Source: Desulforamulus putei DSM 12395 (GTDB taxonomy: Bacteria; Bacillota; Desulfotomaculia; Desulfotomaculales; Desulfotomaculaceae). Taken from it: a DNA stretch of 64,000 bases. Below are positions 1 to 64,000 of this stretch, piece after piece. The notes under the pieces are model-generated. The model saw only the letters and a program-made list of their open reading frames with translations. It did no database searches and was not told where the DNA came from. The position numbers and the translations under genes were made by a program. The DNA lies in assembly GCF_900129195.1 (NCBI RefSeq), contig NZ_FQUY01000002.1:62001-126000 (forward strand). The letters run 5' to 3'. How positions within the stretch are numbered: the first letter of the stretch is position 1; every line of letters starts with the position of its first letter.

Positions 1-125
1 CCTTGCTGCGGCAGCAAAAAAAACTTTACCCCCATATTACGTTTGTTTTAGCGCCTCACCTGGGCGCTGACCGCCGGATCGCCGAAATTGTCATAGACCG
101 CATGGAGCAAGGAAGTGAAATATAA
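1..125 (+). CDS. cbiX: CbiX-type sirohydrochlorin chelatase, 3' end only
   Basis: An open frame enters from the left edge (codons from position 3) and stops at TAA 123-125. The visible 40 residues include PHITFVLAPHLGADRRIAEI, the usual C-terminal pattern of CbiX/CbiK-like cobaltochelatases (a Pro-Leu-Gly-type turn, then 'D-R-hydrophobic-hydrophobic-E-I-V'). CbiX inserts cobalt into sirohydrochlorin, the first committed step of the anaerobic cobalamin route, which fits cbiC starting 2 bp downstream. The gene is truncated by the window, so nothing can be said about its start, active-site histidines or regulation. Confidence 0.6.
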   Translation, partial: LLRQQKKLYPHITFVLAPHLGADRRIAEIVIDRMEQGSEI

Positions 126-127
126 CA

Positions 128-754
128 TTGGATATTTTTGAAGGTGTTCTCTGGCATCCCAGGGAAATTGAACGTGAAAGCATGCGCCTGGTGGAGGAAT
201 TTTTGCGGCCTTTGCGGCTGTCACCGGGCGAGAAGGCGGTGGTGGGCCGCATCATACATACCAGTGGCGACCCGGATTTGGCAAAGCAGGTCCGTTTTCA
301 TCCCCGGGCGGTGGAAGCGGGGGTGGCGGCTTTAAAAAGGGGCGCTCATGTTTATACCGATGTCACCATGCTGGGGGCCGGCATTAACAGCAGCCGGCTG
401 AGCCGGTGGGGCGGGGCTGTGCATTGTGCCGTGCACAGCCCGGCAGTGGTGGCGGAGGCAAAGGCCAGGGGAATCACACGTTCCGCCGTGGCCATGGAGA
501 GGTTTGGCGAAAAATTGAACGGCCAGGTGGTGGCCATCGGCAATGCCCCGACGGCCCTGTTCGTCCTCCTGGGGATGATCCGCCGGGGGCTGCGACCCGC
601 CCTGGTGGTGGGTATGCCGGTGGGCTTTGTGGGGGCGGCCCGGTCCAAGGAATTGTTAATGCAGGCGGACGTCCCCTATATCACCATCCGGGGCACCAGA
701 GGGGGCAGCCCCCTGGCGGCCGCCACTATTAATGCCTTGTTGTATATTGACTAA
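128..754 (+). CDS. cbiC: Precorrin-8X / cobalt-precorrin-8 methylmutase
   Basis: A 208-residue cytosolic enzyme of the CbiC/CobH family, which moves a methyl group from C-11 to C-12 to form (cobalt-)hydrogenobyrinate/cobyrinate. The family histidine is present in IIHTSGDP (His44), followed by the conserved TDVTMLGAGIN and GNAPTALF segments; length is normal for the family. I take the TTG at 128 as start: AAGGA lies at 110-114 and an upstream gene ends at 125. It sits 2 bp after cbiX and 33 bp before cobQ, in one cobalamin operon running to about 6 kb. Confidence 0.93.
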   Translation: MDIFEGVLWHPREIERESMRLVEEFLRPLRLSPGEKAVVGRIIHTSGDPDLAKQVRFHPRAVEAGVAALKRGAHVYTDVTMLGAGINSSRLSRWGGAVHCAVHSPAVVAEAKARGITRSAVAMERFGEKLNGQVVAIGNAPTALFVLLGMIRRGLRPALVVGMPVGFVGAARSKELLMQADVPYITIRGTRGGSPLAAATINALLYID

Positions 755-773
755 ATAAAAACCATTCCTGATG

Positions 774-787
774 GGAGGGAACCCTCC
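774..787 (+). promoter_or_regulatory. Inverted repeat overlapping the cobQ ribosome-binding site
   Basis: GGAGGG (774-779) and CCCTCC (782-787) are perfect complements separated by two bases and lie directly before the TTG start at 788. If paired (at least the inner-loop-tolerant 4-5 bp), the SD site would be hidden. No riboswitch-like aptamer is visible in the 33-bp gap, so a role in translation is only a possibility. Confidence 0.3.
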
Positions 788-2323
788 TTGGCTCTTGCAA
801 AAACAATTATGATTCAAGGCACCTCTTCCCATGTGGGAAAGAGTTTGCTTTGTGCCGCCCTTTGCCGGATTTTTAAACAGGATGGCTTCCGGGTGGCGCC
901 CTTCAAGGCCCAAAACATGGCCCTTAACAGCTATGTCACCCTGGACGGGGGCGAAATCGGCAGGGCCCAGGGGGCCCAGGCGGAGGCTGCCGGTGTAACG
1001 GCCACGGTGCAAATGAACCCTATTTTGTTAAAACCAAAGCAGGATTTAAATGCCCAGGTGGTGGTACTGGGGAAACCCCTGGCAGATATGAGCGCCAGGG
1101 ACTACCGGCAGCATTTTTTGCCCCGGGCGGTCAGTCTGGTGAAACAATGCTTGGAGGACCTGCGGCGGCAATATGACGTGCTGGTTATCGAAGGGGCAGG
1201 CAGTCCCGCTGAGGTAAACTTAAAGGACCGGGACATTGTCAATATGCGGACCGCTTTTTTGGCGGAGGCGCCGGTGCTCCTAGCTGCCGACATCGACCGG
1301 GGAGGTGTTTTTGCTTCCCTGGTGGGAACCCTGGAACTTTTGGAACCCTGGGAGCGTCAAAAGGTGGCGGGGTTTATCATCAATAAATTCCGCGGCGACC
1401 TTGAACTTTTGCGGCCGGGCCTGGAATTTTTGGAGCAGCGCACCGGCATACCGGTGCTGGGGGTCGTGCCTTATCTGCATGGGCACGGTATTGAAGAGGA
1501 AGACTCCGTTTCTCTGGCCGGGACACCCAAAAACCCGGCCGGGGCCGAACTGGATATTGCCGTTATTCAGCTGCCAAGGATTTCAAATTTTACCGACTTT
1601 GACCTTCTGGGACGGGTACCGGGTGTGGCCCTCCGCTTTGTGGGCCCCGCAGATGCCCTGGGTCAGCCGGACGCAGTGATTCTCCCCGGCACCAAAAATA
1701 CCGTGGCGGATTTGCTTTACCTGAGGGAGAAGGGTTTGGACAAAGAAATCATGGTCCTGGCCCAAAGGGGCGTCCCCTTGGTGGGCATTTGCGGCGGTTA
1801 TCAAATGATGGGGAAAATGCTCTATGACCCCCTGGGTACCGAAGCCGGCCTGGGCAATGTGCCCGGATTGGGCTTGTTGGATATCGAGACCACTTTTGCG
1901 GCGGCAAAACAGACCCACCGCTGCAGCGCCAGAATCACCTGCCCGGAACTTGGCTGGTGTAAAACCGAACGGGAAATAAAGGGTTATGAAATCCATACCG
2001 GGCAGGTAAAACTAGGCGAAGGGGCGAAGCCGCTTTTGCATATTACCAGCCGTTCCGGGATTGCCACCTGTCTGGCGGATGGGGCGGTGGCTGAACAAGG
2101 ACAGATTTTCGGCACCCACCTGCACGGGCTTTTTGATAACAGCGGCCTGCTGCTGGATTGGGTGAACTACCTGAGAAACCGCAAGGGCCTTTCTCCCTTA
2201 ACAGCAGGACAGCTACCGGTACACCGGGATGAAAAATATGACCGGCTGGCAGAAACCGTTCGCCGGCACCTGGACATGGGCACATTGTATAAAATTATGG
2301 GTTTGGGAGAAATCAAGGCATGA
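788..2323 (+). CDS. cobQ: Cobyric acid synthase (glutamine-hydrolysing)
   Basis: 511 residues, the normal length for CobQ/CbiP. It amidates the b, d, e and g side chains of adenosyl-cobyrinate diamide with ATP and glutamine. The N-terminal dethiobiotin-synthetase-like ATPase has GTSSHVGKS at residues 11-19. The C-terminal class I amidotransferase-like domain has the nucleophile in VGICGGYQMMG (Cys335) and the catalytic histidine in GTHLHG near residue 444. TTG start with SD GGGAGG 8-10 bp upstream. The stop overlaps the cbiB start (ATGA, 2320-2323), implying translational coupling. Confidence 0.95.
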   Translation: MALAKTIMIQGTSSHVGKSLLCAALCRIFKQDGFRVAPFKAQNMALNSYVTLDGGEIGRAQGAQAEAAGVTATVQMNPILLKPKQDLNAQVVVLGKPLADMSARDYRQHFLPRAVSLVKQCLEDLRRQYDVLVIEGAGSPAEVNLKDRDIVNMRTAFLAEAPVLLAADIDRGGVFASLVGTLELLEPWERQKVAGFIINKFRGDLELLRPGLEFLEQRTGIPVLGVVPYLHGHGIEEEDSVSLAGTPKNPAGAELDIAVIQLPRISNFTDFDLLGRVPGVALRFVGPADALGQPDAVILPGTKNTVADLLYLREKGLDKEIMVLAQRGVPLVGICGGYQMMGKMLYDPLGTEAGLGNVPGLGLLDIETTFAAAKQTHRCSARITCPELGWCKTEREIKGYEIHTGQVKLGEGAKPLLHITSRSGIATCLADGAVAEQGQIFGTHLHGLFDNSGLLLDWVNYLRNRKGLSPLTAGQLPVHRDEKYDRLAETVRRHLDMGTLYKIMGLGEIKA

Positions 2324-3276
2324 GTGTGCTCATTTTGGCAGCCCTGCTCATTGACCTGCTGGTGGGAGATCCCCGCTGCCTTCCTCATCCTGTGGTCCTG
2401 ATGGGCTCCCTGATTCAAAAATGCGAAGCGCTAATAAGAAAAACTGCCACCGACGCCACCGCATTAAGGATCGGTGGGGTTCTGCTGGTGATTGCGGTTT
2501 GCACGGTGACATATTTCATTACCCAGGGCCTGATCTGGCTGGCAGGAACTGTCCATCCATGGCTGGGCCTGGCTGTCCACCTGTGGCTGTTATCCACCAC
2601 CCTGGCCGTAAAGAGTTTGCACCAGCACGCCAGGGCAGTGGCAGAACCCCTGGCCCGGGGGGATATCGTCACCGCTCGTCAGAAGGTGTCCCTCATCGTG
2701 GGGCGGGACTGCGAAAATTTAAATGAACGGGAAATTACCCGGGCCACCGTGGAAACGGTAGCGGAAAACACGGTGGACGGCATCGTGTCACCGCTTTTTT
2801 ATGCCTTTATCGGCGGCGCTCCCCTAGCCATGACCTATAAAGCCATTAACACCATGGACAGTATGATCGGGCACCGGCATCAGGATTATTTATATCTCGG
2901 CTGGGCCGCCGCCAGGCTGGACGACCTGGCCAATTATCTTCCCGCCAGGCTGGCGGGAGTCTTCTACTCCTTTCTTTCCATAGGCTCACCCGGCGGGTTT
3001 ACTTCCACTGTCCGGGCTGTCCTGCGGGACGCTCCGGCCCACCCCAGCCCCAACAGCGGGATCCCTGAGGCCGCTGTGGCAGGTGCCCTGGGAATTCAGT
3101 TGGGAGGCACCAACTATTACCGGGGTGAAGCTTCACACCGTCCCTTCATGGGGAAAGAGAAATATCCCCTGACATACCGTCACATTCAACAGGCGCTGCA
3201 TCTTACTTACGGCGTGACTGCCCTGACGGTGCTGGCAGGAGTGTTAGTAAGGTTCGTACTTGAAAGCAGGTTTTAG
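2320..3276 (+). CDS. cbiB: Adenosylcobinamide-phosphate synthase CbiB
   Basis: 318 residues, an integral membrane protein of the CbiB/CobD(Pseudomonas) family that joins adenosyl-cobyric acid with aminopropanol (phosphate). The N-terminus LLIDLLVGDPRCLPHPV is the classic CbiB opening. The conserved core ETVAENTVDGIVSPL through AINTMDSMIGHR lies at about residues 145-188. Several hydrophobic helices are evident (around 45-85, 160-180, 285-305). Its start overlaps the cobQ stop by 4 bp. A PduX-like kinase and a CobD-like decarboxylase in the same operon would supply the aminopropanol phosphate. Confidence 0.95.
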   Translation: MSVLILAALLIDLLVGDPRCLPHPVVLMGSLIQKCEALIRKTATDATALRIGGVLLVIAVCTVTYFITQGLIWLAGTVHPWLGLAVHLWLLSTTLAVKSLHQHARAVAEPLARGDIVTARQKVSLIVGRDCENLNEREITRATVETVAENTVDGIVSPLFYAFIGGAPLAMTYKAINTMDSMIGHRHQDYLYLGWAAARLDDLANYLPARLAGVFYSFLSIGSPGGFTSTVRAVLRDAPAHPSPNSGIPEAAVAGALGIQLGGTNYYRGEASHRPFMGKEKYPLTYRHIQQALHLTYGVTALTVLAGVLVRFVLESRF

Positions 3277-3278
3277 AG

Positions 3279-3311
3279 AATGGCCAACAGCCAAAGGCCA
3301 ATGGCCCAATA
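3279..3311 (+). repeat. Short GGCCAA-rich intergenic repeat
   Basis: The 60-bp gap between cbiB and cobS contains three tandem variants of (A)TGGCCAA/AGCCAAAGGCCAATGGCC. The similar string AATGGCCAAT reappears at 42079-42090 between glmL and glmE. It looks like a degenerate dispersed intergenic repeat; no function is evident. Confidence 0.35.
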
Positions 3312-3338
3312 ATATCCTAAATGCACGGAGGTACCCCC

Positions 3339-4088
3339 TTGTTCACCGGTTTCCGCCTGGCCGTTAGTTTCCTAACAATCATTCCTCTCTACAAAAAAAT
3401 GGCAAACAACCAGGAATTAGCCCGATCGGTGTCGTATTATCCCTTGGTGGGACTGCTGTTGGGGTCCGCTGCCGCAGGGGTGTGCTATCTCCTGCGCATT
3501 TTTGGTTTAACCCTGGCGGCCGATGCGGTTGCCCTGGTGACAATGATCACACTCACCGGCGGATTGCACCTGGACGGGCTGATGGATACCGCTGACGGCC
3601 TCTTGAGCGGACGTGATCGGGGAAAAAAGCTGGAGATCATGAAGGATAGCCGGGTAGGAGCCATGGGAGTTATGGCCTTTGGCACGGTTATGCTTCTAAA
3701 GTTAACCTTTCTTTATGAGTTGGATTGGGGGCTAAAACTGACGGCCCTTATTTTAGCGCCGGCCGCCGGGCGCTGGGCGATGGCCTTTGGCATTGTCCGC
3801 TATCCCTATGCCAGGGCGGCCGGTGGATTGGGGGCCGGCCTTCAGGGAGCCGGGTTCACCCAGTTGGCCATCGCCAGCGTAACCCTGACGGCAGCCGCTG
3901 TCTGGCTGGTCGGGTGGCAGGGGGTGGTGATCCTGGGGACAGTTGGTTTGGTTACGATGGTTTGTACGGGTATGATTGTTAAGAGTTTGGGTGGCATGAC
4001 AGGCGATACCTACGGCGCCACCGGGGAGATGGTAGAAACGTGGACGTTATTTATAATCCTTTTGGGTCAGCAAGCCGGCCTGCTGTAG
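3339..4088 (+). CDS. cobS: Adenosylcobinamide-GDP ribazoletransferase CobS
   Basis: About 249 residues, a polytopic membrane enzyme that condenses adenosylcobinamide-GDP with alpha-ribazole (phosphate), the last assembly step of B12. The family signature GGLHLDGLMDTADGLLSG is present at about residues 70-87, and MTGDTYGATGE near the C-terminus. I choose TTG 3339 over ATG 3321 because GGAGGT (3327-3332) lies 6 bp before it and the protein then begins FTGFRLAVSFLTIIP as expected. The 3' end overlaps the next frame by 49 bp. Cobinamide kinase (cobU) and cobT are not in the window. Confidence 0.92.
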   Translation: MFTGFRLAVSFLTIIPLYKKMANNQELARSVSYYPLVGLLLGSAAAGVCYLLRIFGLTLAADAVALVTMITLTGGLHLDGLMDTADGLLSGRDRGKKLEIMKDSRVGAMGVMAFGTVMLLKLTFLYELDWGLKLTALILAPAAGRWAMAFGIVRYPYARAAGGLGAGLQGAGFTQLAIASVTLTAAAVWLVGWQGVVILGTVGLVTMVCTGMIVKSLGGMTGDTYGATGEMVETWTLFIILLGQQAGLL

Positions 4089-4945
4089 TATTCCGCGGCA
4101 GAGCTGCTGCTCCGGGCACCTGCGGTGAGCTTGTACAGGGAACCCTCCAGGGAGAACCTTTCCTGATCACCTGTCCGGTTGATTTATGGAGCGAAGTATC
4201 CGTTGAGCTTAGCCATTATGGAGAGCCCCGTGCAGACTTGGACAAATCCTGCCGCGCAGCAAGGCTGACGTTGCAATACCTGGGGTTGGAATATGCTTGC
4301 GTATCCATAAAAAGGGTTTCTGTCTTACCGGAGAGTAAAGGTATGGGCAGCAGCACCGCAGACATCGCCGCCACCTGCCTGGCCACCGCTAGGGCTGTTG
4401 GCCGGGAACTTGAGCCGGCAGTAATCGCTAAAATTGCTGCCCAAATTGAACCCAGCGACGGGCAAATGTTCCCCGGTATTATGATTATCAATCATTTAAC
4501 CGGTGAACCAAAGAAGTACCTGGGCCAGGCGCCTCCTTTGGACCTGGTGGTTGCTGACCCCGGGGGCTCGGTGGACACCATTATTTTTAACAGCCGGAAG
4601 GACCTGGCAAGTAAAAACTTTCAGAAGGAACCCATGGTAAAGCAGGCCATTGAATTGGTGGCCCGTGGATTATTGACGGAGGACTGGGAGATGATGGGAC
4701 GGGGCGCCACCATCAGCGCCCAGGCCAATCAGGTGGTACTGCCAAAACCGCATTTGGCCCTGTGGAGGCAGTGGGCTGCGGAACTGCGGGCCCTGGGAGT
4801 GCTGGTGGCCCACAGCGGTACTGTTATGGGGATGATATTGCGACCCGGCGGGGTGGACCCCCGGGAAGCAGCGGACTTTGTCCGGCGCAAAAAGCCTGAA
4901 TGGACAGTCTGGCATACGTCCATGATCAGCGGCGGCCTTCGCTAA
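4040..4945 (+). CDS. pduX: GHMP-family kinase, PduX-like (L-threonine kinase for B12 side chain)
   Basis: 301 residues with the GHMP kinase phosphate-binding motif LPESKGMGSSTADIAAT at about residues 95-112 and an N-terminal APGTCGELVQGT typical of PduX. PduX makes L-threonine-3-phosphate, which CobD decarboxylates to aminopropanol phosphate; the next gene is that decarboxylase, which supports the assignment. The GTG start at 4040 lies inside cobS (49-bp overlap) with GGGGAG at 4023-4028; a slightly later start is possible since the first ~15 residues are not conserved. Other GHMP kinases remain possible. Confidence 0.8.
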   Translation: MDVIYNPFGSASRPAVVFRGRAAAPGTCGELVQGTLQGEPFLITCPVDLWSEVSVELSHYGEPRADLDKSCRAARLTLQYLGLEYACVSIKRVSVLPESKGMGSSTADIAATCLATARAVGRELEPAVIAKIAAQIEPSDGQMFPGIMIINHLTGEPKKYLGQAPPLDLVVADPGGSVDTIIFNSRKDLASKNFQKEPMVKQAIELVARGLLTEDWEMMGRGATISAQANQVVLPKPHLALWRQWAAELRALGVLVAHSGTVMGMILRPGGVDPREAADFVRRKKPEWTVWHTSMISGGLR

Positions 4946-4958
4946 AAGGGTGACGGTG

Positions 4959-6035
4959 ATGCAGCACGGCGGCAATATATGGTTGGCTGAGCAAATGTAT
5001 GGGATAAAAAAAGAAAGTATTCTGGACTTCAGCGCCAATATCAACCCCCTGGGGCCTTCCCCCAGGGCGATGGAAGCATTGCAGGAGTCACTGGTTAACA
5101 TAAAACATTACCCGGAACCCCAGGCTGCATCCCTGCGCCGGGAGATCGCACGGTTAACGGGACTGCCGGAGGAAATGATCATCCTTGGCAACGGCGCTGC
5201 GGAACTGATTTATGCCCTGGGGAGGGTGATCAAACCGCAACGGGTGCTGGTGCCGGTTCCCACCTTCAGTGAATATGCCGTTGGTTTTGCGGACTTTGAA
5301 CGGGTTGAGGTCGTTCTTCGTAAAGAAAATGATTTTAGATTAGAACCCGGGGAACTGGCGCAACTGCTGCAGCCCAGAGATTTAATGATCCTTTGTAACC
5401 CCAACAACCCCACCGGCTGTTTGGTTGAACGGCATAAGCTGGACCCGCTGGTCAGGGGGGCCGGGGAAGTGGGGGCCTGGTTGATGGTGGATGAGGCCTT
5501 TATGGACTTTGTCCGGCCTCAGCAGTCCCTGCTGCCGCATGTACCTGCAAATCCGTTTCTGGTTGTTTTGCGGTCCTTAACGAAATTCTTTGCCATTCCC
5601 GGACTGCGACTGGGTTATCTGGCCGCCGCACCGGAAATAATCAGAGACCTGACTGCCGTACTGCCCCCCTGGCGTGTGAATGTGCCGGCCCAGGTGGCAG
5701 GGTTGGCGTCTCTGCAGGACGAGGAATATATAGAAAGGACATTGCAATTAATAAACCTGCAAAGACTCTTTCTGACCGCCGGCCTGGCAGCCATCCCGGG
5801 CCTGAAGCCCTTGCCTGCCGCAGCCAATTTTATTCTGGTTGACTGCAGTGAAAGCGGCTTGACCGCCGCACAAATTCAAAGCTGCCTTGGGCCCAAAGGA
5901 ATTCTTATCAGGCAGTGTGATAACTTTGCAGGTTTGGACGGCAATTACTTCAGGGTAGCGGTCCGCTGTCAGGAAGAAAACGGTATTTTGTTGCATCATT
6001 TACGGGAAATCATCATGAAAAGAAAGAATAAATAG
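4959..6035 (+). CDS. cobD: Threonine-phosphate decarboxylase, CobD-like (PLP)
   Basis: A fold-type I PLP aminotransferase-like enzyme of ~358 residues. It opens QHGGNIW and continues ILDFSANINPLGPSP, the hallmark of CobD and CobC proteins. CNPNNPTG is the substrate/PLP loop and RSLTKFFAIPGLRLGY carries the Schiff-base lysine (Lys209). It would decarboxylate threonine phosphate to (R)-1-amino-2-propanol phosphate for CbiB. I prefer ATG 4959 to GTG 4950 because AAAGGG (4945-4950) would abut the GTG. It could be confused with histidinol-phosphate aminotransferase, but the operon decides for CobD. Confidence 0.9.
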   Translation: MQHGGNIWLAEQMYGIKKESILDFSANINPLGPSPRAMEALQESLVNIKHYPEPQAASLRREIARLTGLPEEMIILGNGAAELIYALGRVIKPQRVLVPVPTFSEYAVGFADFERVEVVLRKENDFRLEPGELAQLLQPRDLMILCNPNNPTGCLVERHKLDPLVRGAGEVGAWLMVDEAFMDFVRPQQSLLPHVPANPFLVVLRSLTKFFAIPGLRLGYLAAAPEIIRDLTAVLPPWRVNVPAQVAGLASLQDEEYIERTLQLINLQRLFLTAGLAAIPGLKPLPAAANFILVDCSESGLTAAQIQSCLGPKGILIRQCDNFAGLDGNYFRVAVRCQEENGILLHHLREIIMKRKNK

Positions 6036-6073
6036 AGGAAATCTCCTGTACCATGTACGGGCTGATTTCCTCT
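6034..6073 (+). terminator. Hairpin after the cobalamin operon
   Basis: AGAGGAAAT (6034-6042) pairs with ATTTCCTCT (6065-6073), with a further small stem (GTAC/GTAC) inside the loop. It is followed by TATTTGTTATTT, a poor U-tract. It overlaps the cobD stop codon and is the likely operon end. Confidence 0.55.
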
Positions 6074-6236
6074 TATTTGTTATTTATCCGAGGTGTGTTT
6101 TAATTAGACTGTTTATAACAATTACAATGTTTTCGGTGGATAGACAAAAAATTATACGTTGTCATTGATATTTTTCATCTGTTAAAATATTAAAATATAT
6201 TAAATATTAAAAACGGTGAAAGTGCGTGGGGAAAAT

Positions 6237-7462
6237 ATGGCCCAAATAAAGATCTCGTCACCAATGCAAATATTTATGGTCTCTTTTATTGCTATGACAG
6301 TGGCCATGGTACCCTGGGTTATGCGGCCTATCAGGCCTGTTATGATTTGCTGGCAAAGAACCTTGGGCTGCGGGCCCAGGCCACAGCACAGGTGGCAGCT
6401 AATTTAGTAAAGATTGACCAAAAACTGATTGACGAAATGCTGGGGCTGGATATTAAAAGCTCCCGTAATCACCCGGCTGCCCTGGAATTTAAGAAGAAGA
6501 TGGCCCCGCTGCTGGAACAACATGATATTAAATATATCTATGTGGAAACCAGGTTGCAAGGGCATCAAATCCGCTACTTTGTCAGCCCGGAGGAGGAGAA
6601 AGTATTCGGGCAGCCGCCGGGCACCCCGATGGAATATTTTTATGTCTTGACCAGTGAGGACGAAAGCAGCTACACCAACCGGGACCGCTTTGATGTTTCC
6701 GACCCTTTGCGGGAAAGGGCCTATGCCGAGAAAAAACCCTTTTACGACCGGCCTTTGAATAGCAAGTGGGGCAATCTGATAACCGGCTACGCCCCGTTGT
6801 ACAATGAAAAAGGTCAGTTTGTCGGTTTTTTGGGCGTAGATATTTCCGGTCATGAATTTACCAGGCATGTTCACTATGTCAGAAATATCATTATAATAAG
6901 CTTTGGCATTATTGTTCTCCTGGGAGGATTTATCCTTTACCGGGCATCCCGTGTTTTAAGCAAGCCCATGTATTTGGACGGGTTGACCAAATTGTTTAAC
7001 CACCAGTATATGAAAGCAAGACTGGAAGAGGAAATTAACCGGGCCAGAAGATTTAAGCGTCCGCTCAGTGTTCTAATGATTGATTTGGATTTCTTTAAAA
7101 GAATAAACGATTTCTATGGCCATCAATCCGGTGATTTTGTGTTACGTAAAGTATCTGAATTAGTTCTTGTGAACCTGCGGGATGAAGACATTGCCTGCCG
7201 GTACGGCGGGGAGGAACTGGCGGTCATTTTGCCGGAGACCTCGCTTAAGGAAGCAGCGGTGGTGGCGGAAAGACTGCTCCGGTCCATTGAAAAAACGGAG
7301 TTTTCGCTGGCCGGCATAGAAGAACCTGTTCAAGTTACGGTGAGCATTGGTGTTGCGGAATTAAACGAAGGGGATACCCCCGACCGGTTGCTTCAGAGGG
7401 CAGACGAAGCATTGTATCTGGCCAAAAGGCGGGGGCGCAACCGTTATGACTGCTGTGAGTAA
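6237..7462 (+). CDS. Membrane-bound sensor diguanylate cyclase (GGDEF), 5' part out of frame
   Basis: The main frame (6347-7462) encodes an extracytoplasmic cache-like sensor (TGYAPLYNEKGQFVGFLGVDISG), a transmembrane helix (IIIISFGIIVLLGGFIL) and a GGDEF domain with active-site GGEEL (about 7204-7218). RDED five residues earlier matches the inhibitory I-site RxxD. It should make cyclic di-GMP. The first membrane helix (MAQIKISSPMQIFMVSFIAM, ATG 6237) is in another frame; joining after ATGACAGTGGCCATG would give a natural protein, so one base seems lost near 6306-6311. Either this is a sequencing slip, a decayed gene, or the protein starts at a later codon without its first helix. PilZ-type effectors occur at 50.6 kb. 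Confidence 0.72.
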
Positions 7463-7479
7463 GTGGGTAAAGCCCCTTG

Positions 7480-7513
7480 TCCCTGGAATAAAAAGTATTC
7501 CCGGGATTTTTTA
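7480..7513 (+). terminator. Rho-independent terminator after the GGDEF gene
   Basis: TCCCTGGAATA (7480-7490) and TATTCCCGGGA (7496-7506) pair with one mismatch around a 5-base loop, followed by TTTTTTA. Confidence 0.8.
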
Positions 7514-7628
7514 TTTCGGTAACATTCGGGTATGATAATTCTTGGAACATTGGCGAAATCCTTCTGATATGGTAAAGTTTATGTGCGGTAATATTTTGGC
7601 TGGAGATTGGCAGTGGGGAGTGTGAAAC

Positions 7629-9566
7629 TTGGTCGTCAAAGACAAGGAACAGCTTAAAAAACAACAGATGTTAAAAGAAAAACATGCCTGGCAGGAGCAA
7701 AAGCTGCGGGAGATTTTTGCCGATGGCCGCTCCCTTGGCAAAGAGGAGCTGGAGCGGGCCCTAGGGGGGCCCCTGCTCCCCAAAGTGAAGTTTCCGGTGG
7801 TGCGGCTGGTCAGCGGTCACTACGCACCGGCGGACAGCCCGGCAGCCTGGGAGGATGCCGCCAATTACCTGACCGGGCACGGTCCTTTAACCCTGGATGA
7901 TTTTGTCAGGAAGTTTAGAATACACAGCAGCCTGGTGGCGGCCCTGCGGGCCGGTAAGGAAATCCCTCCCTTTGTTATTTTACCTGACGGTACCATAACC
8001 ACCTCCACAACCCCCGAGGGGCAAGGGGAGCTGGCCCGGCGGCAAGCCAGCCGGGGATTGCAAGAAAAGCTGGAGGAAATTTACCGGAAGCAACCCTTTT
8101 TCAATCTGGGCTCCATCCTTGAGACACCGGAGCAAAGGGAAATGGCTGTCAGGATGATTCAATCGGACGGTTCCTACCGAATCAATATGAACGGGGTAGG
8201 TCTCTGGACGTCTCCCTATCCCCATTCACCCAAATTCATTGTTCAAGAGTTGAAAAGGCTCACCGGTATGCACCTGGAAGCCCGGGAAGGGCCGGATGTC
8301 CTGCCTTTGACATGGATTGCCACCCGTTCCATGACCGTGCAGGAAGCAGCAGATAAATTAAAACTGGGCATGGAGGATATTTTAAATCTGTGTGAACTGG
8401 AGGAATTAACTTCCTTCCGCATGGCCGGCAGCACCAGAGTATGGCGGGATGAAGTGAAGGCCATTAAATATCGCCCTGATTTACATAAGATCGTTAAGCG
8501 GGCCAGCAAAATAACCACCCTGGAAGCAGCGGACCTGCTGGATACCACCCCCGATCGGATTCGCAGACTGGTGAGAGAGGGTTACATCAACCCTGCCGGG
8601 GAAATCGAGAAAGAAGATGGCAGGATGGGCATCTTGGTGCGGCGGGGGGATATCCAGGCCATTAAAGAGAGGTTTCCCAGCATTGAGCATGAATGGGCCC
8701 TGGCCGCCAAGCAACAAAGGCGGGAGGCCGCCCGGGAAAGTGCTGCCAGGCGTGAAAAACCACCGGCGGGTAAAAAACGCCCCCGCCGGGCCGTCACGCC
8801 GCCGCCCCCGCCCGCCGGTCCGCTGGAACTGGATCATTTCCAACAACAGGCTGTCAGGGCCGCCCTAGCCGGCCGCCATGTCCTGGTGGCGGCCCCTACG
8901 GGAACCGGCAAAACTGTGATTGCCGAGCGATTAATTGAAGCAGTCATCGAAAGGGGGAAGGCAGCGGTTTATACCTCTCCCCTGAAGGCCCTGAGCAATC
9001 AAAAGTTTGTGGATTTTCGCAATGTGTTTGGTGACGAGATGGTGGGTCTGGTCACCGGGGATATTTCCATCAACCCCTACGCGCCGCTGTTGATCATGAC
9101 CACTGAAATTTTCCGCAACCGGTGTTTTTCCGAGCCGGAAGGGCTGGATGACGTGGCCTGTGTGGTCTTTGACGAAATCCACTACTTGGATGACCCGGAG
9201 CGGGGAACGGCCTGGGAGGAAAGTATTATCTTTGCGCCGCCCCATGTGAAATTCCTGGGGCTGTCAGCCACTGTACCCAACATTCAGGAAATTGCTGATT
9301 GGATGAGTGAGGTCCGGGGCGAACCCGTGGAGGTGGTGGTGGAAACCAACCGGGCAGTACCGCTGGCCATCAATTGGCTGAGTTCGGAGGGCATCATCCT
9401 GGATGAAGATGAAGCCCGGGAATATATTGAACAGGCCGTAAAAAAACGCAGCGAGGAACGGAAGGCCGAACGTCTGGCTGCCAGGGAAGAGGAGTTTGAA
9501 CTAAGAAGCAGGAGGTGGAACAGACGTGGAGCGCGTCGCAGCAGAAAACCCCTCGATCGCCATTGA
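7629..9566 (+). CDS. Ski2-type DEAD/DEAH helicase, N-terminal half with two HTH modules
   Basis: 645 residues. Residues 1-~390 hold an unusual N-terminal region with two excisionase/MerR-like helix-turn-helix segments (TVQEAADKLKLGMEDI near 240 and TTLEAADLLDTTPDRIRRLV near 300), then a Pro/Lys/Arg-rich linker. RecA lobe 1 follows: Q-like motif, motif I APTGTGKT (~422-429), motif II DEIH (~514), motif III SAT (~543). It stops before lobe 2, which continues in the next frame (9526-11082) with a 41-bp overlap. Single ~1150-residue Ski2/Mtr4-like proteins are usual, so this is a split or frameshifted gene. TTG start with GGGGAG 8 bp upstream. Role: ATP-driven RNA or DNA unwinding; target unknown. 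Confidence 0.8.
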   Translation: MVVKDKEQLKKQQMLKEKHAWQEQKLREIFADGRSLGKEELERALGGPLLPKVKFPVVRLVSGHYAPADSPAAWEDAANYLTGHGPLTLDDFVRKFRIHSSLVAALRAGKEIPPFVILPDGTITTSTTPEGQGELARRQASRGLQEKLEEIYRKQPFFNLGSILETPEQREMAVRMIQSDGSYRINMNGVGLWTSPYPHSPKFIVQELKRLTGMHLEAREGPDVLPLTWIATRSMTVQEAADKLKLGMEDILNLCELEELTSFRMAGSTRVWRDEVKAIKYRPDLHKIVKRASKITTLEAADLLDTTPDRIRRLVREGYINPAGEIEKEDGRMGILVRRGDIQAIKERFPSIEHEWALAAKQQRREAARESAARREKPPAGKKRPRRAVTPPPPPAGPLELDHFQQQAVRAALAGRHVLVAAPTGTGKTVIAERLIEAVIERGKAAVYTSPLKALSNQKFVDFRNVFGDEMVGLVTGDISINPYAPLLIMTTEIFRNRCFSEPEGLDDVACVVFDEIHYLDDPERGTAWEESIIFAPPHVKFLGLSATVPNIQEIADWMSEVRGEPVEVVVETNRAVPLAINWLSSEGIILDEDEAREYIEQAVKKRSEERKAERLAAREEEFELRSRRWNRRGARRSRKPLDRH

Positions 9567-11082
9567 GGCTGTGCAGGATCACCTGCCCGCCCTCTACTTT
9601 GTCTTTGGCCGGGCCCGTACCGAGGAACTGGCGGCCGAGTTAGGACGGGAATGGGACTTTTTATTCCCGGATGAAAAGGAAATGGTCCTCAAGGCCATTT
9701 TGGAGACAGAAAAGGAGCACCCGGAGATATTTCAGCGGGGCCACCGCCGGGTATTGCGGAAACTGCTGCAGCAGGGTATTGGTTATCACCATGCCGGACT
9801 GTCTCCGGTTTTGAAAAATTTGGTGGAACGTCTTTATGAAAGCCGCCTGCTCTGGGTGTTGTTCTGCACCGAAACCTTTGCCGCCGGGGTCAATTTCCCG
9901 GCCGCCACCACGTTGTTTCATTCCTGCCGCAAGTGGGACGGTAAGGAATTTAGAACCCTCATGAACAGAGAATTTTTCCAGATGGCGGGCCGGGCCGGGC
10001 GCCGGGGCTTTGACCGGGTGGGACATGTTTACATTCGAATTGATGATAAATTCCCCGAACAAACCGGTTTTTTTGACGAGTCCCAGGTGGAGTCGGTGTA
10101 TGGCCGGCTGACCATTTCCCCCAATACCGTACTGAGCCTGTTGAAATGGAAAACCGATGAGGAGATAGACCGGTTCCTGACCCAGAACTTCTCTGCTTAC
10201 CAGGAAAGGCGGGCCCAGCGGGAAATCAACCAGTTATTGGAGGAGTTAAACCGGCAGTATGAACAGGTCAAAAGTATCTTTTGTGAACTGAGGGGCGAAG
10301 CCTCCTGCCCCCTGCAGCGGCGCAAACTGATCCGGGAGCAAAAACGCCTGCGTTCCTCCAAGTATAAAAACCGGCCCGGTTCCAGGGAGAGAATTGAGGA
10401 GATCAAACAGATCCTGGCCAACCAGCAGAGCCAGCGCTGCCTGCACGAGGTGTGTGCGGATGCCAGGGACCGGCTGGAGGCCCTGGGATACCAGCGGGCC
10501 GGGCTGCTGGGACAGCTAAATGCCGTTCAACAGCAGTCCCAAAAATACATCCATGAGTATCATTTTGTGAAAGGTATTCTGGAAAACCTGGGGTATATTA
10601 AGGGACGGGAATTTTTCGCCCGGGGCAACTTTGCGCTGGAACTGCACGTGCAGGAAATCTTTGTGACGGAGCTGGCCTTTGCCGGGATCCTGGAGGATTT
10701 AGCCCCGGAGCAAGTGGCCGGCATCCTGGCCGGGGTGGATTATATTCCCGGACGCCGGGAATTTGTCCCGGCCCCTCCCTATGACCCCACCCCCGTCCAC
10801 GAACTGCGGGAAGAATTGCTGGCAGCCGGGGTACCGCCGCAATTTCTGGTATGGTCCAGCGCCCCGGGCTTTGTGGCCCATGCCTGGTACACCGGCCAGG
10901 GGCTGGATTACCTGCTGGAAAATACCAGCCTGCAGGAGGGCGACATTGTGTCCATCATCCGGCGACTCATTGATTTACTCCGCCAGATCGATGATGCCAG
11001 CCACAGCAACCCGTCCCTGCGGGAGCGGGTACGGGAAATTCGCCGGGTCATTGACCGGGATGAAGTGGCCGTGGTGTTCTAA
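9526..11082 (+). CDS. Ski2-type helicase, C-terminal half (lobe 2 and accessory domains)
   Basis: 518 residues beginning just before motif IV-like LPALYFVFGRART. Motif V is TETFAAGVNFPA (~118-129) and motif VI QMAGRAGRRGFD (~150-161), followed by a Ski2-like C-terminal helical region. The frame is open from 9505 and has a GTG at 9526 with a perfect SD site AGGAGGT at 9510-9516 (9-bp spacing). It could therefore be translated as a separate subunit coupled to the first half. A single-base shift between 9505 and 9566 would fuse both halves. The three extra-long spacings typical of a dead gene are absent; both halves read cleanly. Confidence 0.8.
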   Translation: MERVAAENPSIAIEAVQDHLPALYFVFGRARTEELAAELGREWDFLFPDEKEMVLKAILETEKEHPEIFQRGHRRVLRKLLQQGIGYHHAGLSPVLKNLVERLYESRLLWVLFCTETFAAGVNFPAATTLFHSCRKWDGKEFRTLMNREFFQMAGRAGRRGFDRVGHVYIRIDDKFPEQTGFFDESQVESVYGRLTISPNTVLSLLKWKTDEEIDRFLTQNFSAYQERRAQREINQLLEELNRQYEQVKSIFCELRGEASCPLQRRKLIREQKRLRSSKYKNRPGSRERIEEIKQILANQQSQRCLHEVCADARDRLEALGYQRAGLLGQLNAVQQQSQKYIHEYHFVKGILENLGYIKGREFFARGNFALELHVQEIFVTELAFAGILEDLAPEQVAGILAGVDYIPGRREFVPAPPYDPTPVHELREELLAAGVPPQFLVWSSAPGFVAHAWYTGQGLDYLLENTSLQEGDIVSIIRRLIDLLRQIDDASHSNPSLRERVREIRRVIDRDEVAVVF

Positions 11083-11091
11083 AAACAAAAG

Positions 11092-11110
11092 GGGCAGGCT
11101 AAGCCTGCCC
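11092..11110. terminator. Bidirectional terminator between convergent genes
   Basis: GGGCAGGC (11092-11099), a TAA loop, and GCCTGCCC (11103-11110). On the minus strand it is followed by CTTTTGTTTTT, and on the plus strand by TCATTTATTTTA. It serves the helicase (+) and the SIMPL gene (-). Confidence 0.85.
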
Positions 11111-11114
11111 TCAT

Positions 11115-11855
11115 TTATTTTATACTGAACTCTACATTGACCACGGCGGTGATTTCTTTTTCTATGGAGGAGGTATCATTGATGCCGTAGTCCGAGATCT
11201 CGTTGGAGTTGACCGGGGTAATTTGGAAAACCCCCATTTTGGCGGACCGCAGTGCACCGATGCGGCTTCCGGTACTGGCGGCCATTTTTTCTGCCCGCAG
11301 TTTGGCGTCCCTGGTGGCCTCGGCCAGCATGTTTACTTTTAAGTCGTTGAGCTTGGTATAAAAGTACTGCGGGGGCTGCGATTCAAAGACAACACCCTGT
11401 TCAATCAACTCGGTGGACTCCCGGGCAATGCCGGCAATTTTCTGTACATCTGTGGATTTGATTTCCACGGTTTGCAAAAGTCGATAACTGGCAATTTGGC
11501 CGGTGCTGGTGCCGTTGGGATGATAGATATACTGTGGCATTGTGCTGATAGAGGAAACTGTAATTTGATCTTCCGGGATGCCTTTCTCTTTAAGATAAGA
11601 CTTCACTTTTTCCAAATCACTTTTCAAGTTCTTGTAAGCCTCCGGCAAAGCAGCAGATTCCTGATAAAAGGAACCCCGCCAGACGGCCAGATCCGATAAG
11701 ATTTGTTTCTTGGCGGAACCTGTGACGGTGATGGAAGATTTGCTGGCGGCATAATAAGAAAGAGGCTTGGCCAGTACAAAAGAACAGATAACCAGTGAAA
11801 TTGCCAGCAGGGCTGCTGAAATGACAAAATATTTCCCCTTGCCGTTTTGATCCAT
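11115..11855 (-). CDS. SIMPL-domain (DUF541) exported protein
   Basis: About 246 residues: one N-terminal membrane/signal helix (ISAALLAISLVICSFVLA) followed by a SIMPL/DUF541 domain, recognisable from ITVTGSAKKQILSDLAVWRG and from the ATRDAKLRAEKMAASTGSRIGALRSA segment. The family is found anchored at the outer face of the membrane; its biochemical role is not settled. The ATG at 11855 (MDQNGKG) is preferred over the longer frame from 11882 because GGGGGGA lies just upstream of it. It is transcribed toward the helicase and lies next to the left end of the defence island. Confidence 0.88.
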   Translation of the reverse strand: MDQNGKGKYFVISAALLAISLVICSFVLAKPLSYYAASKSSITVTGSAKKQILSDLAVWRGSFYQESAALPEAYKNLKSDLEKVKSYLKEKGIPEDQITVSSISTMPQYIYHPNGTSTGQIASYRLLQTVEIKSTDVQKIAGIARESTELIEQGVVFESQPPQYFYTKLNDLKVNMLAEATRDAKLRAEKMAASTGSRIGALRSAKMGVFQITPVNSNEISDYGINDTSSIEKEITAVVNVEFSIK

Positions 11856-11928
11856 TAAATCCCCCCCAAAACAATTTTTCAACGGTGGAACACTTTGGTA
11901 AATAATAGACGTTGCATTATAAAAAATG

Positions 11929-11961
11929 TAACAGGAGAAGTAAAAAGATTTTAAAAAATTT
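11929..11961 (+). repeat. Left copy of 33-bp direct repeat bracketing the PT island
   Basis: It starts with the 18-mer TAACAGGAGAAGTAAAAA (11929-11946). The next 15 bases differ from the right copy (32061-32093) at only two positions (31/33 identical). This copy is 108 bp before the first gene of the operon and the other begins 16 bp after the last stop. The core resembles an SD site, but no gene starts behind either copy. No integrase or transposase is present. Confidence 0.75.
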
Positions 11962-11997
11962 AGAAGAAATGTACCGCTTGCTCTTGTGAGATGTCCG

Positions 11998-12026
11998 TTG
12001 TCATTGCAGGAAAAATGCGTTTGGAT
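11998..12026 (+). promoter_or_regulatory. Weak candidate promoter of the PT operon
   Basis: TTGTCA (11998-12003, 5/6 to the -35 consensus) is followed after 17 bp by TTGGAT (12021-12026, only 3/6 to the -10). GAGGAG at 12055-12060 is the SD of the first gene. The remainder of the 214-bp gap from 11856 holds only the direct repeat. Confidence 0.3.
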
Positions 12027-12069
12027 AGCAAACTAATTACCTAATTATATTTATGAGGAGCATTTTTCC

Positions 12070-12999
12070 ATGAACGCAGCAATACTCTCGCCCGCGGAAT
12101 ACCTGCAGCAAGGCAACATGGGCCGGCACGAAACCTTTGCCCCGCGTTACGGCTGGCTGGTGAAGGGCTGCCGGGCCGTGCAGGAAGACCCGCACATCTT
12201 CAAAGCATCCAACGCCATAGAGCGCCTAGGGGTGGGTAAAAACATGGTCGCCTCCATTCGCTTCTGGTGTCTGTGCTGTAAACTGATCCAGCCGGCGAAC
12301 GGTGGTGCCTACCAGCTCACAGAGCTGGGGCAAAAGCTGTTCACTGGCCCCAAAGCCTACGACCCTTATCTGGAGGACGAAGGCACCCTCTGGCTGCTGC
12401 ACTGGCAAATTTTTTTACCCCGGCTGGAAGCCGTAGCCTGGCCGCTGGCTTTCAACAAATGCCGGCTCGCCAGCTTTGACATCAAACAACTGGCTCATTT
12501 CCTGCACCAGGCCGGGCAGGCATATGAACGCTGGCAGGAGATATCCTCCCATACTTGGGAGCGTGATGCCTCCTGTATCCTGCGCATGTATGCCGACGAC
12601 CGGGCGAACGGCGATATAGACAGCCCTTTTACCCGGTTGGGGCTGCTCTGCCGGGTGCCGGAAAGCAATCACTTTACCTTCAACATAGCGGAAAAACCCG
12701 AACTGCCACCGCTCATCTTTGCCGCCGCCTGTTTTTCCTATATGCACCACTATGCCGGGGAGGGTGTGCGCACCGTCACCCTGGCAAAACTGAGCTACGA
12801 TTTTAACTCTCCCGGCGTGGTGTTTAAAATACCCGAAAGTGCAGTCGGCAGCCTGTTGGAGCAGGCGGCAGAGGCGTTGCCTTTCTTTTCTTTGGAACAC
12901 ATAGCTGGAAACCTTCAACTGCACCTGCGGGAGAAAAATCTCACCCCCGCCCAGCTCTACTGGCTGGCCCTGGAAAAATACTACAAGGAGTCAAAGTAA
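12070..12999 (+). CDS. sspB: DUF4007 protein, SspB-like (PT modification)
   Basis: 309 residues. The DUF4007 hallmark is GRHETFAPRYGWLVKG (residues 18-33), followed by a winged-helix-like segment ending in YQLTELGQKLF and a helical domain with WLLHWQIFL. As I recall the SspABCD literature, the SspB subunit of the single-strand phosphorothioation writer is a DUF4007 protein that nicks or handles DNA; the two following genes match SspC and SspD. ATG with SD GAGGAG 9 bp upstream. It directly abuts the next gene (stop 12997-12999, ATG 13000). DUF4007 also occurs next to other ATPase/PAPS-reductase pairs, so SspB identity rests on context. Confidence 0.75.
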   Translation: MNAAILSPAEYLQQGNMGRHETFAPRYGWLVKGCRAVQEDPHIFKASNAIERLGVGKNMVASIRFWCLCCKLIQPANGGAYQLTELGQKLFTGPKAYDPYLEDEGTLWLLHWQIFLPRLEAVAWPLAFNKCRLASFDIKQLAHFLHQAGQAYERWQEISSHTWERDASCILRMYADDRANGDIDSPFTRLGLLCRVPESNHFTFNIAEKPELPPLIFAAACFSYMHHYAGEGVRTVTLAKLSYDFNSPGVVFKIPESAVGSLLEQAAEALPFFSLEHIAGNLQLHLREKNLTPAQLYWLALEKYYKESK

Positions 13000-15900
13000 A
13001 TGTCGTTATCCGGCAATTTCCTCAGCAACTACATCCGTTCCGGCGGAGCAGCAGCCCGCTCCGTGCACATAGAGCGGGACAACGGAGCTGTCAACTTGCT
13101 GCAAAATTACCAACTGGGCCCGGCCGGTCAGCAGGTGCTGGGCCGCCTGGCAGCCGCCCTGCAGGGTGAAAAAATAAACGCCTGGTCGCTCACCGGCCCC
13201 TACGGCATGGGCAAATCTGCTCTGCTCAGCTTATTGCTGGCCCTGTGCGGTCCGGCCGCCAGTGAACCCGGCCGCGTGGCCTGGCAGCGGCTGCGTGCCA
13301 GTCATCCGTCCCTGGCAGACCAACTGCGCTGCGGTCTGCAAAATGTATGCGGAGACGCCGGCCTTTATACCATAGCCATCACCGCAGGGTACGAACCAGT
13401 CTCGGCTGCTCTGCAACGGGGCCTGCCCCAAACCAGCCGGGTCAAACAAAACGCCGCTGCGCCATCTGCTCTGCTGGACGGTTACCGGCAACTGCAGCAG
13501 CGGGCCGGTCGTCCCATTTTGCTGGTGCTGGATGAATTCGGCAAGAACTTAGAATACCTGTCCTACCACCCCGACCGGGGCGACCTCTTTATTCTGCAAC
13601 AACTGGCCGAAACCCCCGGCATATTTATCATGGTGTGCCTGCACCAGGCCTTTGAAGAATACGCCGCTGCCCTTTCCCCCGCCCAGCGCCGGGAGTGGGC
13701 TAAAATCCAGGGACGCTTTGAAGACATATCCTTTGTGGAAAACAACGACCATTTGTTATTGCTCATGCGGCGTGCTTTGCAGAAAGAACTGCCGCCTGAC
13801 CTGGCGGACAGAGTGCGGCAATGGGCGCAGCAAGCGGCCGGGCAGGCCCGCCGGTTTGCCCCCCACCTGCCCGCCCTGCAGGATCAGGACACCCTAGAGC
13901 AGCTTTACCCGCTGCAGCCCGTAACCGCCCTGGCCCTGGCGGAGCTTTGCCGTCGCCTAGCCCAGTACAACCGTACCCTTTTTTCCTTTTTGAACAGTGG
14001 CCATCATCTGGCCCTGCCCGCCCTGTTAAACCGCACCCCCCTGTCGGACAGCGGCCCTCTGCCTGCCGTGGGGCTGGATGCGCTCTATGACTATTTTATC
14101 AACAGCGCCACACTGCCATCTTTGGATCGGCCGGAAGCCCAGCGCTGGCTGGAAATTCAAGACATGATCAACAACGCCGGCGACCTGCCCCCGCTGGAAC
14201 AAGCCCTGCTCAAAAGCATCGGCCTGCTCAACCTGCTGGGCAAAGGGGCGGTTTGTCCGGCCAGTGCGGAGGTCCTAAACTCGCTCTTGGAATTATCCGG
14301 CCAGGCCACCCCGGCCCAGGTGCAAAAAGCCCTGCACATGCTGGTGGCGGCGGGCAAACTTCTCTACCGCACCTACGCTGCGGAGTATCGCCTCTGGGAA
14401 GGCAGCGATATTGATATTACTGATGCTCTGCGCCGGCAAAAAGAGCGCCTGGCCTTAAAACCCCTGGAGCAAATACTGCAACAGCACCTGCCTCTTTCTC
14501 CTCTGGTGGCCGCCCGCCATGCCCTGGAAAAGGGCACTGTGCGCTGCTTTGAACGGCGCTGGCTGGAGGAGGCGGCCGTTCATGAGGAACCGGTCCCGGC
14601 TGACGGCTGCGACGGTTTATTGCTGTATTGTTACGGCCTGGCTACGGCGCCTCCAATGTTACCCGCCCGCTGCCGGGACGGGCGGCCCCTGCTGGTGGCC
14701 TACGCCCCCGTCAAAAACGCCATAAAAGAAAAGGCGCTGGAAATCAGCGCCCTGCAAACCTTGCTGACGGAAAGGGAAGAACTGGCCCACGACGCCGTGG
14801 CCCGGCGGGAAATAAAATACCGCCTGCAGGTGGCCGAAACCGCCTTTCGCACGCTGGTAACCAAGGCTTATGCTCCCGGTTCGCCCCATGTCCAGTGGCT
14901 GAGCGAAGGCCGGCCGGTGACGCTGAACAGCAGCCGGGAATTGGGCCGGGAGCTTTCCCGCCTCTGCGATAAAGTGTACAACAGCTGCCCGCACATCAGA
15001 AATGAGATGATCAATTATAACAAACTTTCCAGCGCCGCGGCCAGAGCCCGCCGCGAACTGCTGGAAGCCATGGTTGAAAAGGCCGAGCTGGAAAACCTGG
15101 GAATGAAAGGATTTGGCCCCGAAGTGGCCCTGTACCGCTCCCTGCTTTTCAGCACAGGCCTGCACGTTCCCCCGTTGGGTTCAGGCGGCTGGCAGCTCAC
15201 CCTGCCGGGCAGCGACCCCAGCCTGTATCCCCTCTGGCAAGAAATAGAACATATGTTATCCGGTGATCCTCAGGGCATCAGTGCCTCGGCCGTCCTGGAG
15301 CGTCTGCAGCAGCCTCCCTTTGGGTTGCGCCAGGGGCCGGCTGTCGTTTTTCTCTGCCATTACATACTGGTGAAGGCCGATGAAATAGTGGTTTTCCGGG
15401 AAAACAACTACATGCCTTACTTGAGCGGCGCCACTCTGTCCCTGCTCAGCAAACGGCCCGAACTGTTCATTTTGAAAAAAATTGCTGTAAGCGAACTGCA
15501 GCGCAGTATATTCACCGCCTACCGGAATATTTTACGCCAGGCCAGTATAACCGGCGCCCAAAAGCTGCGCAACCAGTCCCTGCTCACCGTGGTGACACCG
15601 CTGATGAAATTTGCCCAGGGTCTTTCGGCCTATGCCCGTCAGACCCGACAGGTTTCCCCCGCCGCCCGCCGCGTGCTGCTGGCCCTGCAAAATGCTGCTG
15701 ACCCTTTAGAGCTGCTCTTTCATGAACTGCCTGCTGCCCTGCAAATTGATTGGCAGGATGACTATGAACAGGCGGTGGAAGAACTGCAGCAGCGTTTGCT
15801 GGCCGCCCTGCAGGAACTGGCCCGGGCCGACGATATTTTGCAACAAAAAGTGCAGGATATTTTGCTGCAAACCTGGCCGGCAAAAAATTTAGGGCAACTT

Positions 15901-16347
15901 TGTGCTATAATGAAGGAAAAAGTTATTGGTTTGGTAGATATTTGCCGGGATCCGGAACTAAAGCCCCTGCTGGCGGCCCTGCTCCGGCCGGCGGAAGACC
16001 CGGAAAAATGGGCGCGGGGCATTGCCGGCAGTGTGCTGAAAAAACCCTTGGACAGCTGGCAGGACCAGGATTTGCTGCTCTTTGCCGAAATGTTGCCCCA
16101 CCTGGCGACCCGGATGGAGCAGCTGAAACTGCTGCGTGCCGCTGACCGGCCCCAGCACTGCGGCCAGGTGCTGCTCAGCATAAGTACTCCCTCCGGCATG
16201 CGGCGCCAGCTCATTTCTGCCGCCTCTCAACGTGACGGTGAAGTGCAGCGCCGAGTAGCCGAAATTATGGCCCTGCCGCCGGAAAAGGCCCGGGCCGTGT
16301 TGCTGGCTCTGGCCGAGCAAATTTTGCCAGTAGAAAGCGGTGATTAA
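13000..16347 (+). CDS. sspC: Large P-loop ATPase, SspC-like
   Basis: 1115 residues, cytosolic. Walker A is GPYGMGKS (66-73) and Walker B is ILLVLDEFGKNLEYL (Asp178-Glu179). The rest is mostly alpha-helical, rich in Leu/Ala/Gln, with a charged segment near 575-625. The Walker-B 'DEFGK' form is shared with the second large ATPase of this operon (27702-32045) and resembles BrxC/PglY-type ATPases of phage defence. Between DUF4007 and a PAPS-reductase-like gene it fits SspC, the ATPase of the PT writer. It abuts sspB and overlaps the next gene by 8 bp. The function of its ATPase is not settled. Confidence 0.68.
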   Translation: MSLSGNFLSNYIRSGGAAARSVHIERDNGAVNLLQNYQLGPAGQQVLGRLAAALQGEKINAWSLTGPYGMGKSALLSLLLALCGPAASEPGRVAWQRLRASHPSLADQLRCGLQNVCGDAGLYTIAITAGYEPVSAALQRGLPQTSRVKQNAAAPSALLDGYRQLQQRAGRPILLVLDEFGKNLEYLSYHPDRGDLFILQQLAETPGIFIMVCLHQAFEEYAAALSPAQRREWAKIQGRFEDISFVENNDHLLLLMRRALQKELPPDLADRVRQWAQQAAGQARRFAPHLPALQDQDTLEQLYPLQPVTALALAELCRRLAQYNRTLFSFLNSGHHLALPALLNRTPLSDSGPLPAVGLDALYDYFINSATLPSLDRPEAQRWLEIQDMINNAGDLPPLEQALLKSIGLLNLLGKGAVCPASAEVLNSLLELSGQATPAQVQKALHMLVAAGKLLYRTYAAEYRLWEGSDIDITDALRRQKERLALKPLEQILQQHLPLSPLVAARHALEKGTVRCFERRWLEEAAVHEEPVPADGCDGLLLYCYGLATAPPMLPARCRDGRPLLVAYAPVKNAIKEKALEISALQTLLTEREELAHDAVARREIKYRLQVAETAFRTLVTKAYAPGSPHVQWLSEGRPVTLNSSRELGRELSRLCDKVYNSCPHIRNEMINYNKLSSAAARARRELLEAMVEKAELENLGMKGFGPEVALYRSLLFSTGLHVPPLGSGGWQLTLPGSDPSLYPLWQEIEHMLSGDPQGISASAVLERLQQPPFGLRQGPAVVFLCHYILVKADEIVVFRENNYMPYLSGATLSLLSKRPELFILKKIAVSELQRSIFTAYRNILRQASITGAQKLRNQSLLTVVTPLMKFAQGLSAYARQTRQVSPAARRVLLALQNAADPLELLFHELPAALQIDWQDDYEQAVEELQQRLLAALQELARADDILQQKVQDILLQTWPAKNLGQLCAIMKEKVIGLVDICRDPELKPLLAALLRPAEDPEKWARGIAGSVLKKPLDSWQDQDLLLFAEMLPHLATRMEQLKLLRAADRPQHCGQVLLSISTPSGMRRQLISAASQRDGEVQRRVAEIMALPPEKARAVLLALAEQILPVESGD

Positions 16348-17185
16348 AATGCTGATAAAGAATGTCCATGAGCGCCATATTCTGGCCCTTTCCGGGGGCA
16401 AGGACAGCGCGGCCCTAGCCGTGTATATGCGGGAAAAGTATCCCCACCTGCCCCTGGAATATGTCTTTACCGACAGCGGTTGTGAACTGCCCGAAACCTA
16501 CGAGTACCTGGACCGCATCCGAGCCGTACTTAATATTGACATAACAGTGATTAGGCCGGAGAAGAGCTGGGATAGCTACTGGTCGTTGGTAAAGGTGAAG
16601 AAAACACCAGCCGGTGTTTTTACTTATTTACCTTCGCCGAAACAGCGCTGGTGTACTGAGGTTTTAAAGTTGATTCCTTATGAAAAGTGGATAGAAAGTA
16701 GTTATCCCGGTTGTAACATTATAAGTTATGTTGGTTTGCGAGCCGATGAAAAACGAGAGAGAAAAGGGTTGATATCAAAAAATAGAAAAATATTTACCTG
16801 TTTCCCTTTTATTGAAGATGGGTTAACTTATGATGATATTAAACACTTACTAGAGAAATCTGGTTTAGGTTTTCCAGCTTATTATCAATGGAGAAAGCGT
16901 TCCGGTTGTTATTTTTGTTTTTACCAAACCAAACGTGAATGGTTGGGGCTATATGAACATCACCCGGAACTTTATTATAAGGCAATGAGTTACGAAACAG
17001 TTATACATGAAGCGGGAGTGCGTTTCACATGGTGTGATGACATGAGTTTGAGTGAATTATTGGAGAGAAGAGAAGAAATATTACGTCAGCTTCCCTTAGA
17101 TGATACTGACAATAAGTCAGTGGAAAAATTATCCAATATTTTGGGAAAAGTATTGGTTGAAAGAGGGGTGTTGCAATGGGTATAG
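16340..17185 (+). CDS. sspD: PAPS-reductase-like sulfurtransferase, SspD/DndC-like
   Basis: 281 residues of the ATP-pyrophosphatase (PP-loop)/PAPS reductase superfamily: SGGKDS at 18-23. Cys105 is in KQRWCTEVLK, and Cys190/Cys193 in SGCYFCFYQTKREW, positions where DndC-type enzymes bind an Fe-S cluster. The predicted role is to activate the DNA backbone with ATP and insert sulfur. It is shorter than DndC (about 500 residues) and close to SspD size. GTG 16340 overlaps the ATPase gene; ATG 16349 is an alternative. From about residue 74 to its end the DNA becomes AT-rich (30-45% G+C in sampled lines against 60-68% around it), while the PP-loop part is GC-rich, so the gene looks chimeric. Confidence 0.8.
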   Translation: MIKMLIKNVHERHILALSGGKDSAALAVYMREKYPHLPLEYVFTDSGCELPETYEYLDRIRAVLNIDITVIRPEKSWDSYWSLVKVKKTPAGVFTYLPSPKQRWCTEVLKLIPYEKWIESSYPGCNIISYVGLRADEKRERKGLISKNRKIFTCFPFIEDGLTYDDIKHLLEKSGLGFPAYYQWRKRSGCYFCFYQTKREWLGLYEHHPELYYKAMSYETVIHEAGVRFTWCDDMSLSELLERREEILRQLPLDDTDNKSVEKLSNILGKVLVERGVLQWV

Positions 17186-17700
17186 ATAAATTTTTAAATG
17201 ATATGGAAATGCAATTAATTAGGGGTAATTTTAAACCACATAAGTTAATTATGCTTCTGGTTGTGCTTGACCTGCTTAAAGAAAAGCGTGTTAATGAAAT
17301 ATATTATGATGACTATCTAAAGAGCAGGTTTACTTTTTATTTCAATTTATTTTCTGATGAAAGCGACCGCAACAGGCCTTATAACCCATTTTTTCATTTA
17401 CAATCCACCGGGTTTTGGAAGTTAATGCCTATAAAAGGACGAGAAGCCTATTTTGTAGATGTGAAAAAAATTGGTGGGCCTAATGAACTGACTCAAAATG
17501 TATCGCATGCTTATTTGGATGAAGCTGTATTTCGAGATTTTATTGACCAAATAAAGTCGGAATTGTTAAAGAAAAGAATTGTAAATATTCTTGAGAGGTA
17601 CAAGATACTATGTAGCAAAACGAAAGAACCAGCTTTACAAGCATACAATGCTCATAATGTTTCCCAACCAGCCACGCTCTATGACCCCTCAATTATGCCA
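16560..17700 (+). other. AT-rich patch inside the GC-rich PT operon
   Basis: Hand counts of 60-base lines give 32% (16741), 45% (16981), 37% (17041), 30% (17101), 35% (17221), 32% (17341) and 33% (17581) G+C, against 63% (13201) and 68% (18361). The patch spans the last three quarters of sspD and the first ~155 codons of the next gene. It ends in the low-complexity linker between the reader domain and the ATPase. It looks like a recombined segment. Confidence 0.75.
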
Positions 17701-19623
17701 ACAGCTTGTCAGAGCGATCCAGCGCCTACCTCGCTGGTAAAACAGACAACTCATCCAGCATCCACCCTAATTACACATCATGCTTTTGACAGTCCCAAGG
17801 TGCCCATGGGCAATAAGACCACTTATGATCAGGCCAAAGCAGACCTGTCCGGCGCGCCGCCCCACCCTGCGGTCGGGGTAGCGGAAACATTTGCGTCCTA
17901 TAATATGGTTAATGAGTTTGTGGACTACCTTAATACTCTGAGCAATACCACGGCAGCCAATGAAAATGCCTTGGCGGAAAGTCAGCTTAACAGCCGCTTT
18001 TTCCCCAGGGTGCAGGTGAAACATCCCCTGGAGGATTATATATACAACCAGTTAATGAATGGCTGCGGCAAAGTTGTGCTGACGGGCAATGCCGGTGACG
18101 GTAAAACCACCCTTGCCTTTGCGGTGCTGCAAAAACTGGGTTTTGCAGGCACGCCGTCCTGGCGGATAGAACTGCCCGAAAAAAAGCTGACAGTGATTAA
18201 AGACATGAGCGAACTGCCGGCTGACGAGCGGGGCAAGGTGATGCGGGAAATTTGGCAAAATGAACACTGGCGCTATTTGCTGGTATCCAATACCGGTACC
18301 CTGTTGGAAGCAATGCAGTGGCTGAAAAATTCCCAGCCCGGCATATGGGAGGAGCTGCTCTCGGCCATGCGTGCCGGCGAGCCGGGCCTGCTGGGTGAGC
18401 GGCTGCTGCTGATTAATGTGGGCAATATCAACAATATTGAGCCGGCGCTGCAGGTGCTGCAGCGTATGATTGAAGAAGAAAACTGGCAAAAATGCAGCCG
18501 GTGTGCCCTGGCGCAGGATTGCCCCATTTATTTCAATGTGCAGCTGTTGCAGCAAGGCTGGAAAACGGTGCGGCAGCGCCTCTGGTTGCTTTACCGGCAC
18601 ATGTATGAATACGGCTGCCGCCTGACCATGCGCCAGATGACTGCCCACCTGGCCTATGCCCTTACCGGTGGATGCAATTGCCGCCAGGTGGCAAAAATGA
18701 CGGTGGGCAGTGGTCAGAATAAGCTTTGGCGCGCGCTTTTTTACAACCGCTTTTTCGGTGATGACGGTTGGCAGGAGGATGGGGCGGCCAGCCAGCTCTA
18801 TGCCGTGCGCCAGGTGCGTCAGGCCGGTTACGGACAGGTTTTGCAACCGGCGGTGGAACAACGACTCTGGCTGACGGAGGAAGGCAGATGGTCCGATTAT
18901 GCTTTGGCGGAAAGTCTGTGCAAAGAATTAAAAAGCAATAAACAGGGAGAAAAGGTCGCCTACCGGCGACAGTTGCGCAGGCTGCTGTATTTCTGGGGTA
19001 CCTGTTTTAGTGAGGTGGGTGAGCAGGAAAAAGCGGACAAGAACTTTATCTGCGATTTTCTGGATTCTCCGGCTCTGTTTGATTATTTGCATATGCTGGA
19101 AAATACTTCAGATCACTTAATGGTGGATTATAAGAAGAAAATTGTGCATGTTTTACAGGAGTATTTTGCCGGCCTGCCCTTGTTGGAAAAAAGGGACAGA
19201 GAGAGGTTGTATATTCCCTTAAGCCGGGCCGATCAGGCTGCTGTGGTGCAGTTTTTGTTGGCTCGTTTTCGCCTGGCCGATTTTGAAGTGGAATCGCGTG
19301 AGGGTTTCCGGGCGGACCATTTTTTAAACCGAAAAGCCCTTTACCTCTGCTTGAAAAGGAACAAGAATTTAGATTTGGAGCTCAGCCTGCCCTTTCTGGA
19401 TTATGTGGCCCGCCGCTACCGGGGAGAAATGACGGCCGATTTGCACGCTTTTTATGCCAACCGCCTGAAGCGTTTTAAATCCCAGCTCATCAGTTATTAC
19501 CAGGAGCAGCAGGCGGAGGAGGACGACGAATTAGAAGTGGGCGAGCTTTTGTACCTGCTGGCTGGCAAAACCCGCAGGGTACGGCTGGAATTTGCGGCCG
19601 GTGAGTTGGAGGTGTCTTTATGA
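17176..19623 (+). CDS. DptF/SspF-like ATPase fused to an N-terminal sulfur-binding (SBD)-like domain
   Basis: 815 residues. Residues 1-~145 match the N-terminal module of McrA-type 'phosphorothioated-DNA-binding' HNH nucleases: PHKLIMLL (21-28), RPYNPFFHLQSTGFWKL (67-83) and LDEAVFRDF (114-122), with no HNH after it. A Pro/Thr/Ser-rich linker (~150-235) follows. The ATPase has Walker A GNAGDGKT (304-311) and a Cys cluster C440-x2-C443-x5-C449-P as in DptF-type proteins. Inference: the N-terminus reads PT DNA and gates the restriction ATPase. It overlaps sspD by 10 bp and ends in ATGA with the next gene. The N-terminal codons are AT-rich, the rest GC-rich. Confidence 0.72.
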   Translation: MGIDKFLNDMEMQLIRGNFKPHKLIMLLVVLDLLKEKRVNEIYYDDYLKSRFTFYFNLFSDESDRNRPYNPFFHLQSTGFWKLMPIKGREAYFVDVKKIGGPNELTQNVSHAYLDEAVFRDFIDQIKSELLKKRIVNILERYKILCSKTKEPALQAYNAHNVSQPATLYDPSIMPTACQSDPAPTSLVKQTTHPASTLITHHAFDSPKVPMGNKTTYDQAKADLSGAPPHPAVGVAETFASYNMVNEFVDYLNTLSNTTAANENALAESQLNSRFFPRVQVKHPLEDYIYNQLMNGCGKVVLTGNAGDGKTTLAFAVLQKLGFAGTPSWRIELPEKKLTVIKDMSELPADERGKVMREIWQNEHWRYLLVSNTGTLLEAMQWLKNSQPGIWEELLSAMRAGEPGLLGERLLLINVGNINNIEPALQVLQRMIEEENWQKCSRCALAQDCPIYFNVQLLQQGWKTVRQRLWLLYRHMYEYGCRLTMRQMTAHLAYALTGGCNCRQVAKMTVGSGQNKLWRALFYNRFFGDDGWQEDGAASQLYAVRQVRQAGYGQVLQPAVEQRLWLTEEGRWSDYALAESLCKELKSNKQGEKVAYRRQLRRLLYFWGTCFSEVGEQEKADKNFICDFLDSPALFDYLHMLENTSDHLMVDYKKKIVHVLQEYFAGLPLLEKRDRERLYIPLSRADQAAVVQFLLARFRLADFEVESREGFRADHFLNRKALYLCLKRNKNLDLELSLPFLDYVARRYRGEMTADLHAFYANRLKRFKSQLISYYQEQQAEEDDELEVGELLYLLAGKTRRVRLEFAAGELEVSL

Positions 19624-21329
19624 GTGGATTACCACCCCTGTTTCCCGGTACCCTGTCCATAACGGAGATGGATAAAGGTGAGTGGAAAGAGAATAAAAAC
19701 CCGGCCATGCGCCTTTTTGGCAAACGCTTTTTTATTGACCAGCGGGCCATGGACTTACTGGTTGAGTTTTTGGCGGTGGCGCTGGCGGAAAAGAAAATTG
19801 CAGCGGAAGGCGAGAAAACAGGCAGGACGCCGCTCTGGAACGCTGACGCGCTGCCTCCTTTGTCGGACTTGCGCAGCTGGCCTGCGGCGGCCGCGCTTTT
19901 TTACCGGCTGCCGGTGTACCTGAATTTAAAGCTGTTTGCCTTTTTCCGGCTCACGCCGCCGGATAAGCGCCACCCGGTGCATGAGGAACAGTACAGAGAG
20001 CTGGGCCGCAGATTGCGTGAAAAGCCCGGGCTGGCCGAAGGGGGCAAAGTGGATAAAGCGGTGGAGATACTGAAACAACTTCTGGGCGGACTGCAGGGGG
20101 CAGGTTTTGACCGCGTCTGGTCGGCCCGCACCTTTTATCCCTTAGCGCCGGCTCTGTTAATGCAGGAAACACTTTTTAATTTTTCGACGGCAAAATCCAA
20201 GAAAGTTAATGGATGGGAAGATATTATTGATTATTTCAATATCTATTTTAGCGTGTCAAAACACCGTTTCCTTGCCCGCGGTGGAGAATTGCTTTATTTA
20301 CAATTATGCAACCTTTTTCGCACCGACCCGGACGTTTTTGCCACCTGGCTGGCAGAATGGCGGGCCTTGATGATACTGCGGCCCGAGGAGGCCGACCTGG
20401 AAAAGCTGCATGAAAACCTAAGCCGCGAGCTGAAAAAGCTGGGCGAAGGCCGGGTGAGCAGAATACTGCATAAGCTGGCCGACTACATTGAAAATCTGGA
20501 TCCGGCAACCAGCCGCAAAGTGACGGAGAAAGTTTCCAAATCCGAACTGAAGTGCGAATATTGTGCGGCTGAAACCTGGCCGGAAACCTACTTGTTTGCT
20601 GTGGAGCTTTATCGCCTGCTGCAGGCCGCTCTGGATCCGGCTGAACGTTTGGACATGCTCATGCTGCTCTGTGTTCTGCAGGTGCTGCGCACCCTGTGCG
20701 CTCAGAGTGCCCGTTATGGCGGGAGGGAGGGGCAGACTGTTTCCCTCAGCAACCCTCTGGGTTATGCCTGGCTTTTCACTCCGGGCCGAGCTTCGCCCGC
20801 CCTACGTTTGGCGGCGGCGGGCAACCTGCAAGTTGTGCAGACCATGATTTACACCGCCCTGCGTCATCCTGCTCTTAAGCAATACGTGCAGCGGGCGGTT
20901 AAAGAAGTGATGGGCAAAAAAGATGAGGAAGCTTTAAAGAAAGAAGAGAACAAGCTGTGGCGGGAAGCCGATGACAAATATGGCTACAAGCTGTTGCTTT
21001 CGCTGGGCAAACAGTCGGGCATTATTGTGCCCCGTACCGGCCCGGGAGCACGTTTTGTGCTGGGGGAGAGGCTTTTGCGCCTGCTGGTGCTCACTGTGCT
21101 GCCGCCCGGACAGCGCTGCACTTATCCGGAATTTTTGCAGCAAGTGTATTTGCACTTCGGCATAGCTCTGGAAGGCAGGCAGCTTTTGGAAGCGCTGCGT
21201 TTTACAGGCCAGTTTGTGGGCCATGATTTTGCCGGCCAGGATAAGGACTGGCCAGTAGCCATGCTGCGGGCGGCCGGCTTTTTGGAGGAGCTGTCGGATG
21301 CTTTTTCGCTGGTGGTAAATCCTTTTTAG
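19620..21329 (+). CDS. DptG/SspG-like PT-restriction subunit (unrecognised fold)
   Basis: 569 residues with no catalytic motif I recognise. It is mostly helical, with one Cys pair C312-E-Y-C315 and a Lys/Glu-rich stretch near 430-445. It lies between the DptF-like ATPase (4-bp ATGA overlap) and the HerA-like protein, the position DptG (DndG) has in the restriction trio of Dnd systems; DptG members also lack obvious enzymatic motifs. The assignment therefore rests on order, size and company. ATG 19620, no separate SD site needed because of the coupling. Confidence 0.55.
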   Translation: MSGLPPLFPGTLSITEMDKGEWKENKNPAMRLFGKRFFIDQRAMDLLVEFLAVALAEKKIAAEGEKTGRTPLWNADALPPLSDLRSWPAAAALFYRLPVYLNLKLFAFFRLTPPDKRHPVHEEQYRELGRRLREKPGLAEGGKVDKAVEILKQLLGGLQGAGFDRVWSARTFYPLAPALLMQETLFNFSTAKSKKVNGWEDIIDYFNIYFSVSKHRFLARGGELLYLQLCNLFRTDPDVFATWLAEWRALMILRPEEADLEKLHENLSRELKKLGEGRVSRILHKLADYIENLDPATSRKVTEKVSKSELKCEYCAAETWPETYLFAVELYRLLQAALDPAERLDMLMLLCVLQVLRTLCAQSARYGGREGQTVSLSNPLGYAWLFTPGRASPALRLAAAGNLQVVQTMIYTALRHPALKQYVQRAVKEVMGKKDEEALKKEENKLWREADDKYGYKLLLSLGKQSGIIVPRTGPGARFVLGERLLRLLVLTVLPPGQRCTYPEFLQQVYLHFGIALEGRQLLEALRFTGQFVGHDFAGQDKDWPVAMLRAAGFLEELSDAFSLVVNPF

Positions 21330-21358
21330 TCAAGCCGTTGGGAAAAGGAGAAAAGACC

Positions 21359-24300
21359 ATGTATTTTTTGGTAAAAACCGTTCTAAACTGGTTGGAAAGG
21401 CAGTTAACCGCTGTGACGGCGGAGCAAAATAAGTTAATTTTTGTTTTACCTTCCTGGGATAGCTCTTTGTTGTTTTATTTGGGCAGACAACTAACAGAAC
21501 TGGTTGCCCGCCAGCCCCGTTCCATTCGGTTGCAGTACAGCGTGGCCTGCCGCTTAGGTAAGGAATGGGAACAGGGTACACCCGCCCAGCGGAGCGACCT
21601 GGAACAGATAAGGAAGATGAACTGGTACAACGAGGGGGACAATTTGACCGAGCAGCGCAATTTGTTGCCCGGATCAGAAGAACTGCTGCTGATTGTTCTG
21701 GCCGGGGCGGATCATATTACCGACCGGCACAGCCTGCAGGATTTTTACCACTTGGATCAGCAGGCGTTGTGGCGGGAAGCGCTTCCCAAAAGTACCCGCC
21801 CCTGGGTGGAAGAAAAATTTGCGCGCAGTCTGGGCGACGAGGCGGTGGTCTGGGAGGAACTGGCTAGCGCTGTACTGGACTATATGTATGAGCGGGGCCT
21901 GGCCGATTTGCCGGGCATCAGCGCTTATCTTGATGGGTTGGATTTAAGTTTTGCCAGCAGCGGGCAGGAAGCCTGTCGGCTGCTGCTTAGCAATTTGTCC
22001 CATTTTGAATTGCCCGCCCTGTCTGGGTTGGTGTTAAAAGCCAGGTTGAAGTCCAAGAGACGGCAGGATTGGCGTAAGCAGTGTGGGTTTTATTTTCGGC
22101 AGGCACAGGAATTTTTCAGCTATAAGGCGTTTTTGTCCCCTGCAGAAAGGGAAAAGTGTCTTGAAAATATTCAAAAGCTGCTGGCCCGGCCGGATGATAT
22201 GGAGAGTTTGCAGGTCCAGGAATGGCAACTGGGTGCATTTGCTGAAGTAGAAGAGCTGGTTCAGGCTGTGGCGCAATACATTGGCGAGCCTTCACCTGAA
22301 CTGGCGGATAAGCTGCGCCGCGTGGACTTTGTTCTGTTGTGCGATGGAATTTTGAAGTATAAACCCAGAGCCAAAAAACTTGATGAGGATGGAGAGGGGC
22401 CTTTTGAACCTCCCAAGAAGAAAACGCCCACCAGGGTGGAAGGCCTTTTGCCGGAGGTATTTTTGCGCGCTATCTGGTTGACCTTGCGGGATTTGAAAAA
22501 AGAGTGGCCGAGTGTTCAGCTGGAGGATATTGATAAATTGAGCTTGCAAAGTGTGCTCTTTAAGCATGAATTTGCCCCGGCCCAAGATGAGGAAGAAAAA
22601 GATACCGATGGGCGCGCCAAGACTTTTTTGCAGCGCTTACTGGGCGGGATAGATGGGTGGCTGGCCAACAGCTTACAGGTGAGCGCAGGCGGCCAGGAAC
22701 TGAAAGTGGATGTCAGCCTTTGCCCGGCCGGTAAAGCGGAACAGCATATGACCTATCTATATCATGCTACCGGCCAGCCGGGGCTGCAGTTTTCCTGTAC
22801 TTTTGTAAGCAAGGACAGAGAAGAGTTTAAGCGGGAATTTTTTTGGCCGTTGCCCTTAACCCATCCCTGCCGCCTGCTGGTATTGCTGCTGGAGTGGGCT
22901 TATGAACATTTGGAGCGAGCGCAGGGGCTGCCGCTGTTTGTTCTGCCGGGGGCAAACGGTTTGGGCCGGGCTCGCCAGGAAGAGGAAGCCTGCCGCATGT
23001 TGATGCGGGCGCTACAGCACGAGCAAAGGCAGGTTTATGATCTACTTGCCGGGGTTGGTCGGGAGCTAAATGGTAAGCCCTGGCAGGAAGTGAAAGCTCT
23101 GGTGCTCCAGTACTGGCGGTTTATAGTGGCCACTTATGAGAGGGGACTTTTTTCCACGCTGGCCGCGCGGGGAGAAAAGGCCATGGAATATGAAAACATG
23201 GCCAAAGCTTACCTCCAGGCTCTGGAGGAATGTATGGAGACCGAAAGTGCAGTCGGTAAGGATGCGGCACTCTTGTTACTCAAGGCTTTTTTAATAGTGG
23301 ACAGCACTTTTCTCAAGCAGCCCGATCCGGTGTGGGAAAAGGATTTGCCTGCCGCCTTGGTTACGCCACTGCATCCGGTGATGCTGGAAATGCTTTATTA
23401 TCAGTTTAGTTTTTTACTGGAAAGTCTGTGTTATCTAATGGAAAAGGTTTTTGCCGGCAGCGAGGATGTGGATTTGCAGGGTGCAACCTGGGAACGCATG
23501 GTGGAGCTGGCGGCGGTGCGGCGGCCGCTGGGCGCGGTGTTCAGTCAGCGGCGGCTGGAGACCGCGGGGCGTGATTTTGCTTACTTACAGGTGTTGGGCC
23601 GGGGGGGTACGGACAGTGCCGGGCTGGAATTGCTGGATTTTGTAGAAGAGGAGATACCGGAGGAGGAAGAGAGCAAAATAGAGCTTTTCCGCCGGGGCCG
23701 GTTGGCAGAGCTGATAAAACGCGTTTTAATGGATTACCGGGAAATGCATCCTTATGCCGGTGATGGACTGTCCCTAGCGGTTTATGCCGGTCACTCGCTA
23801 CAGCAGATCATTGCCGGTGTGGACGGTTTTTTGCGGGATCTGCTAAAAGAGCGGGAAGAGAATGGGCTGGAGCAGTACGCCTTGCGGATTACGGTTTTTG
23901 CCAGCACGCGCAGCGATTGGGCGGTGCGGTGTTGGTTGAAGGCCTGGCAGGAGAGCTGGCATCAGGGTGCCGATGAGGAAGAAGGCGACCATTTAAGTCG
24001 TTGTCGTTTGACATTGCACTACCGCATGGTGGGCGAGGATGAGAATTACACAGATTTGAAGAATATGCTGGCGCAGAATAGTTTCGATTTAGTCTTGTTG
24101 AGTGACTTTTTCCAGGACAGTGAGAGCGAGTTTTTGATTTTGCCCCGGAGATTATCTATGCCGCTGGAAAACTACCGCTTTTTTCCAGTTTTGGAGAAAG
24201 TGTGCTGCCGGAACAAGAGTGCCGCAAGCGGTTATAAGCGGCAGCGGGTGCTGACCAACCTGCGCTTTAAACGAGGTGCGGCTCACAGTCAGTTGGTAGC

Positions 24301-26839
24301 CCGGCTGCAAAACCTTGGAGGTAAAGGTGATAGATTTTTGCTATTGGAAACACGCCGTATCGGTGGTTTTCAGGAGGTGTTGAAGACTGCTCACACCTGC
24401 AGTGTGTGGGTGGTATGTATTGACCCGGCCATGGATGAGTATGTGATTACTACTCTGCGGAACGACAGTGGCAATAGCCCGGATATCATCGGTTTTGGCA
24501 CCGGTGTGGGTTCGCACGGCGAAGCAAATTTTACTATTTCTACGACCCGCTTTTATTTAAGCGAAATTCAAAAGAAACTTGCCCGCTGGGTGATGAAGCT
24601 GTTTCCCGGCAGCTTAACAGAGATCCAGGCCGGGCAAATAGCCAGGGCTCTATGCTGGCGGGATCCGGAAGAGCGGCCTTATTTGAGCGGGCTTTCCTTA
24701 ATCAAGTCCACCGGGCCGGAAAAGTTTTTCCGCGAGTTTATTGCCGGCAGTATGGTGCGGTTGTTGCTGAAGCGACAGGATGAAGGATTTTTCAGTGATG
24801 TTCTGGTCTCGCTGGATGCCTTTCATCATTGGTTTGCCCAAAATGACCGGCGTCCGGATTTTCTTCACCTGCGGGCCTGTCTTGTGAATGGCCGGGTGTT
24901 GGTGCGGGCCCGCCTGCTGGAGTGTAAACTGGGCGGGGAAAGTGAGGAGCATTTACTTAAGGCCCGTGAGCAGTTGAGAAATGGTTTGCAGCGCTTGGTA
25001 AGCCGCTTTATGCCATGTCCGCCGGGTGAGAAGGCGGGTGTGAAGGACAGGCCCGACCAGCGCTACTGGTGGCTGCAGTTGCACCGCTTGATTGCCAGTC
25101 ACGGGGTCAGCGGCGAACAGTACAATGAAGTGCTGGCGGCGCTGGAGCTTTTAAGTGAGGGTTCTTTTGATATAGAATGGCAGGCGGCTGCTTTCACTTT
25201 TTGGACCGATCGGCCGGGAGATGTAATGCAGCACGAAGTGCTCTTTGAGGTGGAACTGCCGGGCAGCAATATATTGCCTGTACTCGCCTTCCAGTGCGGG
25301 CGGGATTTCATCCAGCGGCTGTGCCTTAAGGGAGAGCGGCCTGCGGAGCTGGCAGACTGGCCGGCCTGCCGGTTTATAGGCCGGTCGTTGCAGGATGATG
25401 CGGGAGCGGTTGATGAGTCAGCTGTCCCGGCTTCCCCGCTTCCGGATGATGGGATGAATGCTCCCCCTGCTCCACCGGGGATGGAAGCCGACACTGCATT
25501 AACATCCTCCGGGCAGGAAAGGAAAGCCGGGACTGAATGCCATCCGGTGGCAGGGGCAGTAGATAACGACCAATATACCGATTTTACAACCCCGGCTGTT
25601 TTGGTGGCTGCTTCGTCGGATAGCCCCGCTGTGCCCGGGGAAGAAGTGCTGCCGGCATATGACCAGCCATCCGTGCCGCAGCGTATATTGCTGGGCACCA
25701 GGGCTGGCGGTCAACCTGTGTATTGGGAGTACGGCCATCCGGGCTTGCCCAACCGGCACATGTTGATTTTTGGCGCTTCGGGCACAGGTAAAACTTATGC
25801 CATCCAGTGTCTGCTGGCCGAACTGGGCCGGTGCGGGGTAAGCAGTTTGATTGTGGACTATACCAATGGTTTTACCAATGCCCAGCTGGATAAGCTTTTT
25901 GTACAGTATTTTAACCCCCGGCAGCATGTGGTGCGCCATCAGCCGCTGGCCATCAACCCCTTCCGCCGCCAGCGTTACTTGATGGACGGCATTGAGTTAT
26001 TTGATACCCCCGGCGATGTGGCCCAGCGCATCACTAATTTATTTGCCGCCCTGTTCAGCAATTTAGGGGAACAGCAAAAGGCCACTTTGCACAGTGTGAT
26101 CCGGGAAGGTGTGCAGCAGGAAGGGGATAATTTCACTCTGGCCCGTTTACTGGAAAAGCTGGAGGAACTCTATGCCACCGGGGGGACGGGCGCTAATTAT
26201 TGCCTCTCCCTGTTGAATTTACTGCGTCCCTTTGTGGATACCAATCCACTGGGGGCGGGCAGCAGCAGCTGGGAGGAACTTTTTACCGATTTGCAAAACC
26301 GCTGCCATGTAATACAACTGGTAGGCTTTGCTCCCGATATGGCCCGTTTGATCACGGAATTTGTGCTGCTGGATCTGTATTGGTATTACCGTTCCTGCGG
26401 CAATGAGGCCCGGCCTCGTCCGGTGGTGCTGGACGAGGTGCAGAACCTGGACCACGCCGAGGGTGGTTCGCTGGCCGGTATGCTGCGCGAGGGGCGCAAG
26501 TTTGGCCTTTCTCTGCTGCTGGCCACCCAGACTTTGAGCAACTTGAAGCAGGAGGAGCGCGACCGCCTGTTCCAGGCCGCCCACAAGCTTTTCTTCCGTC
26601 CGGCCGATACCGAGCTGCGCTCTTTTGCAAATATTATTGCCCATGCCACTGGCGAGCGGCCGGAGGATTGGGTGGACAGGCTGGCCAACCTGGGCCGGGG
26701 CGAGTGCTATTCGCTGGGCTATGTCTGGCGTGAAAGCGACGGTAAACTGAAGGGTAACCATTATGTCAAGATCAAGGTGACCGCTCTGACGGAGCGTTTG
26801 GCAAGGGGTGATGATGGTGTGCCGGATGTTGCCCATTAA
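21359..26839 (+). CDS. Giant HerA/FtsK-type ATPase, DptH/SspH-like
   Basis: About 1826 residues. The first ~1350 are large helical/mixed regions without motifs I can name. A Pro/Ala/Ser-rich linker (~1360-1440) leads to a C-terminal HerA/FtsK-like motor: Walker A GASGTGKT (1472-1479), Walker B VVLDEVQNLDHAEGG (Asp1692-Glu1693) and a sensor-like LLATQTLSNL. DptH of the Dnd restriction complex has the same layout and size. ATG 21359 has AAAGGAG 8-12 bp upstream; the longer frame from TTG 21338 lacks a site. Predicted to translocate on DNA in a complex with the two preceding products and to damage unmodified phage DNA. Confidence 0.72.
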   Translation: MYFLVKTVLNWLERQLTAVTAEQNKLIFVLPSWDSSLLFYLGRQLTELVARQPRSIRLQYSVACRLGKEWEQGTPAQRSDLEQIRKMNWYNEGDNLTEQRNLLPGSEELLLIVLAGADHITDRHSLQDFYHLDQQALWREALPKSTRPWVEEKFARSLGDEAVVWEELASAVLDYMYERGLADLPGISAYLDGLDLSFASSGQEACRLLLSNLSHFELPALSGLVLKARLKSKRRQDWRKQCGFYFRQAQEFFSYKAFLSPAEREKCLENIQKLLARPDDMESLQVQEWQLGAFAEVEELVQAVAQYIGEPSPELADKLRRVDFVLLCDGILKYKPRAKKLDEDGEGPFEPPKKKTPTRVEGLLPEVFLRAIWLTLRDLKKEWPSVQLEDIDKLSLQSVLFKHEFAPAQDEEEKDTDGRAKTFLQRLLGGIDGWLANSLQVSAGGQELKVDVSLCPAGKAEQHMTYLYHATGQPGLQFSCTFVSKDREEFKREFFWPLPLTHPCRLLVLLLEWAYEHLERAQGLPLFVLPGANGLGRARQEEEACRMLMRALQHEQRQVYDLLAGVGRELNGKPWQEVKALVLQYWRFIVATYERGLFSTLAARGEKAMEYENMAKAYLQALEECMETESAVGKDAALLLLKAFLIVDSTFLKQPDPVWEKDLPAALVTPLHPVMLEMLYYQFSFLLESLCYLMEKVFAGSEDVDLQGATWERMVELAAVRRPLGAVFSQRRLETAGRDFAYLQVLGRGGTDSAGLELLDFVEEEIPEEEESKIELFRRGRLAELIKRVLMDYREMHPYAGDGLSLAVYAGHSLQQIIAGVDGFLRDLLKEREENGLEQYALRITVFASTRSDWAVRCWLKAWQESWHQGADEEEGDHLSRCRLTLHYRMVGEDENYTDLKNMLAQNSFDLVLLSDFFQDSESEFLILPRRLSMPLENYRFFPVLEKVCCRNKSAASGYKRQRVLTNLRFKRGAAHSQLVARLQNLGGKGDRFLLLETRRIGGFQEVLKTAHTCSVWVVCIDPAMDEYVITTLRNDSGNSPDIIGFGTGVGSHGEANFTISTTRFYLSEIQKKLARWVMKLFPGSLTEIQAGQIARALCWRDPEERPYLSGLSLIKSTGPEKFFREFIAGSMVRLLLKRQDEGFFSDVLVSLDAFHHWFAQNDRRPDFLHLRACLVNGRVLVRARLLECKLGGESEEHLLKAREQLRNGLQRLVSRFMPCPPGEKAGVKDRPDQRYWWLQLHRLIASHGVSGEQYNEVLAALELLSEGSFDIEWQAAAFTFWTDRPGDVMQHEVLFEVELPGSNILPVLAFQCGRDFIQRLCLKGERPAELADWPACRFIGRSLQDDAGAVDESAVPASPLPDDGMNAPPAPPGMEADTALTSSGQERKAGTECHPVAGAVDNDQYTDFTTPAVLVAASSDSPAVPGEEVLPAYDQPSVPQRILLGTRAGGQPVYWEYGHPGLPNRHMLIFGASGTGKTYAIQCLLAELGRCGVSSLIVDYTNGFTNAQLDKLFVQYFNPRQHVVRHQPLAINPFRRQRYLMDGIELFDTPGDVAQRITNLFAALFSNLGEQQKATLHSVIREGVQQEGDNFTLARLLEKLEELYATGGTGANYCLSLLNLLRPFVDTNPLGAGSSSWEELFTDLQNRCHVIQLVGFAPDMARLITEFVLLDLYWYYRSCGNEARPRPVVLDEVQNLDHAEGGSLAGMLREGRKFGLSLLLATQTLSNLKQEERDRLFQAAHKLFFRPADTELRSFANIIAHATGERPEDWVDRLANLGRGECYSLGYVWRESDGKLKGNHYVKIKVTALTERLARGDDGVPDVAH

Positions 26840-27668
26840 CTTTCACAAAACCTTTTTACCGGAGCGGCGCCTTTTGGCCGCCCTGCTGGAGTACGCCGCA
26901 CTAGGCGGGGAGGGCAGTTACCAGGAAATTTCCCAGGCTACCAGCATACCCATGGGGCGGTCTACGGGCAAGGTGCCGGCTATTTTGGACTACGCCCGCG
27001 GCATGAATTTGGTGACACTGGGTAGGTCTTCCGGGTCTGGCAAAAAAAAGCCCCGGCTTACCGGTTTTGGTCAGGCGGTGTATACCGGCGACCGCCATTT
27101 AGGACGTCCCTTGGTACAGTGGTTGGCGCACATGCATCTCTGTCTGCCGCGGGGTGGAGCGGCGGCCTGGCACCTGGTATTTGTCAGCGGGCGCGCTTCT
27201 CTGGGCAGCCGCTTTTCTGCCGCCCAGGTGGAGCAGTACCTGGTGGAGCATTTCGGGCCGGGACGCAGCCGCACCGGGCCGCTCCTGCGCACCTACCTGG
27301 AGGATGCCGCCCTAGGCCGGGCCGGAGTTCTGAGCCAGCGCCAGGGAGAGGTGGTGCGCTGCCGGGCACCGCTGGACGTTCAGTGTGCCCTGCCCTATGC
27401 CGCCTTTGTACTGGAACTGTGGGAAAGGTTTTTCTCCGGCCGGGGGCAGATAACGGTGGATGAGCTGGTAGCAGAAACGGGCTGGCCGGATATTTGCCTG
27501 TGGAGCTGCCAGGAGTTGGAGCAGGCTTTGGAATGGATGGAGCAGTCCGGGCTTTTAGCCCTGGACAGGCAGCGGCGGCCCTGGATTTTGGAAAAGCGGG
27601 CGACTGCCACAGAAGCCTGGCAGGAGCTGGGCCGCTGGTTGGAGGAAGCGGCGCCGGCAGGCGGTTAG
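26808..27668 (+). CDS. Second DUF4007-like protein
   Basis: About 280-286 residues. It resembles the SspB-like protein in plan: FHKTFLPERRLLAALLEY near the N-terminus (compare HETFAPRYGW), a winged-helix-like ISQATSIPMGRSTGKVPAILDY, then LTGFGQAVYTGDRHLGRPLVQWLAH. I see only remote similarity, so it may be a diverged DUF4007 member or a relative. Starts GTG 26808, ATG 26811 and ATG 26814 are all possible behind AAGGGG. It overlaps the HerA-like gene by 32 bp and precedes a second large ATPase, repeating the DUF4007-ATPase order seen at the operon's front. No enzyme motif visible. Confidence 0.6.
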   Translation: MMMVCRMLPINFHKTFLPERRLLAALLEYAALGGEGSYQEISQATSIPMGRSTGKVPAILDYARGMNLVTLGRSSGSGKKKPRLTGFGQAVYTGDRHLGRPLVQWLAHMHLCLPRGGAAAWHLVFVSGRASLGSRFSAAQVEQYLVEHFGPGRSRTGPLLRTYLEDAALGRAGVLSQRQGEVVRCRAPLDVQCALPYAAFVLELWERFFSGRGQITVDELVAETGWPDICLWSCQELEQALEWMEQSGLLALDRQRRPWILEKRATATEAWQELGRWLEEAAPAGG

Positions 27669-27701
27669 TAATTTTTTTTCGGAAAGTAAAGTGTTAAGGA
27701 T

Positions 27702-30700
27702 GTGATGGTGGTGCCCTGGCAGGATGTTGCTTTATTACGGCAGGATCTGTTGTTTAACGGGGCGGTGGCATTAAGCTGGCGGGAGGAAAACCCATCTTTA
27801 GCCCAAAAGGCAGCGCGGCATTTTATTTTCCACGGTCCGGCCGACAGCGCCGCCGGCCTTACCGATACAGTCAGTTTTACGGCCGAGTTGCTGGAACGAT
27901 TGACTGGCGGTGGAGCCGACGACCCATTTATGATGGCCGTGGCCGGTTACGGTACTGGTAAGTCCCACCTGGCGGTAACCTTGAGCGCTTTGCTGACTGC
28001 GCCCCAGGGGTCCCTGGCCGGGTCAATCCTGCGCAATATGGAGGTAGCAGACCGGGAGCTGGCCTTGCGGGTGAGAAGACAGCTGGCTGAACTTGCGCAG
28101 CCCTATCTGGTGGTGGCCATCAACGGCATGCGCGATTTTGACCTGGGCCAGGAGATCATCCGCCAGGTGCTGCGCGCTTTACAGCGGGACGGCATCAGCA
28201 CGTCGGTGCTGGATAATCTGCGGCCCCGCTTTAAGAGCGCCATAAATTTCGTGCGGGCTTTTTATATCCACCTGCGAGAGGATTTTGCCGCTCATTTTGG
28301 TGCCTGTGGCAGTGCGGAGCAGATTATTTCTCTTTTGCAGGAACAGGATGAGCTGGCTTTTCGCCGGGTAAATGAGATATACGAGCAAAAGATGGGGGCG
28401 TCCATTCACACGGTGGGTCAGGAATCGCTGCCCGATTTCATCCGCGTGGTGCAGGAACATTACTGCGGGCCAGGTCGCCCCTACGCTGGCTTGTTGATTA
28501 TGTTTGACGAGTTTGGTCGCTATCTGGAGTTTGCCGTGCAAAAACCCCACGTGGCCGGTTCCGGGGTGCTGCAGCAGCTTTTTGAAGCGGTGCAGGCTCA
28601 CGGTGAGCGGGTTTTTCTGGTGCTTTTCATTCAGTATGAGTTGCGCGCCTATATTTCCCGCGTGGCACCCGAGCTGCGGGATGAGCTGGACCGCTATGTG
28701 ACCCGCTATGACGGGGTGTCCCGCTACCGCCTTTCCAGCAATCTGGAAACATTAATTGCCAGTTTGCTGGAAAAGAAAGACCAGGCGGAGCTAAAGCGGC
28801 GGGTGGGCCTGAATCAGGCGGTGTATGAGCAATGCTGGCGACTGTTGCAAAAAACGCTGCCGGGTGGTATTAGCCGTTCTCTCTGGCGGGAACAGGAAGA
28901 CTTTTACCGGGTAGTCTGCCAGGGCTGCTGGCCGCTGCATCCCCTTTCTACTTGGCTTTTACAGCGCCTGGCGGCGGGCAAGGAACTGCAGCAGCGCTCG
29001 GCCATCACGCTGCTGGCCGGAGCTTATAGCTCTATGGCTGGGCAGGAGCAGCCAGCGGAAGCGCTGCTGCGGCCGGTGGATTTGCTCACCGAGGATTTGC
29101 TGGCCGAGTTTGTGGCCGGCGAGCGCCTAGGCGGACGGGGAGCGGCGGCCCAAGCTTACCAGGAGGTTTGCCACAAGTATGGGCAGCGCTTTACGGCGGA
29201 AGAAAACGCGGCGCTGCAGGCCGTGCTGCTGGTGACTCGGTTAGGCTTACAAATAGTGGAGCAGGCCGACTACCTGGCGCTGCTGGCTCAGTGCTGCAGC
29301 TTGCCAGAGGAAAGGCTGACGGCTGCGCTGGCGGTGCTGCAGGGCGAGTACGGCGTCTTGAGCTGGAATGCCGCCTTGTGCCAGTATGATATTGTGGCCG
29401 ACGCCGTGCCGCGCCAGGCATTTCTGGATCTCATGGCCCGCCGGGCGCAGGCCGTGGGGGCGCAGCGGCAGGTGGAGATTTTTCACCGTCATCTGGCTAA
29501 CTGGCTGGACAAAAAAGAGCTTCCGGTGGATTTCGCCCTGGAAAACAATATTTCCACGCCGGAATTTAAGTACGAGGTGGTGTTTAGCAGCATTACCCTG
29601 CTGGGGGCCCAGTTAGAGTTTGCTTTTGGATCCTGGCAGGAGGCGCTGGCGCCGGACAAGAGCAAGGGCCGGTTGATTTATTGTTATGTAGGGCCGGAAA
29701 GCAATCTGGAACTGGTACGCCAGGAAGCACAGCGGCAGTTGAACGCCCTGCTGGCCCGGGCAGGTGCCGCCGGCGGTTACGGCGCGCCGCTGGCGGTGGT
29801 ATTTTTGCCCGACAGCCAGGGCGAGCTGGGACGCCTGATGGCCGAATACTGGGTTTTGCAGGAAGAGATGAGCTCGGAGGAAATGAACCGTTACGGCCAC
29901 TTTATCCGGGAAAGGCAGGCTTCTTTGCTGCAGGAGATGACCGGTTGTTTTGACAGGCTGGTGGAGTGTCGGCAGTTTTTGACGGCTACCAGTGAGTCGG
30001 TGCCTGGAAACAGTTTGTTCCAGGTCTTGAGCAATTTGTTCGTTGCCGTCTACCCCGCTCGCATTCCTTTTCCCTTTGACGGATTTGCCACGGTGCGCGG
30101 TAATGCGGCCAACGACAGCTTTACTTTTACCCGCCAGCTTTTTCAAGGCAATTTTAATCGGGATTGGATTGCTGCTTTGGTCAGACATAGTAAAAACCGA
30201 GCAGAGACGCTGTTTGTTCAAACTTGGAAGGCGTTGGACGATGCCGGCCAGGTAAGATTAAAGCCGGGGCATCCCGCATTGCGTCGTCTTTTTGACTGTT
30301 TGGATAACTGGTTGGCAAAGGGGGAGGTGGACTGCCCGGCGTCTTTGGACCCGGTGGGACCCTGTGAACGGGAGGGGACGGTCGGCAGTGACAGTGCAGG
30401 TACCGGCGGCTTACTATCTCTGGGCCAGGCTGTGCGGGCGTTTTGTGCGCCGCCCTTTGGCTTAAATCTGGCTTCGGCCGGGCTGGTGCTGGGTTTATAT
30501 TTCAGCCGCCGCCTTACCAGCTTGCAGCTTCTGTACAAAGGCCAGCCGGTGAAAGTGGCAGATTGGCTTTCAAGGGCCTTTGCAGGCAAATTTTTCGATC
30601 TGGTTGTGCTGGAGGATACCTATTTTTGCCGCTTCTCCCAGCAGGACATTTCTGAATGGGAAAAGTTGCTTAATGATTGGGAGCTGGTGGAGGCGCTCGA

Positions 30701-32045
30701 TGATTGGCTGGTATATGAGCAACGGGCAGTCGAGCTGCAGCAGAAAGCCTCGCCACCGGGGGAGCTTTTCTATAAGTTAGAACTTTTGCGCGACAAAACA
30801 AGGCGCCAGAAAGCTAGGCTGGTGGAATTTGAGAACACGCTGAATACAGCTCTGGAGAAGTTGGAAAAGGGACGCCAGCGCCAGGATGTGAGTCAGATTT
30901 CTTGGGCAGCCGCCGATTTGGCCGGGTTGTTCAACTTGCTGGGCAGCAGCAAGCATTTTTGGGGCCAGCAGCGGCTGGATGAAGTGACCAAGCACTATAC
31001 TGCGGCGCGTTTTTTGGTGCAGAAGCTTTTCCCGGACTGGCTGCGCGGCCAGAGCGCCAGCAGTGAGGTACAGTTAGAGAAGTTAAAGAGCAAAATGAAA
31101 AATGTGAAGGCAAACTTGGAATGTATTGACCTGGACGAAGAAAAGGAGCAGCTGGTCCAGCATATGCGGCAGGTGGAGGAGCATGTGCACGAACTGGCCA
31201 GAATTAAGCGGGTGCGGGAGGATATAAGCCGTCTGGTGGATAAACAGATTGACGACCAGATAACGGTGGTCACCCTGCGGGGCTGGCTGGAGCGGGTGCA
31301 GGAACTGGCCGGGCGGCTGGAGCAGGCCAGGTGCCGCGCCGACATTGCCGGGCGCCAAATAGAAGAAGCCAGGTGCCAGCTGGCCGAGTTTCAAAGGAAT
31401 TGTTTGCGGCAAATAGAGGCCATCAAGGAGCGGGCGAATAAGGTTTTTGCCTTCAGCGTGGTTAAGGGCATGACCGACCTGTACAACCTGGTGCGGGAAG
31501 CCACGGCGCTGTGTCATTTGTACAGCGGCAACCCCAGGGATCTGGAGGATTTGGAACTGGTGCAGCGCCAGGCCGAGCTGATGGCAGACCACTTCCGACG
31601 CCTGGAACAGGAACAGGAGCAACTGGATGATGGTGCACTGCGCGCTTTGTGTCAGTCACTGCGCCAGGAGTTGGCCGAGGCTTTTGCCGGTGACGTGCCG
31701 CCTCTGGACAGCGAATCCATATACAGCAGTATGCTGGATCTGTTGATGGCCGAGCGGGGGCGGCGGGCGGCGGACTGGCTGGCGCGCCACCTGCCGGAAA
31801 CCGCTGTGATAGAGCAGTGGTCGGCCGAGCGCTGTGTCCGGGCGTTGCAGGCTTTGCAGAAGAGACCGGCCTACCTCACACCGGAGCAGCAGCAGGAGGT
31901 GCGGGAAGCGATGGGGCTTTTGCAGCAGCGGTTGGACGACCTGGCCGTAGAGGGGCTGCTGACCCGTTTCCGGGAGATGCCGCCCCACCAGCAGCGTGCT
32001 TTTTGGCAGCGTCTGCAGCAGCTGGCCGGGGCGGGGATTTTTTGA
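27702..32045 (+). CDS. Second giant P-loop ATPase, SspC/BrxC-like
   Basis: 1447 residues. Walker A is AGYGTGKS (81-88) and Walker B is LLIMFDEFGRYLEF (about 264-277), the same DEFG form as the SspC-like protein but with otherwise different sequence. Residues ~1020-1330 are strongly coiled-coil (repeated Glu/Gln/Leu/Arg heptads, many VQ and EQ pairs). This architecture recalls SMC-like or BrxC/PglY ATPases of defence islands. GTG 27702, ATG 27705 or GTG 27708 may start it behind TAAGGA. It is the last gene; the right direct repeat and a terminator follow within 60 bp. Function in PT defence unknown; it may be a third effector or an alternative SspC. Confidence 0.6.
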   Translation: MMVVPWQDVALLRQDLLFNGAVALSWREENPSLAQKAARHFIFHGPADSAAGLTDTVSFTAELLERLTGGGADDPFMMAVAGYGTGKSHLAVTLSALLTAPQGSLAGSILRNMEVADRELALRVRRQLAELAQPYLVVAINGMRDFDLGQEIIRQVLRALQRDGISTSVLDNLRPRFKSAINFVRAFYIHLREDFAAHFGACGSAEQIISLLQEQDELAFRRVNEIYEQKMGASIHTVGQESLPDFIRVVQEHYCGPGRPYAGLLIMFDEFGRYLEFAVQKPHVAGSGVLQQLFEAVQAHGERVFLVLFIQYELRAYISRVAPELRDELDRYVTRYDGVSRYRLSSNLETLIASLLEKKDQAELKRRVGLNQAVYEQCWRLLQKTLPGGISRSLWREQEDFYRVVCQGCWPLHPLSTWLLQRLAAGKELQQRSAITLLAGAYSSMAGQEQPAEALLRPVDLLTEDLLAEFVAGERLGGRGAAAQAYQEVCHKYGQRFTAEENAALQAVLLVTRLGLQIVEQADYLALLAQCCSLPEERLTAALAVLQGEYGVLSWNAALCQYDIVADAVPRQAFLDLMARRAQAVGAQRQVEIFHRHLANWLDKKELPVDFALENNISTPEFKYEVVFSSITLLGAQLEFAFGSWQEALAPDKSKGRLIYCYVGPESNLELVRQEAQRQLNALLARAGAAGGYGAPLAVVFLPDSQGELGRLMAEYWVLQEEMSSEEMNRYGHFIRERQASLLQEMTGCFDRLVECRQFLTATSESVPGNSLFQVLSNLFVAVYPARIPFPFDGFATVRGNAANDSFTFTRQLFQGNFNRDWIAALVRHSKNRAETLFVQTWKALDDAGQVRLKPGHPALRRLFDCLDNWLAKGEVDCPASLDPVGPCEREGTVGSDSAGTGGLLSLGQAVRAFCAPPFGLNLASAGLVLGLYFSRRLTSLQLLYKGQPVKVADWLSRAFAGKFFDLVVLEDTYFCRFSQQDISEWEKLLNDWELVEALDDWLVYEQRAVELQQKASPPGELFYKLELLRDKTRRQKARLVEFENTLNTALEKLEKGRQRQDVSQISWAAADLAGLFNLLGSSKHFWGQQRLDEVTKHYTAARFLVQKLFPDWLRGQSASSEVQLEKLKSKMKNVKANLECIDLDEEKEQLVQHMRQVEEHVHELARIKRVREDISRLVDKQIDDQITVVTLRGWLERVQELAGRLEQARCRADIAGRQIEEARCQLAEFQRNCLRQIEAIKERANKVFAFSVVKGMTDLYNLVREATALCHLYSGNPRDLEDLELVQRQAELMADHFRRLEQEQEQLDDGALRALCQSLRQELAEAFAGDVPPLDSESIYSSMLDLLMAERGRRAADWLARHLPETAVIEQWSAERCVRALQALQKRPAYLTPEQQQEVREAMGLLQQRLDDLAVEGLLTRFREMPPHQQRAFWQRLQQLAGAGIF

Positions 32046-32060
32046 TACAGTTTGCCAGTC

Positions 32061-32093
32061 TAACAGGAGAAGTAAAAAAATTTAAAAAAATTT
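32061..32093 (+). repeat. Right copy of 33-bp direct repeat bracketing the PT island
   Basis: The 18-mer TAACAGGAGAAGTAAAAA recurs exactly at 32061-32078, and the 15 bases after it match the left copy except at two positions. It lies 16 bp after the stop of the last island gene, in the same orientation as the copy at 11929, enclosing 20.1 kb. Confidence 0.75.
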
Positions 32094-32095
32094 CC

Positions 32096-32136
32096 ACCTG
32101 TCAGTTATTTGATGAATATGACAGGTTTCTTTTTTG
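32096..32136 (+). terminator. Terminator of the PT operon
   Basis: ACCTGTCA (32096-32103) pairs with TGACAGGT (32119-32126), followed by TTCTTTTTTG. It begins just after the right direct repeat. The remaining ~135 bp to the next gene hold nothing recognisable apart from an SD site. Confidence 0.75.
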
Positions 32137-32272
32137 CCAGGCAAGGTATTCAGGGTTAAGCCCATATAAGACAGTATATGATTGGTTGTCATTGAAGCCT
32201 GATACAAGTTAATATATAGCGTAGCTAGTCCACTTTTTTAGTGCAAATTTAAATAGCGAAAGGAGAAGAAAC

Positions 32273-33004
32273 ATGAAAACAGCACTGAAATTGTTTTCAG
32301 GCCTGGTCCTGGGCGCTTTTGCCTTTGTGCTGGCCCTCGCTGTACCGGGTACCGGTTCCGCCGAAGCCTATGTAAGCTACGACAACACCAAAAGTAACGG
32401 CGCCAATTATAGCAGCAAGTATTATAATTCCTACAGTTACAAACCAGCCGCCGCCAATTACAGGAATTACTACAACTACACAAACTACCGGGATTACACA
32501 AAAGAAAAAACCACCAATTACAGGACTTACAACTATTACAACAACACCCAAACAACTTCTACCAATAAAACCGTCCAACCCGTTGTCAGTACCGTAAAAA
32601 CCAACCAGCCTTCCGGCGGTATCAGCACGGCGGACGAGCAGGCCATGTTGAACCTGATTAACAAGGAACGTGCTGCCAAGGGCCTTAAGCCCCTGGCGCT
32701 GGATGCCAAACTGACCCAAATTGCCCGCATGAAAGCCCAGGATATGATTGACAAAAACTATTTTTCACATCAATCTCCCACCTACGGTTCACCCTTCGAT
32801 ATGATGAAAAATAACGGCATCACCTACCGCTATGCAGGGGAAAACCTGGCGGGCGCTCCGGATGTCAATACCGCCCACACCAACCTGATGAATTCCCCCA
32901 CTCACCGGGCCAATATTTTAAGCGATAAATACACCAGGGTGGGCATCGGTGTTGTAAACGGCGGCCCTTACGGCAAGATGTTTGTGCAAGAATTTAATGG
33001 TTAA
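32273..33004 (+). CDS. Secreted CAP/SCP-domain (YkwD-like) protein
   Basis: 243 residues. A signal peptide (residues 1-~32, ending near GSAEA) is followed by a low-complexity Tyr/Asn/Thr-rich stretch (33-~105), then a CAP domain (~125-243). The CAP hallmarks are LNLINKERAAKGLKPL, YFSHQSPTYGSPFDMM, YAGENLA and SPTHRANILSDKYTRVGIG, as in B. subtilis YkwD. Such proteins are found on spore or cell surfaces; enzymatic activity is not established. ATG with AAAGGAG 8-14 bp upstream. The Tyr/Asn-rich region could stick to the envelope or self-associate (inference). Confidence 0.9.
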   Translation: MKTALKLFSGLVLGAFAFVLALAVPGTGSAEAYVSYDNTKSNGANYSSKYYNSYSYKPAAANYRNYYNYTNYRDYTKEKTTNYRTYNYYNNTQTTSTNKTVQPVVSTVKTNQPSGGISTADEQAMLNLINKERAAKGLKPLALDAKLTQIARMKAQDMIDKNYFSHQSPTYGSPFDMMKNNGITYRYAGENLAGAPDVNTAHTNLMNSPTHRANILSDKYTRVGIGVVNGGPYGKMFVQEFNG

Positions 33005-33013
33005 TTAACAGAT

Positions 33014-33043
33014 GAGAGACACCTGCTTGGACGGGTGTCTCTC
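33014..33043 (+). terminator. Hairpin after the CAP gene
   Basis: GAGAGACACC (33014-33023) pairs with GGTGTCTCTC (33034-33043) around a 10-base loop. The U-tract is poor (TGTAGTAATC), so termination is likely but not certain. Confidence 0.6.
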
Positions 33044-33068
33044 TGTAGTAATCTGCTTACAAGGGTGA

Positions 33069-33410
33069 TTAATGCAAATTCCTTTCTTTATTCACAAGCT
33101 TTAATAGATAAGCCGCTGCGGATATTTTGGCATTTATCACGTCCGGGCTTTGTTTTTCAATGACCTCCATTTGATCCTGCAGGGTACAACCTTCCTTGGC
33201 GCATTTGAACAATTCATTGCTGATGACCTGCATGCTTTCCTGTTTCTCCGCAAAGCTGATGGCAGAGGAAAGGACATCCCGCAGTACATTCTTTTGTACT
33301 TCTTTGTCCAGTTCCACCGGCAGGTTTACCTTTAACCCCCTGTAAATATCAATGAGCGCTACCAAAATATACTGCTCCAGTGAAGGAGTGGGCCTGACTT
33401 CGCTGCTCAA
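33069..33410 (-). CDS. Small hypothetical protein, 113 aa
   Basis: 113 residues, soluble and helical, with two cysteines (KCAKEGCTL) in the middle. No family recognised. It is probably real: TTG start behind a perfect SD site (GGAGGTGAT on the minus strand) and a clean frame between two hairpins. It stands alone between the CAP gene and the SLH-domain gene. No operon partner; no hint of function. Confidence 0.65.
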   Translation of the reverse strand: MSSEVRPTPSLEQYILVALIDIYRGLKVNLPVELDKEVQKNVLRDVLSSAISFAEKQESMQVISNELFKCAKEGCTLQDQMEVIEKQSPDVINAKISAAAYLLKLVNKERNLH

Positions 33411-33550
33411 AAAATCACCTCCGGCAAATTTTACCTTCAGTTTACCATAATTTACCCTGGGCTATCCATATGAAAAGAGTGCTGAGGTGTACCGGCACTC
33501 TTTTGATTGTTCGCATTCAATTAGTTGACGCTGGCTGGCGGCAACGTACC

Positions 33551-34885
33551 CTAGGGGCCCAAAGGTAACACTTCGGCCCTGGCTGCTTCAGCAGGCAGCT
33601 TAATGTCAATCTTTGTCCCGTAATCTTTATATAAGAAGTTAAATGTTGCGGTCAGGGACTTCATGGGGAAGGGCTTACCCTCAAATTTGTCAGCAAAGAC
33701 AATCACTGCCGAGGCATTTAACTGGTCTGCATAAAATTTCTCCTGATCAATCAGGATTTTACCTACCATGCTGATGCCGCGAACCATGCTGCCGGACTGT
33801 TCAAGGCTTTTGAGCATATCTTGACTCAGTCCTGCCTGAGAGCCCACCATGTTCATAAACTGGCTCAGGTTTGGAATGTTGCCAAAGAAGGAAAGCTCAT
33901 AGAAAGTTTTGTCATCGATCTTTTTCTCCCCAAGCAAACGATAGTGGAAATACTTATCAAATTCCTTGGGAAGCTGCATAAATTTAGTCTGCTGTTTCAT
34001 CAGTTCGACAAAATCAGGTACAGAACCCGCCGGCATTTTCACCCATTTTACTTGGGATGACATGGGGTCTTTCATTTTCATGTACATACCGTCGGCCACC
34101 ATATACTGTTCCACTTCCATGGGAGGTATGGTCTGGGGCAGACCGGTTATGGTCATGGTAAACTGCTGGTGCAGGCCCTGGTCCAGGTTCATTTCATAGG
34201 CCACATTGGCTTTCATACCGATATAGGACGGCACGCCTTGCACGGGTACGGCCGGGTTGGCTTTCATGTTCATGGACATATCGCCGGTACCACGCAGGGT
34301 TTTAACGGCAGCCTGGGCAGCTTGGCTTTTTTCCATAATTTCTTTGGCTTCTTTGGCTGTGCCAAAGGCCCTATCCAGCAGCGCCGCTCCTTCGGCGGGG
34401 GTCAGGAAAGCATCGGGTTTGACGGTGGGTTCCACAATACCCTCTTTAACCAACCAGGTAAAGGGAACAAAGGCCCAGTGGCTGTTTGGTACCGGGGTGG
34501 GCAGCGGGCCGGGGGCCTCAACGTCCGGTGTACGAAGAACCCGAGACAACATAACCGCTGCCTGAGCCTGGGTAACGGGCTGGTCCGGGTTGACGGTATT
34601 CTTGGCAGTGCCGCTGATGATACCGGCTGCCAGGGCGGTTTTCATGTCGCCGGCATACCAGGCGTCGGCGGGTACATCCAGGGGTAAAGCCACCGACTTG
34701 GCTGGTGCAGGCAGCTCGGCAGCTTGCACCAGCATTGAAACGAATTCCGCCCGGGTTAGTTTGTCGCCCGGCTGTGGCAGCTTATCCAGCAGAGTTTTTT
34801 GCAATTCCCCGGCAAAGACTGAAGAAGCAAACAAAGTCAGCAGGATAGAGAGAGAAAGCAACAATACCAGACTGCGTTTTAACAC
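33551..34885 (-). CDS. Secreted SLH-domain protein with a lipoprotein-like C-terminal domain
   Basis: 444 residues. A signal peptide (LVLLLSLSILLTLFASSVFA) is followed by two to three S-layer-homology repeats, e.g. KLTRAEFVSMLVQAAELP, AWYAGDMKTALAAGIISG and PVTQAQAAVMLSRVL (to about residue 180). The SLH part should anchor it to secondary cell-wall polymer. Residues ~200-440 resemble DUF6612/LolA-LppX-like beta proteins (VEQYMVADGMYMKMKD, MPAGSVPDF, LGEKKIDDKTFYELSF). GTG start with AAAGGAGG upstream. Methionine is unusually frequent in the C-terminal half. Role likely envelope-associated; substrate unknown. Confidence 0.8.
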   Translation of the reverse strand: MLKRSLVLLLSLSILLTLFASSVFAGELQKTLLDKLPQPGDKLTRAEFVSMLVQAAELPAPAKSVALPLDVPADAWYAGDMKTALAAGIISGTAKNTVNPDQPVTQAQAAVMLSRVLRTPDVEAPGPLPTPVPNSHWAFVPFTWLVKEGIVEPTVKPDAFLTPAEGAALLDRAFGTAKEAKEIMEKSQAAQAAVKTLRGTGDMSMNMKANPAVPVQGVPSYIGMKANVAYEMNLDQGLHQQFTMTITGLPQTIPPMEVEQYMVADGMYMKMKDPMSSQVKWVKMPAGSVPDFVELMKQQTKFMQLPKEFDKYFHYRLLGEKKIDDKTFYELSFFGNIPNLSQFMNMVGSQAGLSQDMLKSLEQSGSMVRGISMVGKILIDQEKFYADQLNASAVIVFADKFEGKPFPMKSLTATFNFLYKDYGTKIDIKLPAEAARAEVLPLGP

Positions 34886-35091
34886 CTTGCAAGTCCTCCT
34901 TTAACATAATTTTCCACAGTGGCGGCTTTCACCCACACCAGGACGGGAAAACCATAATTTTCCCTTTATCTTTAGACGTATTTGTCTGAGAATTTGTAAC
35001 AAAAAACTTAAATATTTAAGAAGAATATTTTTAGCATTAAATGTTATGCATAAGGAAATAATAGAGAAAACCAATGACAGGGGGTCTCAGC

Positions 35092-35484
35092 ATGACATTA
35101 CCCCGGGGGATGCGTTCCCTGCTCGCTTATTTTCCTTCCAGTACCAGGGCGGAGGCGGCTGTTCAGGAACTGAAAAGGATGGGCATCAGTGAAGTTTCCC
35201 TGGACAGAGTTTCCAGATATGGCGCCACAGCCAATGCGGCGCTGAACAATCCCGTCAATGATGCCGAAACCTTGACCGGGTTGACGTTGTTTTCCGCCAA
35301 CACCAGCAGGCTGATGGATGCGGATGCCAGGATTTTGATGTCTGCCGATCCCTCCAACTACGCAATGGCAGCGGACGATTACGGGGTGGCCGGGGGCAAA
35401 GCCTTTCTTGTGACGGTGGTAACCACCGATGAGATGGGTGATAAGGCTGCCCGGGTGCTGGCAAAGCACGGCGGCTCGCTCTAA
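35092..35484 (+). CDS. Hypothetical protein, 130 aa (general-stress 17M-like?)
   Basis: About 130 residues. The opening RGMRSLLAYFPSSTRAEAAVQELKRMGI resembles the N-terminal alpha/beta unit of general-stress-protein 17M-type domains (a strand, then a helix with 'A-x-x-A-V-x-x-L'). The end, VTTDEMGDKAARVLAKHGG, fits the second half of such a fold. I prefer ATG 35092 with AGGGGG at 35078-35083; ATG 35074 lacks a site. A 65-residue gene follows 26 bp later. Function unknown. Confidence 0.65.
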   Translation: MTLPRGMRSLLAYFPSSTRAEAAVQELKRMGISEVSLDRVSRYGATANAALNNPVNDAETLTGLTLFSANTSRLMDADARILMSADPSNYAMAADDYGVAGGKAFLVTVVTTDEMGDKAARVLAKHGGSL

Positions 35485-35510
35485 CACTTTGAATCCAGGG
35501 AGGTGTCGTG

Positions 35511-35705
35511 ATGGAAAAGGATCAGGTCAGAGACCTTGTGGAAGCCACAGCGCCCCGGACAGGATTTCCCAGAAGCGCTTTCACGGACCTGCAGGCAGCT
35601 GCCTTTAACTCAAAGTACGTCGACAGCTATGATGAGGCGCTGGACCTGCTGGAGGAACATGACATCACTGTGACAAAGGGCAAATACAAGTGGAAGGACC
35701 GCTAA
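35511..35705 (+). CDS. Small hypothetical protein, 64 aa
   Basis: 64 residues, acidic, helical. GGAGGTGTC precedes GTG 35508 and ATG 35511; the latter is the better-spaced start. It probably forms an operon with the gene upstream and is followed at once by a strong terminator whose stem overlaps its last codons. Not a family I recognise. Confidence 0.6.
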   Translation: MEKDQVRDLVEATAPRTGFPRSAFTDLQAAAFNSKYVDSYDEALDLLEEHDITVTKGKYKWKDR

Positions 35706-35720
35706 ATGCGGTCTTTTTTT
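35697..35720 (+). terminator. Rho-independent terminator
   Basis: GACCGC (35697-35702), TAAAT loop, GCGGTC (35708-35713) then seven T. The stem includes the stop codon of the small gene before it. Confidence 0.88.
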
Positions 35721-35723
35721 GGG

Positions 35724-35739
35724 GGGTCAGACCCCTTTT
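35724..35739 (-). repeat. Dispersed AAAAGGGGTCTGACCC repeat, copy 1
   Basis: On the minus strand reads AAAAGGGGTCTGACCC; the same 16-mer is found on the plus strand at 40126-40141. Each is itself partly palindromic (GGGTCTGACCC) and lies in a gap next to a terminator. Confidence 0.55.
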
Positions 35740-35829
35740 TCCAGCATATCCCAGTATTGAGGTTTTGGTTTGGTTGTCTATAATTTTGGTTACACTGAAC
35801 TTTAAAAGTTTGATTACGGAGGGACTTGC

Positions 35830-36786
35830 GTGAAAAAGGTTGTCAGCGTCAGTCTTGGTTCATCCAAACGAAATCATATGGTTCGGGTGGAATTGCTGGG
35901 AGAGGAATTTGAAATCAGTCGCCTGGGAACCGACGGCGACATTCATAAGGCCATCTCCATTTTGAAAGAGTTGGATGGCCGGGTAGACGCCATCGGGCTG
36001 GGCGGTATTGACGTTTATTTGTATGCCGGTAACACCCGCTATGTATTGCAGGACGGCTTGCGATTGCTGGAAACGGTGAAAAATACGCCGGTGGTTGACG
36101 GCAGCGGTTTAAAAAGCACCCTGGAAAGACAGGCAGTGGAGCGCCTGGTCCAACAAGGATTAATCAGAAATGGCACCAGGGTTTTGATGGTCAGCGCCAT
36201 GGACCGCTTTGGTATGGCCGAGGCCCTGGAGAAGGCCGGGTGCCGCCTTACCCTGGGAGACCTGATGTTTACCCTTGGCATTCCCATCCCCATCCGCCGG
36301 TTGGACAAGCTCCGGAGCATTGCCGCCAAACTGATGCCTATCGTCTCCAGGCTGCCTTTCCAATTACTTTACCCCACCGGCCAGCAGCAGGAGAAACATC
36401 ACCGTCCCGGGTCCAACAGGTTTGTCAGGTACTATCTGGAAGCCGAAGTTGTGGCGGGGGATTATCACTTAATCCGGAAATACCTGCCCGAAAGGCTCAA
36501 TGGCCAATTAATTTTAACCAACACCACCACCCGGGATGATGTGGAGGAACTGATGGAACGGGGGGCCGGTATGCTGGTAACCACCACCCCTGAATTTCAG
36601 GGGCGTACCTTTGGCACCAACGTAATGGAGGCGCTCTTCCTGGCTTTGCTGAACAAACCCTGGGCGGCGGCCACGGCGGAGGATTATAACAGCCTGCTGA
36701 AGCAGCTGAACTGGCAACCTAAAATTTTAAAATTTAGAAAGGATACCTTCTTGCCGGAACCGGAAACGGCAGACAAATTGGGTTAA
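35830..36786 (+). CDS. Conserved cytosolic protein of unknown function, 318 aa
   Basis: 318 residues, GTG start with GGAGGG 5-8 bp upstream. The sequence alternates strands and helices (VVSVSLGSSKRNHMVRVELLG; GRVDAIGLGGIDVYLYAG; GTRVLMVSAMDRFGMAEAL), which suggests two Rossmann-like alpha/beta halves. VVDGSGLKSTLER and GTNVMEALFLALL may be ligand loops. I have seen similar Peptococcaceae proteins labelled quinate/shikimate dehydrogenase-like, but I see no clear NAD motif and do not adopt that name. It stands alone between two terminators. Confidence 0.6.
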   Translation: MKKVVSVSLGSSKRNHMVRVELLGEEFEISRLGTDGDIHKAISILKELDGRVDAIGLGGIDVYLYAGNTRYVLQDGLRLLETVKNTPVVDGSGLKSTLERQAVERLVQQGLIRNGTRVLMVSAMDRFGMAEALEKAGCRLTLGDLMFTLGIPIPIRRLDKLRSIAAKLMPIVSRLPFQLLYPTGQQQEKHHRPGSNRFVRYYLEAEVVAGDYHLIRKYLPERLNGQLILTNTTTRDDVEELMERGAGMLVTTTPEFQGRTFGTNVMEALFLALLNKPWAAATAEDYNSLLKQLNWQPKILKFRKDTFLPEPETADKLG

Positions 36787-36793
36787 ACATGAG

Positions 36794-36816
36794 AACCCCG
36801 GTTGCGCGCCGGGGTT
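36794..36816. terminator. Bidirectional terminator between convergent genes
   Basis: AACCCCGG (36794-36801) and CCGGGGTT (36809-36816) around a 7-base loop, followed by TGTTTTA on the plus strand. It separates the 318-aa gene (+) from the L,D-transpeptidase gene (-). Confidence 0.85.
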
Positions 36817-36820
36817 TGTT

Positions 36821-37771
36821 TTATAGTCCCAAGGCCTGGTACATTTTGCTGTCTACGTAATTGTCCATGGGCAGACCGTTGGCTTTACGGAATTTTTTTA
36901 TGGCTGTTTCCATCCCGTAGCCAAAAATCCCGTCCACCTCTCCCTCATAATAACCCAGCCTTTTTAGAGTGCGCTGTACTTCAAAAACATCCGAACCTCT
37001 GTCGCCGCGGACCAATTTTTTGTGGCCCTGTCCCGGCACCCCGAAGGGGCTGCCGATTATATACACGGGAGTTCCCTTGGAAACCCAAGGATAAAGCTGC
37101 TCGACGCTGGAGTTGTGCATGCGAATACAGCCATGACTGGCGTAACTGCCGATGGAAAAGGGTTTGTTGGTGCCATGGATACCGTAAGTACCCCAGGGGA
37201 CATTGAGACCGATCCACCGGGTGCCAAAACCGGTACCCCAGTTGATTGCCTTATGAACCACTTTCCAGGTTCCCACCGGTGAGGGGGTGGAAGGTTTGCC
37301 GCAAGCGACATTAAATTGCTTGTAGGGTTTGCCGTCGGCCATCACCGTCAGCTTTCGTTTGGTTGTGTCCACTACAATGGCTATCTCTCCTGTAGGAGGA
37401 GGCATCTTCTCAGTACCGGCCACAGGTTTTTCAATCCTGAGGGCCAGGGTATGCCAGGTTTCCCAGTTTACCACCGCGTTGTCCTGCAAATGATGGTCCT
37501 GTTGAAACTTCCTTACCGCCTTTTGGGTAAGGGGACCGTAAATGCCGTCGAGGGGACCGTTATAGTAATGGAGCGCCTTTAATTCCTCCTGCAGATTTTT
37601 CACATCTTCCCCCTGCATCGGCGGGATGCCGGTTATGAGCGTGCGGTCGTGGTCTTCATTGAAGGGACACCAATTTAAAACTGTTTCCTGTGCGGCACAG
37701 GGGATGCTGGTAAGAAATAACGGCATGGCGGCAAAAAAAATTCCTGTTATGATTTTCAGGAGTCTTCTCAA
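36821..37771 (-). CDS. L,D-transpeptidase (YkuD) with two peptidoglycan-binding domains
   Basis: 316 residues: signal peptide (1-~27), PG_binding_1 domain (~52-110, VKNLQEELKALHYYNGPLDGIYG), YkuD catalytic domain (~128-245) and a second PG-binding domain (~255-314, VFEVQRTLKRLGYYEGEVDGIFG). The catalytic motif is complete: His199 in YGIHGTN and His213-Gly-Cys215 in SHGCIRM. The enzyme makes or edits 3-3 peptide cross-links outside the cytoplasm. TTG start with GGAGGG upstream. It is divergent from a peptidoglycan amidase gene, with about 255 bp between the two starts. Confidence 0.92.
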   Translation of the reverse strand: MRRLLKIITGIFFAAMPLFLTSIPCAAQETVLNWCPFNEDHDRTLITGIPPMQGEDVKNLQEELKALHYYNGPLDGIYGPLTQKAVRKFQQDHHLQDNAVVNWETWHTLALRIEKPVAGTEKMPPPTGEIAIVVDTTKRKLTVMADGKPYKQFNVACGKPSTPSPVGTWKVVHKAINWGTGFGTRWIGLNVPWGTYGIHGTNKPFSIGSYASHGCIRMHNSSVEQLYPWVSKGTPVYIIGSPFGVPGQGHKKLVRGDRGSDVFEVQRTLKRLGYYEGEVDGIFGYGMETAIKKFRKANGLPMDNYVDSKMYQALGL

Positions 37772-38027
37772 ATAAAATCCCTCCGTTGAAGTGGTCCATC
37801 GTTATTATTAAAAATATTTACCTTTACAAAGTGTCTTATGCGCATGGAACAAATTCAATTTCAACCTACAAAAGAGAATTAAGGTATCGTAATTATTATT
37901 TAAGACCCAATTACGGAAGAGTTTCCTATTGCTTTTACCGATTGGGTCTGTAACAAAAATAAGAGGTTTTTCGTCAATTAAGTAGAAATTTTTCTGGGTA
38001 TGTAATTTGGCAAAGCGGTGGTGGATC
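37772..38027. promoter_or_regulatory. AT-rich divergent promoter region with a 9-bp inverted repeat
   Basis: The region separates the transpeptidase (-) and amidase (+) genes. AGACCCAAT (37903-37911) and ATTGGGTCT (37941-37949) are perfect complements 29 bases apart, a possible operator or RNA stem. I could not match it to the ydaO/c-di-AMP or c-di-GMP riboswitch consensus. No convincing -35/-10 pair could be chosen. Confidence 0.35.
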
Positions 38028-40067
38028 ATGACATTAAACTTTGGCAAGCGTTTTTTTCATTACACTGTCCTGGTGGGGCTGGGGCTAACCCTTGTTTTTA
38101 ACCCCATCGGGGACGCGGGTCCGGCCGAGGCGGCCCGGGTGGCCACGGTAAATGTGGACAGGCTTAATTTGAGAAGCGGCCCGGGTACCCATACTGCACT
38201 GCTAGGACAAGTAAATAAAGGCGACCAGTTACCCGTTATCAGTAAGAGCGGGGATTGGTACCAGGTTCAGGTTGGCGGGAAAACCGCCTGGGTGGCAGGC
38301 TGGCTGGTGGGGGTTCAGGATGTTACCAATCCCTCACGGGGAACAGCAACTGCCAACACCCAGGGTAAAGTGGCGGTGGTGACAGCAGATACCTTGAATG
38401 TAAGAAGCGGCCCGGGCACCCATTACGGTATTGCCGGGAAAGCAAAAAAGGGCGACCAATTGCCCATTCTTTCCCAGAGCGGTGACTGGATTAAAGTGCA
38501 GGCGGGCAGCGCTACCGGCTGGGTGGCTAACTGGTTAGTCAAGGTGCAAAATGCCCCCGTGACGTCGGTAAAAACACCGGCAAACCCTGCTGCCGCAGGC
38601 AGCGGCAAGGTTGCGGTGGTGACAGCGGATAGCCTGAATGTGAGAAGCGGCCCGGGCACTAATTACGGTATTGTCGGGAAAGTGAAAAAAGGGGACCGGA
38701 TGTCTGTGTTAGCCCAGAGCGGTGCCTGGGTTAAAGTGCAAGTGGGCAGTACCACCGGCTGGGTGGCCAATTGGCTGGTATCTGTACAAGCCCCTCAGAA
38801 CACACCTGCCAAATCCACCGCTCCGCCGGCCAATACTGCTCCGGTTGCCGGCGCCCAGATGGTTGTCATTAACGGAGATAATATCAACCTGAGGAGCGGT
38901 CCGGGAACCCAGCACAGTGTTGCCGGACAGGTCAGCAGAGGCGTCCGCCTGCCGGTCATCAGCCGGTCCGGCGACTGGGTGCAGGTGCGCCGGGAAAACG
39001 GTACCCCGGCCTGGGTGGCAGGCTGGCTGGTTTCTTTTGTGGATCAACCGGAACCCTCCCAGCCGCAGAACGATAAGAGCTGGCTGCCGGGACCGCAACC
39101 TGAGACTCAACCGGAGGGTGACCAGGGGACAACCCCGGAGTCAAACAAAGATTATGTTCCTGAAGCCAAAGTGGTGGATGTTCAAATATCCGAGCAGCAG
39201 GGTCATACATACATCAATATCGTCTGTGACCATGACATTGAATACAATACATTCACCCTGTCCAATCCTTTCCGATATGTGGTAAATTTAAAAGATGTTC
39301 AGTTGGATAAAACACCGGCTGTCATTCAGGCCAATACCGACCTGGTGCAGCAGATAAGGACGGGGTTCAGCAAGGACCCCTACGTCTCGCGGCTGGTGGT
39401 GGACCTGAAGAAGTCTGCCCGGGTTGCGGTCAAATTGTCCCAGGATAAAAAGACCTTGACGCTGGATATCAGTAAGATTTCATACAGTGACGGGCTGGCA
39501 GGCAAGAACATCTTCCTGGACGCCGGGCACGGCGGCTACGACAACGGGGCTTCGGGTAAGAATGGTCTGAGAGAGAAGGATGTCAACCTTGATATCACCC
39601 TGAAGGTGGCTGAAATTCTCAGAAAGCAGGGCGCCAATGTTTACTTGAGCCGTTCCGACGACACCTTCATCGATCTTTATGAACGAACCCGCATGGCCAA
39701 CGACCAGAGCGCCGATATCTTTGTCAGCATTCACAGCAATGCCAACCCCAACACAGCCATTGGCGGCACCTCTACTTACTACTATGCACCGGCTACCATA
39801 CCGATGTTGTATGAGCAAAGGGATGACCGCAGGCGTCTTGCCGAGGATGTGCAAAGGGAACTGGTGGAGGCCGTGGGACGCCGGGATATCGGCGTATTGC
39901 AGGCCAACTTTGCGGTTCTGCGCACCAGCGTTATGCCCAGCATATTAATAGAAACGGCCTTTATCTCCAATGCCGAGGAAGAAGCATTGCTTGGTTCCCA
40001 GGACTTCCGGCAAAGGGCCGCCGAGGCCATTGCCAGGGGCATCAGCGCTTATTTTAGCGGACAATAG
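38028..40067 (+). CDS. N-acetylmuramoyl-L-alanine amidase with four SH3b repeats and AMIN domain
   Basis: About 679 residues. After a signal peptide come four bacterial SH3 domains, each with the pattern 'V..(D/N).LN(L/V)RSGPGT...G', the motif LNVRSGPGT recurring at roughly 70-75-residue spacing, separated by Ala/Pro/Thr linkers. A Pro/Gln-rich spacer and an AMIN-like domain follow, then an amidase_3 catalytic domain with DAGHGGYDNGASG (~495) and IFVSIHSNANPN as zinc-ligand segments. It cleaves the sugar-peptide bond of peptidoglycan. ATG 38028 (with GGTGGTGG upstream) gives a proper signal peptide; the TTG at 38007 adds seven unlikely residues. Confidence 0.92.
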   Translation: MTLNFGKRFFHYTVLVGLGLTLVFNPIGDAGPAEAARVATVNVDRLNLRSGPGTHTALLGQVNKGDQLPVISKSGDWYQVQVGGKTAWVAGWLVGVQDVTNPSRGTATANTQGKVAVVTADTLNVRSGPGTHYGIAGKAKKGDQLPILSQSGDWIKVQAGSATGWVANWLVKVQNAPVTSVKTPANPAAAGSGKVAVVTADSLNVRSGPGTNYGIVGKVKKGDRMSVLAQSGAWVKVQVGSTTGWVANWLVSVQAPQNTPAKSTAPPANTAPVAGAQMVVINGDNINLRSGPGTQHSVAGQVSRGVRLPVISRSGDWVQVRRENGTPAWVAGWLVSFVDQPEPSQPQNDKSWLPGPQPETQPEGDQGTTPESNKDYVPEAKVVDVQISEQQGHTYINIVCDHDIEYNTFTLSNPFRYVVNLKDVQLDKTPAVIQANTDLVQQIRTGFSKDPYVSRLVVDLKKSARVAVKLSQDKKTLTLDISKISYSDGLAGKNIFLDAGHGGYDNGASGKNGLREKDVNLDITLKVAEILRKQGANVYLSRSDDTFIDLYERTRMANDQSADIFVSIHSNANPNTAIGGTSTYYYAPATIPMLYEQRDDRRRLAEDVQRELVEAVGRRDIGVLQANFAVLRTSVMPSILIETAFISNAEEEALLGSQDFRQRAAEAIARGISAYFSGQ

Positions 40068-40072
40068 TGTAA

Positions 40073-40102
40073 CAGACCCGGTGAGTACGCTCGCCGGGTC
40101 TG
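40073..40102 (+). terminator. Terminator after the amidase gene
   Basis: CAGACCCGG (40073-40081) pairs with CCGGGTCTG (40094-40102), extended inward by TGAG/CTCG with one wobble. The U-tract (TCGTTCATTT) is weak but the stem is strong. Confidence 0.72.
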
Positions 40103-40125
40103 TCGTTCATTTGTAAATTATTCCC

Positions 40126-40141
40126 AAAAGGGGTCTGACCC
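40126..40141 (+). repeat. Dispersed AAAAGGGGTCTGACCC repeat, copy 2
   Basis: Exact 16-base match, opposite orientation, to 35724-35739. It lies between the amidase terminator and the glutamate mutase operon. Confidence 0.55.
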
Positions 40142-40244
40142 TCTTTAAAAAAATTTGGTTTAAAAGGAGGAACAATTTCCAAAATAGGAGAAACTAAAAA
40201 AAATCCTTTGTCTATGTTAAGTTACTACGTGGGAGGTCTGCCGT

Positions 40245-40679
40245 TTGGAAGAAGAAAAAAAACAATTAACCTTAGTTTTGGGAGTTATCGGGGCGGACGT
40301 TCATGCGGTGGGAAACCGCATCCTGGAATATGCTCTCACCGAGGCGGGATTTAAGGTGGTAAACATCGGCGTTATGGCGTCCCAGGAGGAATTCATCAAC
40401 GCCGCGCTAGAAACCGATGCTGATGCCATTTTGGTGTCTTCTCTTTACGGTCACGGAGAAATTGACTGCCGGGGTCTGCGAGAAAAGGCCATAGAGGCAG
40501 GCATCGGCAATATTAAAATGTACGTGGGCGGCAACCTGGTGGTGGGAAAACAAGACTGGGCCGAAGTGGAGAAAAAATTTCTTGCCATGGGCTTTGACCG
40601 GGCTTATCCCCCCGGAACCATGCCCCAGCAGGCCATTGACGATTTGTTGAGAGACTTTGGTTTTACCCAGAAATGTTAA
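40245..40679 (+). CDS. glmS: Glutamate (methylaspartate) mutase S subunit, B12-binding
   Basis: 144 residues. The cobalamin-binding DxHxxG motif is Asp18-x-His20-x-x-Gly23 in [11 protein letters not shown], and the usual [10 protein letters not shown] and [13 protein letters not shown] segments are present. It carries adenosylcobalamin (base-off, His-on) and, with GlmE, isomerises L-glutamate to threo-3-methylaspartate. TTG start with GGGAGG 8-13 bp upstream. First gene of a tight operon glmS-glmL-glmE-mal. The B12 pathway at 0-6 kb would supply the cofactor. Confidence 0.95.
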
Positions 40680-40691
40680 GGGGGGACCGGC

Positions 40692-42080
40692 ATGGAACTG
40701 GCCCTGTTAATCGACTTTGGCAGCACCTATACCAAGGTCACGGCGGTGGATGTGGAGTCTGCCGAGGTCATTGCCACAGCCAGAGGGCTTACCACCGTGG
40801 AGACCAGCATATTGGAGGGCTTGGAGCAGGCCCTGGAGGGGATTAAACCTCACTTTGCAGGCGCCCTGCCCGAGTTTCAACACCGCCTGGCCTGCAGCAG
40901 CGCCGCCGGGGGACTGCGCATGGTGGCCATCGGGCTGGTCAAGGAACTTACAGCGGAGGCGGCCCGGCAGGCAGCCCTGGGGGCGGGGGCCAGGGTGCTG
41001 GGGGTGTTTGCCCACCAGCTGACGGCAGCGGAGATGGAGCAAATCGATGCCGGCTGCCCGGATATTATCCTGCTGGCCGGAGGAACGGACGGCGGCAATA
41101 GGGATACCATCCTGCACAATGCCAGGATGCTGGCTGCCGCCCGGTGCGGCAGTACCATCATTGTGGCAGGCAACAAATCCGCCGCGGAAGAAGTCCGGGA
41201 TATCCTGGTCCAGGCCGGCAAAGATGTGCGGGTCACTGCCAATGTACTGCCGGAATTAAATAAATTAAACGTGGAACCCGCCCGGGAAACCATTCGAAGG
41301 ACATTTCTGGAAAAAATTGTTGAGGCCAAGGGCCTGCGCCGGGCGGAAAGATATATTCAGGGGGTGCTGATGCCCACCCCGGCGGCGGTGCTGAATGCAG
41401 CGAAACTGCTGGCCACCGGCACCGGGGAGGAGCCGGGCTGGGGCCAGTTGGTGATCGTGGACATTGGCGGCGCCACCACCGATGTTCACTCCCTGGCCGA
41501 AGGATACCCGACCCGGTCCGGCGTGACCTTTAAAGGGCTGCCGGAACCTTTTGCCAAGCGCACGGTGGAAGGAGACCTGGGTATGCGGGTGAGCGCCCTG
41601 TCCCTGCTGGAAACGGTGGGCGCCCGGAAACTGGCGGCAATTGCCGGCCGGCCGGAAGAAGAAGTCATTTCCTATGTCCATGCAGTGCACGACAACGTGG
41701 AACTGCTGCCGGCCAACGAAAATCAGTGGAAAATCGACACTGCCATGGCTCGGGTGGCCGCAGATTTGGCCATGGAACGGCACGCCGGCACGCTGGAAAC
41801 CGCCTGGACCCCCATGGGCGCCATGTATATCCAACATGGCAAGGACCTGACCCGGGTGCCCTATCTGATCGGCACCGGCGGGGTCATTGTGAATCACCCC
41901 AACCCCCGAGAAATATTACAGGGGGCCCTGTACAGGCAAGAACAGCCCACCATACTGCGACCGCAAACACCAAGGATGATGCTGGACAAAGATTATATCC
42001 TGGCTGCTGTGGGACTGCTGGCGGAGGTAAAACCAACCGCGGCGCTGCGGTTGGCCAAGAAGTATATTGTGGAAATATAA
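40692..42080 (+). CDS. glmL: Glutamate mutase reactivating protein GlmL
   Basis: 462 residues of the MutL/GlmL family, an actin/ASKHA-fold ATPase with LIDFGSTYTKVTAVD at the N-terminus and VIVDIGGATTDVHSL as the second phosphate loop. It is encoded between the two mutase subunits in many Clostridia and is thought to exchange damaged cobalamin in the mutase. ATG with AAGGGGGG upstream; 12-bp gap from glmS, 27 bp to glmE. Confidence 0.93.
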   Translation: MELALLIDFGSTYTKVTAVDVESAEVIATARGLTTVETSILEGLEQALEGIKPHFAGALPEFQHRLACSSAAGGLRMVAIGLVKELTAEAARQAALGAGARVLGVFAHQLTAAEMEQIDAGCPDIILLAGGTDGGNRDTILHNARMLAAARCGSTIIVAGNKSAAEEVRDILVQAGKDVRVTANVLPELNKLNVEPARETIRRTFLEKIVEAKGLRRAERYIQGVLMPTPAAVLNAAKLLATGTGEEPGWGQLVIVDIGGATTDVHSLAEGYPTRSGVTFKGLPEPFAKRTVEGDLGMRVSALSLLETVGARKLAAIAGRPEEEVISYVHAVHDNVELLPANENQWKIDTAMARVAADLAMERHAGTLETAWTPMGAMYIQHGKDLTRVPYLIGTGGVIVNHPNPREILQGALYRQEQPTILRPQTPRMMLDKDYILAAVGLLAEVKPTAALRLAKKYIVEI

Positions 42081-42107
42081 ATGGCCAATAGAAGGAGATG
42101 AAAGCAC

Positions 42108-43559
42108 TTGCAATTGTCCAATAAAAAACTGGACTGGGATCAGTTCCTGCAAATAAGACAGGAAGTCTTGAACAGTTGGCCCACGGGACAGGAAGTGGAC
42201 CTGGAGGAAGCCGTTGCGTATCAGTCCAGGATTCCTGCCTATCGTCGTTTTGCCGAAAAGTTAGAACAGGCCAAAAAAGAGGGGATCACCCTGGCCCAGC
42301 CCAGGGCGGGGGTTGCCCTGGTACATGAACACATCGAACTGCTGCGCTATCTGCAGGATGAGGGAGGCGCCGACCTGCTGCCCACCACCATCGACAGCTA
42401 CACCCGGCAAAACCGCTACCAGGAAGCCCAGTCGGGTATTGAAGAAAGCCGCTCGGTGGGACGTTCCATGCTGAACGGTTTCCCTGCCGTAAACCATGGT
42501 GTTGCCGCCTGCCGGGAAGTGGTGGAGTCGGTGAAGGTGCCGGTGCAGGTCCGTCACGGTACGCCCGATGCCCGGTTACTGACGGAAATTACTTTGGCCG
42601 GGGGTTTTACGGCCTATGAAGGCGGGGGCATTTCCTATAACATTCCCTATGCCAAGGATGTACCCCTGGAGCGTTCCATCCGGGACTGGCAGTATGTGGA
42701 CCGGCTGGTGGGTTATTACGAGGAACGGGGCATTTCCATTAACCGGGAGCCCTTCGGCCCCCTGACCGGCACCCTGGTACCCCCTTGCATCTCCCACAGT
42801 GTCGCCATTATTGAGGCCCTGCTGGCGGCTGAACAGGGAGTCAAAAGCCTGACCCTGGGTTACGGCCAGTGCGGCAACCTGACGCAGGATGTGGCTGCGG
42901 TACGTTCCCTGGAGGAACTGGCAGAGGAATACCTGGGGCGCTTTGGCTATCATGATGTCGTCATTACCACCGTTTTTCACCAGTGGATGGGTGGCTTCCC
43001 CCAGGATGAAAGCAAGGCCTTTGGTGTTATCAGCTGGGGAGCGGCCACCGCCGCCATGGCCAAAGCCACCAAGGTAATTGTCAAGACCCCCCATGAGGCC
43101 ATGGGCATCCCCACCAAGGAGGCCAATGCTGCGGGAATCCGCGCCACCAAGCAGGTTTTAAATATGCTAAAGGACCAGCCCCTGGTGGAATTCAAGGAAC
43201 TGCAAAGTGAAAAAGAGTTAATTAAGGCGGAGACTAGGGCCATCCTGGAAAAGTTGCTGGAATTCGGGGATGGAGACATTGCCCTGGGAACCGTCCGGGG
43301 CTTCCAGGCCGGCATTATCGATGTGCCCTTTGCCCCCAGCCGCTATAACGCGGGACGCCTCCTGCCGGCCCGGGACTACCAAGGCGCGGTGCGCTTACTG
43401 GATTTCGGCAACTTACCCTTCGGGGAAGAAATAAAGGAAGTCCACCGGGAGAAAATAAAACAAAGGGGTAAAGCCGAAGGCAGGGACCCCAGCTTCCAGA
43501 TGGTGATTGACGATATTTACGCCATCGGCAAGGGTATGCTGGTAGGAAAACCTAGATAA
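42108..43559 (+). CDS. glmE: Glutamate (methylaspartate) mutase E subunit
   Basis: 483 residues, the catalytic TIM-barrel subunit, normal family length. Conserved blocks visible include [33 protein letters not shown] and [30 protein letters not shown]. It binds glutamate and the B12-carrying GlmS. TTG start at 42108 ([12 protein letters not shown]) behind AAGGAGATG. It is followed 30 bp later by methylaspartate ammonia-lyase, so mutase and lyase act in sequence: glutamate to methylaspartate to mesaconate plus ammonia. Confidence 0.95.
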
Positions 43560-43589
43560 TAATCTCACATCTCAAACCGGAGGCAGAAC

Positions 43590-44840
43590 ATGAAAATTAC
43601 GGCGGCAATTGTTTCACCGGGACTGACCGGCTTTTATTTTGATGACCAGAAAGCCATTAAATTGGGACGGGAGCAGGATGGGTTTGCCTACTTGGGCGAG
43701 CCTGCCACCCCTGGTTTTTCCGCCGTTCGCCAGCGCGGAGAATCCATTTCCGTCATGCTGCTGCTGGAGGACGGTACGGTAGCCTTCGGAGATTGTGCTG
43801 CCGTGCAATATTCCGGCGCCGGCGGACGGGATCCCCTGTTTTTGGCTTCAGATTTTATCCCGGTCTTGGAAAGGGACCTGCTGCCCAGGCTGATCGGCCG
43901 GGAGGTAACAGGTTTCCGGGAACTGGCGGAGGAATTTGACCATCTCACCGATGCCAAGGGGAACCGCTTGCACACAGCCATTCGTTACGGCGTCACCCAG
44001 GCCCTGCTGGATGCCGCCGCTAGGGCGGGTCGGTGCACCATGGCAGAGGTGGTGGCCCGGGAGTATAACTGCAAGTTGATCGACAAGCCGGTGCCTATCT
44101 TTTGCCAGACCGGCGATGAACGCTATACCAATGCCGATAAAATTATCATTAAACGGGCCGATGTGCTGCCCCACGGGCTGATTAATAATGTTCGGGAAAA
44201 GCTGGGACGTTACGGGGAAAAGCTGCTGGATTATGTTTCCTGGCTCAGGGACCGGGCCCGCAGGCTGGGCGGCGAAGATTACAATCCCATTTTACATATT
44301 GATGTTTACGGAACCATCGGACAGGCCTTTGATGACAACTCCGATCGCATGGCCGATTACCTGGCCAAGTTGGAACTGGCCGCTGCCCCTTTGAAGCTCC
44401 GCATTGAAGGTCCCATGGACCGGGGCAGCAAGCCGGCGCAAATCAACGCCCTGGCGGAACTGCGCCGGCTCCTGGAAAGCCGGGGCATCAGGGTGGAGAT
44501 TGTGGCCGACGAATGGTGCAATACCCTGGAAGACATCCGGGAATTTGTGGATGCCCAGGCCGGGCACATGGTGCAAATAAAAACCCCCGACTTGGGCGGC
44601 ATCAACAATACCATCGAAGCAGTGCTGTATGCCAGGGAGCGGGGCACCGGGGCTTACCTGGGAGGGACCTGCAACGAAACCGACCGCTCGTCCCAGGTCT
44701 GTGTTCATATCGGCATTGCCACCCAGCCGGATCAAATTCTGGCCAAACCGGGCATGGGCGTGGACGAAGGCCTGATGATAACCTATAACGAAATGAGCCG
44801 TACCCTGGCGTTGCTACGGGCTAAGGGGGTATTTGCCTAA
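43590..44840 (+). CDS. mal: Methylaspartate ammonia-lyase
   Basis: 416 residues, enolase superfamily, usual length. The catalytic lysine lies in QIKTPDLGGINNT and metal ligands in ILHIDVYG, RIEGPMD and ADEWCNT. It deaminates L-threo-3-methylaspartate to mesaconate. ATG with GGAGGC 8 bp upstream. Mesaconate hydratase and citramalate lyase genes, needed for the rest of the classical methylaspartate pathway, are not in the window; instead an HgdB-like dehydratase gene starts 3 bp later. Confidence 0.95.
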   Translation: MKITAAIVSPGLTGFYFDDQKAIKLGREQDGFAYLGEPATPGFSAVRQRGESISVMLLLEDGTVAFGDCAAVQYSGAGGRDPLFLASDFIPVLERDLLPRLIGREVTGFRELAEEFDHLTDAKGNRLHTAIRYGVTQALLDAAARAGRCTMAEVVAREYNCKLIDKPVPIFCQTGDERYTNADKIIIKRADVLPHGLINNVREKLGRYGEKLLDYVSWLRDRARRLGGEDYNPILHIDVYGTIGQAFDDNSDRMADYLAKLELAAAPLKLRIEGPMDRGSKPAQINALAELRRLLESRGIRVEIVADEWCNTLEDIREFVDAQAGHMVQIKTPDLGGINNTIEAVLYARERGTGAYLGGTCNETDRSSQVCVHIGIATQPDQILAKPGMGVDEGLMITYNEMSRTLALLRAKGVFA

Positions 44841-44843
44841 AGC

Positions 44844-45821
44844 ATGCAGAAAATAGGAATGACCACCACCATCCCGGTGGAGGTAATATACGCTGCCGGC
44901 ATGATACCGGTGGATCTCAATAACATTTTTATCACCCATGAAAATCCCCAGGGTCTGGTGGAAGAGGCGGAAATGGCAGGCTATCCCCGCAACCTCTGTG
45001 CCTGGATCAAGGGCCTTTATGCCACCACCCTGCAGAACGAAGACATCCGGACCATTGTAGCGGTCACCCAGGGCGATTGCAGCAATACCCATGCCCTGAT
45101 GGAGACCCTGGAGATGGCGGGGGTAAAGGTCATTCCCTTTGCCTTTCCCTTCGACCGGGATTACGATTTATTGAAACTTCAAATAGAGAAACTGGTTGAG
45201 GCCCTGGGAACCACCTGGGAGGAAGTCTGTCGCACCAAAGAAAGGCTGGACCAGGTCCGGCGCAAGGTCCACGAGATCGACCGGCTTACCTGGCAGGGGG
45301 ATAAAGTGAGCGGTTGGGATAACCACCTTTTTCAAGTCAGCTGCAGCGACTTCGACGGGGACCCGGAACAATTTGCCAGGAGAGCGGAGGCCTACCTGGC
45401 GGCATTGCCCCGTAAAGAACCCATAAAAGCTAGGCTCCGGCTGGCTTATATCGGTGTTCCTCCCATTGTGGACGACCTCTATGATTACCTGGAGGAGCGG
45501 GGGGCACGGGTGGTCTTTAACGAAGTCCAGCGACAGTTTACCATGCCCTTTGAAATAAAAGATATTGTGGAGCAATACAGAACCTACAGTTATCCCTACG
45601 GTATTTTTTACCGCCTGGAAGATATCAGCCGGGAATTGGAGCGGCGGCAGGTGGACGGAGTGATCCACTATGCCCAGAGCTTTTGCTACCGGCAAATCGA
45701 GGATTTGATTGTGCGGCAGAAATTAAAATACCCCATCCTGACCCTGGAAGGGGATAAACCCAGCAAATTGGACGCCCGTACCCGCATGAGGCTGGATGCC
45801 TTTCTGGACATGTTGAGGTGA
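44844..45821 (+). CDS. 2-hydroxyacyl-CoA dehydratase-family (HgdB/BcrB-like) Fe-S protein
   Basis: 325 residues, shorter than HgdA/HgdB (about 380-480). Family cues: TTTIPVEVIYAAGMIPVDLNN, conserved cysteines in LCAWIKG, TQGDCSNTHAL and QSFCYRQIEDL (candidate [4Fe-4S] ligands), and a C-terminal TLEGDKP. Enzymes of this family perform reductive dehydration or related ketyl-radical chemistry after ATP-driven electron input from an activator, encoded by the next gene (4-bp overlap). Only one dehydratase-like subunit is present, whereas classical dehydratases need two. It may be a single-subunit relative such as a double-cubane-type protein. Substrate unknown. Confidence 0.75.
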   Translation: MQKIGMTTTIPVEVIYAAGMIPVDLNNIFITHENPQGLVEEAEMAGYPRNLCAWIKGLYATTLQNEDIRTIVAVTQGDCSNTHALMETLEMAGVKVIPFAFPFDRDYDLLKLQIEKLVEALGTTWEEVCRTKERLDQVRRKVHEIDRLTWQGDKVSGWDNHLFQVSCSDFDGDPEQFARRAEAYLAALPRKEPIKARLRLAYIGVPPIVDDLYDYLEERGARVVFNEVQRQFTMPFEIKDIVEQYRTYSYPYGIFYRLEDISRELERRQVDGVIHYAQSFCYRQIEDLIVRQKLKYPILTLEGDKPSKLDARTRMRLDAFLDMLR

Positions 45822-46582
45822 TGACTTTGCTATGTGGTATTGATTTGGGCAGCCGGAACGTTAAGGTGGCTTTGCTGGCGGAGGACGGCAGCCTGACACT
45901 GCACAGGTATGACACGGTCTCCTTCTACCGGGAACACGGCCGGAGCGTGGACGGGCAGCTTCAGGTGGATTTTGCCGCCCTAGGACTGGGCGTTCCGGCC
46001 CAGGTGGTGGCCACGGGCTACGGCCGGCAGACCATTAACCTGAAGGGAGCGGAAATCATTCCGGAAATCAAGGCCCATGTGCTGGGCGCCATTCACCAGA
46101 CCGGACTGCAGGATTTTACCCTGCTGGACCTGGGCGGGCAGGACAGCAAGGTGGTTCTGGTTGCCCGGGGCAAAATGATTGATTTTCAAACCAATGACAA
46201 GTGTGCCGCCAGCACCGGCCGTTATTTGGAGAACATGGCTGCCGTGCTGGATATTAACATGGAGGAACTTGCAAGTTACTATAAAGACCCGGTGGACCTG
46301 AACTCCACCTGTGCCATTTTTGGGGAGACCGAGCTCATCGGGAAAGTGGTGGAGGGGCATCCTGTTTCCTCCCTGGCCGCCGGGGTCAATTATACCATCT
46401 TTAAACGCATCAAACCCATGCTGATGAAGCTCCTCACCAACACCATCGTCTTCACCGGCGGGGTTGCCCACAACCGGGCGCTGGTTAAAATAATAGAAAC
46501 TGAAATGAAAGTGCCCGTGGTGGTACCGGCCCATCCCCAGTATAACGGTGCCATCGGCTGCTGTGCCTATGCTTTGGGGTAA
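45818..46582 (+). CDS. CoA-dehydratase activator ATPase (HgdC/BadF family)
   Basis: 254 residues, ASKHA-fold ATPase of the HgdC type. GIDLGSRNVKVALL and LLDLGGQDSKVV are the two phosphate loops. Cys129 (NDKCAASTGRY) and Cys165 (NSTCAIFGE) match the two cysteines per subunit that hold the bridging [4Fe-4S] cluster of the homodimer. It should drive low-potential electrons into the HgdB-like partner. GTG 45818 or ATG 45821; overlaps the previous stop. Found at the end of the glutamate fermentation operon. Confidence 0.88.
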   Translation: MMTLLCGIDLGSRNVKVALLAEDGSLTLHRYDTVSFYREHGRSVDGQLQVDFAALGLGVPAQVVATGYGRQTINLKGAEIIPEIKAHVLGAIHQTGLQDFTLLDLGGQDSKVVLVARGKMIDFQTNDKCAASTGRYLENMAAVLDINMEELASYYKDPVDLNSTCAIFGETELIGKVVEGHPVSSLAAGVNYTIFKRIKPMLMKLLTNTIVFTGGVAHNRALVKIIETEMKVPVVVPAHPQYNGAIGCCAYALG

Positions 46583-46619
46583 GACAATCTAAACAAACAC
46601 CACCGGAGGTGCAGAAAAA

Positions 46620-47366
46620 TTGAAACTCACCGTTCTCGGCTGCTGGGCTCCTTACCCCAGGGTCAGCGGGGCCTGTTCCGGTTATTTGCTGCAGGAAAAG
46701 GGCCGCAGCCTGCTCATTGATACAGGCAACGGGGTATTGAGCCGCCTGTTGCAGCACATGGACATTCAGGACTTGGATGCGGTGTTGCTGAGTCACCTGC
46801 ATCCGGACCACTTAATGGATATTTATTCTTTGCGACATGCCATCGAATCCGCCAACCGGGAAGGACGCATGGACAAACGGGTACCCTTATACCTGCCCAC
46901 CGGCCCGGCGGAGGACTTCAACCGGATCAGAGAATTTACCAAAGCCTTTACCATCCACGTCATTGACGAAATGCCGGAGCCCAGGGAAGCCGTCATAGCA
47001 GGATGCAAGGTGAAATTTACACCCGGTAAACATAATTTGCCCGCTTACAGTATATCTATTGAGGGAAGCAAACGGTTTGTTTATTCCGGGGACACCGCCT
47101 ACCAGGAGGAACTGATCAAACTGGCCACCGGTGCTGATTTATTCCTGTGTGAAGCCAGCGGGCTGGATCAGGATACGGAGTACCTGCAGGAGAATCATCT
47201 GACTGCCCGGCAGGCCGGGGAACTGGCGAAGGCCGCAGGGGTGAAAAGGTTAATCATTACACACTTCTACCCCGAATATGTCCTCTCTGAACTGCAAAAA
47301 CAGGCGGAAGAAGGTTTTGGCCAGAGGGTGGAACTGGCCCGGGAAGGGGCAACCTTTGAGCTGTAA
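46620..47366 (+). CDS. Metallo-beta-lactamase-fold hydrolase (RNase Z/YhfI-like)
   Basis: 248 residues. The zinc motif is HLHPDH (His59-Leu-His61-Pro-Asp63-His64); further ligands are in PGKHNLPAYS, VYSGDTAY and IITHFYPEY. It resembles B. subtilis YhfI-type hydrolases, distinct from true RNase Z by length. TTG start, with GGAGG about 9 bp upstream. Located 38 bp after the activase gene and 16 bp before the P-loop protein, probably read through from upstream. Substrate unknown. Confidence 0.85.
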   Translation: MKLTVLGCWAPYPRVSGACSGYLLQEKGRSLLIDTGNGVLSRLLQHMDIQDLDAVLLSHLHPDHLMDIYSLRHAIESANREGRMDKRVPLYLPTGPAEDFNRIREFTKAFTIHVIDEMPEPREAVIAGCKVKFTPGKHNLPAYSISIEGSKRFVYSGDTAYQEELIKLATGADLFLCEASGLDQDTEYLQENHLTARQAGELAKAAGVKRLIITHFYPEYVLSELQKQAEEGFGQRVELAREGATFEL

Positions 47367-47382
47367 AAAGGGGAGAGTTTAT

Positions 47383-48351
47383 TTGCCTGTTTCAATTATT
47401 CATGAATATTTAATGCATGCGGTTTACTTTGCTCCCAGGGGACGCTACCGCCTGCTGGCCCTGGGGGGCAGCTTGGCCCACCGTTACCTCAGCCCGGAAG
47501 ACCATTTGATCGGCTTTGTGGGAGATGCCGGCGCGGGAAAATCGCTGCTGATCCGGGGGATGTTTCCCGGGCTGGAATTAACCAACGACGATGATGGGAT
47601 TAACGTGCGGCCTTTGCCGCTGCTGGATGACTTTGAAAGAAAACACTTCCGCAGTCGTACCTATCACCTGGACATGCGGTTTGAAATGGCCTTCAACCAA
47701 CCTTGGACCATTGTTGAAGCGGTGCAGGAGGCCATTAAACATGACCGGCGGGTTATCGTGGAGCACTTCGACCTGCTGTATCCCATGCTGAAAATGAATG
47801 CCCAGATCCTCATCGGCATAGGCGAAGAGGTGATCGTGACACGTCCCAACATTTTCGGGCCGAAACCCCAGGAAATTGCCGACATTGTTTTTGAATCTCT
47901 CATATACCGTAAGATGGCCCATACGGCCGAAGACATCACCGGCATGGTGCTGGAATATGAAATGGGGATCAAAAAGCCAAAAGTACACAGTGACATTAAG
48001 CATGGTTTTGTGCTGGAATTTGATGAGAAGCCAAACATTGACCTGGATGCCCTGGAAAAACGGGTTCAAGAGATTATAGACAAAGATCTTTGCATTTACT
48101 ATCACGATGAGACACATATTAAGGTTGGCGCGGGTTCCTATCCCTGTACCGGTCCCCGACTGCACGTTAAAAGAACCAGTGAAATTACCAATTTTCGACT
48201 GGTAAAAGAGTTTATGTGGGATCCCATTGATGAACTTTACGTACTGGTGGGCCTGGTGGGACCAGTGGTGGAGGGCGACAGCCCGGCAGATCCGCCGGAT
48301 CAATTCCAGTTAATACGTCGGGCCCGCCGGCGTTCCAAAGAGATCACATAA
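47383..48351 (+). CDS. P-loop protein ('alanine-tRNA synthetase second additional domain' type)
   Basis: About 322 residues. Walker A is GDAGAGKS (47-54), with a probable Walker [12 protein letters not shown] near 125. A C-terminal domain with [27 protein letters not shown] contains a His/Cys pattern like the editing-type domain of alanyl-tRNA synthetases, which is why relatives are labelled so in databases (from memory). No function is proven. TTG 47383 with GGGGAG 8 bp upstream is chosen over the longer frame from 47278, which would overlap the preceding gene. Confidence 0.7.
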
Positions 48352-48368
48352 GGAGGCTATTCCTTTTT

Positions 48369-49115
48369 ATGGAAAGAGTTGACGGAAGAAAGCCGGGCCA
48401 AATACGCCCGGTATTGATGACCCCCCATTATAACAAGTACGCTGAGGGTTCAGTTTTAATTGAAGTGGGGGATACCCGGGTCATCTGTACCGCCACGGTG
48501 GAAGACAAGGTACCGCCCTTTTTAAAGGGGCTGGGTAAGGGCTGGGTCACCGCCGAATATGCCATGATCCCCCGGGCCACCGGCGTCCGCACCACCCGGG
48601 AGTCCGCCAAGGGCAAACCGGGCGGCAGGACCATGGAAATCCAGCGGCTCATCGGCCGGGCCCTCCGCTCAGTGGTGAATTTGGAAGCCTTGGGAGAACG
48701 CACAATCACACTTGACTGCGACGTCATTCAAGCGGACGGTGGCACCAGAACGGCTTCCATTACAGGGGCTTACGTGGCGATGATTTTGGCCTTGAATAAA
48801 CTGGTGGAACAGGGTATGCTAGAGGAAATACCGGTCAAGGACTTTATTGCCGCCACCAGTGTGGGAATTGTCAACGGGACACCGGTGATTGATTTGTGCT
48901 ACGCGGAAGACTCTGCCGCTGAAGTGGATATGAACGTGGTGATGACCGGCTCCGGGCGCTTTGTGGAAGTCCAGGGAACCGGGGAAGAAGCCACTTTTTC
49001 CAGGGATGAGATGAACCGGCTGCTGGACCTGGCCACAGCGGGTATTCAGGAGTTAAATAAAGTCCAGCGGCAGGTGCTGGGGGAAAGGTTATCTGCAAGA
49101 ATAAGGCAGGTGTAA
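48369..49115 (+). CDS. rph: Ribonuclease PH
   Basis: 248 residues, normal length. It starts [15 protein letters not shown] and contains [43 protein letters not shown] and [20 protein letters not shown], all diagnostic. It trims tRNA 3' ends by phosphorolysis. ATG with AGGAGG upstream. rph is followed 4 bp later by rdgB and then yfcE, a common Firmicute order. Confidence 0.97.
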
Positions 49116-49119
49116 AGGG

Positions 49120-49725
49120 TTGAAATTGGTTTTGGCCACCAACAACAAAGGAAAAGTAAAAGAACTGGCGGAAATGTTAAACCCCCTGGACCTGCAGGTG
49201 GTTCCCATCGGGGAATACCCCGGTTTTCAGGAAGTGGAGGAAGACGGGGACACCTTCGCGGCCAATGCCATCAAGAAAGCGGTGGCAGCAGCCCGGTTCA
49301 CCGGGGAGTTGTCCCTGGCGGACGACTCGGGCCTGGAAGTGGATGCCTTAAACGGCGCCCCGGGTGTACACTCGGCACGGTTTGCCGGAGAGCCCAGGGA
49401 TGATGCCGCCAACAACCGAAAACTCCTAAAATTGCTGGAGGATGTGCCGGAAGAGAAGCGTACCGGCCGGTTCCGTTGTGTCATCGCCATTGCTGAACCC
49501 GGTGGCAGGGTTCACACTGCGGAGGGCACCTGCGAGGGAAATATTTTGCGAGAATTAAAGGGTGAGGGTGGTTTCGGTTACGACCCCTTGTTTTACGTAC
49601 CAGCTTATAAACAAACCTTTGCGGAACTGAATTTAGAACAGAAAAATTCCATCAGTCACCGGGGCAAAGCCCTGCAAAGGGCTGTGGAGATCTTGAACCG
49701 CCTTTACGTCAACCGGGAGGGTTAG
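49120..49725 (+). CDS. rdgB: XTP/dITP diphosphatase (RdgB/HAM1)
   Basis: 201 residues. N-terminal LATNNKGKVKELAE is the substrate-binding motif; ADDSGLEVDALNGAPGVHSARFAG holds the catalytic acid; GGFGYDPLFYVP, SHRGKAL complete the family set. It hydrolyses non-canonical purine nucleoside triphosphates to monophosphates, protecting DNA and RNA. TTG start, 4 bp after rph, SD AAAGG. Confidence 0.97.
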   Translation: MKLVLATNNKGKVKELAEMLNPLDLQVVPIGEYPGFQEVEEDGDTFAANAIKKAVAAARFTGELSLADDSGLEVDALNGAPGVHSARFAGEPRDDAANNRKLLKLLEDVPEEKRTGRFRCVIAIAEPGGRVHTAEGTCEGNILRELKGEGGFGYDPLFYVPAYKQTFAELNLEQKNSISHRGKALQRAVEILNRLYVNREG

Positions 49726-49727
49726 TT

Positions 49728-50216
49728 TTGCGAATTTTGGTTGTTTCGGATACCCACGGGAGGCTGGGTACCGTTTACCATGTATTAGAGCAATTGGGAG
49801 AGGTAGACCTGATTTTGCATGCGGGCGACCACTACCGGGACTGTGACGAACTGGCCTATAGCCTGGAAATTCCTGCCCGGGGTGTCATGGGAAATTGCGA
49901 TTTCCCCGGCGACGGTCCCCAGGAGGAGCTGCTGGAGGTGGCGGGTCATAAAATCTACATGACCCACGGCCACCGTCACGGGGTTAAGAGGGACGCAAAT
50001 GCCGTTCTGGAACGGGCTAAACAATTGGGGGCCAGGGTTGCCGTCTACGGTCATACCCACATTGCCGATTTTCGGGTGGTGGATGACATTATCATTTTAA
50101 ACCCCGGTAGCCCGGTACATCCAAGGGGCAAAGACAGACCTTCCGTTGGCTTAATCGAAATCCACGGGGACGATATACAGGCGGAAATTATTTATATAGA
50201 TTATTTCTATCCTTAA
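49728..50216 (+). CDS. yfcE: YfcE/MJ0936-type metallophosphoesterase
   Basis: 162 residues of the small calcineurin-like phosphodiesterase family. All metal motifs are visible: VSDTHGR, LHAGDH, MGNCD, THGHRHG and YGHTHIAD. Members hydrolyse artificial phosphodiesters and possibly 2',3'-cyclic nucleotides; the natural substrate is unknown. TTG start, 2 bp after the rdgB stop, GGGAGG upstream. Last gene of the rph operon. Confidence 0.93.
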   Translation: MRILVVSDTHGRLGTVYHVLEQLGEVDLILHAGDHYRDCDELAYSLEIPARGVMGNCDFPGDGPQEELLEVAGHKIYMTHGHRHGVKRDANAVLERAKQLGARVAVYGHTHIADFRVVDDIIILNPGSPVHPRGKDRPSVGLIEIHGDDIQAEIIYIDYFYP

Positions 50217-50233
50217 AAACAGAGTTTGAAGGA

Positions 50234-50264
50234 AAATGCACATCAGAAGTGCATTTTTTTTTTT
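50234..50264 (+). terminator. Rho-independent terminator of the rph-rdgB-yfcE operon
   Basis: AAATGCAC (50234-50241) pairs with GTGCATTT (50249-50256), with a run of T through 50264. Confidence 0.9.
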
Positions 50265-50344
50265 GGGAAAGTATGATATTATGATATTTGCCACACAGGG
50301 TTAATGAGGAAGCAATTACCGTTTAAATTTTGATTTCCCCCTTA

Positions 50345-50372
50345 TTGACAAATGTAACTGATTTGATATAAT
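50345..50372 (+). promoter_or_regulatory. Consensus sigma-A promoter of tRNA-Gly
   Basis: TTGACA (50345-50350), 16-bp spacer, TATAAT (50367-50372): both hexamers perfect. Transcription would start near 50379, about 35 bp before the tRNA. Confidence 0.88.
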
Positions 50373-50413
50373 AATATCTGTTCCGAAATAAAAGATTTGT
50401 ATGATAAAATTTT

Positions 50414-50487
50414 GCGGGTGTAGCTCAATGGTAGAGCACCGGCCTTCCAAGCCGGGTACGTGGGTTCGATTCCCATCACCCGCTCCA
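50414..50487 (+). tRNA. tRNA-Gly (anticodon UCC)
   Basis: 74 nt with encoded CCA. Acceptor GCGGGTG/CACCCGC, D-arm with GTAGAGC after AGCTCAATG, anticodon arm GGCCT-TCC-AAGCC giving loop CTTCCAA with anticodon TCC (reads GGA), T-arm GTGGGTTCGATTCCCAT, discriminator T then CCA. All stems pair. The short D-loop and U73 fit bacterial tRNA-Gly. Confidence 0.96.
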
Positions 50488-50500
50488 TTTATTTTGTACT

Positions 50501-50630
50501 GGACTCACAGGGACACTGGACTCACAGGGACGGTTCTTTTGAGTCTTTTTTTCTTGTGAGTCTTGGGGACGGTTCTTTTGAGTCTTTTTTCTTGTGACTC
50601 ATAGATTCAAGAGAACCGTCCCTGTGAGTC
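50501..50630. repeat. Palindromic GGGACGGTTCT repeat element beside tRNA-Gly
   Basis: A 19-bp perfect inverted repeat, GACTCACAGGGACGGTTCT (50519-50537) and its complement (50612-50630), encloses two direct copies of a 25-bp unit beginning GGGACGGTTCTTTTGAG (50527-50551 and 50566-50590). A 14-bp duplication GGACTCACAGGGAC occurs at 50501 and 50518. It lies between the tRNA CCA end and the PilZ stop codon (minus strand). It may act as a bidirectional terminator or be a small non-coding mobile repeat. Confidence 0.8.
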
Positions 50631-51239
50631 TTAATCTTTTGAGAATAACGCAGCCAGGTCAGCCAGCCTCTGGCGTTGAGCGGGTAACAGGTTGGTGAAT
50701 TTAAAACCTGCGTAAGGAACGTTATCGGTATTTTTCCTCCAGGCCAAACGTGCGGTGGTTGTAATCAGTTCTCCGTTAACCTGAAAACTGACAGAAAAAT
50801 CATTGGCGGCCTGCAGCATTTTTTCAAGGGCAGGGGTTACATAAACCATGCAGCCCCCCTCAGAAAAATTAAGCATTGCTGTTTGGGCGGTATCGTTGCC
50901 GGAGGAGAATAAAACATGCGTTGCATGTTCCACCCTCATAAATTGCCTTGCCTTCAGCATTTGGAAGCGTTCCGGTATTAACAAGCCGTAAAACCTTTGG
51001 CTATCATGACCGATTGCCACCACTTTACTGTCAGCACTGTATAATCCGTACCGCATCGGCACACGAATTTGAATTTCCTGGTCCTTCTGTAAAACTAAGA
51101 CCTGACCCTCCTGCCTAGGCAGACCAATCCAGAAAAGGGTTTCTTCAATATCTGTGATGACGGCTTTATACTCAGAAAAAGGAGGGACTTGTATCAGAAT
51201 TTCTTTCTTAACGGTCAAAATCTCTAAGGTTTCAATCAT
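50631..51239 (-). CDS. PilZ-domain c-di-GMP effector (YcgR-like)
   Basis: About 202 residues. The N-terminal ~90 form a YcgR-N-like beta domain; the PilZ domain follows with the RxxxR motif in LKARQFMRVE and the (D/N)xSxxG motif in LNFSEGGCMVYV, then ARLAWRK and YAGFKFTNL. It should bind cyclic di-GMP; a GGDEF cyclase lies at 6.3-7.5 kb. ATG 51239 (MIETLEIL) has GGGAG 9 bp upstream; the TTG at 51248 would touch the SD. Transcribed away from a broken paralogue just upstream. Confidence 0.85.
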   Translation of the reverse strand: MIETLEILTVKKEILIQVPPFSEYKAVITDIEETLFWIGLPRQEGQVLVLQKDQEIQIRVPMRYGLYSADSKVVAIGHDSQRFYGLLIPERFQMLKARQFMRVEHATHVLFSSGNDTAQTAMLNFSEGGCMVYVTPALEKMLQAANDFSVSFQVNGELITTTARLAWRKNTDNVPYAGFKFTNLLPAQRQRLADLAALFSKD

Positions 51240-51309
51240 CGTAAACAACTCCCTGGTCCAATCTCAGCTCGGTTCTGTGCATTCCGAATGAGAATTGACT
51301 TCTGTAATA

Positions 51310-51804
51310 TTAAGTTATCTGCCCCTTGAGTATTTCAAGGCAAGGGCCATTAGAGTATTTTGGGTCCTTTGGATGGATATCTTTAAATTTAAAGCCGGTG
51401 CATAATATTTCATCCTTTTGTTTTAGCCAAACCAAAGTAGCCGCGAGGGAAAACGCGGTGGAGTCAATCCCAAATACTACACGAAAATCCCTTTCCTTTT
51501 CCAGTAATTTCTGGGGTGACAAAAACCTTTAATCCTCCTGCGGAAAATCAAATATTTCCGTAGATACACTGGTATTTTGAGAGATGGATGTAAACAGTGC
51601 CGTGGTGGAATATTTACTCTGCACGTAATCCCTTCTCTGCTGTCGCTCAAATTTTTCCGGGACTACCAAACCATACACTTTCCCATGTTTCTTGCCGATC
51701 TGTGCCACTTCTGTTTCGGCACAATAGGAAGCCAAATGGTCTTGTTCCCTCGACTGAATAAACTCCCAATAACATACAAGCCATCCCCTCATCTTAATTA
51801 GCAA
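51310..51804 (-). pseudogene. Decayed PilZ paralogue with an in-frame stop
   Basis: Two open stretches in one frame (51804-51529 and 51522-51310), separated by one TAA codon, match the neighbouring PilZ protein. The first has VYGLVVPEKFERQQRRDYVQ (compare FYGLLIPERFQMLKARQFMR), the second AATLVWLKQKDEILCTGFKFKDI (compare ARLAWRKNTDNVPYAGFKFTNL). The YcgR-like N-terminus is missing. The loop motif DxSxxG is not clear. AGGAGG stands just before the stop, with TTG 51522 eleven bases on, so the second half could be retranslated. I read it as a truncated duplicate in decay. Confidence 0.7.
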
Positions 51805-51983
51805 AAAAGAGAAGAATTTAGCCAGGCCGGTTTTCCTTTATAAGAGTTCAAACCCGTTAGGTTAAAATCCTTTGTCAAAAATTAACTTTGATATAATTTT
51901 CGCAATAAATGTTAAAATCTTTATCCTAATGAAAACACCGTACCATCAATGCCATCGTATATGTTTAAAGGTCCCTTACAAAA

Positions 51984-52015
51984 TAGGAAACCCAGGTATT
52001 TACCTGGGTTTCCTA
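51984..52015 (-). terminator. 15-bp hairpin, candidate terminator of the minus-strand RNA
   Basis: TAGGAAACCCAGGTA (51984-51998) and its perfect complement (52001-52015). On the minus strand it is followed by TTTTGTAAG, a short U-tract. It lies 6 bp past the end of the candidate RNA. Bases 51805-51980 hold nothing else I can name. Confidence 0.6.
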
Positions 52016-52021
52016 AAAATA

Positions 52022-52250
52022 AAGGGGAACGCCTGTCAGGGAATAGGGTAATTCAAACACACAACCTACCTTTGGATGAAAACCTAACTTCTGAACGTTC
52101 ACACCTGTTTAACAAACAACCGATTTGCAGGGAATCACTCAGGACTTAACTAACAACCACTGACGGACCGTACATAACGGACTGTTTTATTAACGGGTAC
52201 CATCAAACAGAAACCGCGTAGTCTTACAGCTAAACCAAGGCGTTCCCCTT
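52022..52250 (-). ncRNA. Candidate structured RNA, ~229 nt, unassigned family
   Basis: The minus strand carries a near-consensus promoter (see 52257-52285) whose predicted start, near 52250, is the first base of AAGGGGAACGCCT. That 13-mer pairs perfectly with AGGCGTTCCCCTT at the other end (52022-52034 on the plus strand), closing a ~229-nt molecule, and a terminator-like hairpin follows. No open frame fits. A long closing stem around a long interior is seen in 6S RNA, raiA RNA and other structured RNAs. SRP RNA is unlikely (no GGAAG-type tetraloop region seen). I cannot name the family. Confidence 0.65.
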
Positions 52251-52256
52251 GATCTA

Positions 52257-52285
52257 AATATATAGAAAATTTGAACAGTTGTCAA
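52257..52285 (-). promoter_or_regulatory. Promoter of the candidate structured RNA
   Basis: Read on the minus strand: TTGACA (52285-52280), 17-bp spacer, TATATT (52262-52257, 5/6). The +1 falls at about 52250, the start of the closing stem. Confidence 0.75.
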
Positions 52286-52366
52286 GTGATTTACAGGTAT
52301 TTTCATAAGAAGTTTGGTATATATGTTTTTCGACATCGGCAGCGTTTTATTTCAGGACAAAACAAG

Positions 52367-52392
52367 AAACGCCTCCGTTTATGGAGGCGTTT
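52367..52392 (-). terminator. Terminator of the phosphate permease operon
   Basis: AAACGCCTCC (52367-52376) pairs with GGAGGCGTTT (52383-52392). On the minus strand, TTTCTTGTTTTG follows. It lies 4 bp beyond the permease stop. Confidence 0.82.
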
Positions 52393-52395
52393 CTG

Positions 52396-53394
52396 CTATA
52401 GGAAGAGCATTCTTACTACAATAAAAGAAATGGCGGCCAAGATCATTGTAACAGGCAGTGTTATGACCCAAGCGGAGACCATGGTGATGGCCGTGCCCCA
52501 CTTAACAGCGGAAAATCTCTTGGCAGACCCCACACCCATGATGGCAGAACTGATGACATGGGTGGTGGAGACAGGCAGTTTAATCAAGGTAGCTCCGATG
52601 ATAACAAGAGCGGAGGTCAGGTCTGAGGCAAAACCGCTGGCAGGCTCAAACTTTATAATTTTTGAACCAACGGTTTTAATGATTCTCCAACCGCCCACGG
52701 AGGTACCCAGGGCCATTGCCAATGCTGCAGAGACCTTCACCCAGGGAGCCACTTCCAGGGTGTCTTGAAACCCCCCCGCCACCAGGGCAAAGGTGATGAT
52801 CCCCATGGTTTTCTGGGCATCGTTGGTACCGTGGCTGAAGGCTTGAAAGGAAGCCGTAAAAATCTGCAAAAAGCGGAACTTTGAATTGATCCTGTGGGGT
52901 GAAAAATTAGCGAATATTAGTCGAATGATAGACATAATGATATAACCTACGGTAAAAGCAAGCAGGGGGGATAAAATCAGACCCTCAATGATGGTAAGAA
53001 AGCCATGAAAGTTCACCGCGCTGAAGCCTGCGGCGGCGATTACCGATCCGGCCAGGGAGCCGATCAACGCATGGGAAGAACTGCTGGGAATACCGTAATA
53101 CCAGGTAAACAGGTTCCAGGCAATGGCTGCCACCAGCGCGGCCGCCACAACATACACCCCGTGTTCAATATTGGCAGGATTGGCCACCTTGCCGCCAACA
53201 GTTTTTGCCACGCCGGTAAAAGTCAGGGCGCCCAGCAGGTTCATCACGGAAGCCAGAACAATGGCGGTTTTTGGTTTCAGGGCTTTGGTGGAAATGGAGG
53301 TTGCAATTGCGTTTGCGGTATCGTGGAACCCGTTAATAAAGTCAAAACTCAACGCCAAAATTACAACGGCTATGATAATTGCATGCTGTTCCAT
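52396..53394 (-). CDS. pit: PiT-family inorganic phosphate permease
   Basis: 332 residues, about ten membrane helices. The PiT signature is present in both halves: FDFINGFHDTANAIATSI at the N-terminus and FSHGTNDAQKTMGIIT in the middle, with GIPSSSSHALIGSLAG and LPVSTTHVISSAIMG. It moves phosphate (or sulfate-like relatives) with a cation. Upstream, in the same direction, is the DUF47 PhoU-like gene, which in many bacteria regulates PiT. 19-bp gap between them. Confidence 0.93.
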   Translation of the reverse strand: MEQHAIIIAVVILALSFDFINGFHDTANAIATSISTKALKPKTAIVLASVMNLLGALTFTGVAKTVGGKVANPANIEHGVYVVAAALVAAIAWNLFTWYYGIPSSSSHALIGSLAGSVIAAAGFSAVNFHGFLTIIEGLILSPLLAFTVGYIIMSIIRLIFANFSPHRINSKFRFLQIFTASFQAFSHGTNDAQKTMGIITFALVAGGFQDTLEVAPWVKVSAALAMALGTSVGGWRIIKTVGSKIIKFEPASGFASDLTSALVIIGATLIKLPVSTTHVISSAIMGVGSAKRFSAVKWGTAITMVSAWVITLPVTMILAAISFIVVRMLFL

Positions 53395-53413
53395 TTATCT
53401 GCCATCCTCTAAA

Positions 53414-54028
53414 TTAGGAATTTCGCATTAAGATACTCTCCAAAATGTTGGCTACGTCCTCACAGGCATCGGTGATTTCCTCCAACATTTCGTAAATTTG
53501 TTTGTATTTAACAAACTCAATAGCATCGGTGCAGGAAGAAACCAGCTCCCGGAGGCTATTGTTGAACAGGTGGTCAGCTTCATTTTCCAGCTCGTTAATC
53601 TTAACGGCGTGGGCCCGGATATCCAGGTATTTTTTGGTTACCAGTTTGTCGATACTCTTTTGCACTTCCTGGCATTGTTCCAGAATGATTTCAGCATTTC
53701 GTTTAATGAAAATATTCATGTCTTTAATGTCGTAAATATCCATCCGGATGAGGGTTGCTTCAATGCCGTCCAAAATGTCATCTAATTTTACGGCCAGGTT
53801 CATGATATCTTCCCGTTCCAGGGGAGTCACAAAGGTTTTGTTTAATTCTTTGATAATGGTGTGAGTATGCCGGTCCCCTGTTTTTTCATAGTCCTGAATA
53901 TTGGTCAGCCCTTTTTTTTCGGGACTGGGATTATGAATTTCCTCACGAAACTCCACTGCTGCCCGGTTCAGGTTTTCTGCGATTGCCTTAAAGGTCTCAA
54001 AGAAGATATCAGTCTTCTTAAAAAACAT
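53414..54028 (-). CDS. DUF47 (PhoU-like) partner of the phosphate permease
   Basis: 204 residues, all-helical: FFETFKAIAENLNRAAVEF, TGDRHTHTIIKELNKTFVTPLEREDIMNLAVKLDDILDGIEAT and NELENEADHLFNNSLREL are typical DUF47/PhoU-like segments. The family binds metal and is usually encoded with PiT transporters. ATG with AAGGGGGG-type SD (minus strand CCTTGGGGGGGAC region). First gene of the two-gene operon. Confidence 0.92.
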   Translation of the reverse strand: MFFKKTDIFFETFKAIAENLNRAAVEFREEIHNPSPEKKGLTNIQDYEKTGDRHTHTIIKELNKTFVTPLEREDIMNLAVKLDDILDGIEATLIRMDIYDIKDMNIFIKRNAEIILEQCQEVQKSIDKLVTKKYLDIRAHAVKINELENEADHLFNNSLRELVSSCTDAIEFVKYKQIYEMLEEITDACEDVANILESILMRNS

Positions 54029-54366
54029 ACAGTCCCCCCCAAGGAGATAATTTATTTCTTGTCCATCAAAGAGTATAACATATGAAGACGATCATTGTTA
54101 AAAATAAGTAAGTAATTAAAGAAAAATTAACAAACACGTGAAAATAATCGCATAGTATTCCTTGAACTTGTGGAGATAACGCTTTACCCGCTGCCGGAGC
54201 CGGGCCCTTCTCGCTTCATATTTTCTACCTCATATTTTGTCCTTCTTTCTGAATTAAATCCTACGCCAAAACTTTCCAAAAATTTTTTAAAGATAACCAA
54301 GCACTTTTTCGACGGGTACACCGTAGCATAATGTAGACCTATTTTTTTGCTATGGGGGGATGCTGT
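54029..54366. other. Intergenic region between DUF47 (-) and sigK (+)
   Basis: About 340 bp, AT-rich at both ends. No Pho-box or gene recognised. A candidate sporulation promoter element lies near its right end (54327-54335). GCTGCCGGAGCCGGGC (54190-54206) is a small GC-rich island with a weak hairpin. Confidence 0.5.
54327..54335 (+). promoter_or_regulatory. Candidate sigma-E/sigma-K type -10 element before sigK
   Basis: CATAATGTA fits the sigma-K -10 pattern CATAnnnTA exactly and the sigma-E -10 in 6 of 8 positions. It lies about 32 bp before the chosen start. No convincing -35 (AC or ATATT type) is at the right distance, so this is weak. Confidence 0.35.
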
Positions 54367-55062
54367 TTGACACCCGGAATATTAACGTTGATTGCCTTGT
54401 CCGTTATAAACGGCTTAATTATTCTGGTCTCTTATATTTCCTCGGGCAGCCTGCCGGAGCCCCTGACGCCACAGGAGGAAAGAGAGTTGCTTATGAAAAT
54501 GGCCAGGGGCGACAAGCTGGCCAAAACAATATTAATAGAAAGAAACCTGCGGTTGGTTGCCAAAATTGCTAACAAATTAAAGGACAACGGGGTTGATAAA
54601 CAGGATTTGTTTCAGTGTGGGGTGGTGGGTTTGATTAAAGCGGTGGAGAGCTTTGACATGGCCAGGTCAAGAAAGTTTTCCACTTATGCCGGGGTTTGCA
54701 TTCAAAATGAAATGCTCATGCTGCTGCGCAAACAGAAGAATGAGAGAAACTGTATCTCCATCTCCGAGCCCCTAGACTATGATAAAGACGGAACGGCGCT
54801 GGAATTGCAGGACACCCTGACCGCTGATGACACCCCGGTGGATGAGCTGGTGGAAAAGAACCTAGAAGTTGAAAAACTGGAAATGGCCATTCAAAAATTG
54901 ACGCCCAGAGAGCAAATGGTGATTAAACTCAGGTATGGCCTGGACGGGGGACATGAACTTACCCAGCGGGAAGTAGGCAAAAAACTGGCCATCTCCAGAT
55001 CCTTTATTTCCAGGATCGAAAGCAGTTCCATCAATAAGTTGTATAAGGAGTTGACCAATTAA
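54367..55062 (+). CDS. sigK: RNA polymerase sporulation sigma factor K
   Basis: About 231 residues, sigma-70 family with region 2 (RNLRLVAKIANKLKDNGVDKQDLFQCGVVGLIKAVESFD, FSTYAGVCIQNEMLMLLR) and region 4 (LTPREQMVIKLRYGLDGGHELTQREVGKKLAISRSFISRIES). A hydrophobic N-terminal stretch (ILTLIALSVINGLIILVSYIS) matches the membrane-holding pro-sequence of pro-sigma-K, cleaved by SpoIVFB in the mother cell. I choose TTG 54367 behind GGGGGG (54354-54359); ATG 54352 has no SD. The gene is uninterrupted here, with no skin element. Confidence 0.9.
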   Translation: MTPGILTLIALSVINGLIILVSYISSGSLPEPLTPQEERELLMKMARGDKLAKTILIERNLRLVAKIANKLKDNGVDKQDLFQCGVVGLIKAVESFDMARSRKFSTYAGVCIQNEMLMLLRKQKNERNCISISEPLDYDKDGTALELQDTLTADDTPVDELVEKNLEVEKLEMAIQKLTPREQMVIKLRYGLDGGHELTQREVGKKLAISRSFISRIESSSINKLYKELTN

Positions 55063-55067
55063 TGAGC

Positions 55068-55090
55068 AAGGCCCCCGGGTTGGGGGCCTT
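55068..55090. terminator. Bidirectional terminator between sigK and metQ
   Basis: AAGGCCCCC (55068-55076) pairs with GGGGGCCTT (55082-55090), loop GGGTT, followed by TATATT; the metQ stop codon is 5 bp away on the other strand. Confidence 0.88.
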
Positions 55091-55094
55091 TATA

Positions 55095-55925
55095 TTAGAA
55101 AGTGGGCACCACGGCGCCTTTGTAAGTGTCCTCAATAAATTTCTTCACTTCGGGGGACTGCAAAGCTTCCGTCAGTTTTTTAATTTCTTCACGGTTTTCG
55201 TCACCCTTACGGACGGCCAGAATGTTGCCGTAGGTATCCGCAGCTTGGGACTTGGCATCTTCTGCCACCAGGGCATCGGCGGGAGTAAATTTGGCCTGGG
55301 CGGCAAAGTTACCGTTGATCACGGCGCCGGCCAGGTCTTCAACGGAACGGGGCAGTTGGGCGGCTTCCAGTTCAACCACCTCCACTTTCTTTTCTACAAT
55401 GTCTCTGACGGTGGCGTTAATGCCTACCCCCTCTTTAAGCTTCAGCAGGCCAGCCTTCTCCAGTACCGCTAGGGCACGCCCACCGTTGGTGGGGTCGTTG
55501 GGAATCCCGATCTTGTCCCCTGCTTTGAATTCGGTTACGGATTTTACTTTTTTGGAATACAGGCCCATGGGCTCGAAGTGGATTTTGGCGGTGTAGGTGA
55601 GATCCAGTCCCTTTTGCTTATTAAAATCCTCCAGGTAGGGCAGGTGCTGGAAGTAATTGGCATCCAACTGCTTGTCGTTCAGGGCCAGGTTGGGCTGTAC
55701 ATAGTCATTGAACTCCACGATTTCTAATTGGATACCCTCTTTCTCAAGCAGGGGCTTTACCACCTTTAAAATCTCCGCATGGGGAACCGGGGTGGCGCCC
55801 ACCTTTAATACCTTACTGTCCCGGGCTGCTTCCTGCTTGGCAGGTTCCTTTTGACCGCCGCAGCCGGTCAGCAACAGGGACAGGCTGAACAGGCAGGCCA
55901 GTACAAATACCAATCTTTTTTTCAT
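55095..55925 (-). CDS. metQ: Methionine ABC transporter substrate-binding lipoprotein MetQ
   Basis: 276 residues. Lipobox LTGC with Cys22 after a signal helix. NlpA/MetQ family pattern: LKVGATPVPHAEILKVVKPLL, YVQPNLALNDKQLDANYFQHLPYLEDFN, GDKIGIPNDPTNGGRALAVLEKAGLL. It binds L- or D-methionine outside the membrane. ATG with GGAGGAG upstream. Last gene of metN-metI-metQ, 14 bp after metI, all under one SAM-I riboswitch. Confidence 0.95.
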   Translation of the reverse strand: MKKRLVFVLACLFSLSLLLTGCGGQKEPAKQEAARDSKVLKVGATPVPHAEILKVVKPLLEKEGIQLEIVEFNDYVQPNLALNDKQLDANYFQHLPYLEDFNKQKGLDLTYTAKIHFEPMGLYSKKVKSVTEFKAGDKIGIPNDPTNGGRALAVLEKAGLLKLKEGVGINATVRDIVEKKVEVVELEAAQLPRSVEDLAGAVINGNFAAQAKFTPADALVAEDAKSQAADTYGNILAVRKGDENREEIKKLTEALQSPEVKKFIEDTYKGAVVPTF

Positions 55926-55939
55926 TTTTGGTCTCCTCC

Positions 55940-56614
55940 TTAATTTTTATTGAATTTGTTGGCAAGGAAATTGCCAAAGGATTGAATAACTTGCACAACG
56001 ATTACCAGTATGATGACAGTGGTTACCATGACCACCGAGTCAAACCGCATGTAACCGTAACGCACCGCCAGGTCCCCCAGACCACCTCCTCCCACCACTC
56101 CGGCCATGGCGGAGTAGCCAATCACTGCAATGGTTGTAATGGTAGTGCCTAAAATAATGCCGGGCAGCGCCTCGGGCAGCAATACCTTCCAGATAATTTG
56201 CCAGGTACTGGCCCCCATAGCCAGAGAAGCCTCAATGACCCCTTTATTAACTTCCTTCAAGGAACTTTCCACCATTCTGGCCACAAAGGGAGCGGCGGCA
56301 ACGGTTAAGGGGACAATGGCCGCCGTGGTGCCGATGGTGGTGCCCACCAGTAACCGGGTGAAGGGAACCAAGGCCAGCAGCAGGATAATAAAGGGATAGG
56401 AACGGAAAATATTGATGATGGCGCCCAATACCCGGTTTACGGCCAGATTTTCTTTAATATGGCCCTTATCGGTAATCACCAGAATCACGCCCAGGGGAAC
56501 TCCCAACAGCGACGCAAAAATAACGGAAACAACCGTCATGTACAGCGTTTCCCAGGATGCTTTGATCAGTTCCGGAGATATGCTGGTTAGATGAGTGAAC
56601 AAATCATTCAGCAT
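55940..56614 (-). CDS. metI: Methionine ABC transporter permease MetI
   Basis: 224 residues, five to six membrane helices, BPD-transporter permease with the EAA-loop region [50 protein letters not shown] is a MetI opening. It overlaps metN by 11 bp, showing coupling. ATG 56614. Confidence 0.95.
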
Positions 56615-57638
56615 CTTTTAACACCTCAATTCTTAAGCCCAGTTGGCGCAGGTAGTCTACGGCCCTGTGACAGTTGCTCCGGGAACCCATGCATTCAATC
56701 ATCAACATCCCAAAGGGGGTATCCTGGATTTGATCAATATTGCCGTAGAGAATGTTGATATCAATATCAAATTTTTTTACCAGAGTGGAAATCACCGGCT
56801 CGGCGGCGGAGTCCCCGATAAAGGAAACCCGGATGATTTGTCCCTGTCCCCTTTGCAGCAGGGGCTTTTTGATATGATCAGGAATATCCGTTTGAATAAT
56901 GGTTTGTACAAAGCGCCGGGTGGTGGGGTGCTTGGGCTGGGTGAAGACGTCAATCACCAGGCCCTCCTCAATGATTTTCCCTTGCTCAAGGACCGCTACC
57001 GAATCGCAAATTTCCGAGATCACTTTCATTTCGTGGGTAATCATCAAAATGGTCAGATCCAGTTTGCGGTTAATGTCCTTAAGCAGCGCCAGGATCGAAT
57101 CGGTGGTGGCCGGGTCCAGGGCGGAGGTGGCTTCGTCGCATAACAAAACGATGGGATCGTTGGCCAGCGCCCGGGCGATGCCCACCCGTTGTTTTTGCCC
57201 CCCGGAAAGCTGGGAGGGGTATGCCCCGGCTTTATCAGCCAGGCCCACCAGGCCCAGCAGTCTGGTTACTTTGTCTTTGATTTCGGCTTTCGGCACACCG
57301 CTGATTTCTAGAGGAAAAGCCACATTGTCAAAGACCGTGCGGGAGGATAACAGGTTAAAGTGCTGAAAAATCATGCCGATTTTCCGGCGGGCAACCCTTA
57401 GCTGACCTTCGTTTAAGGAGGTCATTTCCTGACCGTTCACTTTTATGCTGCCGGAGGTTGGTTTTTCCAGCATATTGACACAGCGGATGAGGGTGCTTTT
57501 CCCGGCGCCGCTATAACCGATAATGCCGTAAATTTCCCCTTTGCGCACCCGCAGGCTCACATGGTCCAGGGCCTTCACCTCACCGGCGCCGGACCGGTAA
57601 ATTTTCGTCAAGTCCTTGATTTGTATCACCAGCATCAA
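56604..57638 (-). CDS. metN: Methionine ABC transporter ATPase MetN with NIL domain
   Basis: 344 residues. Walker [10 protein letters not shown], signature LSGGQKQR, Walker [12 protein letters not shown], followed by a C-terminal NIL (ACT-like) domain from about residue 265 ([17 protein letters not shown]) that senses methionine in relatives. The start is one of TTG 57638, ATG 57635 or GTG 57629; GGGGAAGG sits just before them and the GTG has the best spacing. First gene after the SAM-I riboswitch. Confidence 0.95.
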
Positions 57639-57645
57639 CCTTCCC

Positions 57646-57825
57646 CAAAAAAAATCAGGCCTCTTCTGACAGACCAGAAGAGGCCATAGTTTCTACGTCC
57701 TCTTCTTATCTTTCAGAAGAAAAAATCTTCTGCAGGAATTAGCACCTTTCTTAGAAATCTAAGAAATCTAAGAAGGTTGCCGGGCTTCACAGGGCCAGTC
57801 CCTCAGCCGCTCTGGATAAGAAGGT
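57646..57825 (-). promoter_or_regulatory. SAM-I riboswitch (S-box) with terminator
   Basis: Read on the minus strand, TTATCCAGAGCGGCTGAGGG, then GGCCCTGTGAAGCCCGGCAACC and AAGGTGCTAATTCCTGCAG are the S-box core, in order. The expression platform is GGCCTCTTCTGGTCTGTCAG and its complement, ending in a T-run at 57654-57646. With SAM bound, the terminator should form and shut off metNIQ. Bases 57826-58055 hold the outgoing promoter of the riboswitch RNA and the start region of the next gene. Confidence 0.95.
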
Positions 57826-57983
57826 GTTTAATAACCACTTATTAAGTTAAACAATGTAGATTTTAAGACAAGTGTGTACATTTGTCAATCAGAATTTTAG
57901 ACATTTCTTCGGTTGTTTTTTAATTCGAGGGACTGCATACAATACAGAATTCTTTGCTTATGGTGCTATTTTGCCTTTTTTTA

Positions 57984-57992
57984 TGTTACAAT
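57984..57992 (+). promoter_or_regulatory. Candidate extended -10 of the 144-aa gene
   Basis: TGTTACAAT (TG-n-TACAAT) fits an extended -10; no good -35 is 17 bp upstream. It lies 64 bp before the start of the next gene. Confidence 0.4.
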
Positions 57993-58055
57993 AGAGACAA
58001 CCAGAGAAATAATTTAACTCTCGTCACCAATAGATGAAAAGCGGGGGGTTAAATT

Positions 58056-58490
58056 ATGAGAGGGAGATGGCAGTATATCCTGGTCATATTCATCATGTTT
58101 TCTTTATATTTTCTTTTTGCCCATTCCGTGAAATTATACGGTAAGGAAGCGGCCGTTACGGACGTGAGTAAAATTAAGGTGTTTATCGATCATCTGGATA
58201 TTGAAAATGATAAAGGAGAACAGCAGGTTATCGTAACGGTTATCAACAACAGCCATAAAACCTTTAGCGGCATGCTGAAACTCAGTTCCATTGGCGTCAA
58301 CAATGAGTATTTAACCTTTGAGGCGTTGTATCTGACCGTTTTTCCGGGCAAGACTGAATCAAGGACCGTCTGGCTTAAAAAATCCCTGGTTCCCCATATC
58401 AAGACAGAAATTCTAAACCCCCAATTCAGTTCCTTTGAACCGAAAATATCTTTCTGTATACCAACCCCTTTTAAGGGGTTTTTTGTGTGA
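58056..58490 (+). CDS. Small membrane-anchored or exported hypothetical protein
   Basis: 144 residues. One N-terminal membrane helix (YILVIFIMFSLYFLFAHSV) and a beta-rich outer domain, KVFIDHLDIENDKGEQQVIVTVINN...FSGMLKLSS, that looks like a small immunoglobulin-like/FxLYD-like fold. No family named. ATG with GGGGGG 8-12 bp upstream. The last ~11 codons run through a perfect terminator hairpin (58463-58484), so the natural C-terminus may be different. Confidence 0.6.
   Translation: MRGRWQYILVIFIMFSLYFLFAHSVKLYGKEAAVTDVSKIKVFIDHLDIENDKGEQQVIVTVINNSHKTFSGMLKLSSIGVNNEYLTFEALYLTVFPGKTESRTVWLKKSLVPHIKTEILNPQFSSFEPKISFCIPTPFKGFFV
58463..58484 (+). terminator. Rho-independent terminator inside the end of the 144-aa frame
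   Basis: AACCCCTT (58463-58470) pairs with AAGGGGTT (58473-58480), followed by TTTT. It overlaps the final codons of the frame 58056-58490. Confidence 0.8.
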
Positions 58491-58581
58491 ATGGAATGAT
58501 CCATGCCCTCTTAATATTTTGCCCCATCAGAGATAAAATATGGTAAGACAAAAAACGAATACCGATACAGGAGGTTTCAAC

Positions 58582-59694
58582 ATGCAATTTAATTTCCGCT
58601 GTCCCACCAGAATCTTTTTTGGTCAGAAGTGTGTTGATAAATACAGCAGCGAGCTGGCCGCTTTAGGAAAAAAAGCTTTGATTGTTACGGGAGGCAGTTC
58701 CTCCGAAAAAAACGGTTCCCTGGCTGAGATGACCGCCGCCTTAACCAGGGAAGGGATCCAGGTGGAGATTTTCAATGAGGTTGAGCAAAACCCCGGTTTG
58801 GCCACCGTATACCGGGGCGGGCAAAGGGCCAGGGAAATGGGGGCGGACTTTATTGTCGGCATCGGAGGGGGCAGCCCCCTGGACGCTGCCAAGGCCGTGG
58901 CGGTGTTGGCGGTGAACGAGGTCAGCCAACAGGATTTAATGGCGAAAAAATGGTCCAATGAGCCGCTCCCGGTGGTGGCCGTACCCACCACCGCCGGTAC
59001 CGGCAGTGAAGTGACCCCCTATGCCATCCTCACAGTGGACTGGGCGGAGACAAAAATGTCCATTGCAGGGGAAAAGCTGTTTCCTGCACTGGCATTCCTG
59101 GATGGCCGCTACCTGCTGAATTTGCCCTGGGCCGTCACCGTCAACACTGCAGTAGACGCCTTGTCCCATAGCGTTGAGGGCTTTATCAATAACCGCGCCA
59201 CGCCATTTACCGACCTGCTGGCCCTGGAGAGCATCCGCCTCCTTGGCAGGTTGTTAAAAACCCTCAACCCGGACAACATTTCCCTGGAGGAGAGGGAAGA
59301 ACTGCTCTACGCCTCTATGCTGGCGGGTATGGTCATTGCCCAAACCGCCACCGGGGTGATCCATGCCCTGGGTTACCCGTTAACCTATTTTAAGGGCCTG
59401 CCCCATGGCCTGGCCAACGGGGTCATTATGAAGGCGTCCTTAGAATTTATGGCCCAGGACGCCCCGGACAGGGTACAACAGGTGGTGAAGGCGCTGGGTT
59501 GTACCAATTTGCCAGAAGTGGGGGAGGTCTTGACCAAAGTATTGCCGCCGGTCAATCTAAAACTCACTGCCGAAGAAGCGGCTAAGTTTGTGTCTAAAAC
59601 CCTGCAGGCCAAAAACCTGGCCAACTGCCCGCAGAGACCGGCAGACAAAGATATTTATGAGATATTAAAGGCAAGTAACCTGGTGCGGATGTAA
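58582..59694 (+). CDS. Iron-containing alcohol dehydrogenase (group III)
   Basis: About 370 residues. Nucleotide loop GIGGGSPLDAAKA, VPTTAGTGSEVTPYAIL, and metal-site residues in DALSHSVEG, GVIHALGYPL and LPHGLANG match Fe-dependent alcohol dehydrogenases. NAD(P)H-dependent alcohol/aldehyde interconversion; substrate unknown. ATG 58582 (QFNFRCPT) with AGGAGGT 7 bp upstream is far better than ATG 58540. Stand-alone gene between two terminators. Confidence 0.93.
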   Translation: MQFNFRCPTRIFFGQKCVDKYSSELAALGKKALIVTGGSSSEKNGSLAEMTAALTREGIQVEIFNEVEQNPGLATVYRGGQRAREMGADFIVGIGGGSPLDAAKAVAVLAVNEVSQQDLMAKKWSNEPLPVVAVPTTAGTGSEVTPYAILTVDWAETKMSIAGEKLFPALAFLDGRYLLNLPWAVTVNTAVDALSHSVEGFINNRATPFTDLLALESIRLLGRLLKTLNPDNISLEEREELLYASMLAGMVIAQTATGVIHALGYPLTYFKGLPHGLANGVIMKASLEFMAQDAPDRVQQVVKALGCTNLPEVGEVLTKVLPPVNLKLTAEEAAKFVSKTLQAKNLANCPQRPADKDIYEILKASNLVRM

Positions 59695-59744
59695 TATCGT
59701 AAAGCCCTGCTTTGGCGGCAGGGTTGGAAGCCACCGGAATGCAG

Positions 59745-59774
59745 GAAGGGCCGGTTATTTAAAAACCGGCCCTT
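59745..59774. terminator. Bidirectional terminator between ADH and OPT genes
   Basis: GAAGGGCCGGTT (59745-59756) pairs perfectly with AACCGGCCCTTC (59763-59774); ACTCTTTTTAT follows on the plus strand. Confidence 0.88.
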
Positions 59775-59782
59775 CACTCTTT

Positions 59783-61753
59783 TTATACCTTTAAATTTTT
59801 TCTCACGTCTTGCCGGTTGGTATACCAGTAGGTAAACCATGCCACCAGAAGGAACATCACCAAAGCGAACCAGTTGCTGGCAGCCAGGGCGGTACCCTTG
59901 AGGAAGGCAATGTTGTACTCGATGTAGGCAAAGAAGGCGATCACGATGCCAACTAAAGCATCGCCTGCAATCAGGCCCGAAGAAATAAGGACGCCCCGCT
60001 CAACCTTGTCCTTCAGCTCATTGGCTCCGACGCCCCTTTCAATCAGGATGCGCACAATGCCCCCCACCAGAATGCCCATACTTAAATGAAGGGGCAGGTA
60101 AAATCCCAGGGCAAAGGGAAGCACCGGCAGGCCCATGGCAAAAATGGCCACCCCCACAATCAGCCCCATGATAACAAACTCCCAGGGCAGGGTTCCTGTA
60201 ATAACGCCTTTTGTCACCATAGACATCAGGGTCGCCTGGGGTGCGGGTAAGTCGGCGGAGCCCATTGTATAAGCGCCGTGCAGCATAACGATGATGGCGC
60301 CTACGAAATAAGCACAGGCAAGGACCCCGACGTACTGTCCGATCTGCACATACTTTGGCGTGCCGCCCAGGATAAAGGTGGTTTTGCCGTTTTGGGCCGT
60401 AGCGCCGGCCACCGCTATGGCCACACATACGATGGAGCCCAGTGTGATGGCCACCACCATGCCGGTTTCAGGGGACCATCCCAGGCCCTTGACAATGGCG
60501 CTGACCACCAGCAGGGTAGCAATGGTCATACCGGACACCGGGTTGTTGGAGACACCGACAATACCGGTGATACGGCTGGAAACTGCGGCAAAGAAAAAAC
60601 CAAAGATAAGAACCAGCAGAGCGCCCACGATGCCGCCCGGCACCTGGGGCAGGAAAATAATGAGAAGCGCCACCAGCAGGGTCCCACCGATGACCACTGC
60701 CAAAGAAAGATCCTTTTCTGTCCGCCTTTCGGTATCCCCGCCCCTGGTCTGAGCAAGACCGGTCATAGCGGCCCGGAAGGACCGGATAATGGTGGGGGCG
60801 GACCGGGCCAGAGAGATAAAGCCTCCGGCGGCCACGGCGCCGGCGCCGATGTAACGGACATATTTGCTCCAGATACCCCAGGCGTCCATCTCTGCAATGG
60901 GTACCGTGCTGGGGAAAATGGGGTTGGGTACCGCGTGGCCGAAATAGCTGATTAAAGGAATGACCAGCATCCAGGCCACCAAACCGCCGGCCAGCATGAA
61001 TTTGCCCACATCATAGCCCACAATAAATCCTACTCCCAACAGGGACGGCAGGGCATTTACTCCGATGAGTCCATTGGAAAGAAAGGGCAGTTTCCATTCG
61101 GGGGTTTCATTCCAGGCCAGCAAACCCCCGGAGAACAGTTTGTATAAACCGCCCACAGCGATGCCGGTAAAGACCAATCCGGCCCCGGCGCCGCCTTTTT
61201 CTCCGGAGACCAGCACCTCTGCACAGGCCATCCCTTCAGGGTAAATTAAGTTGCCGTGTTCCTCCACCGTGAGATATCTTCTCAGGGGTACAAAGAACAG
61301 GATCCCGATGAGGCCCCCTAGGGCGGAAACAATGACCACGGTGAGAACGCTGATATCCATTCCCCAGAGTAAAAGGGCGGGAATGGTGAAGATAATACCC
61401 CCGGCAATACTTTCCCCGGAGGAAGCCACTGTCTGGACAATATTTCTTTCCAAAATATTGCCGCTCCGGAAAAACAACTTATAGAGACCTGTGGCCAACA
61501 CCGCGGCTGGGATGGAGGCGCTGACTGTCAAGCCCACCTTCAGCCCCAGGTACGTGTTGGCGACACCAAAGAGAACCGAAAGCACGGCGCCGATTACCAG
61601 CGCCCGGACGGTGAATTCCACCACAGACCTTTCGGGGGAAACAAAGGGGACATACCGGTCTCCGGGTATTCCCCCGTAGGCCCCTTCCAGCATGCCGCTT
61701 TCTTCTACGACATCCTGCTTTGCCTTTGTTGCATCGGCCATCATACGCACCAC
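59783..61753 (-). CDS. OPT-family oligopeptide/metal-chelate transporter
   Basis: 656 residues, about 14-16 membrane helices. LFGVANTYLGLKVGLTVSASIPAAVLA and IIFTIPALLLWG are typical of the prokaryotic OPT family; YPEGMACAEVLVSGEKGG is its conserved loop, and GDALVGIVIAFFAYIEY closes the protein. Import of oligopeptides or metal chelates is known for the family. ATG 61753. It starts 7 bp after an aminopeptidase gene, suggesting peptide uptake and hydrolysis belong together. Confidence 0.92.
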   Translation of the reverse strand: MVRMMADATKAKQDVVEESGMLEGAYGGIPGDRYVPFVSPERSVVEFTVRALVIGAVLSVLFGVANTYLGLKVGLTVSASIPAAVLATGLYKLFFRSGNILERNIVQTVASSGESIAGGIIFTIPALLLWGMDISVLTVVIVSALGGLIGILFFVPLRRYLTVEEHGNLIYPEGMACAEVLVSGEKGGAGAGLVFTGIAVGGLYKLFSGGLLAWNETPEWKLPFLSNGLIGVNALPSLLGVGFIVGYDVGKFMLAGGLVAWMLVIPLISYFGHAVPNPIFPSTVPIAEMDAWGIWSKYVRYIGAGAVAAGGFISLARSAPTIIRSFRAAMTGLAQTRGGDTERRTEKDLSLAVVIGGTLLVALLIIFLPQVPGGIVGALLVLIFGFFFAAVSSRITGIVGVSNNPVSGMTIATLLVVSAIVKGLGWSPETGMVVAITLGSIVCVAIAVAGATAQNGKTTFILGGTPKYVQIGQYVGVLACAYFVGAIIVMLHGAYTMGSADLPAPQATLMSMVTKGVITGTLPWEFVIMGLIVGVAIFAMGLPVLPFALGFYLPLHLSMGILVGGIVRILIERGVGANELKDKVERGVLISSGLIAGDALVGIVIAFFAYIEYNIAFLKGTALAASNWFALVMFLLVAWFTYWYTNRQDVRKNLKV

Positions 61754-61760
61754 CTTTTTG

Positions 61761-62720
61761 TTATGAGATCAGCATTTTTCCTTCCTTTAAGATTTCCTGC
61801 CCGTCTACGATGAGTGTCGGTTTTAAGAGGATACCGTCCAAATGAATGGGCACATCTACCGTCCCTCCGAAGCTGATGCTGTTGCCTAGGGCCACGTGAA
61901 CGGTGCCCAGAACCTTTTCATCCTCCAGGACATTGCCTGTAATGATGGCCTTGTCGTTGGTGCCCACGCCTAATTCTGCAATGTTGCCGGCTTCTTTACC
62001 CAGGGGTTTCAGCAGGTCTTCCAGGACCTTGGCACCCTGGCCCCCCTGAATCCCCACAGTATAACCGTCCTGTACCGTAATTCGTATAATTTCCCCCTTG
62101 AGCATTCCTACACCGGCCATCGCCCCGTCAATAACCAGGGTACCGTTGGCAGTTCCCTCAACAGGGGCGATGTAAGCCTCCCCGGCGGGCAGGTTGCCGA
62201 ACATTCCCTTTCCCTGCAACATACCGGTGTCCGGATGAGCGGCCCTGCCCTGCAGGGACATAGTTAAATCCGTACCTGCGGGGGTGACAATGCGTGCTTC
62301 ATTCCCTCTGCTCAACAAATCTGCTATGCGGGCGCTCAAGTCACTGATTTTTTGATAGTCTGCCGTCATGGTGCGGGACAGCATTTCCCCCGTAATACCA
62401 GGCAGAGAAGCCACCCTAGCGCCGCACCGGTTGGCTTCCCGCCGCGCCCTGGTATGAGAAAGGGACTTCGTGGTGGCCGCCACCACCACATCAACCTGTT
62501 TCATTGCCTCCGCCACGGCTGCCGGGGGTTCTTCGCCGTTGACAGATCGAGGCAGCATTTCCAGCAACATGGCTTCCGCCCCCAGGGAAATCGCCTGTTC
62601 CCACAGGGACCGCCCCACAGTTCTGGTGCCCTCGTCGGCAACCACCAGTACCTTTTCACCTTTTTTCACACCAAGACAAACCTCTAAAGCAACCCTTGCT
62701 CCAAATTCCAAACTGCTCAA
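61761..62720 (-). CDS. M29-like (leucyl/thermophilic) aminopeptidase
   Basis: 319 residues. It resembles the compact aminopeptidase T-like family: VCLGVKKGEKVLVVADEGTRTVG, SLSHTRARREANRCGARVASLPGIT, VTPAGTDLTMSLQGR, and a C-terminal metal-site block ELGVGTNDKAIITGNVLEDEKVLGTVHVALGNSISFGGTVDVPIHLD. Metal-dependent removal of N-terminal residues; length is shorter than classical M29 (~410), so specificity is uncertain. TTG start with AAGGAGGG 8 bp upstream. Operon with the OPT transporter. Confidence 0.8.
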   Translation of the reverse strand: MSSLEFGARVALEVCLGVKKGEKVLVVADEGTRTVGRSLWEQAISLGAEAMLLEMLPRSVNGEEPPAAVAEAMKQVDVVVAATTKSLSHTRARREANRCGARVASLPGITGEMLSRTMTADYQKISDLSARIADLLSRGNEARIVTPAGTDLTMSLQGRAAHPDTGMLQGKGMFGNLPAGEAYIAPVEGTANGTLVIDGAMAGVGMLKGEIIRITVQDGYTVGIQGGQGAKVLEDLLKPLGKEAGNIAELGVGTNDKAIITGNVLEDEKVLGTVHVALGNSISFGGTVDVPIHLDGILLKPTLIVDGQEILKEGKMLIS

Positions 62721-62823
62721 TGGTTTATCCCTCCTTGAGGGATATTTTTTCTAACAACTTGCAAATTTATCCCCCGGTATTCCTGCCATTGGTCAGGTGA
62801 AGACAAAATGAAGAAAAAAGGAT

Positions 62824-62876
62824 AAGGCTTGCGTTAGGCAACTCTTTGGACAGCAAAGATTTGCCACGCAAGCCTT
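62824..62876 (-). terminator. Inverted repeat after the 2-hydroxyacid dehydrogenase gene
   Basis: AAGGCTTGCGT (62824-62834) pairs with ACGCAAGCCTT (62866-62876); the 31-base interior adds GGCAA/TTGCC. On the minus strand ATCCTTTTTTC follows, so it probably terminates the dehydrogenase gene. Confidence 0.75.
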
Positions 62877-62881
62877 TTCGT

Positions 62882-63838
62882 TTAACTCACAACATTGATG
62901 GGTTTACCCTGGAGGAAAGCTTCAATATTCTTAGCCATGAGATTGATCAGTCTTTGCCTGGATTCCAGGGTCTTCCACCCGATATGCGGGGTTAGTAGCA
63001 CATTATCCATTTTGAATAGGGGATTATCCTGATCCGGTGGCTCCTTTTCCTGTACATCCAGTGCAGCGCCGGCGATGCGTCCCTTTTGCAGGGCTTCGAT
63101 TAAATCAGCTTCTTTGATTACCGGCCCCCTGGAAGTGTTAATAATGTAGGCGGTGGGCTTCATTAACTGTAACCGTTCCCGGTTGATCAGGTATTTGGTG
63201 TCTTCGTTCAGGGGGCAGTGGATGGAAACAAAATCACTTTGCCGCAGCAGTTCCTCCAGGGACACCGATTGTATTCTGGGATCGCCCCAGTCCCTGGGTG
63301 TGCGATTGTAAACCAGGATATTCATGTTAAAGGCCAGGGCCAGTTTCATCACCTGCTGCCCGATGGAACCGCCGCAAACAATGCCCAGGGTTTTGTTTTG
63401 CACCTCAAAGTTGGCGGTTTGAATGTCCTGCTCGAAGTTAGTGAAATCTCCCCCTTTAATCATCCACTGCTGCTGGGACAGGGACCTGGCAAAGTTTAAG
63501 ATAAAACCAAAGACCAGCTCTGCCACCGCTTCGGTACTGTAGCCCGGCACATTACAGACCGTAATATTCTTTTCCCTGGCAGCGGCCAGATCGATGTTGT
63601 TAAAACCGGTACCGGCTTCACAGATGAGTTTCACCGAGGGAGGGAACTGCGCAATCAAATCCCTGCCCACCGGCAATTCTTTGGTTATGACGATATCCTG
63701 GTTTTGCACCCTGGCCGGTATCTCCTGGTCGGTGCTGGCATCGTATTTGGTAACCGTGGTAAGTTTTTCGATGGGTGACAGATCCAGCCGACGGTCAAAA
63801 TCCAGCCTTTCTAAATTAAGAAATACAGTGTTTGGCAT
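62882..63838 (-). CDS. D-isomer-specific 2-hydroxyacid dehydrogenase
   Basis: 318 residues. NAD-binding loop GIVCGGSIGQQVM (a GGSIG variant of GxGxxG), then the catalytic triad: Arg in INTSRGPVIKEADL, Glu in LDVQEKEPPDQDNPLF, His in LTPHIGWKT. AEAGTGFNNID-type substrate loop is present as CEAGTGFNNIDLAAA. Reduces a 2-keto acid; substrate (glycerate, hydroxypyruvate or others) not decidable. ATG 63838 with GGAGGT upstream. Single gene. Confidence 0.93.
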   Translation of the reverse strand: MPNTVFLNLERLDFDRRLDLSPIEKLTTVTKYDASTDQEIPARVQNQDIVITKELPVGRDLIAQFPPSVKLICEAGTGFNNIDLAAAREKNITVCNVPGYSTEAVAELVFGFILNFARSLSQQQWMIKGGDFTNFEQDIQTANFEVQNKTLGIVCGGSIGQQVMKLALAFNMNILVYNRTPRDWGDPRIQSVSLEELLRQSDFVSIHCPLNEDTKYLINRERLQLMKPTAYIINTSRGPVIKEADLIEALQKGRIAGAALDVQEKEPPDQDNPLFKMDNVLLTPHIGWKTLESRQRLINLMAKNIEAFLQGKPINVVS

Positions 63839-63910
63839 AGAGACCTCCTGACCCTTTATTTTACTTGAAGTTTATTGACATTATACCACTATTCATCTAG
63901 GTCATGTTAT

Positions 63911-63937
63911 AAAGGATAGGTGGTTAACCTATCCTTT
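63911..63937. terminator. Hairpin near the right edge
   Basis: AAAGGATAGGT (63911-63921) pairs with ACCTATCCTTT (63927-63937). It may end a gene beyond the window; the U-tracts on both sides are poor. Bases 63938-64000 hold nothing recognisable. Confidence 0.5.
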
Positions 63938-64000
63938 ACAACAGTTTTAATTAGTTAGAATTAATGGGTATGTTCACTTTCAACGGTTGAAACGGTATCC

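Follow-up and report, generated by a model that had tools for sequence, protein, structure and literature searches.

Introduction

In the type IV restriction enzyme ScoMcrA, the sulfur of phosphorothioate (PT) DNA is held by H116, R117, Y164, P165, and A168 of the sulfur-binding domain (SBD), and mutation of H116, R117, or P165 impairs or abolishes PT binding (PMC6224610). Binding is lost altogether in the R117A and P165N variants, and A168H is tolerated; most homologues carry a lysine at the position of R117 (PMC6224610).

Among F-G-H restriction complexes, SspFGH damages DNA without PT and is toxic to cells without the writer or PT (PMC8092258), and PT represses ATP hydrolysis by DndFGH, with the result that the complex cannot translocate on self DNA (PMC11662687). 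Published proposals for self-recognition by DndFGH and SspFGH have invoked either the triple-wHTH G subunit or PT density. The sections consulted of a 2024 survey (PMC10853773) describe domains fused to the N-terminus of DndF, among them a wHTH alone and a wHTH-NERD-inactive kinase-active kinase series, treat such fusions as co-effectors, and suggest triple-wHTH DndG as the PT discriminator. The same survey states that the SBD is a wHTH, though in another section than the one dealing with the DndF fusions, and nowhere in the consulted text is the DndF wHTH called a PT reader.

The ssp locus and its SspF protein

The 64,000-nucleotide stretch of Desulforamulus putei DSM 12395 DNA analyzed here (the window) holds an operon that is predicted to be an SspBCD-SspFGH PT-based defence system (Table 1). 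Its genes run sspB, sspC, sspD, sspF, sspG, and sspH, followed by genes for two divergent proteins, one with DUF4007 and the other an SspC-like ATPase; the sspBCD writer is complete, as are sspG and sspH, and relatives show the same order. The SspH-like protein has the PD-ECK nuclease residues D1174, E1195, and K1197, which are kept in 64/65 (D), 65/65 (E), and 65/65 (K) homologues, and the HerA Walker motifs are kept too. Because the divergent SspB-like and SspC-like pair after sspH persists in most relatives, the restriction module looks like one of five genes, not three. Elsewhere in the window, at 7629-11082, two overlapping ORFs resemble the halves of a single helicase, possibly through a frameshift, whether genuine or introduced in assembly.

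Table 1. Features of the ssp operon, in window coordinates.
Feature	Position	Strand	Basis
sspB (DUF4007)	12070..12999	+	Pfam 2.9e-79, PADLOC 2.6e-85
sspC ATPase	13000..16347	+	PADLOC SspC, E = 0
sspD, short PAPS-reductase-family sulfur transferase	16340..17185	+	PADLOC SspD 9.4e-90
Sulfur-binding domain (SBD), SspF residues 1-150	17176..17625	+	sequence matches and AlphaFold model
H22 and K23 codons (equivalents of ScoMcrA H116, R117)	17239..17244	+	HMMER alignment to 5zmo
N70-P71-F72-F73-H74 codons	17383..17397	+	HMMER alignment to 5zmo
Disordered linker, residues 151-232	17626..17871	+	pLDDT < 50
SspF P-loop ATPase core	17911..19623	+	PADLOC SspF 5.6e-41
Walker A of SspF core	18085-18108	+	nearly all invariant
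CxxCx5C of SspF core	18493-18522	+	
sspG	19620..21329	+	PADLOC SspG 2.2e-14
sspH/DndH-like, PD-ECK nuclease then HerA translocase ATPase	21338..26839	+	PADLOC DndH 1.1e-57, SspH 1.1e-13
Second, divergent DUF4007 (SspB-like) protein	26808..27668	+	Pfam 1.4e-4; conserved neighbour in relatives
Second, divergent SspC-like ATPase	27702..32045	+	PADLOC SspC 5e-17; conserved neighbour in relatives

The fourth gene, sspF, is an 815-aa ORF (17176-19623, + strand) that starts with ATG and shares 10 nt with the end of sspD. The sequence-only reading with which this analysis began had seen here an ATPase with a Walker A and a CxxCx5C cluster behind an N-terminal module from which the HNH of McrA-type nucleases was missing. 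Each part of that description is borne out: the motifs PHKLIMLL (residues 21-28), RPYNPFFHLQSTGFWKL (67-83), and LDEAVF (114-119) are followed by Walker A GNAGDGKT (304-311) and CxxCx5C (440-449), and the ORF, in which we find no HNH, continues instead as SspF. Six PADLOC SspF models match it, the models being 525-607 positions long and beginning near residue 246, so that PDLC02795 covers residues 246-785 (5.6e-41) and residues 1-245 are covered by none. No PADLOC DndF model matches at E 0.01, whereas the SspF models do. For the core, sequence comparison gives no solved relative and fold comparison no significant match. In a full-length model both the N-terminal domain and the ATPase core are confident, with the 82 residues between them (151-232) at very low confidence; this linker lies where relatives carry a NERD-pseudokinase-kinase series.

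A sulfur-binding domain at the SspF N-terminus

Residues 1-145 had been read as the PT-binding N-terminal module of McrA-type enzymes, and the searches point the same way. Among 177,635 PDB sequences, the sole phmmer hit is SBDHga1 (8h0l, 5.2e-21). The NCBIfam model PT-DNA_restrict (NF045808) matches residues 16-122 (1.6e-8, 34.1 bits), which is the SBD part only; the score falls far below the 180-bit whole-enzyme cut-off because the HNH part is missing, as expected, and the ORF is thus not one of the PT-dependent McrA-type restriction endonucleases that NF045808 defines. A profile built from 44 relatives finds 8h0l (5.1e-37), ScoMcrA (9e-11), and SprMcrA (3e-5) among solved proteins, and its one other match (E 0.45) is weak and probably due to chance.

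Consistent with these matches, an AlphaFold2 model of the domain (pLDDT 96.4, pTM 0.90) places SBDHga bound to PT-DNA at the top rank in Foldseek (6.6e-10). By VIA-align the Z-score is 17.8 for SBDHga (2.9 A over 143 residues), 11.5 for ScoMcrA, and 11.4 for SprMcrA, the solved SBDs after SBDHga spanning 11.5-10.9. Comparison of such a model with the SBD had been set beforehand as a check on which the reading could fail; no SBD-unlike fold is seen, and the solved SBDs are the best matches. We therefore assign residues 1-150, on sequence and model together, to the PT-DNA reader family of ScoMcrA, SprMcrA, and SBDHga.

The alignment to 5zmo places P71 at ScoMcrA P165, the pocket floor, N70 at the Y164 position, and H74 at the A168 position. 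H22, K23, and P71 are the only invariant columns among 44 SBDs; no other sequence argument speaks as strongly for retained sulfur recognition. Over a wider set of about 54, alanine replaces the pocket proline in three (L041, L079, L107). The pocket had been placed around residues 68-81, a range that does contain the central proline P71 but leaves out the invariant H22 and K23.

One could nonetheless take the domain for an ordinary winged helix, used for DNA binding or protein interaction, in which sulfur recognition has been lost and which only aids DNA binding by the complex. The fold is indeed wHTH-like, the first unrelated VIA-align match being to Cdc6/ORC winged-helix domains at Z 9.1; the survey, in the sections consulted, files the domain as a wHTH and the DndF N-terminal domains as co-effectors (PMC10853773); and the Y164 position is an asparagine here. 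That position, however, is not conserved among SBD homologues, and Y164M strengthens ScoMcrA binding (PMC6224610). Given that the three residues held invariant in the family are those of the sulfur pocket, and that no SBD is seen where a writer is readably absent (below), we consider such a loss of function improbable.

Distribution of the fusion

When one genome was scanned for each species, 305 SspF-core relatives emerged, of which the best 80 were read; these are the top-scoring ones, not a random sample, and many come from metagenome bins. In 47 of these 80 the SBD is either fused to SspF or supplied by an adjacent ORF of its own. The loci with an SBD, within the same set, span more than ten phyla and include Bacillota, Chloroflexota, Bacteroidota, desulfobacterial groups, Verrucomicrobia, Acidobacteria, Cloacimonadota, Elusimicrobiota, Gammaproteobacteria, and others. 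The earlier reading had left aside whether known F subunits carry this domain; within one broad subfamily of SspF it occurs commonly, and the 2024 survey does list a wHTH on DndF.

Two architectures occur, with about ten switches between them on the SspF tree: a short SBD-SspF form and a long SBD-NERD-pseudokinase-kinase-SspF form of ~1,500 aa, whose inserts are a NERD nuclease domain, then a kinase-like one in which HRA replaces HRD, and a second kinase domain. A representative of the long form, at about 1,500 aa, lies at L021:14867-19393, and similar ones occur in other loci; the NERD and tandem kinases of these proteins resemble PglW of type 2 BREX (PADLOC PglW 5.6e-69).

The domain is also found off SspF. 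In two loci (L050, L096) it forms an ORF of its own, lying between sspD and the SspF core, in L045 it shares one ORF with NERD and the kinases apart from the core, and in G093 sspBCD is followed by an SBD-HNH protein at the same site after sspD. These versions, with the SBD alone, on HNH, on SspF, or ahead of NERD-kinases, give the impression of a reader cassette that can be reused at the site behind sspD. At L030:6641-7513, a 290-aa SBD-HNH nuclease directly follows sspBCD and replaces SspF; a PT-reading nuclease beside its own writer would be expected to be suicidal, unless PT restrains the nuclease or merely licenses it.

Searches of viral contigs and phages gave no close relatives, and the plasmid search returned only distant HNH endonucleases. 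A plasmid SspF without the SBD, sought as a control, had no match.

Association with the PT writer

Where upstream DNA was readable, loci were sorted by whether an sspD of under 450 aa, here called short, immediately precedes. Of those with such an adjacent writer 39/43 carry the SBD, as opposed to 0/22 others (Fisher 1.2e-13, a p-value that ignores descent). Those 22 comprise ten with a long SspD, two with a writer on the opposite strand, and ten with no writer in at least 4.5 kb. Wherever writer status can be read, then, the SBD is found only beside PT writers. The long-SspD loci lie in one clade, so that the association is confounded by descent, and only three independent pairs on well-supported branches differ in the writer. 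In these the direction is mostly as expected (2-3 pairs, with none against); the phylogenetic test is thus consistent in direction and underpowered.

Of the four short-sspD exceptions, L056 holds an SBD in decay (7102-7396), interrupted by stops and deleted across the pocket-proline region; it lies between a cysteine desulfurase gene and a bare SspF, in a metagenome bin in which assembly error is possible. The genomes of the other three (L048, L063, L092) have no SBD anywhere at E 1e-5, and neither does that of L076. SspF without an SBD stands beside PT writers in all ten long-SspD loci (10/10) and in L076, L097, L048, L063, and L092, which argues against a general need for the SBD in discrimination. 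The proposal that a reader on the ATPase explains how such complexes tell self from phage DNA can thus hold at most for the subset bearing the SBD.

Gene distances and base composition

The SBD might instead serve the writer, tethering SspF to PT sites such that the complex or SspBCD keeps or surveys the marks, with SspH not directly controlled. The SBD is encoded immediately after the writer genes, and its distances show a small partial correlation (0.28) with those of SspB. Yet the domain is fused to the restriction ATPase rather than to a writer subunit, and its distance matrices are closest to the SspF core (0.62-0.70), which leads us to regard a writer-side role as highly improbable.

Third-codon-position GC dips in this part of the operon. 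In the window it is 41 for sspD and 29-30 for the SBD (16340-17640), against 61-73 in the rest of the operon; across phyla the SBD segment lies below the SspF core in 48/50 loci (median -15 points, p 1e-14), and sspD below sspC in 40/44. This shared low GC prompted the idea that sspD and the SBD are exchanged together as a matched writer-reader cassette, which we reject, the partial correlation of SBD with sspD distances being only 0.02 with all genes included; a one-off transfer of such a cassette is likewise set aside, the dip being present in nearly all loci. The dip might stem from a promoter inside the operon, from weak selection on codons, or from frequent exchange. The SBD tree has two groups. 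We do not take these as two independent recruitments by SspF, as the AU test does not reject a single ssp-linked group (p 0.75).

Discussion

The explanation we favor, and hold to be probable, is that the SBD, on a flexible tether at the N-terminus of SspF, reads PT, and that PT capture by this domain would act as a brake on SspFGH. SspB, SspC, and SspD, together with a cellular cysteine desulfurase, would put PT marks on host DNA, and SspF, SspG, and SspH would form the restriction complex, SspH being a putative HerA translocase with a PD-(D/E)XK nuclease. Upon capture of the sulfur of a PT site by the SBD, the complex would be held, or its ATP-driven translocation repressed, and self DNA would be spared. 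On unmarked phage DNA there would be no such restraint, and SspH would nick or cut. An SBD on the ATPase subunit would, we infer, supply the PT sensing directly; that PT binding should have the sign of a brake is suggested by analogy with the F-G-H complexes tested so far.

The opposite sign is the main rival to such a brake. PT binding by the SBD could activate or dock the complex, host PT sites serving as loading platforms for attack on unmarked DNA in the manner of SspE, which is active only with PT and does no harm in its absence (PMC11662687). The confinement of the SBD, wherever writer status can be read, to the neighborhood of PT writers would fit this, as would the SBD-HNH protein that follows sspBCD in G093, since it could hardly coexist with a writer if PT simply directed cutting. 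On the other hand, both SspFGH and DndFGH, where tested, are toxic without PT, the ATPase of DndFGH is repressed by it (PMC8092258, PMC11662687), and the published work considered here contains no PT-activated F-G-H complex. We judge activation or docking to be unlikely. Its specific form, with PT as a positive landing mark at which the SBD parks the SspFGH motor to capture unmarked DNA, the sulfur arming the system, seems to us quite unlikely; if true, it would mean an F-G-H complex regulated like SspE and opposite to those tested so far. Another candidate for the discriminator is SspG, whose DndG counterpart, a triple-wHTH protein, is proposed for PT discrimination in the consulted sections of the survey (PMC10853773).

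If the brake on SspFGH is real, the complex senses the cell's own marked DNA directly through SspF. In any case, a structurally understood reader on the ATPase, whose pocket persists in more than ten phyla and which is linked to the writer, offers a concrete place to look for self-recognition, and casts the wHTH that had been recorded for DndF proteins in a new light. What this analysis adds is the identification of the domain as an SBD, the invariance of its pocket, and its linkage to the writer; the architecture itself was partly catalogued earlier.

Comparison with known systems

The nearest solved structure, SBDHga in complex with PT-DNA (8h0l), has the same fold and the same PHK and P pocket residues, but was solved as an isolated SBD, whereas the copy in the window is the N-terminal domain of SspF. 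ScoMcrA and SprMcrA (5zmo, 7cc9) share fold and pocket positions with it as well. In these type IV restriction enzymes, however, the SBD targets an HNH nuclease to PT-DNA, while here it sits on an ATPase without HNH, in a complex that would be expected to spare PT-DNA.

As for the operon, the SspABCD-SspFGH system of Vibrio anguillarum FF-93 (PMC8092258) likewise combines sspBCD with F, G, and H, and SspF matches the PADLOC models; the text of that paper mentions no SBD. The long relatives found here have the same domain order as the wHTH-NERD-inactive kinase-active kinase DndF in the consulted portion of the survey (PMC10853773). SspE and DndI, finally, are PT-sensing, NTPase-coupled nucleases, as the SBD-SspF complex may be, but they sense PT by a tyrosine in a hydrophobic cavity of their N-terminal NTPase (DUF262) domain and not by an SBD (PMC11662687).

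Follow-up and report, generated by a model that had tools for sequence, protein, structure and literature searches.

A conserved small RNA gene of Desulforamulus putei that matches no catalogued RNA family

In the genome of Desulforamulus putei, what lies in the interval that separates a gene for a PiT phosphate permease from a broken pilZ-type gene? A preliminary description of the window (the whole stretch of 64 kb analysed here) had placed in it an unassigned structured RNA on the minus strand, reminiscent of 6S or raiA-type RNAs. Our analysis shows that this interval holds a conserved stand-alone small RNA gene, with its own housekeeping-type promoter and terminator. Judged by sequence comparison, the RNA is the founding example of a genus-restricted family matching no catalogued RNA family; this would be a new family, of unusual plan, within a known kind of bacterial regulatory RNAs. 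By analogy with these, it probably regulates other genes through base-pairing of short C-rich sequences. The locus thus offers an uncatalogued small RNA with seven homologs (that of D. putei included), exact ends and three conserved elements open to mutation. The host belongs to a lineage that we take to be sulfate-reducing, and our search of the literature on that lineage found no work on small RNAs.

The transcription unit

The features of the unit are as follows.

52280 to 52285, minus strand: -35 box TTGACA; TTGACA or TTTAC(A/T) stands at the equivalent place in 7/7 homologs
52257 to 52262, minus strand: -10 box TATATT; TATAAT in the other six homologs
52238 to 52250, minus strand: terminal helix, 5' arm, AAGGGGAACGCCT, starting where the transcript is expected to begin
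52129 to 52138, minus strand: internal motif GTGATTCCCT (family GTRRTTCCCT), in 7/7 homologs
52039 to 52043, minus strand: third TTCCC copy, at RNA position 207, in this genome's RNA only
52022 to 52034, minus strand: terminal helix, 3' arm, AGGCGTTCCCCTT, with a core, GGCGTTCCCC, identical in 7/7 homologs
51980 to 52015, minus strand: intrinsic terminator, a hairpin (52015-51984) with a TTTT tail

The promoter had been called near-perfect, and the boxes indeed match the consensus at 11 of 12 positions (TTGACA-17-TATATT, 52285-52257 on the minus strand). Promoters with at least 11/12 matches number four in the 64-kb window, against 0.3 expected under a first-order Markov model, and two of the three others lie upstream of a tRNA-Gly and of a SAM riboswitch. 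The former, at 50345 on the plus strand, is a 12/12 sigma-A-type promoter with a 16-nt spacer; an 11/12 promoter, TTGACA-18-AATAAT, stands at 20259 on the minus strand. All seven family members carry a sigma-A-type promoter. Transcription had been proposed to start on the first base of a stem: that base lies 7 nt past the -10 box, the expected start being 52250 or 52249, and in 7/7 homologs the sequence AGGGGA(A/G)CG(C/T)C begins 6-8 nt past the box.

The 13-bp stem itself, described as having its other arm 216 bases further on, pairs perfectly (52250-52238 with 52034-52022, arm starts 216 apart) and falls within inverted repeat I2. By itself such a stem is no rarity, since 0.8 stems with 12 bp or more at this spacing are expected by chance in 64 kb; the non-random feature is its position, exactly between start site and terminator in D. 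putei and again in the homologs. The 15-bp hairpin with its U-tract was likewise found as described, with a 15-nt perfect arm (52015-51984) directly after the stem.

Distribution and known RNA families

Conservation in relatives had been named as a test of the RNA, and homologs with the same layout were found in six of the eight other same-genus genomes searched (seven of nine with D. putei itself), with one accepted copy each. What is kept across the genus is the promoter, a GGGGAACGCC 5' end, GURRUUCCCU inside, a GGCGUUCCCC 3' end and the terminator, while the rest drifts.

These homologs are easily missed. BLAST with the RNA body matched only its own genome at E 0.01 among 113 genomes of the order and class and 398 of the phylum, bar one match in G022; body matches in G022, G032 and G068 fall within apparent coding sequence or at its beginning, and were set down to chance. 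A query including promoter and flanks was needed to expose the homologs of G001 and G005. Among the 113 genomes, a single-sequence model (R1) found its own genome only, and a model built from D. putei, G001 and G005, with promoter and terminator included (R2), gained G002, G004 and G006 at E 2e-10 to 5e-13. With E up to 1, R2 matched 14 genomes, of which six were accepted (E below 1e-9) and eight dropped (E 0.25-0.88), as was a second match in G006 (E 0.017) that lacks the family motif. The homolog of G007 was obtained by an unfiltered R2 search of one specific locus, after being missed by the genome-wide run; the genome-wide first pass therefore overlooks some true members, and the lack of a match in other genomes does not prove absence. 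A third model, R3, found the same seven genomes out of 41, all within the genus; it was built from six of the seven homologs (G005 omitted), so that matches to those are expected by construction. Promoter and terminator are absent from R3 and therefore provide independent support there, but they are present in R2. No match at E below 0.2 was obtained in the searched genomes outside the genus, plasmid and phage records gave no match to the RNA, and none of the viral contigs contained two of the patterns. A scan of genome contigs for GGGGAACGCC-N190-220-GGCGTTCCCC returned 32 stretches, unrelated by eye and mostly coding or made of GC-rich repeats; it tells us little, since five of the six later homologs fall outside its narrow gap range or have different arms.

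Two members of the genus, G003 and G008, gave no RNA with R3 (50 of 282 and 50 of 504 candidates scored, respectively), and none was seen on reading the interval after their hemerythrin/PAS-like gene near the permease, presumably a DUF438-type gene. Since nothing was found in these two genomes, the RNA appears not to be essential genus-wide.

The description as unassigned was borne out by Rfam, in which no family reaches its curated cut-off for the stretch; two homologous loci (L101 and L103) likewise gave no match at E up to 1. In literature on small RNAs of Desulfotomaculum and Desulforamulus we found nothing on this RNA, and the 3' arm word occurred once in the literature, in an unrelated paper. 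The proposed likeness to 6S or raiA was not supported: neither family matches 51900-52400 at E up to 10. With 6S RNA (RF00013) the RNA shares its size and closing stem, but 6S is a long hairpin with a central open-promoter-like bubble, which the interior here is not. With raiA/ModT (RF03072), as outlined in PMC11706538, it shares a length of about 200-260 nt, an end-to-end stem, its own sigma-A promoter and terminator, and varied neighbourhoods, whereas raiA has eight conserved helices and two pseudoknots against one conserved helix and a terminator. The D. putei genome has two 6S RNA genes elsewhere, of 89.6 bits (L057, contig C37) and 81.4 bits (L058, contig C34), and raiA gave no match at E up to 1 in 10 genomes of the taxonomic family. 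With these results and an unstructured interior, membership of either type is highly improbable, in spite of the similar size, the stem joining the ends and the dedicated promoter and terminator.

Other parallels are the UCCC-motif RNAs RsaE/RoxS, RNAIII, LhrC and FsrA, likewise stand-alone small RNAs of low-GC-type Gram-positive lineages. The RsaE/RoxS model (RF01820) scores 16.3 bits on the stretch (E 3.8) against a gathering score of 79, so the RNA is not a member of that family. It resembles RsaE/RoxS in its duplicated C-rich motif with one copy in a stem, a parallel in function being our inference, and differs in being twice as long, with a 10-bp invariant end-to-end helix and a C-poor, unstructured body. 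In having a G-tract to which UUCCC seeds could pair, the RNA recalls RsaI as described in PMC9217828, except that here G-tract and C-seeds share one molecule.

Invariant ends around a drifting interior

The family alignment shows AGGGGAACGCC conserved at the RNA start and, in 7/7 homologs, the 3' sequence conserved at 189-279 nt along the RNA. In the terminal helix, eight of ten pairs are invariant and two vary by one-sided G-U wobble, with pairing in every cell of the seven-homolog alignment. Both changes sit in the 5' arm, and all seven homologs have an identical 3' arm. No pair is changed on both sides, against 5 of 11 in the terminator of the same transcripts, whose sequence varies while its pairing is mostly kept. 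The helix is therefore held by sequence, and not by shape alone. As it hardly varies, covariation speaks neither for nor against it; its support comes from its recurrence alongside interiors that are 45% identical.

Pair by pair, the identity of the interiors is 41-52%, except for G001/G005 (90%), which is about the level of misaligned AU-rich sequence for the former. Interiors are poor in C (9-17%, against 21-25% G, in the seven homologs) and fold no better than shuffles in 7/7 (z -0.66 to +0.59). In D. putei a z of -5.4 is obtained for the fold of the complete unit, owing to stem and terminator, and one of +0.4 for the 208-nt interior alone; the minimum free energy structure of the unit is multibranched. 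The term 'structured RNA' is thus apt for terminal helix and terminator, and inapt for what lies between. Two tiny interior helices proposed by RNAalifold from six homologs are not claimed, and a GGUU repeat (six copies) was set aside, its P of 0.009 for that word becoming 0.77 for the commonest word overall. Such a pattern, with a helix constrained in sequence without compensatory changes around a long, unstructured and unconserved body, is one that covariation screens miss.

The exception in the interior is the GURRUUCCCU motif, located within a narrow range from the 5' end (104-127 nt) and a wide one from the 3' end (74-144 nt) in the seven homologs. It is predicted to be free in G002 and partly paired in the other six. 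UUCCC is common to this motif and the 3' arm; it occurs twice in 7/7 homologs and three times in the RNA of D. putei.

Coding potential had been denied, and we agree, as no reading frame is conserved or shared across homologs, barring the G001/G005 pair. Short frames occur, as in any such sequence, but the longest have 12-31 codons in unrelated places and the sole shared one belongs to two 90% identical RNAs, which makes a short peptide gene a very remote prospect.

Possible modes of action and genomic setting

The interpretation that we tentatively favour is a trans-acting, seed-type translational regulator. Its two conserved UUCCC stretches would act as seeds that pair with G-rich ribosome-binding sites of mRNAs and block translation, and the G-rich 5' end would gate one of them. 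By folding onto the 3' seed, this 5' end would close the molecule and protect its ends, and the seed would become available only once the terminal helix is opened by a target or through processing, while the C-poor, unstructured body would leave the internal seed without competitors. We favour this interpretation because of the C-run in a C-poor RNA, the UUCCC in the invariant 3' arm and the precedents for UCCC seeds. According to PMC9217828 and PMC4132741, small RNAs of the low-GC Gram-positive bacteria S. aureus, Listeria and B. subtilis, such as RsaE/RoxS, RNAIII and LhrC, use UCCC motifs as seeds that target G-rich Shine-Dalgarno regions; in RsaE one copy, a UCCCC motif, is sequestered in a stem, and the partner RNA RsaI carries GGGG. 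A conserved C-rich motif, the mark of UCCC-seed small RNAs, is present here in 7/7 homologs. Two results speak against it: the 47 ORF start regions of the window showed no enrichment of seed targets over shuffled seeds (P 0.41 for the motif, 0.17 for the 3' arm), and the predicted accessibility of the internal motif is mixed.

Less likely is a conformational switch, in which the 5' arm would pair either with the internal motif, made first, or with the 3' arm, made last; these pairings being mutually exclusive, the choice would set which C-rich strand is free. Of all interior 12-nt windows, none pairs better with the 5' arm than the internal motif in six of seven homologs; in G004 it ranks second. 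This ranking is weak evidence, because any conserved C-run in a C-poor RNA is the best partner for a GGGG arm. In line with a switch, the motif keeps a narrow range of distances to the 5' end and a wide one to the 3' end, and G004 and G006, the sole RNAs with a changed 5' arm, are also the sole ones with a changed motif. Yet these joint changes are not cleanly compensatory: pairing is weaker in G004, and G006 pairs only in a shifted register. Moreover, the pairing of 5' arm and motif, at -8.0 to -12.0 kcal/mol, compares with -17.9 to -20.6 for the terminal helix, which is far more stable once complete.

On a par with the switch, and likewise unlikely, is a protein-binding RNA, whose sequence-invariant terminal helix would be the site of a specific RNA-binding protein, sequestered or scaffolded. 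The ten base pairs are almost free of substitution while the rest, outside G001/G005, has diverged as described, and the single copy with its own strong promoter is as in housekeeping RNAs. This would leave the invariant internal single-strand motif unexplained, however, and no recurrent neighbouring gene or known protein partner accompanies the RNA. Somewhat less probable still is a new class of riboregulator, in which the 5' end would select the early internal or the late 3' C-rich partner and so expose the other seed to mRNAs, the long unstructured loop being a mere spacer.

The neighbourhood accords with a trans-acting RNA, in that no gene is constantly linked to it. G006 has the permease, the DUF438-type gene and the RNA in this order; in G007 the RNA follows the permease at a distance of 3 kb, and in G001, G002, G004 and G005 it occupies other loci with other neighbours. 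G003, the nearest relative encountered (about 81% identical in DNA across the permease region), has the DUF438-type gene in this position, and no RNA was found there. That loci differ by species, three of them downstream of the PiT permease (D. putei, G006 and G007) and four elsewhere, might suggest a small non-autonomous mobile element with inverted-repeat ends forming the stem. This is very improbable, as each genome has a single copy (the sole extra in G006 being a weak, non-family match), the repeats do not include the promoter and terminator, although these are conserved together with them, and no target-site duplication was seen.

The surroundings also call for a few remarks. A DUF438-type gene follows the PiT permease in G003, G006 and G008 and is missing here in D. 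putei (51905-52365). The remains of the pilZ-type gene (51310-51804, minus strand) consist of two fragments, 91 and 70 aa long, that lie in different frames; its counterpart in G003 is one gene of 231 aa. A second, intact PilZ gene lies at 50631-51248. Between it and the tRNA-Gly, at 50500-50640, are repeated GACTCACAAG / AAAAGAACCGTCCC units.
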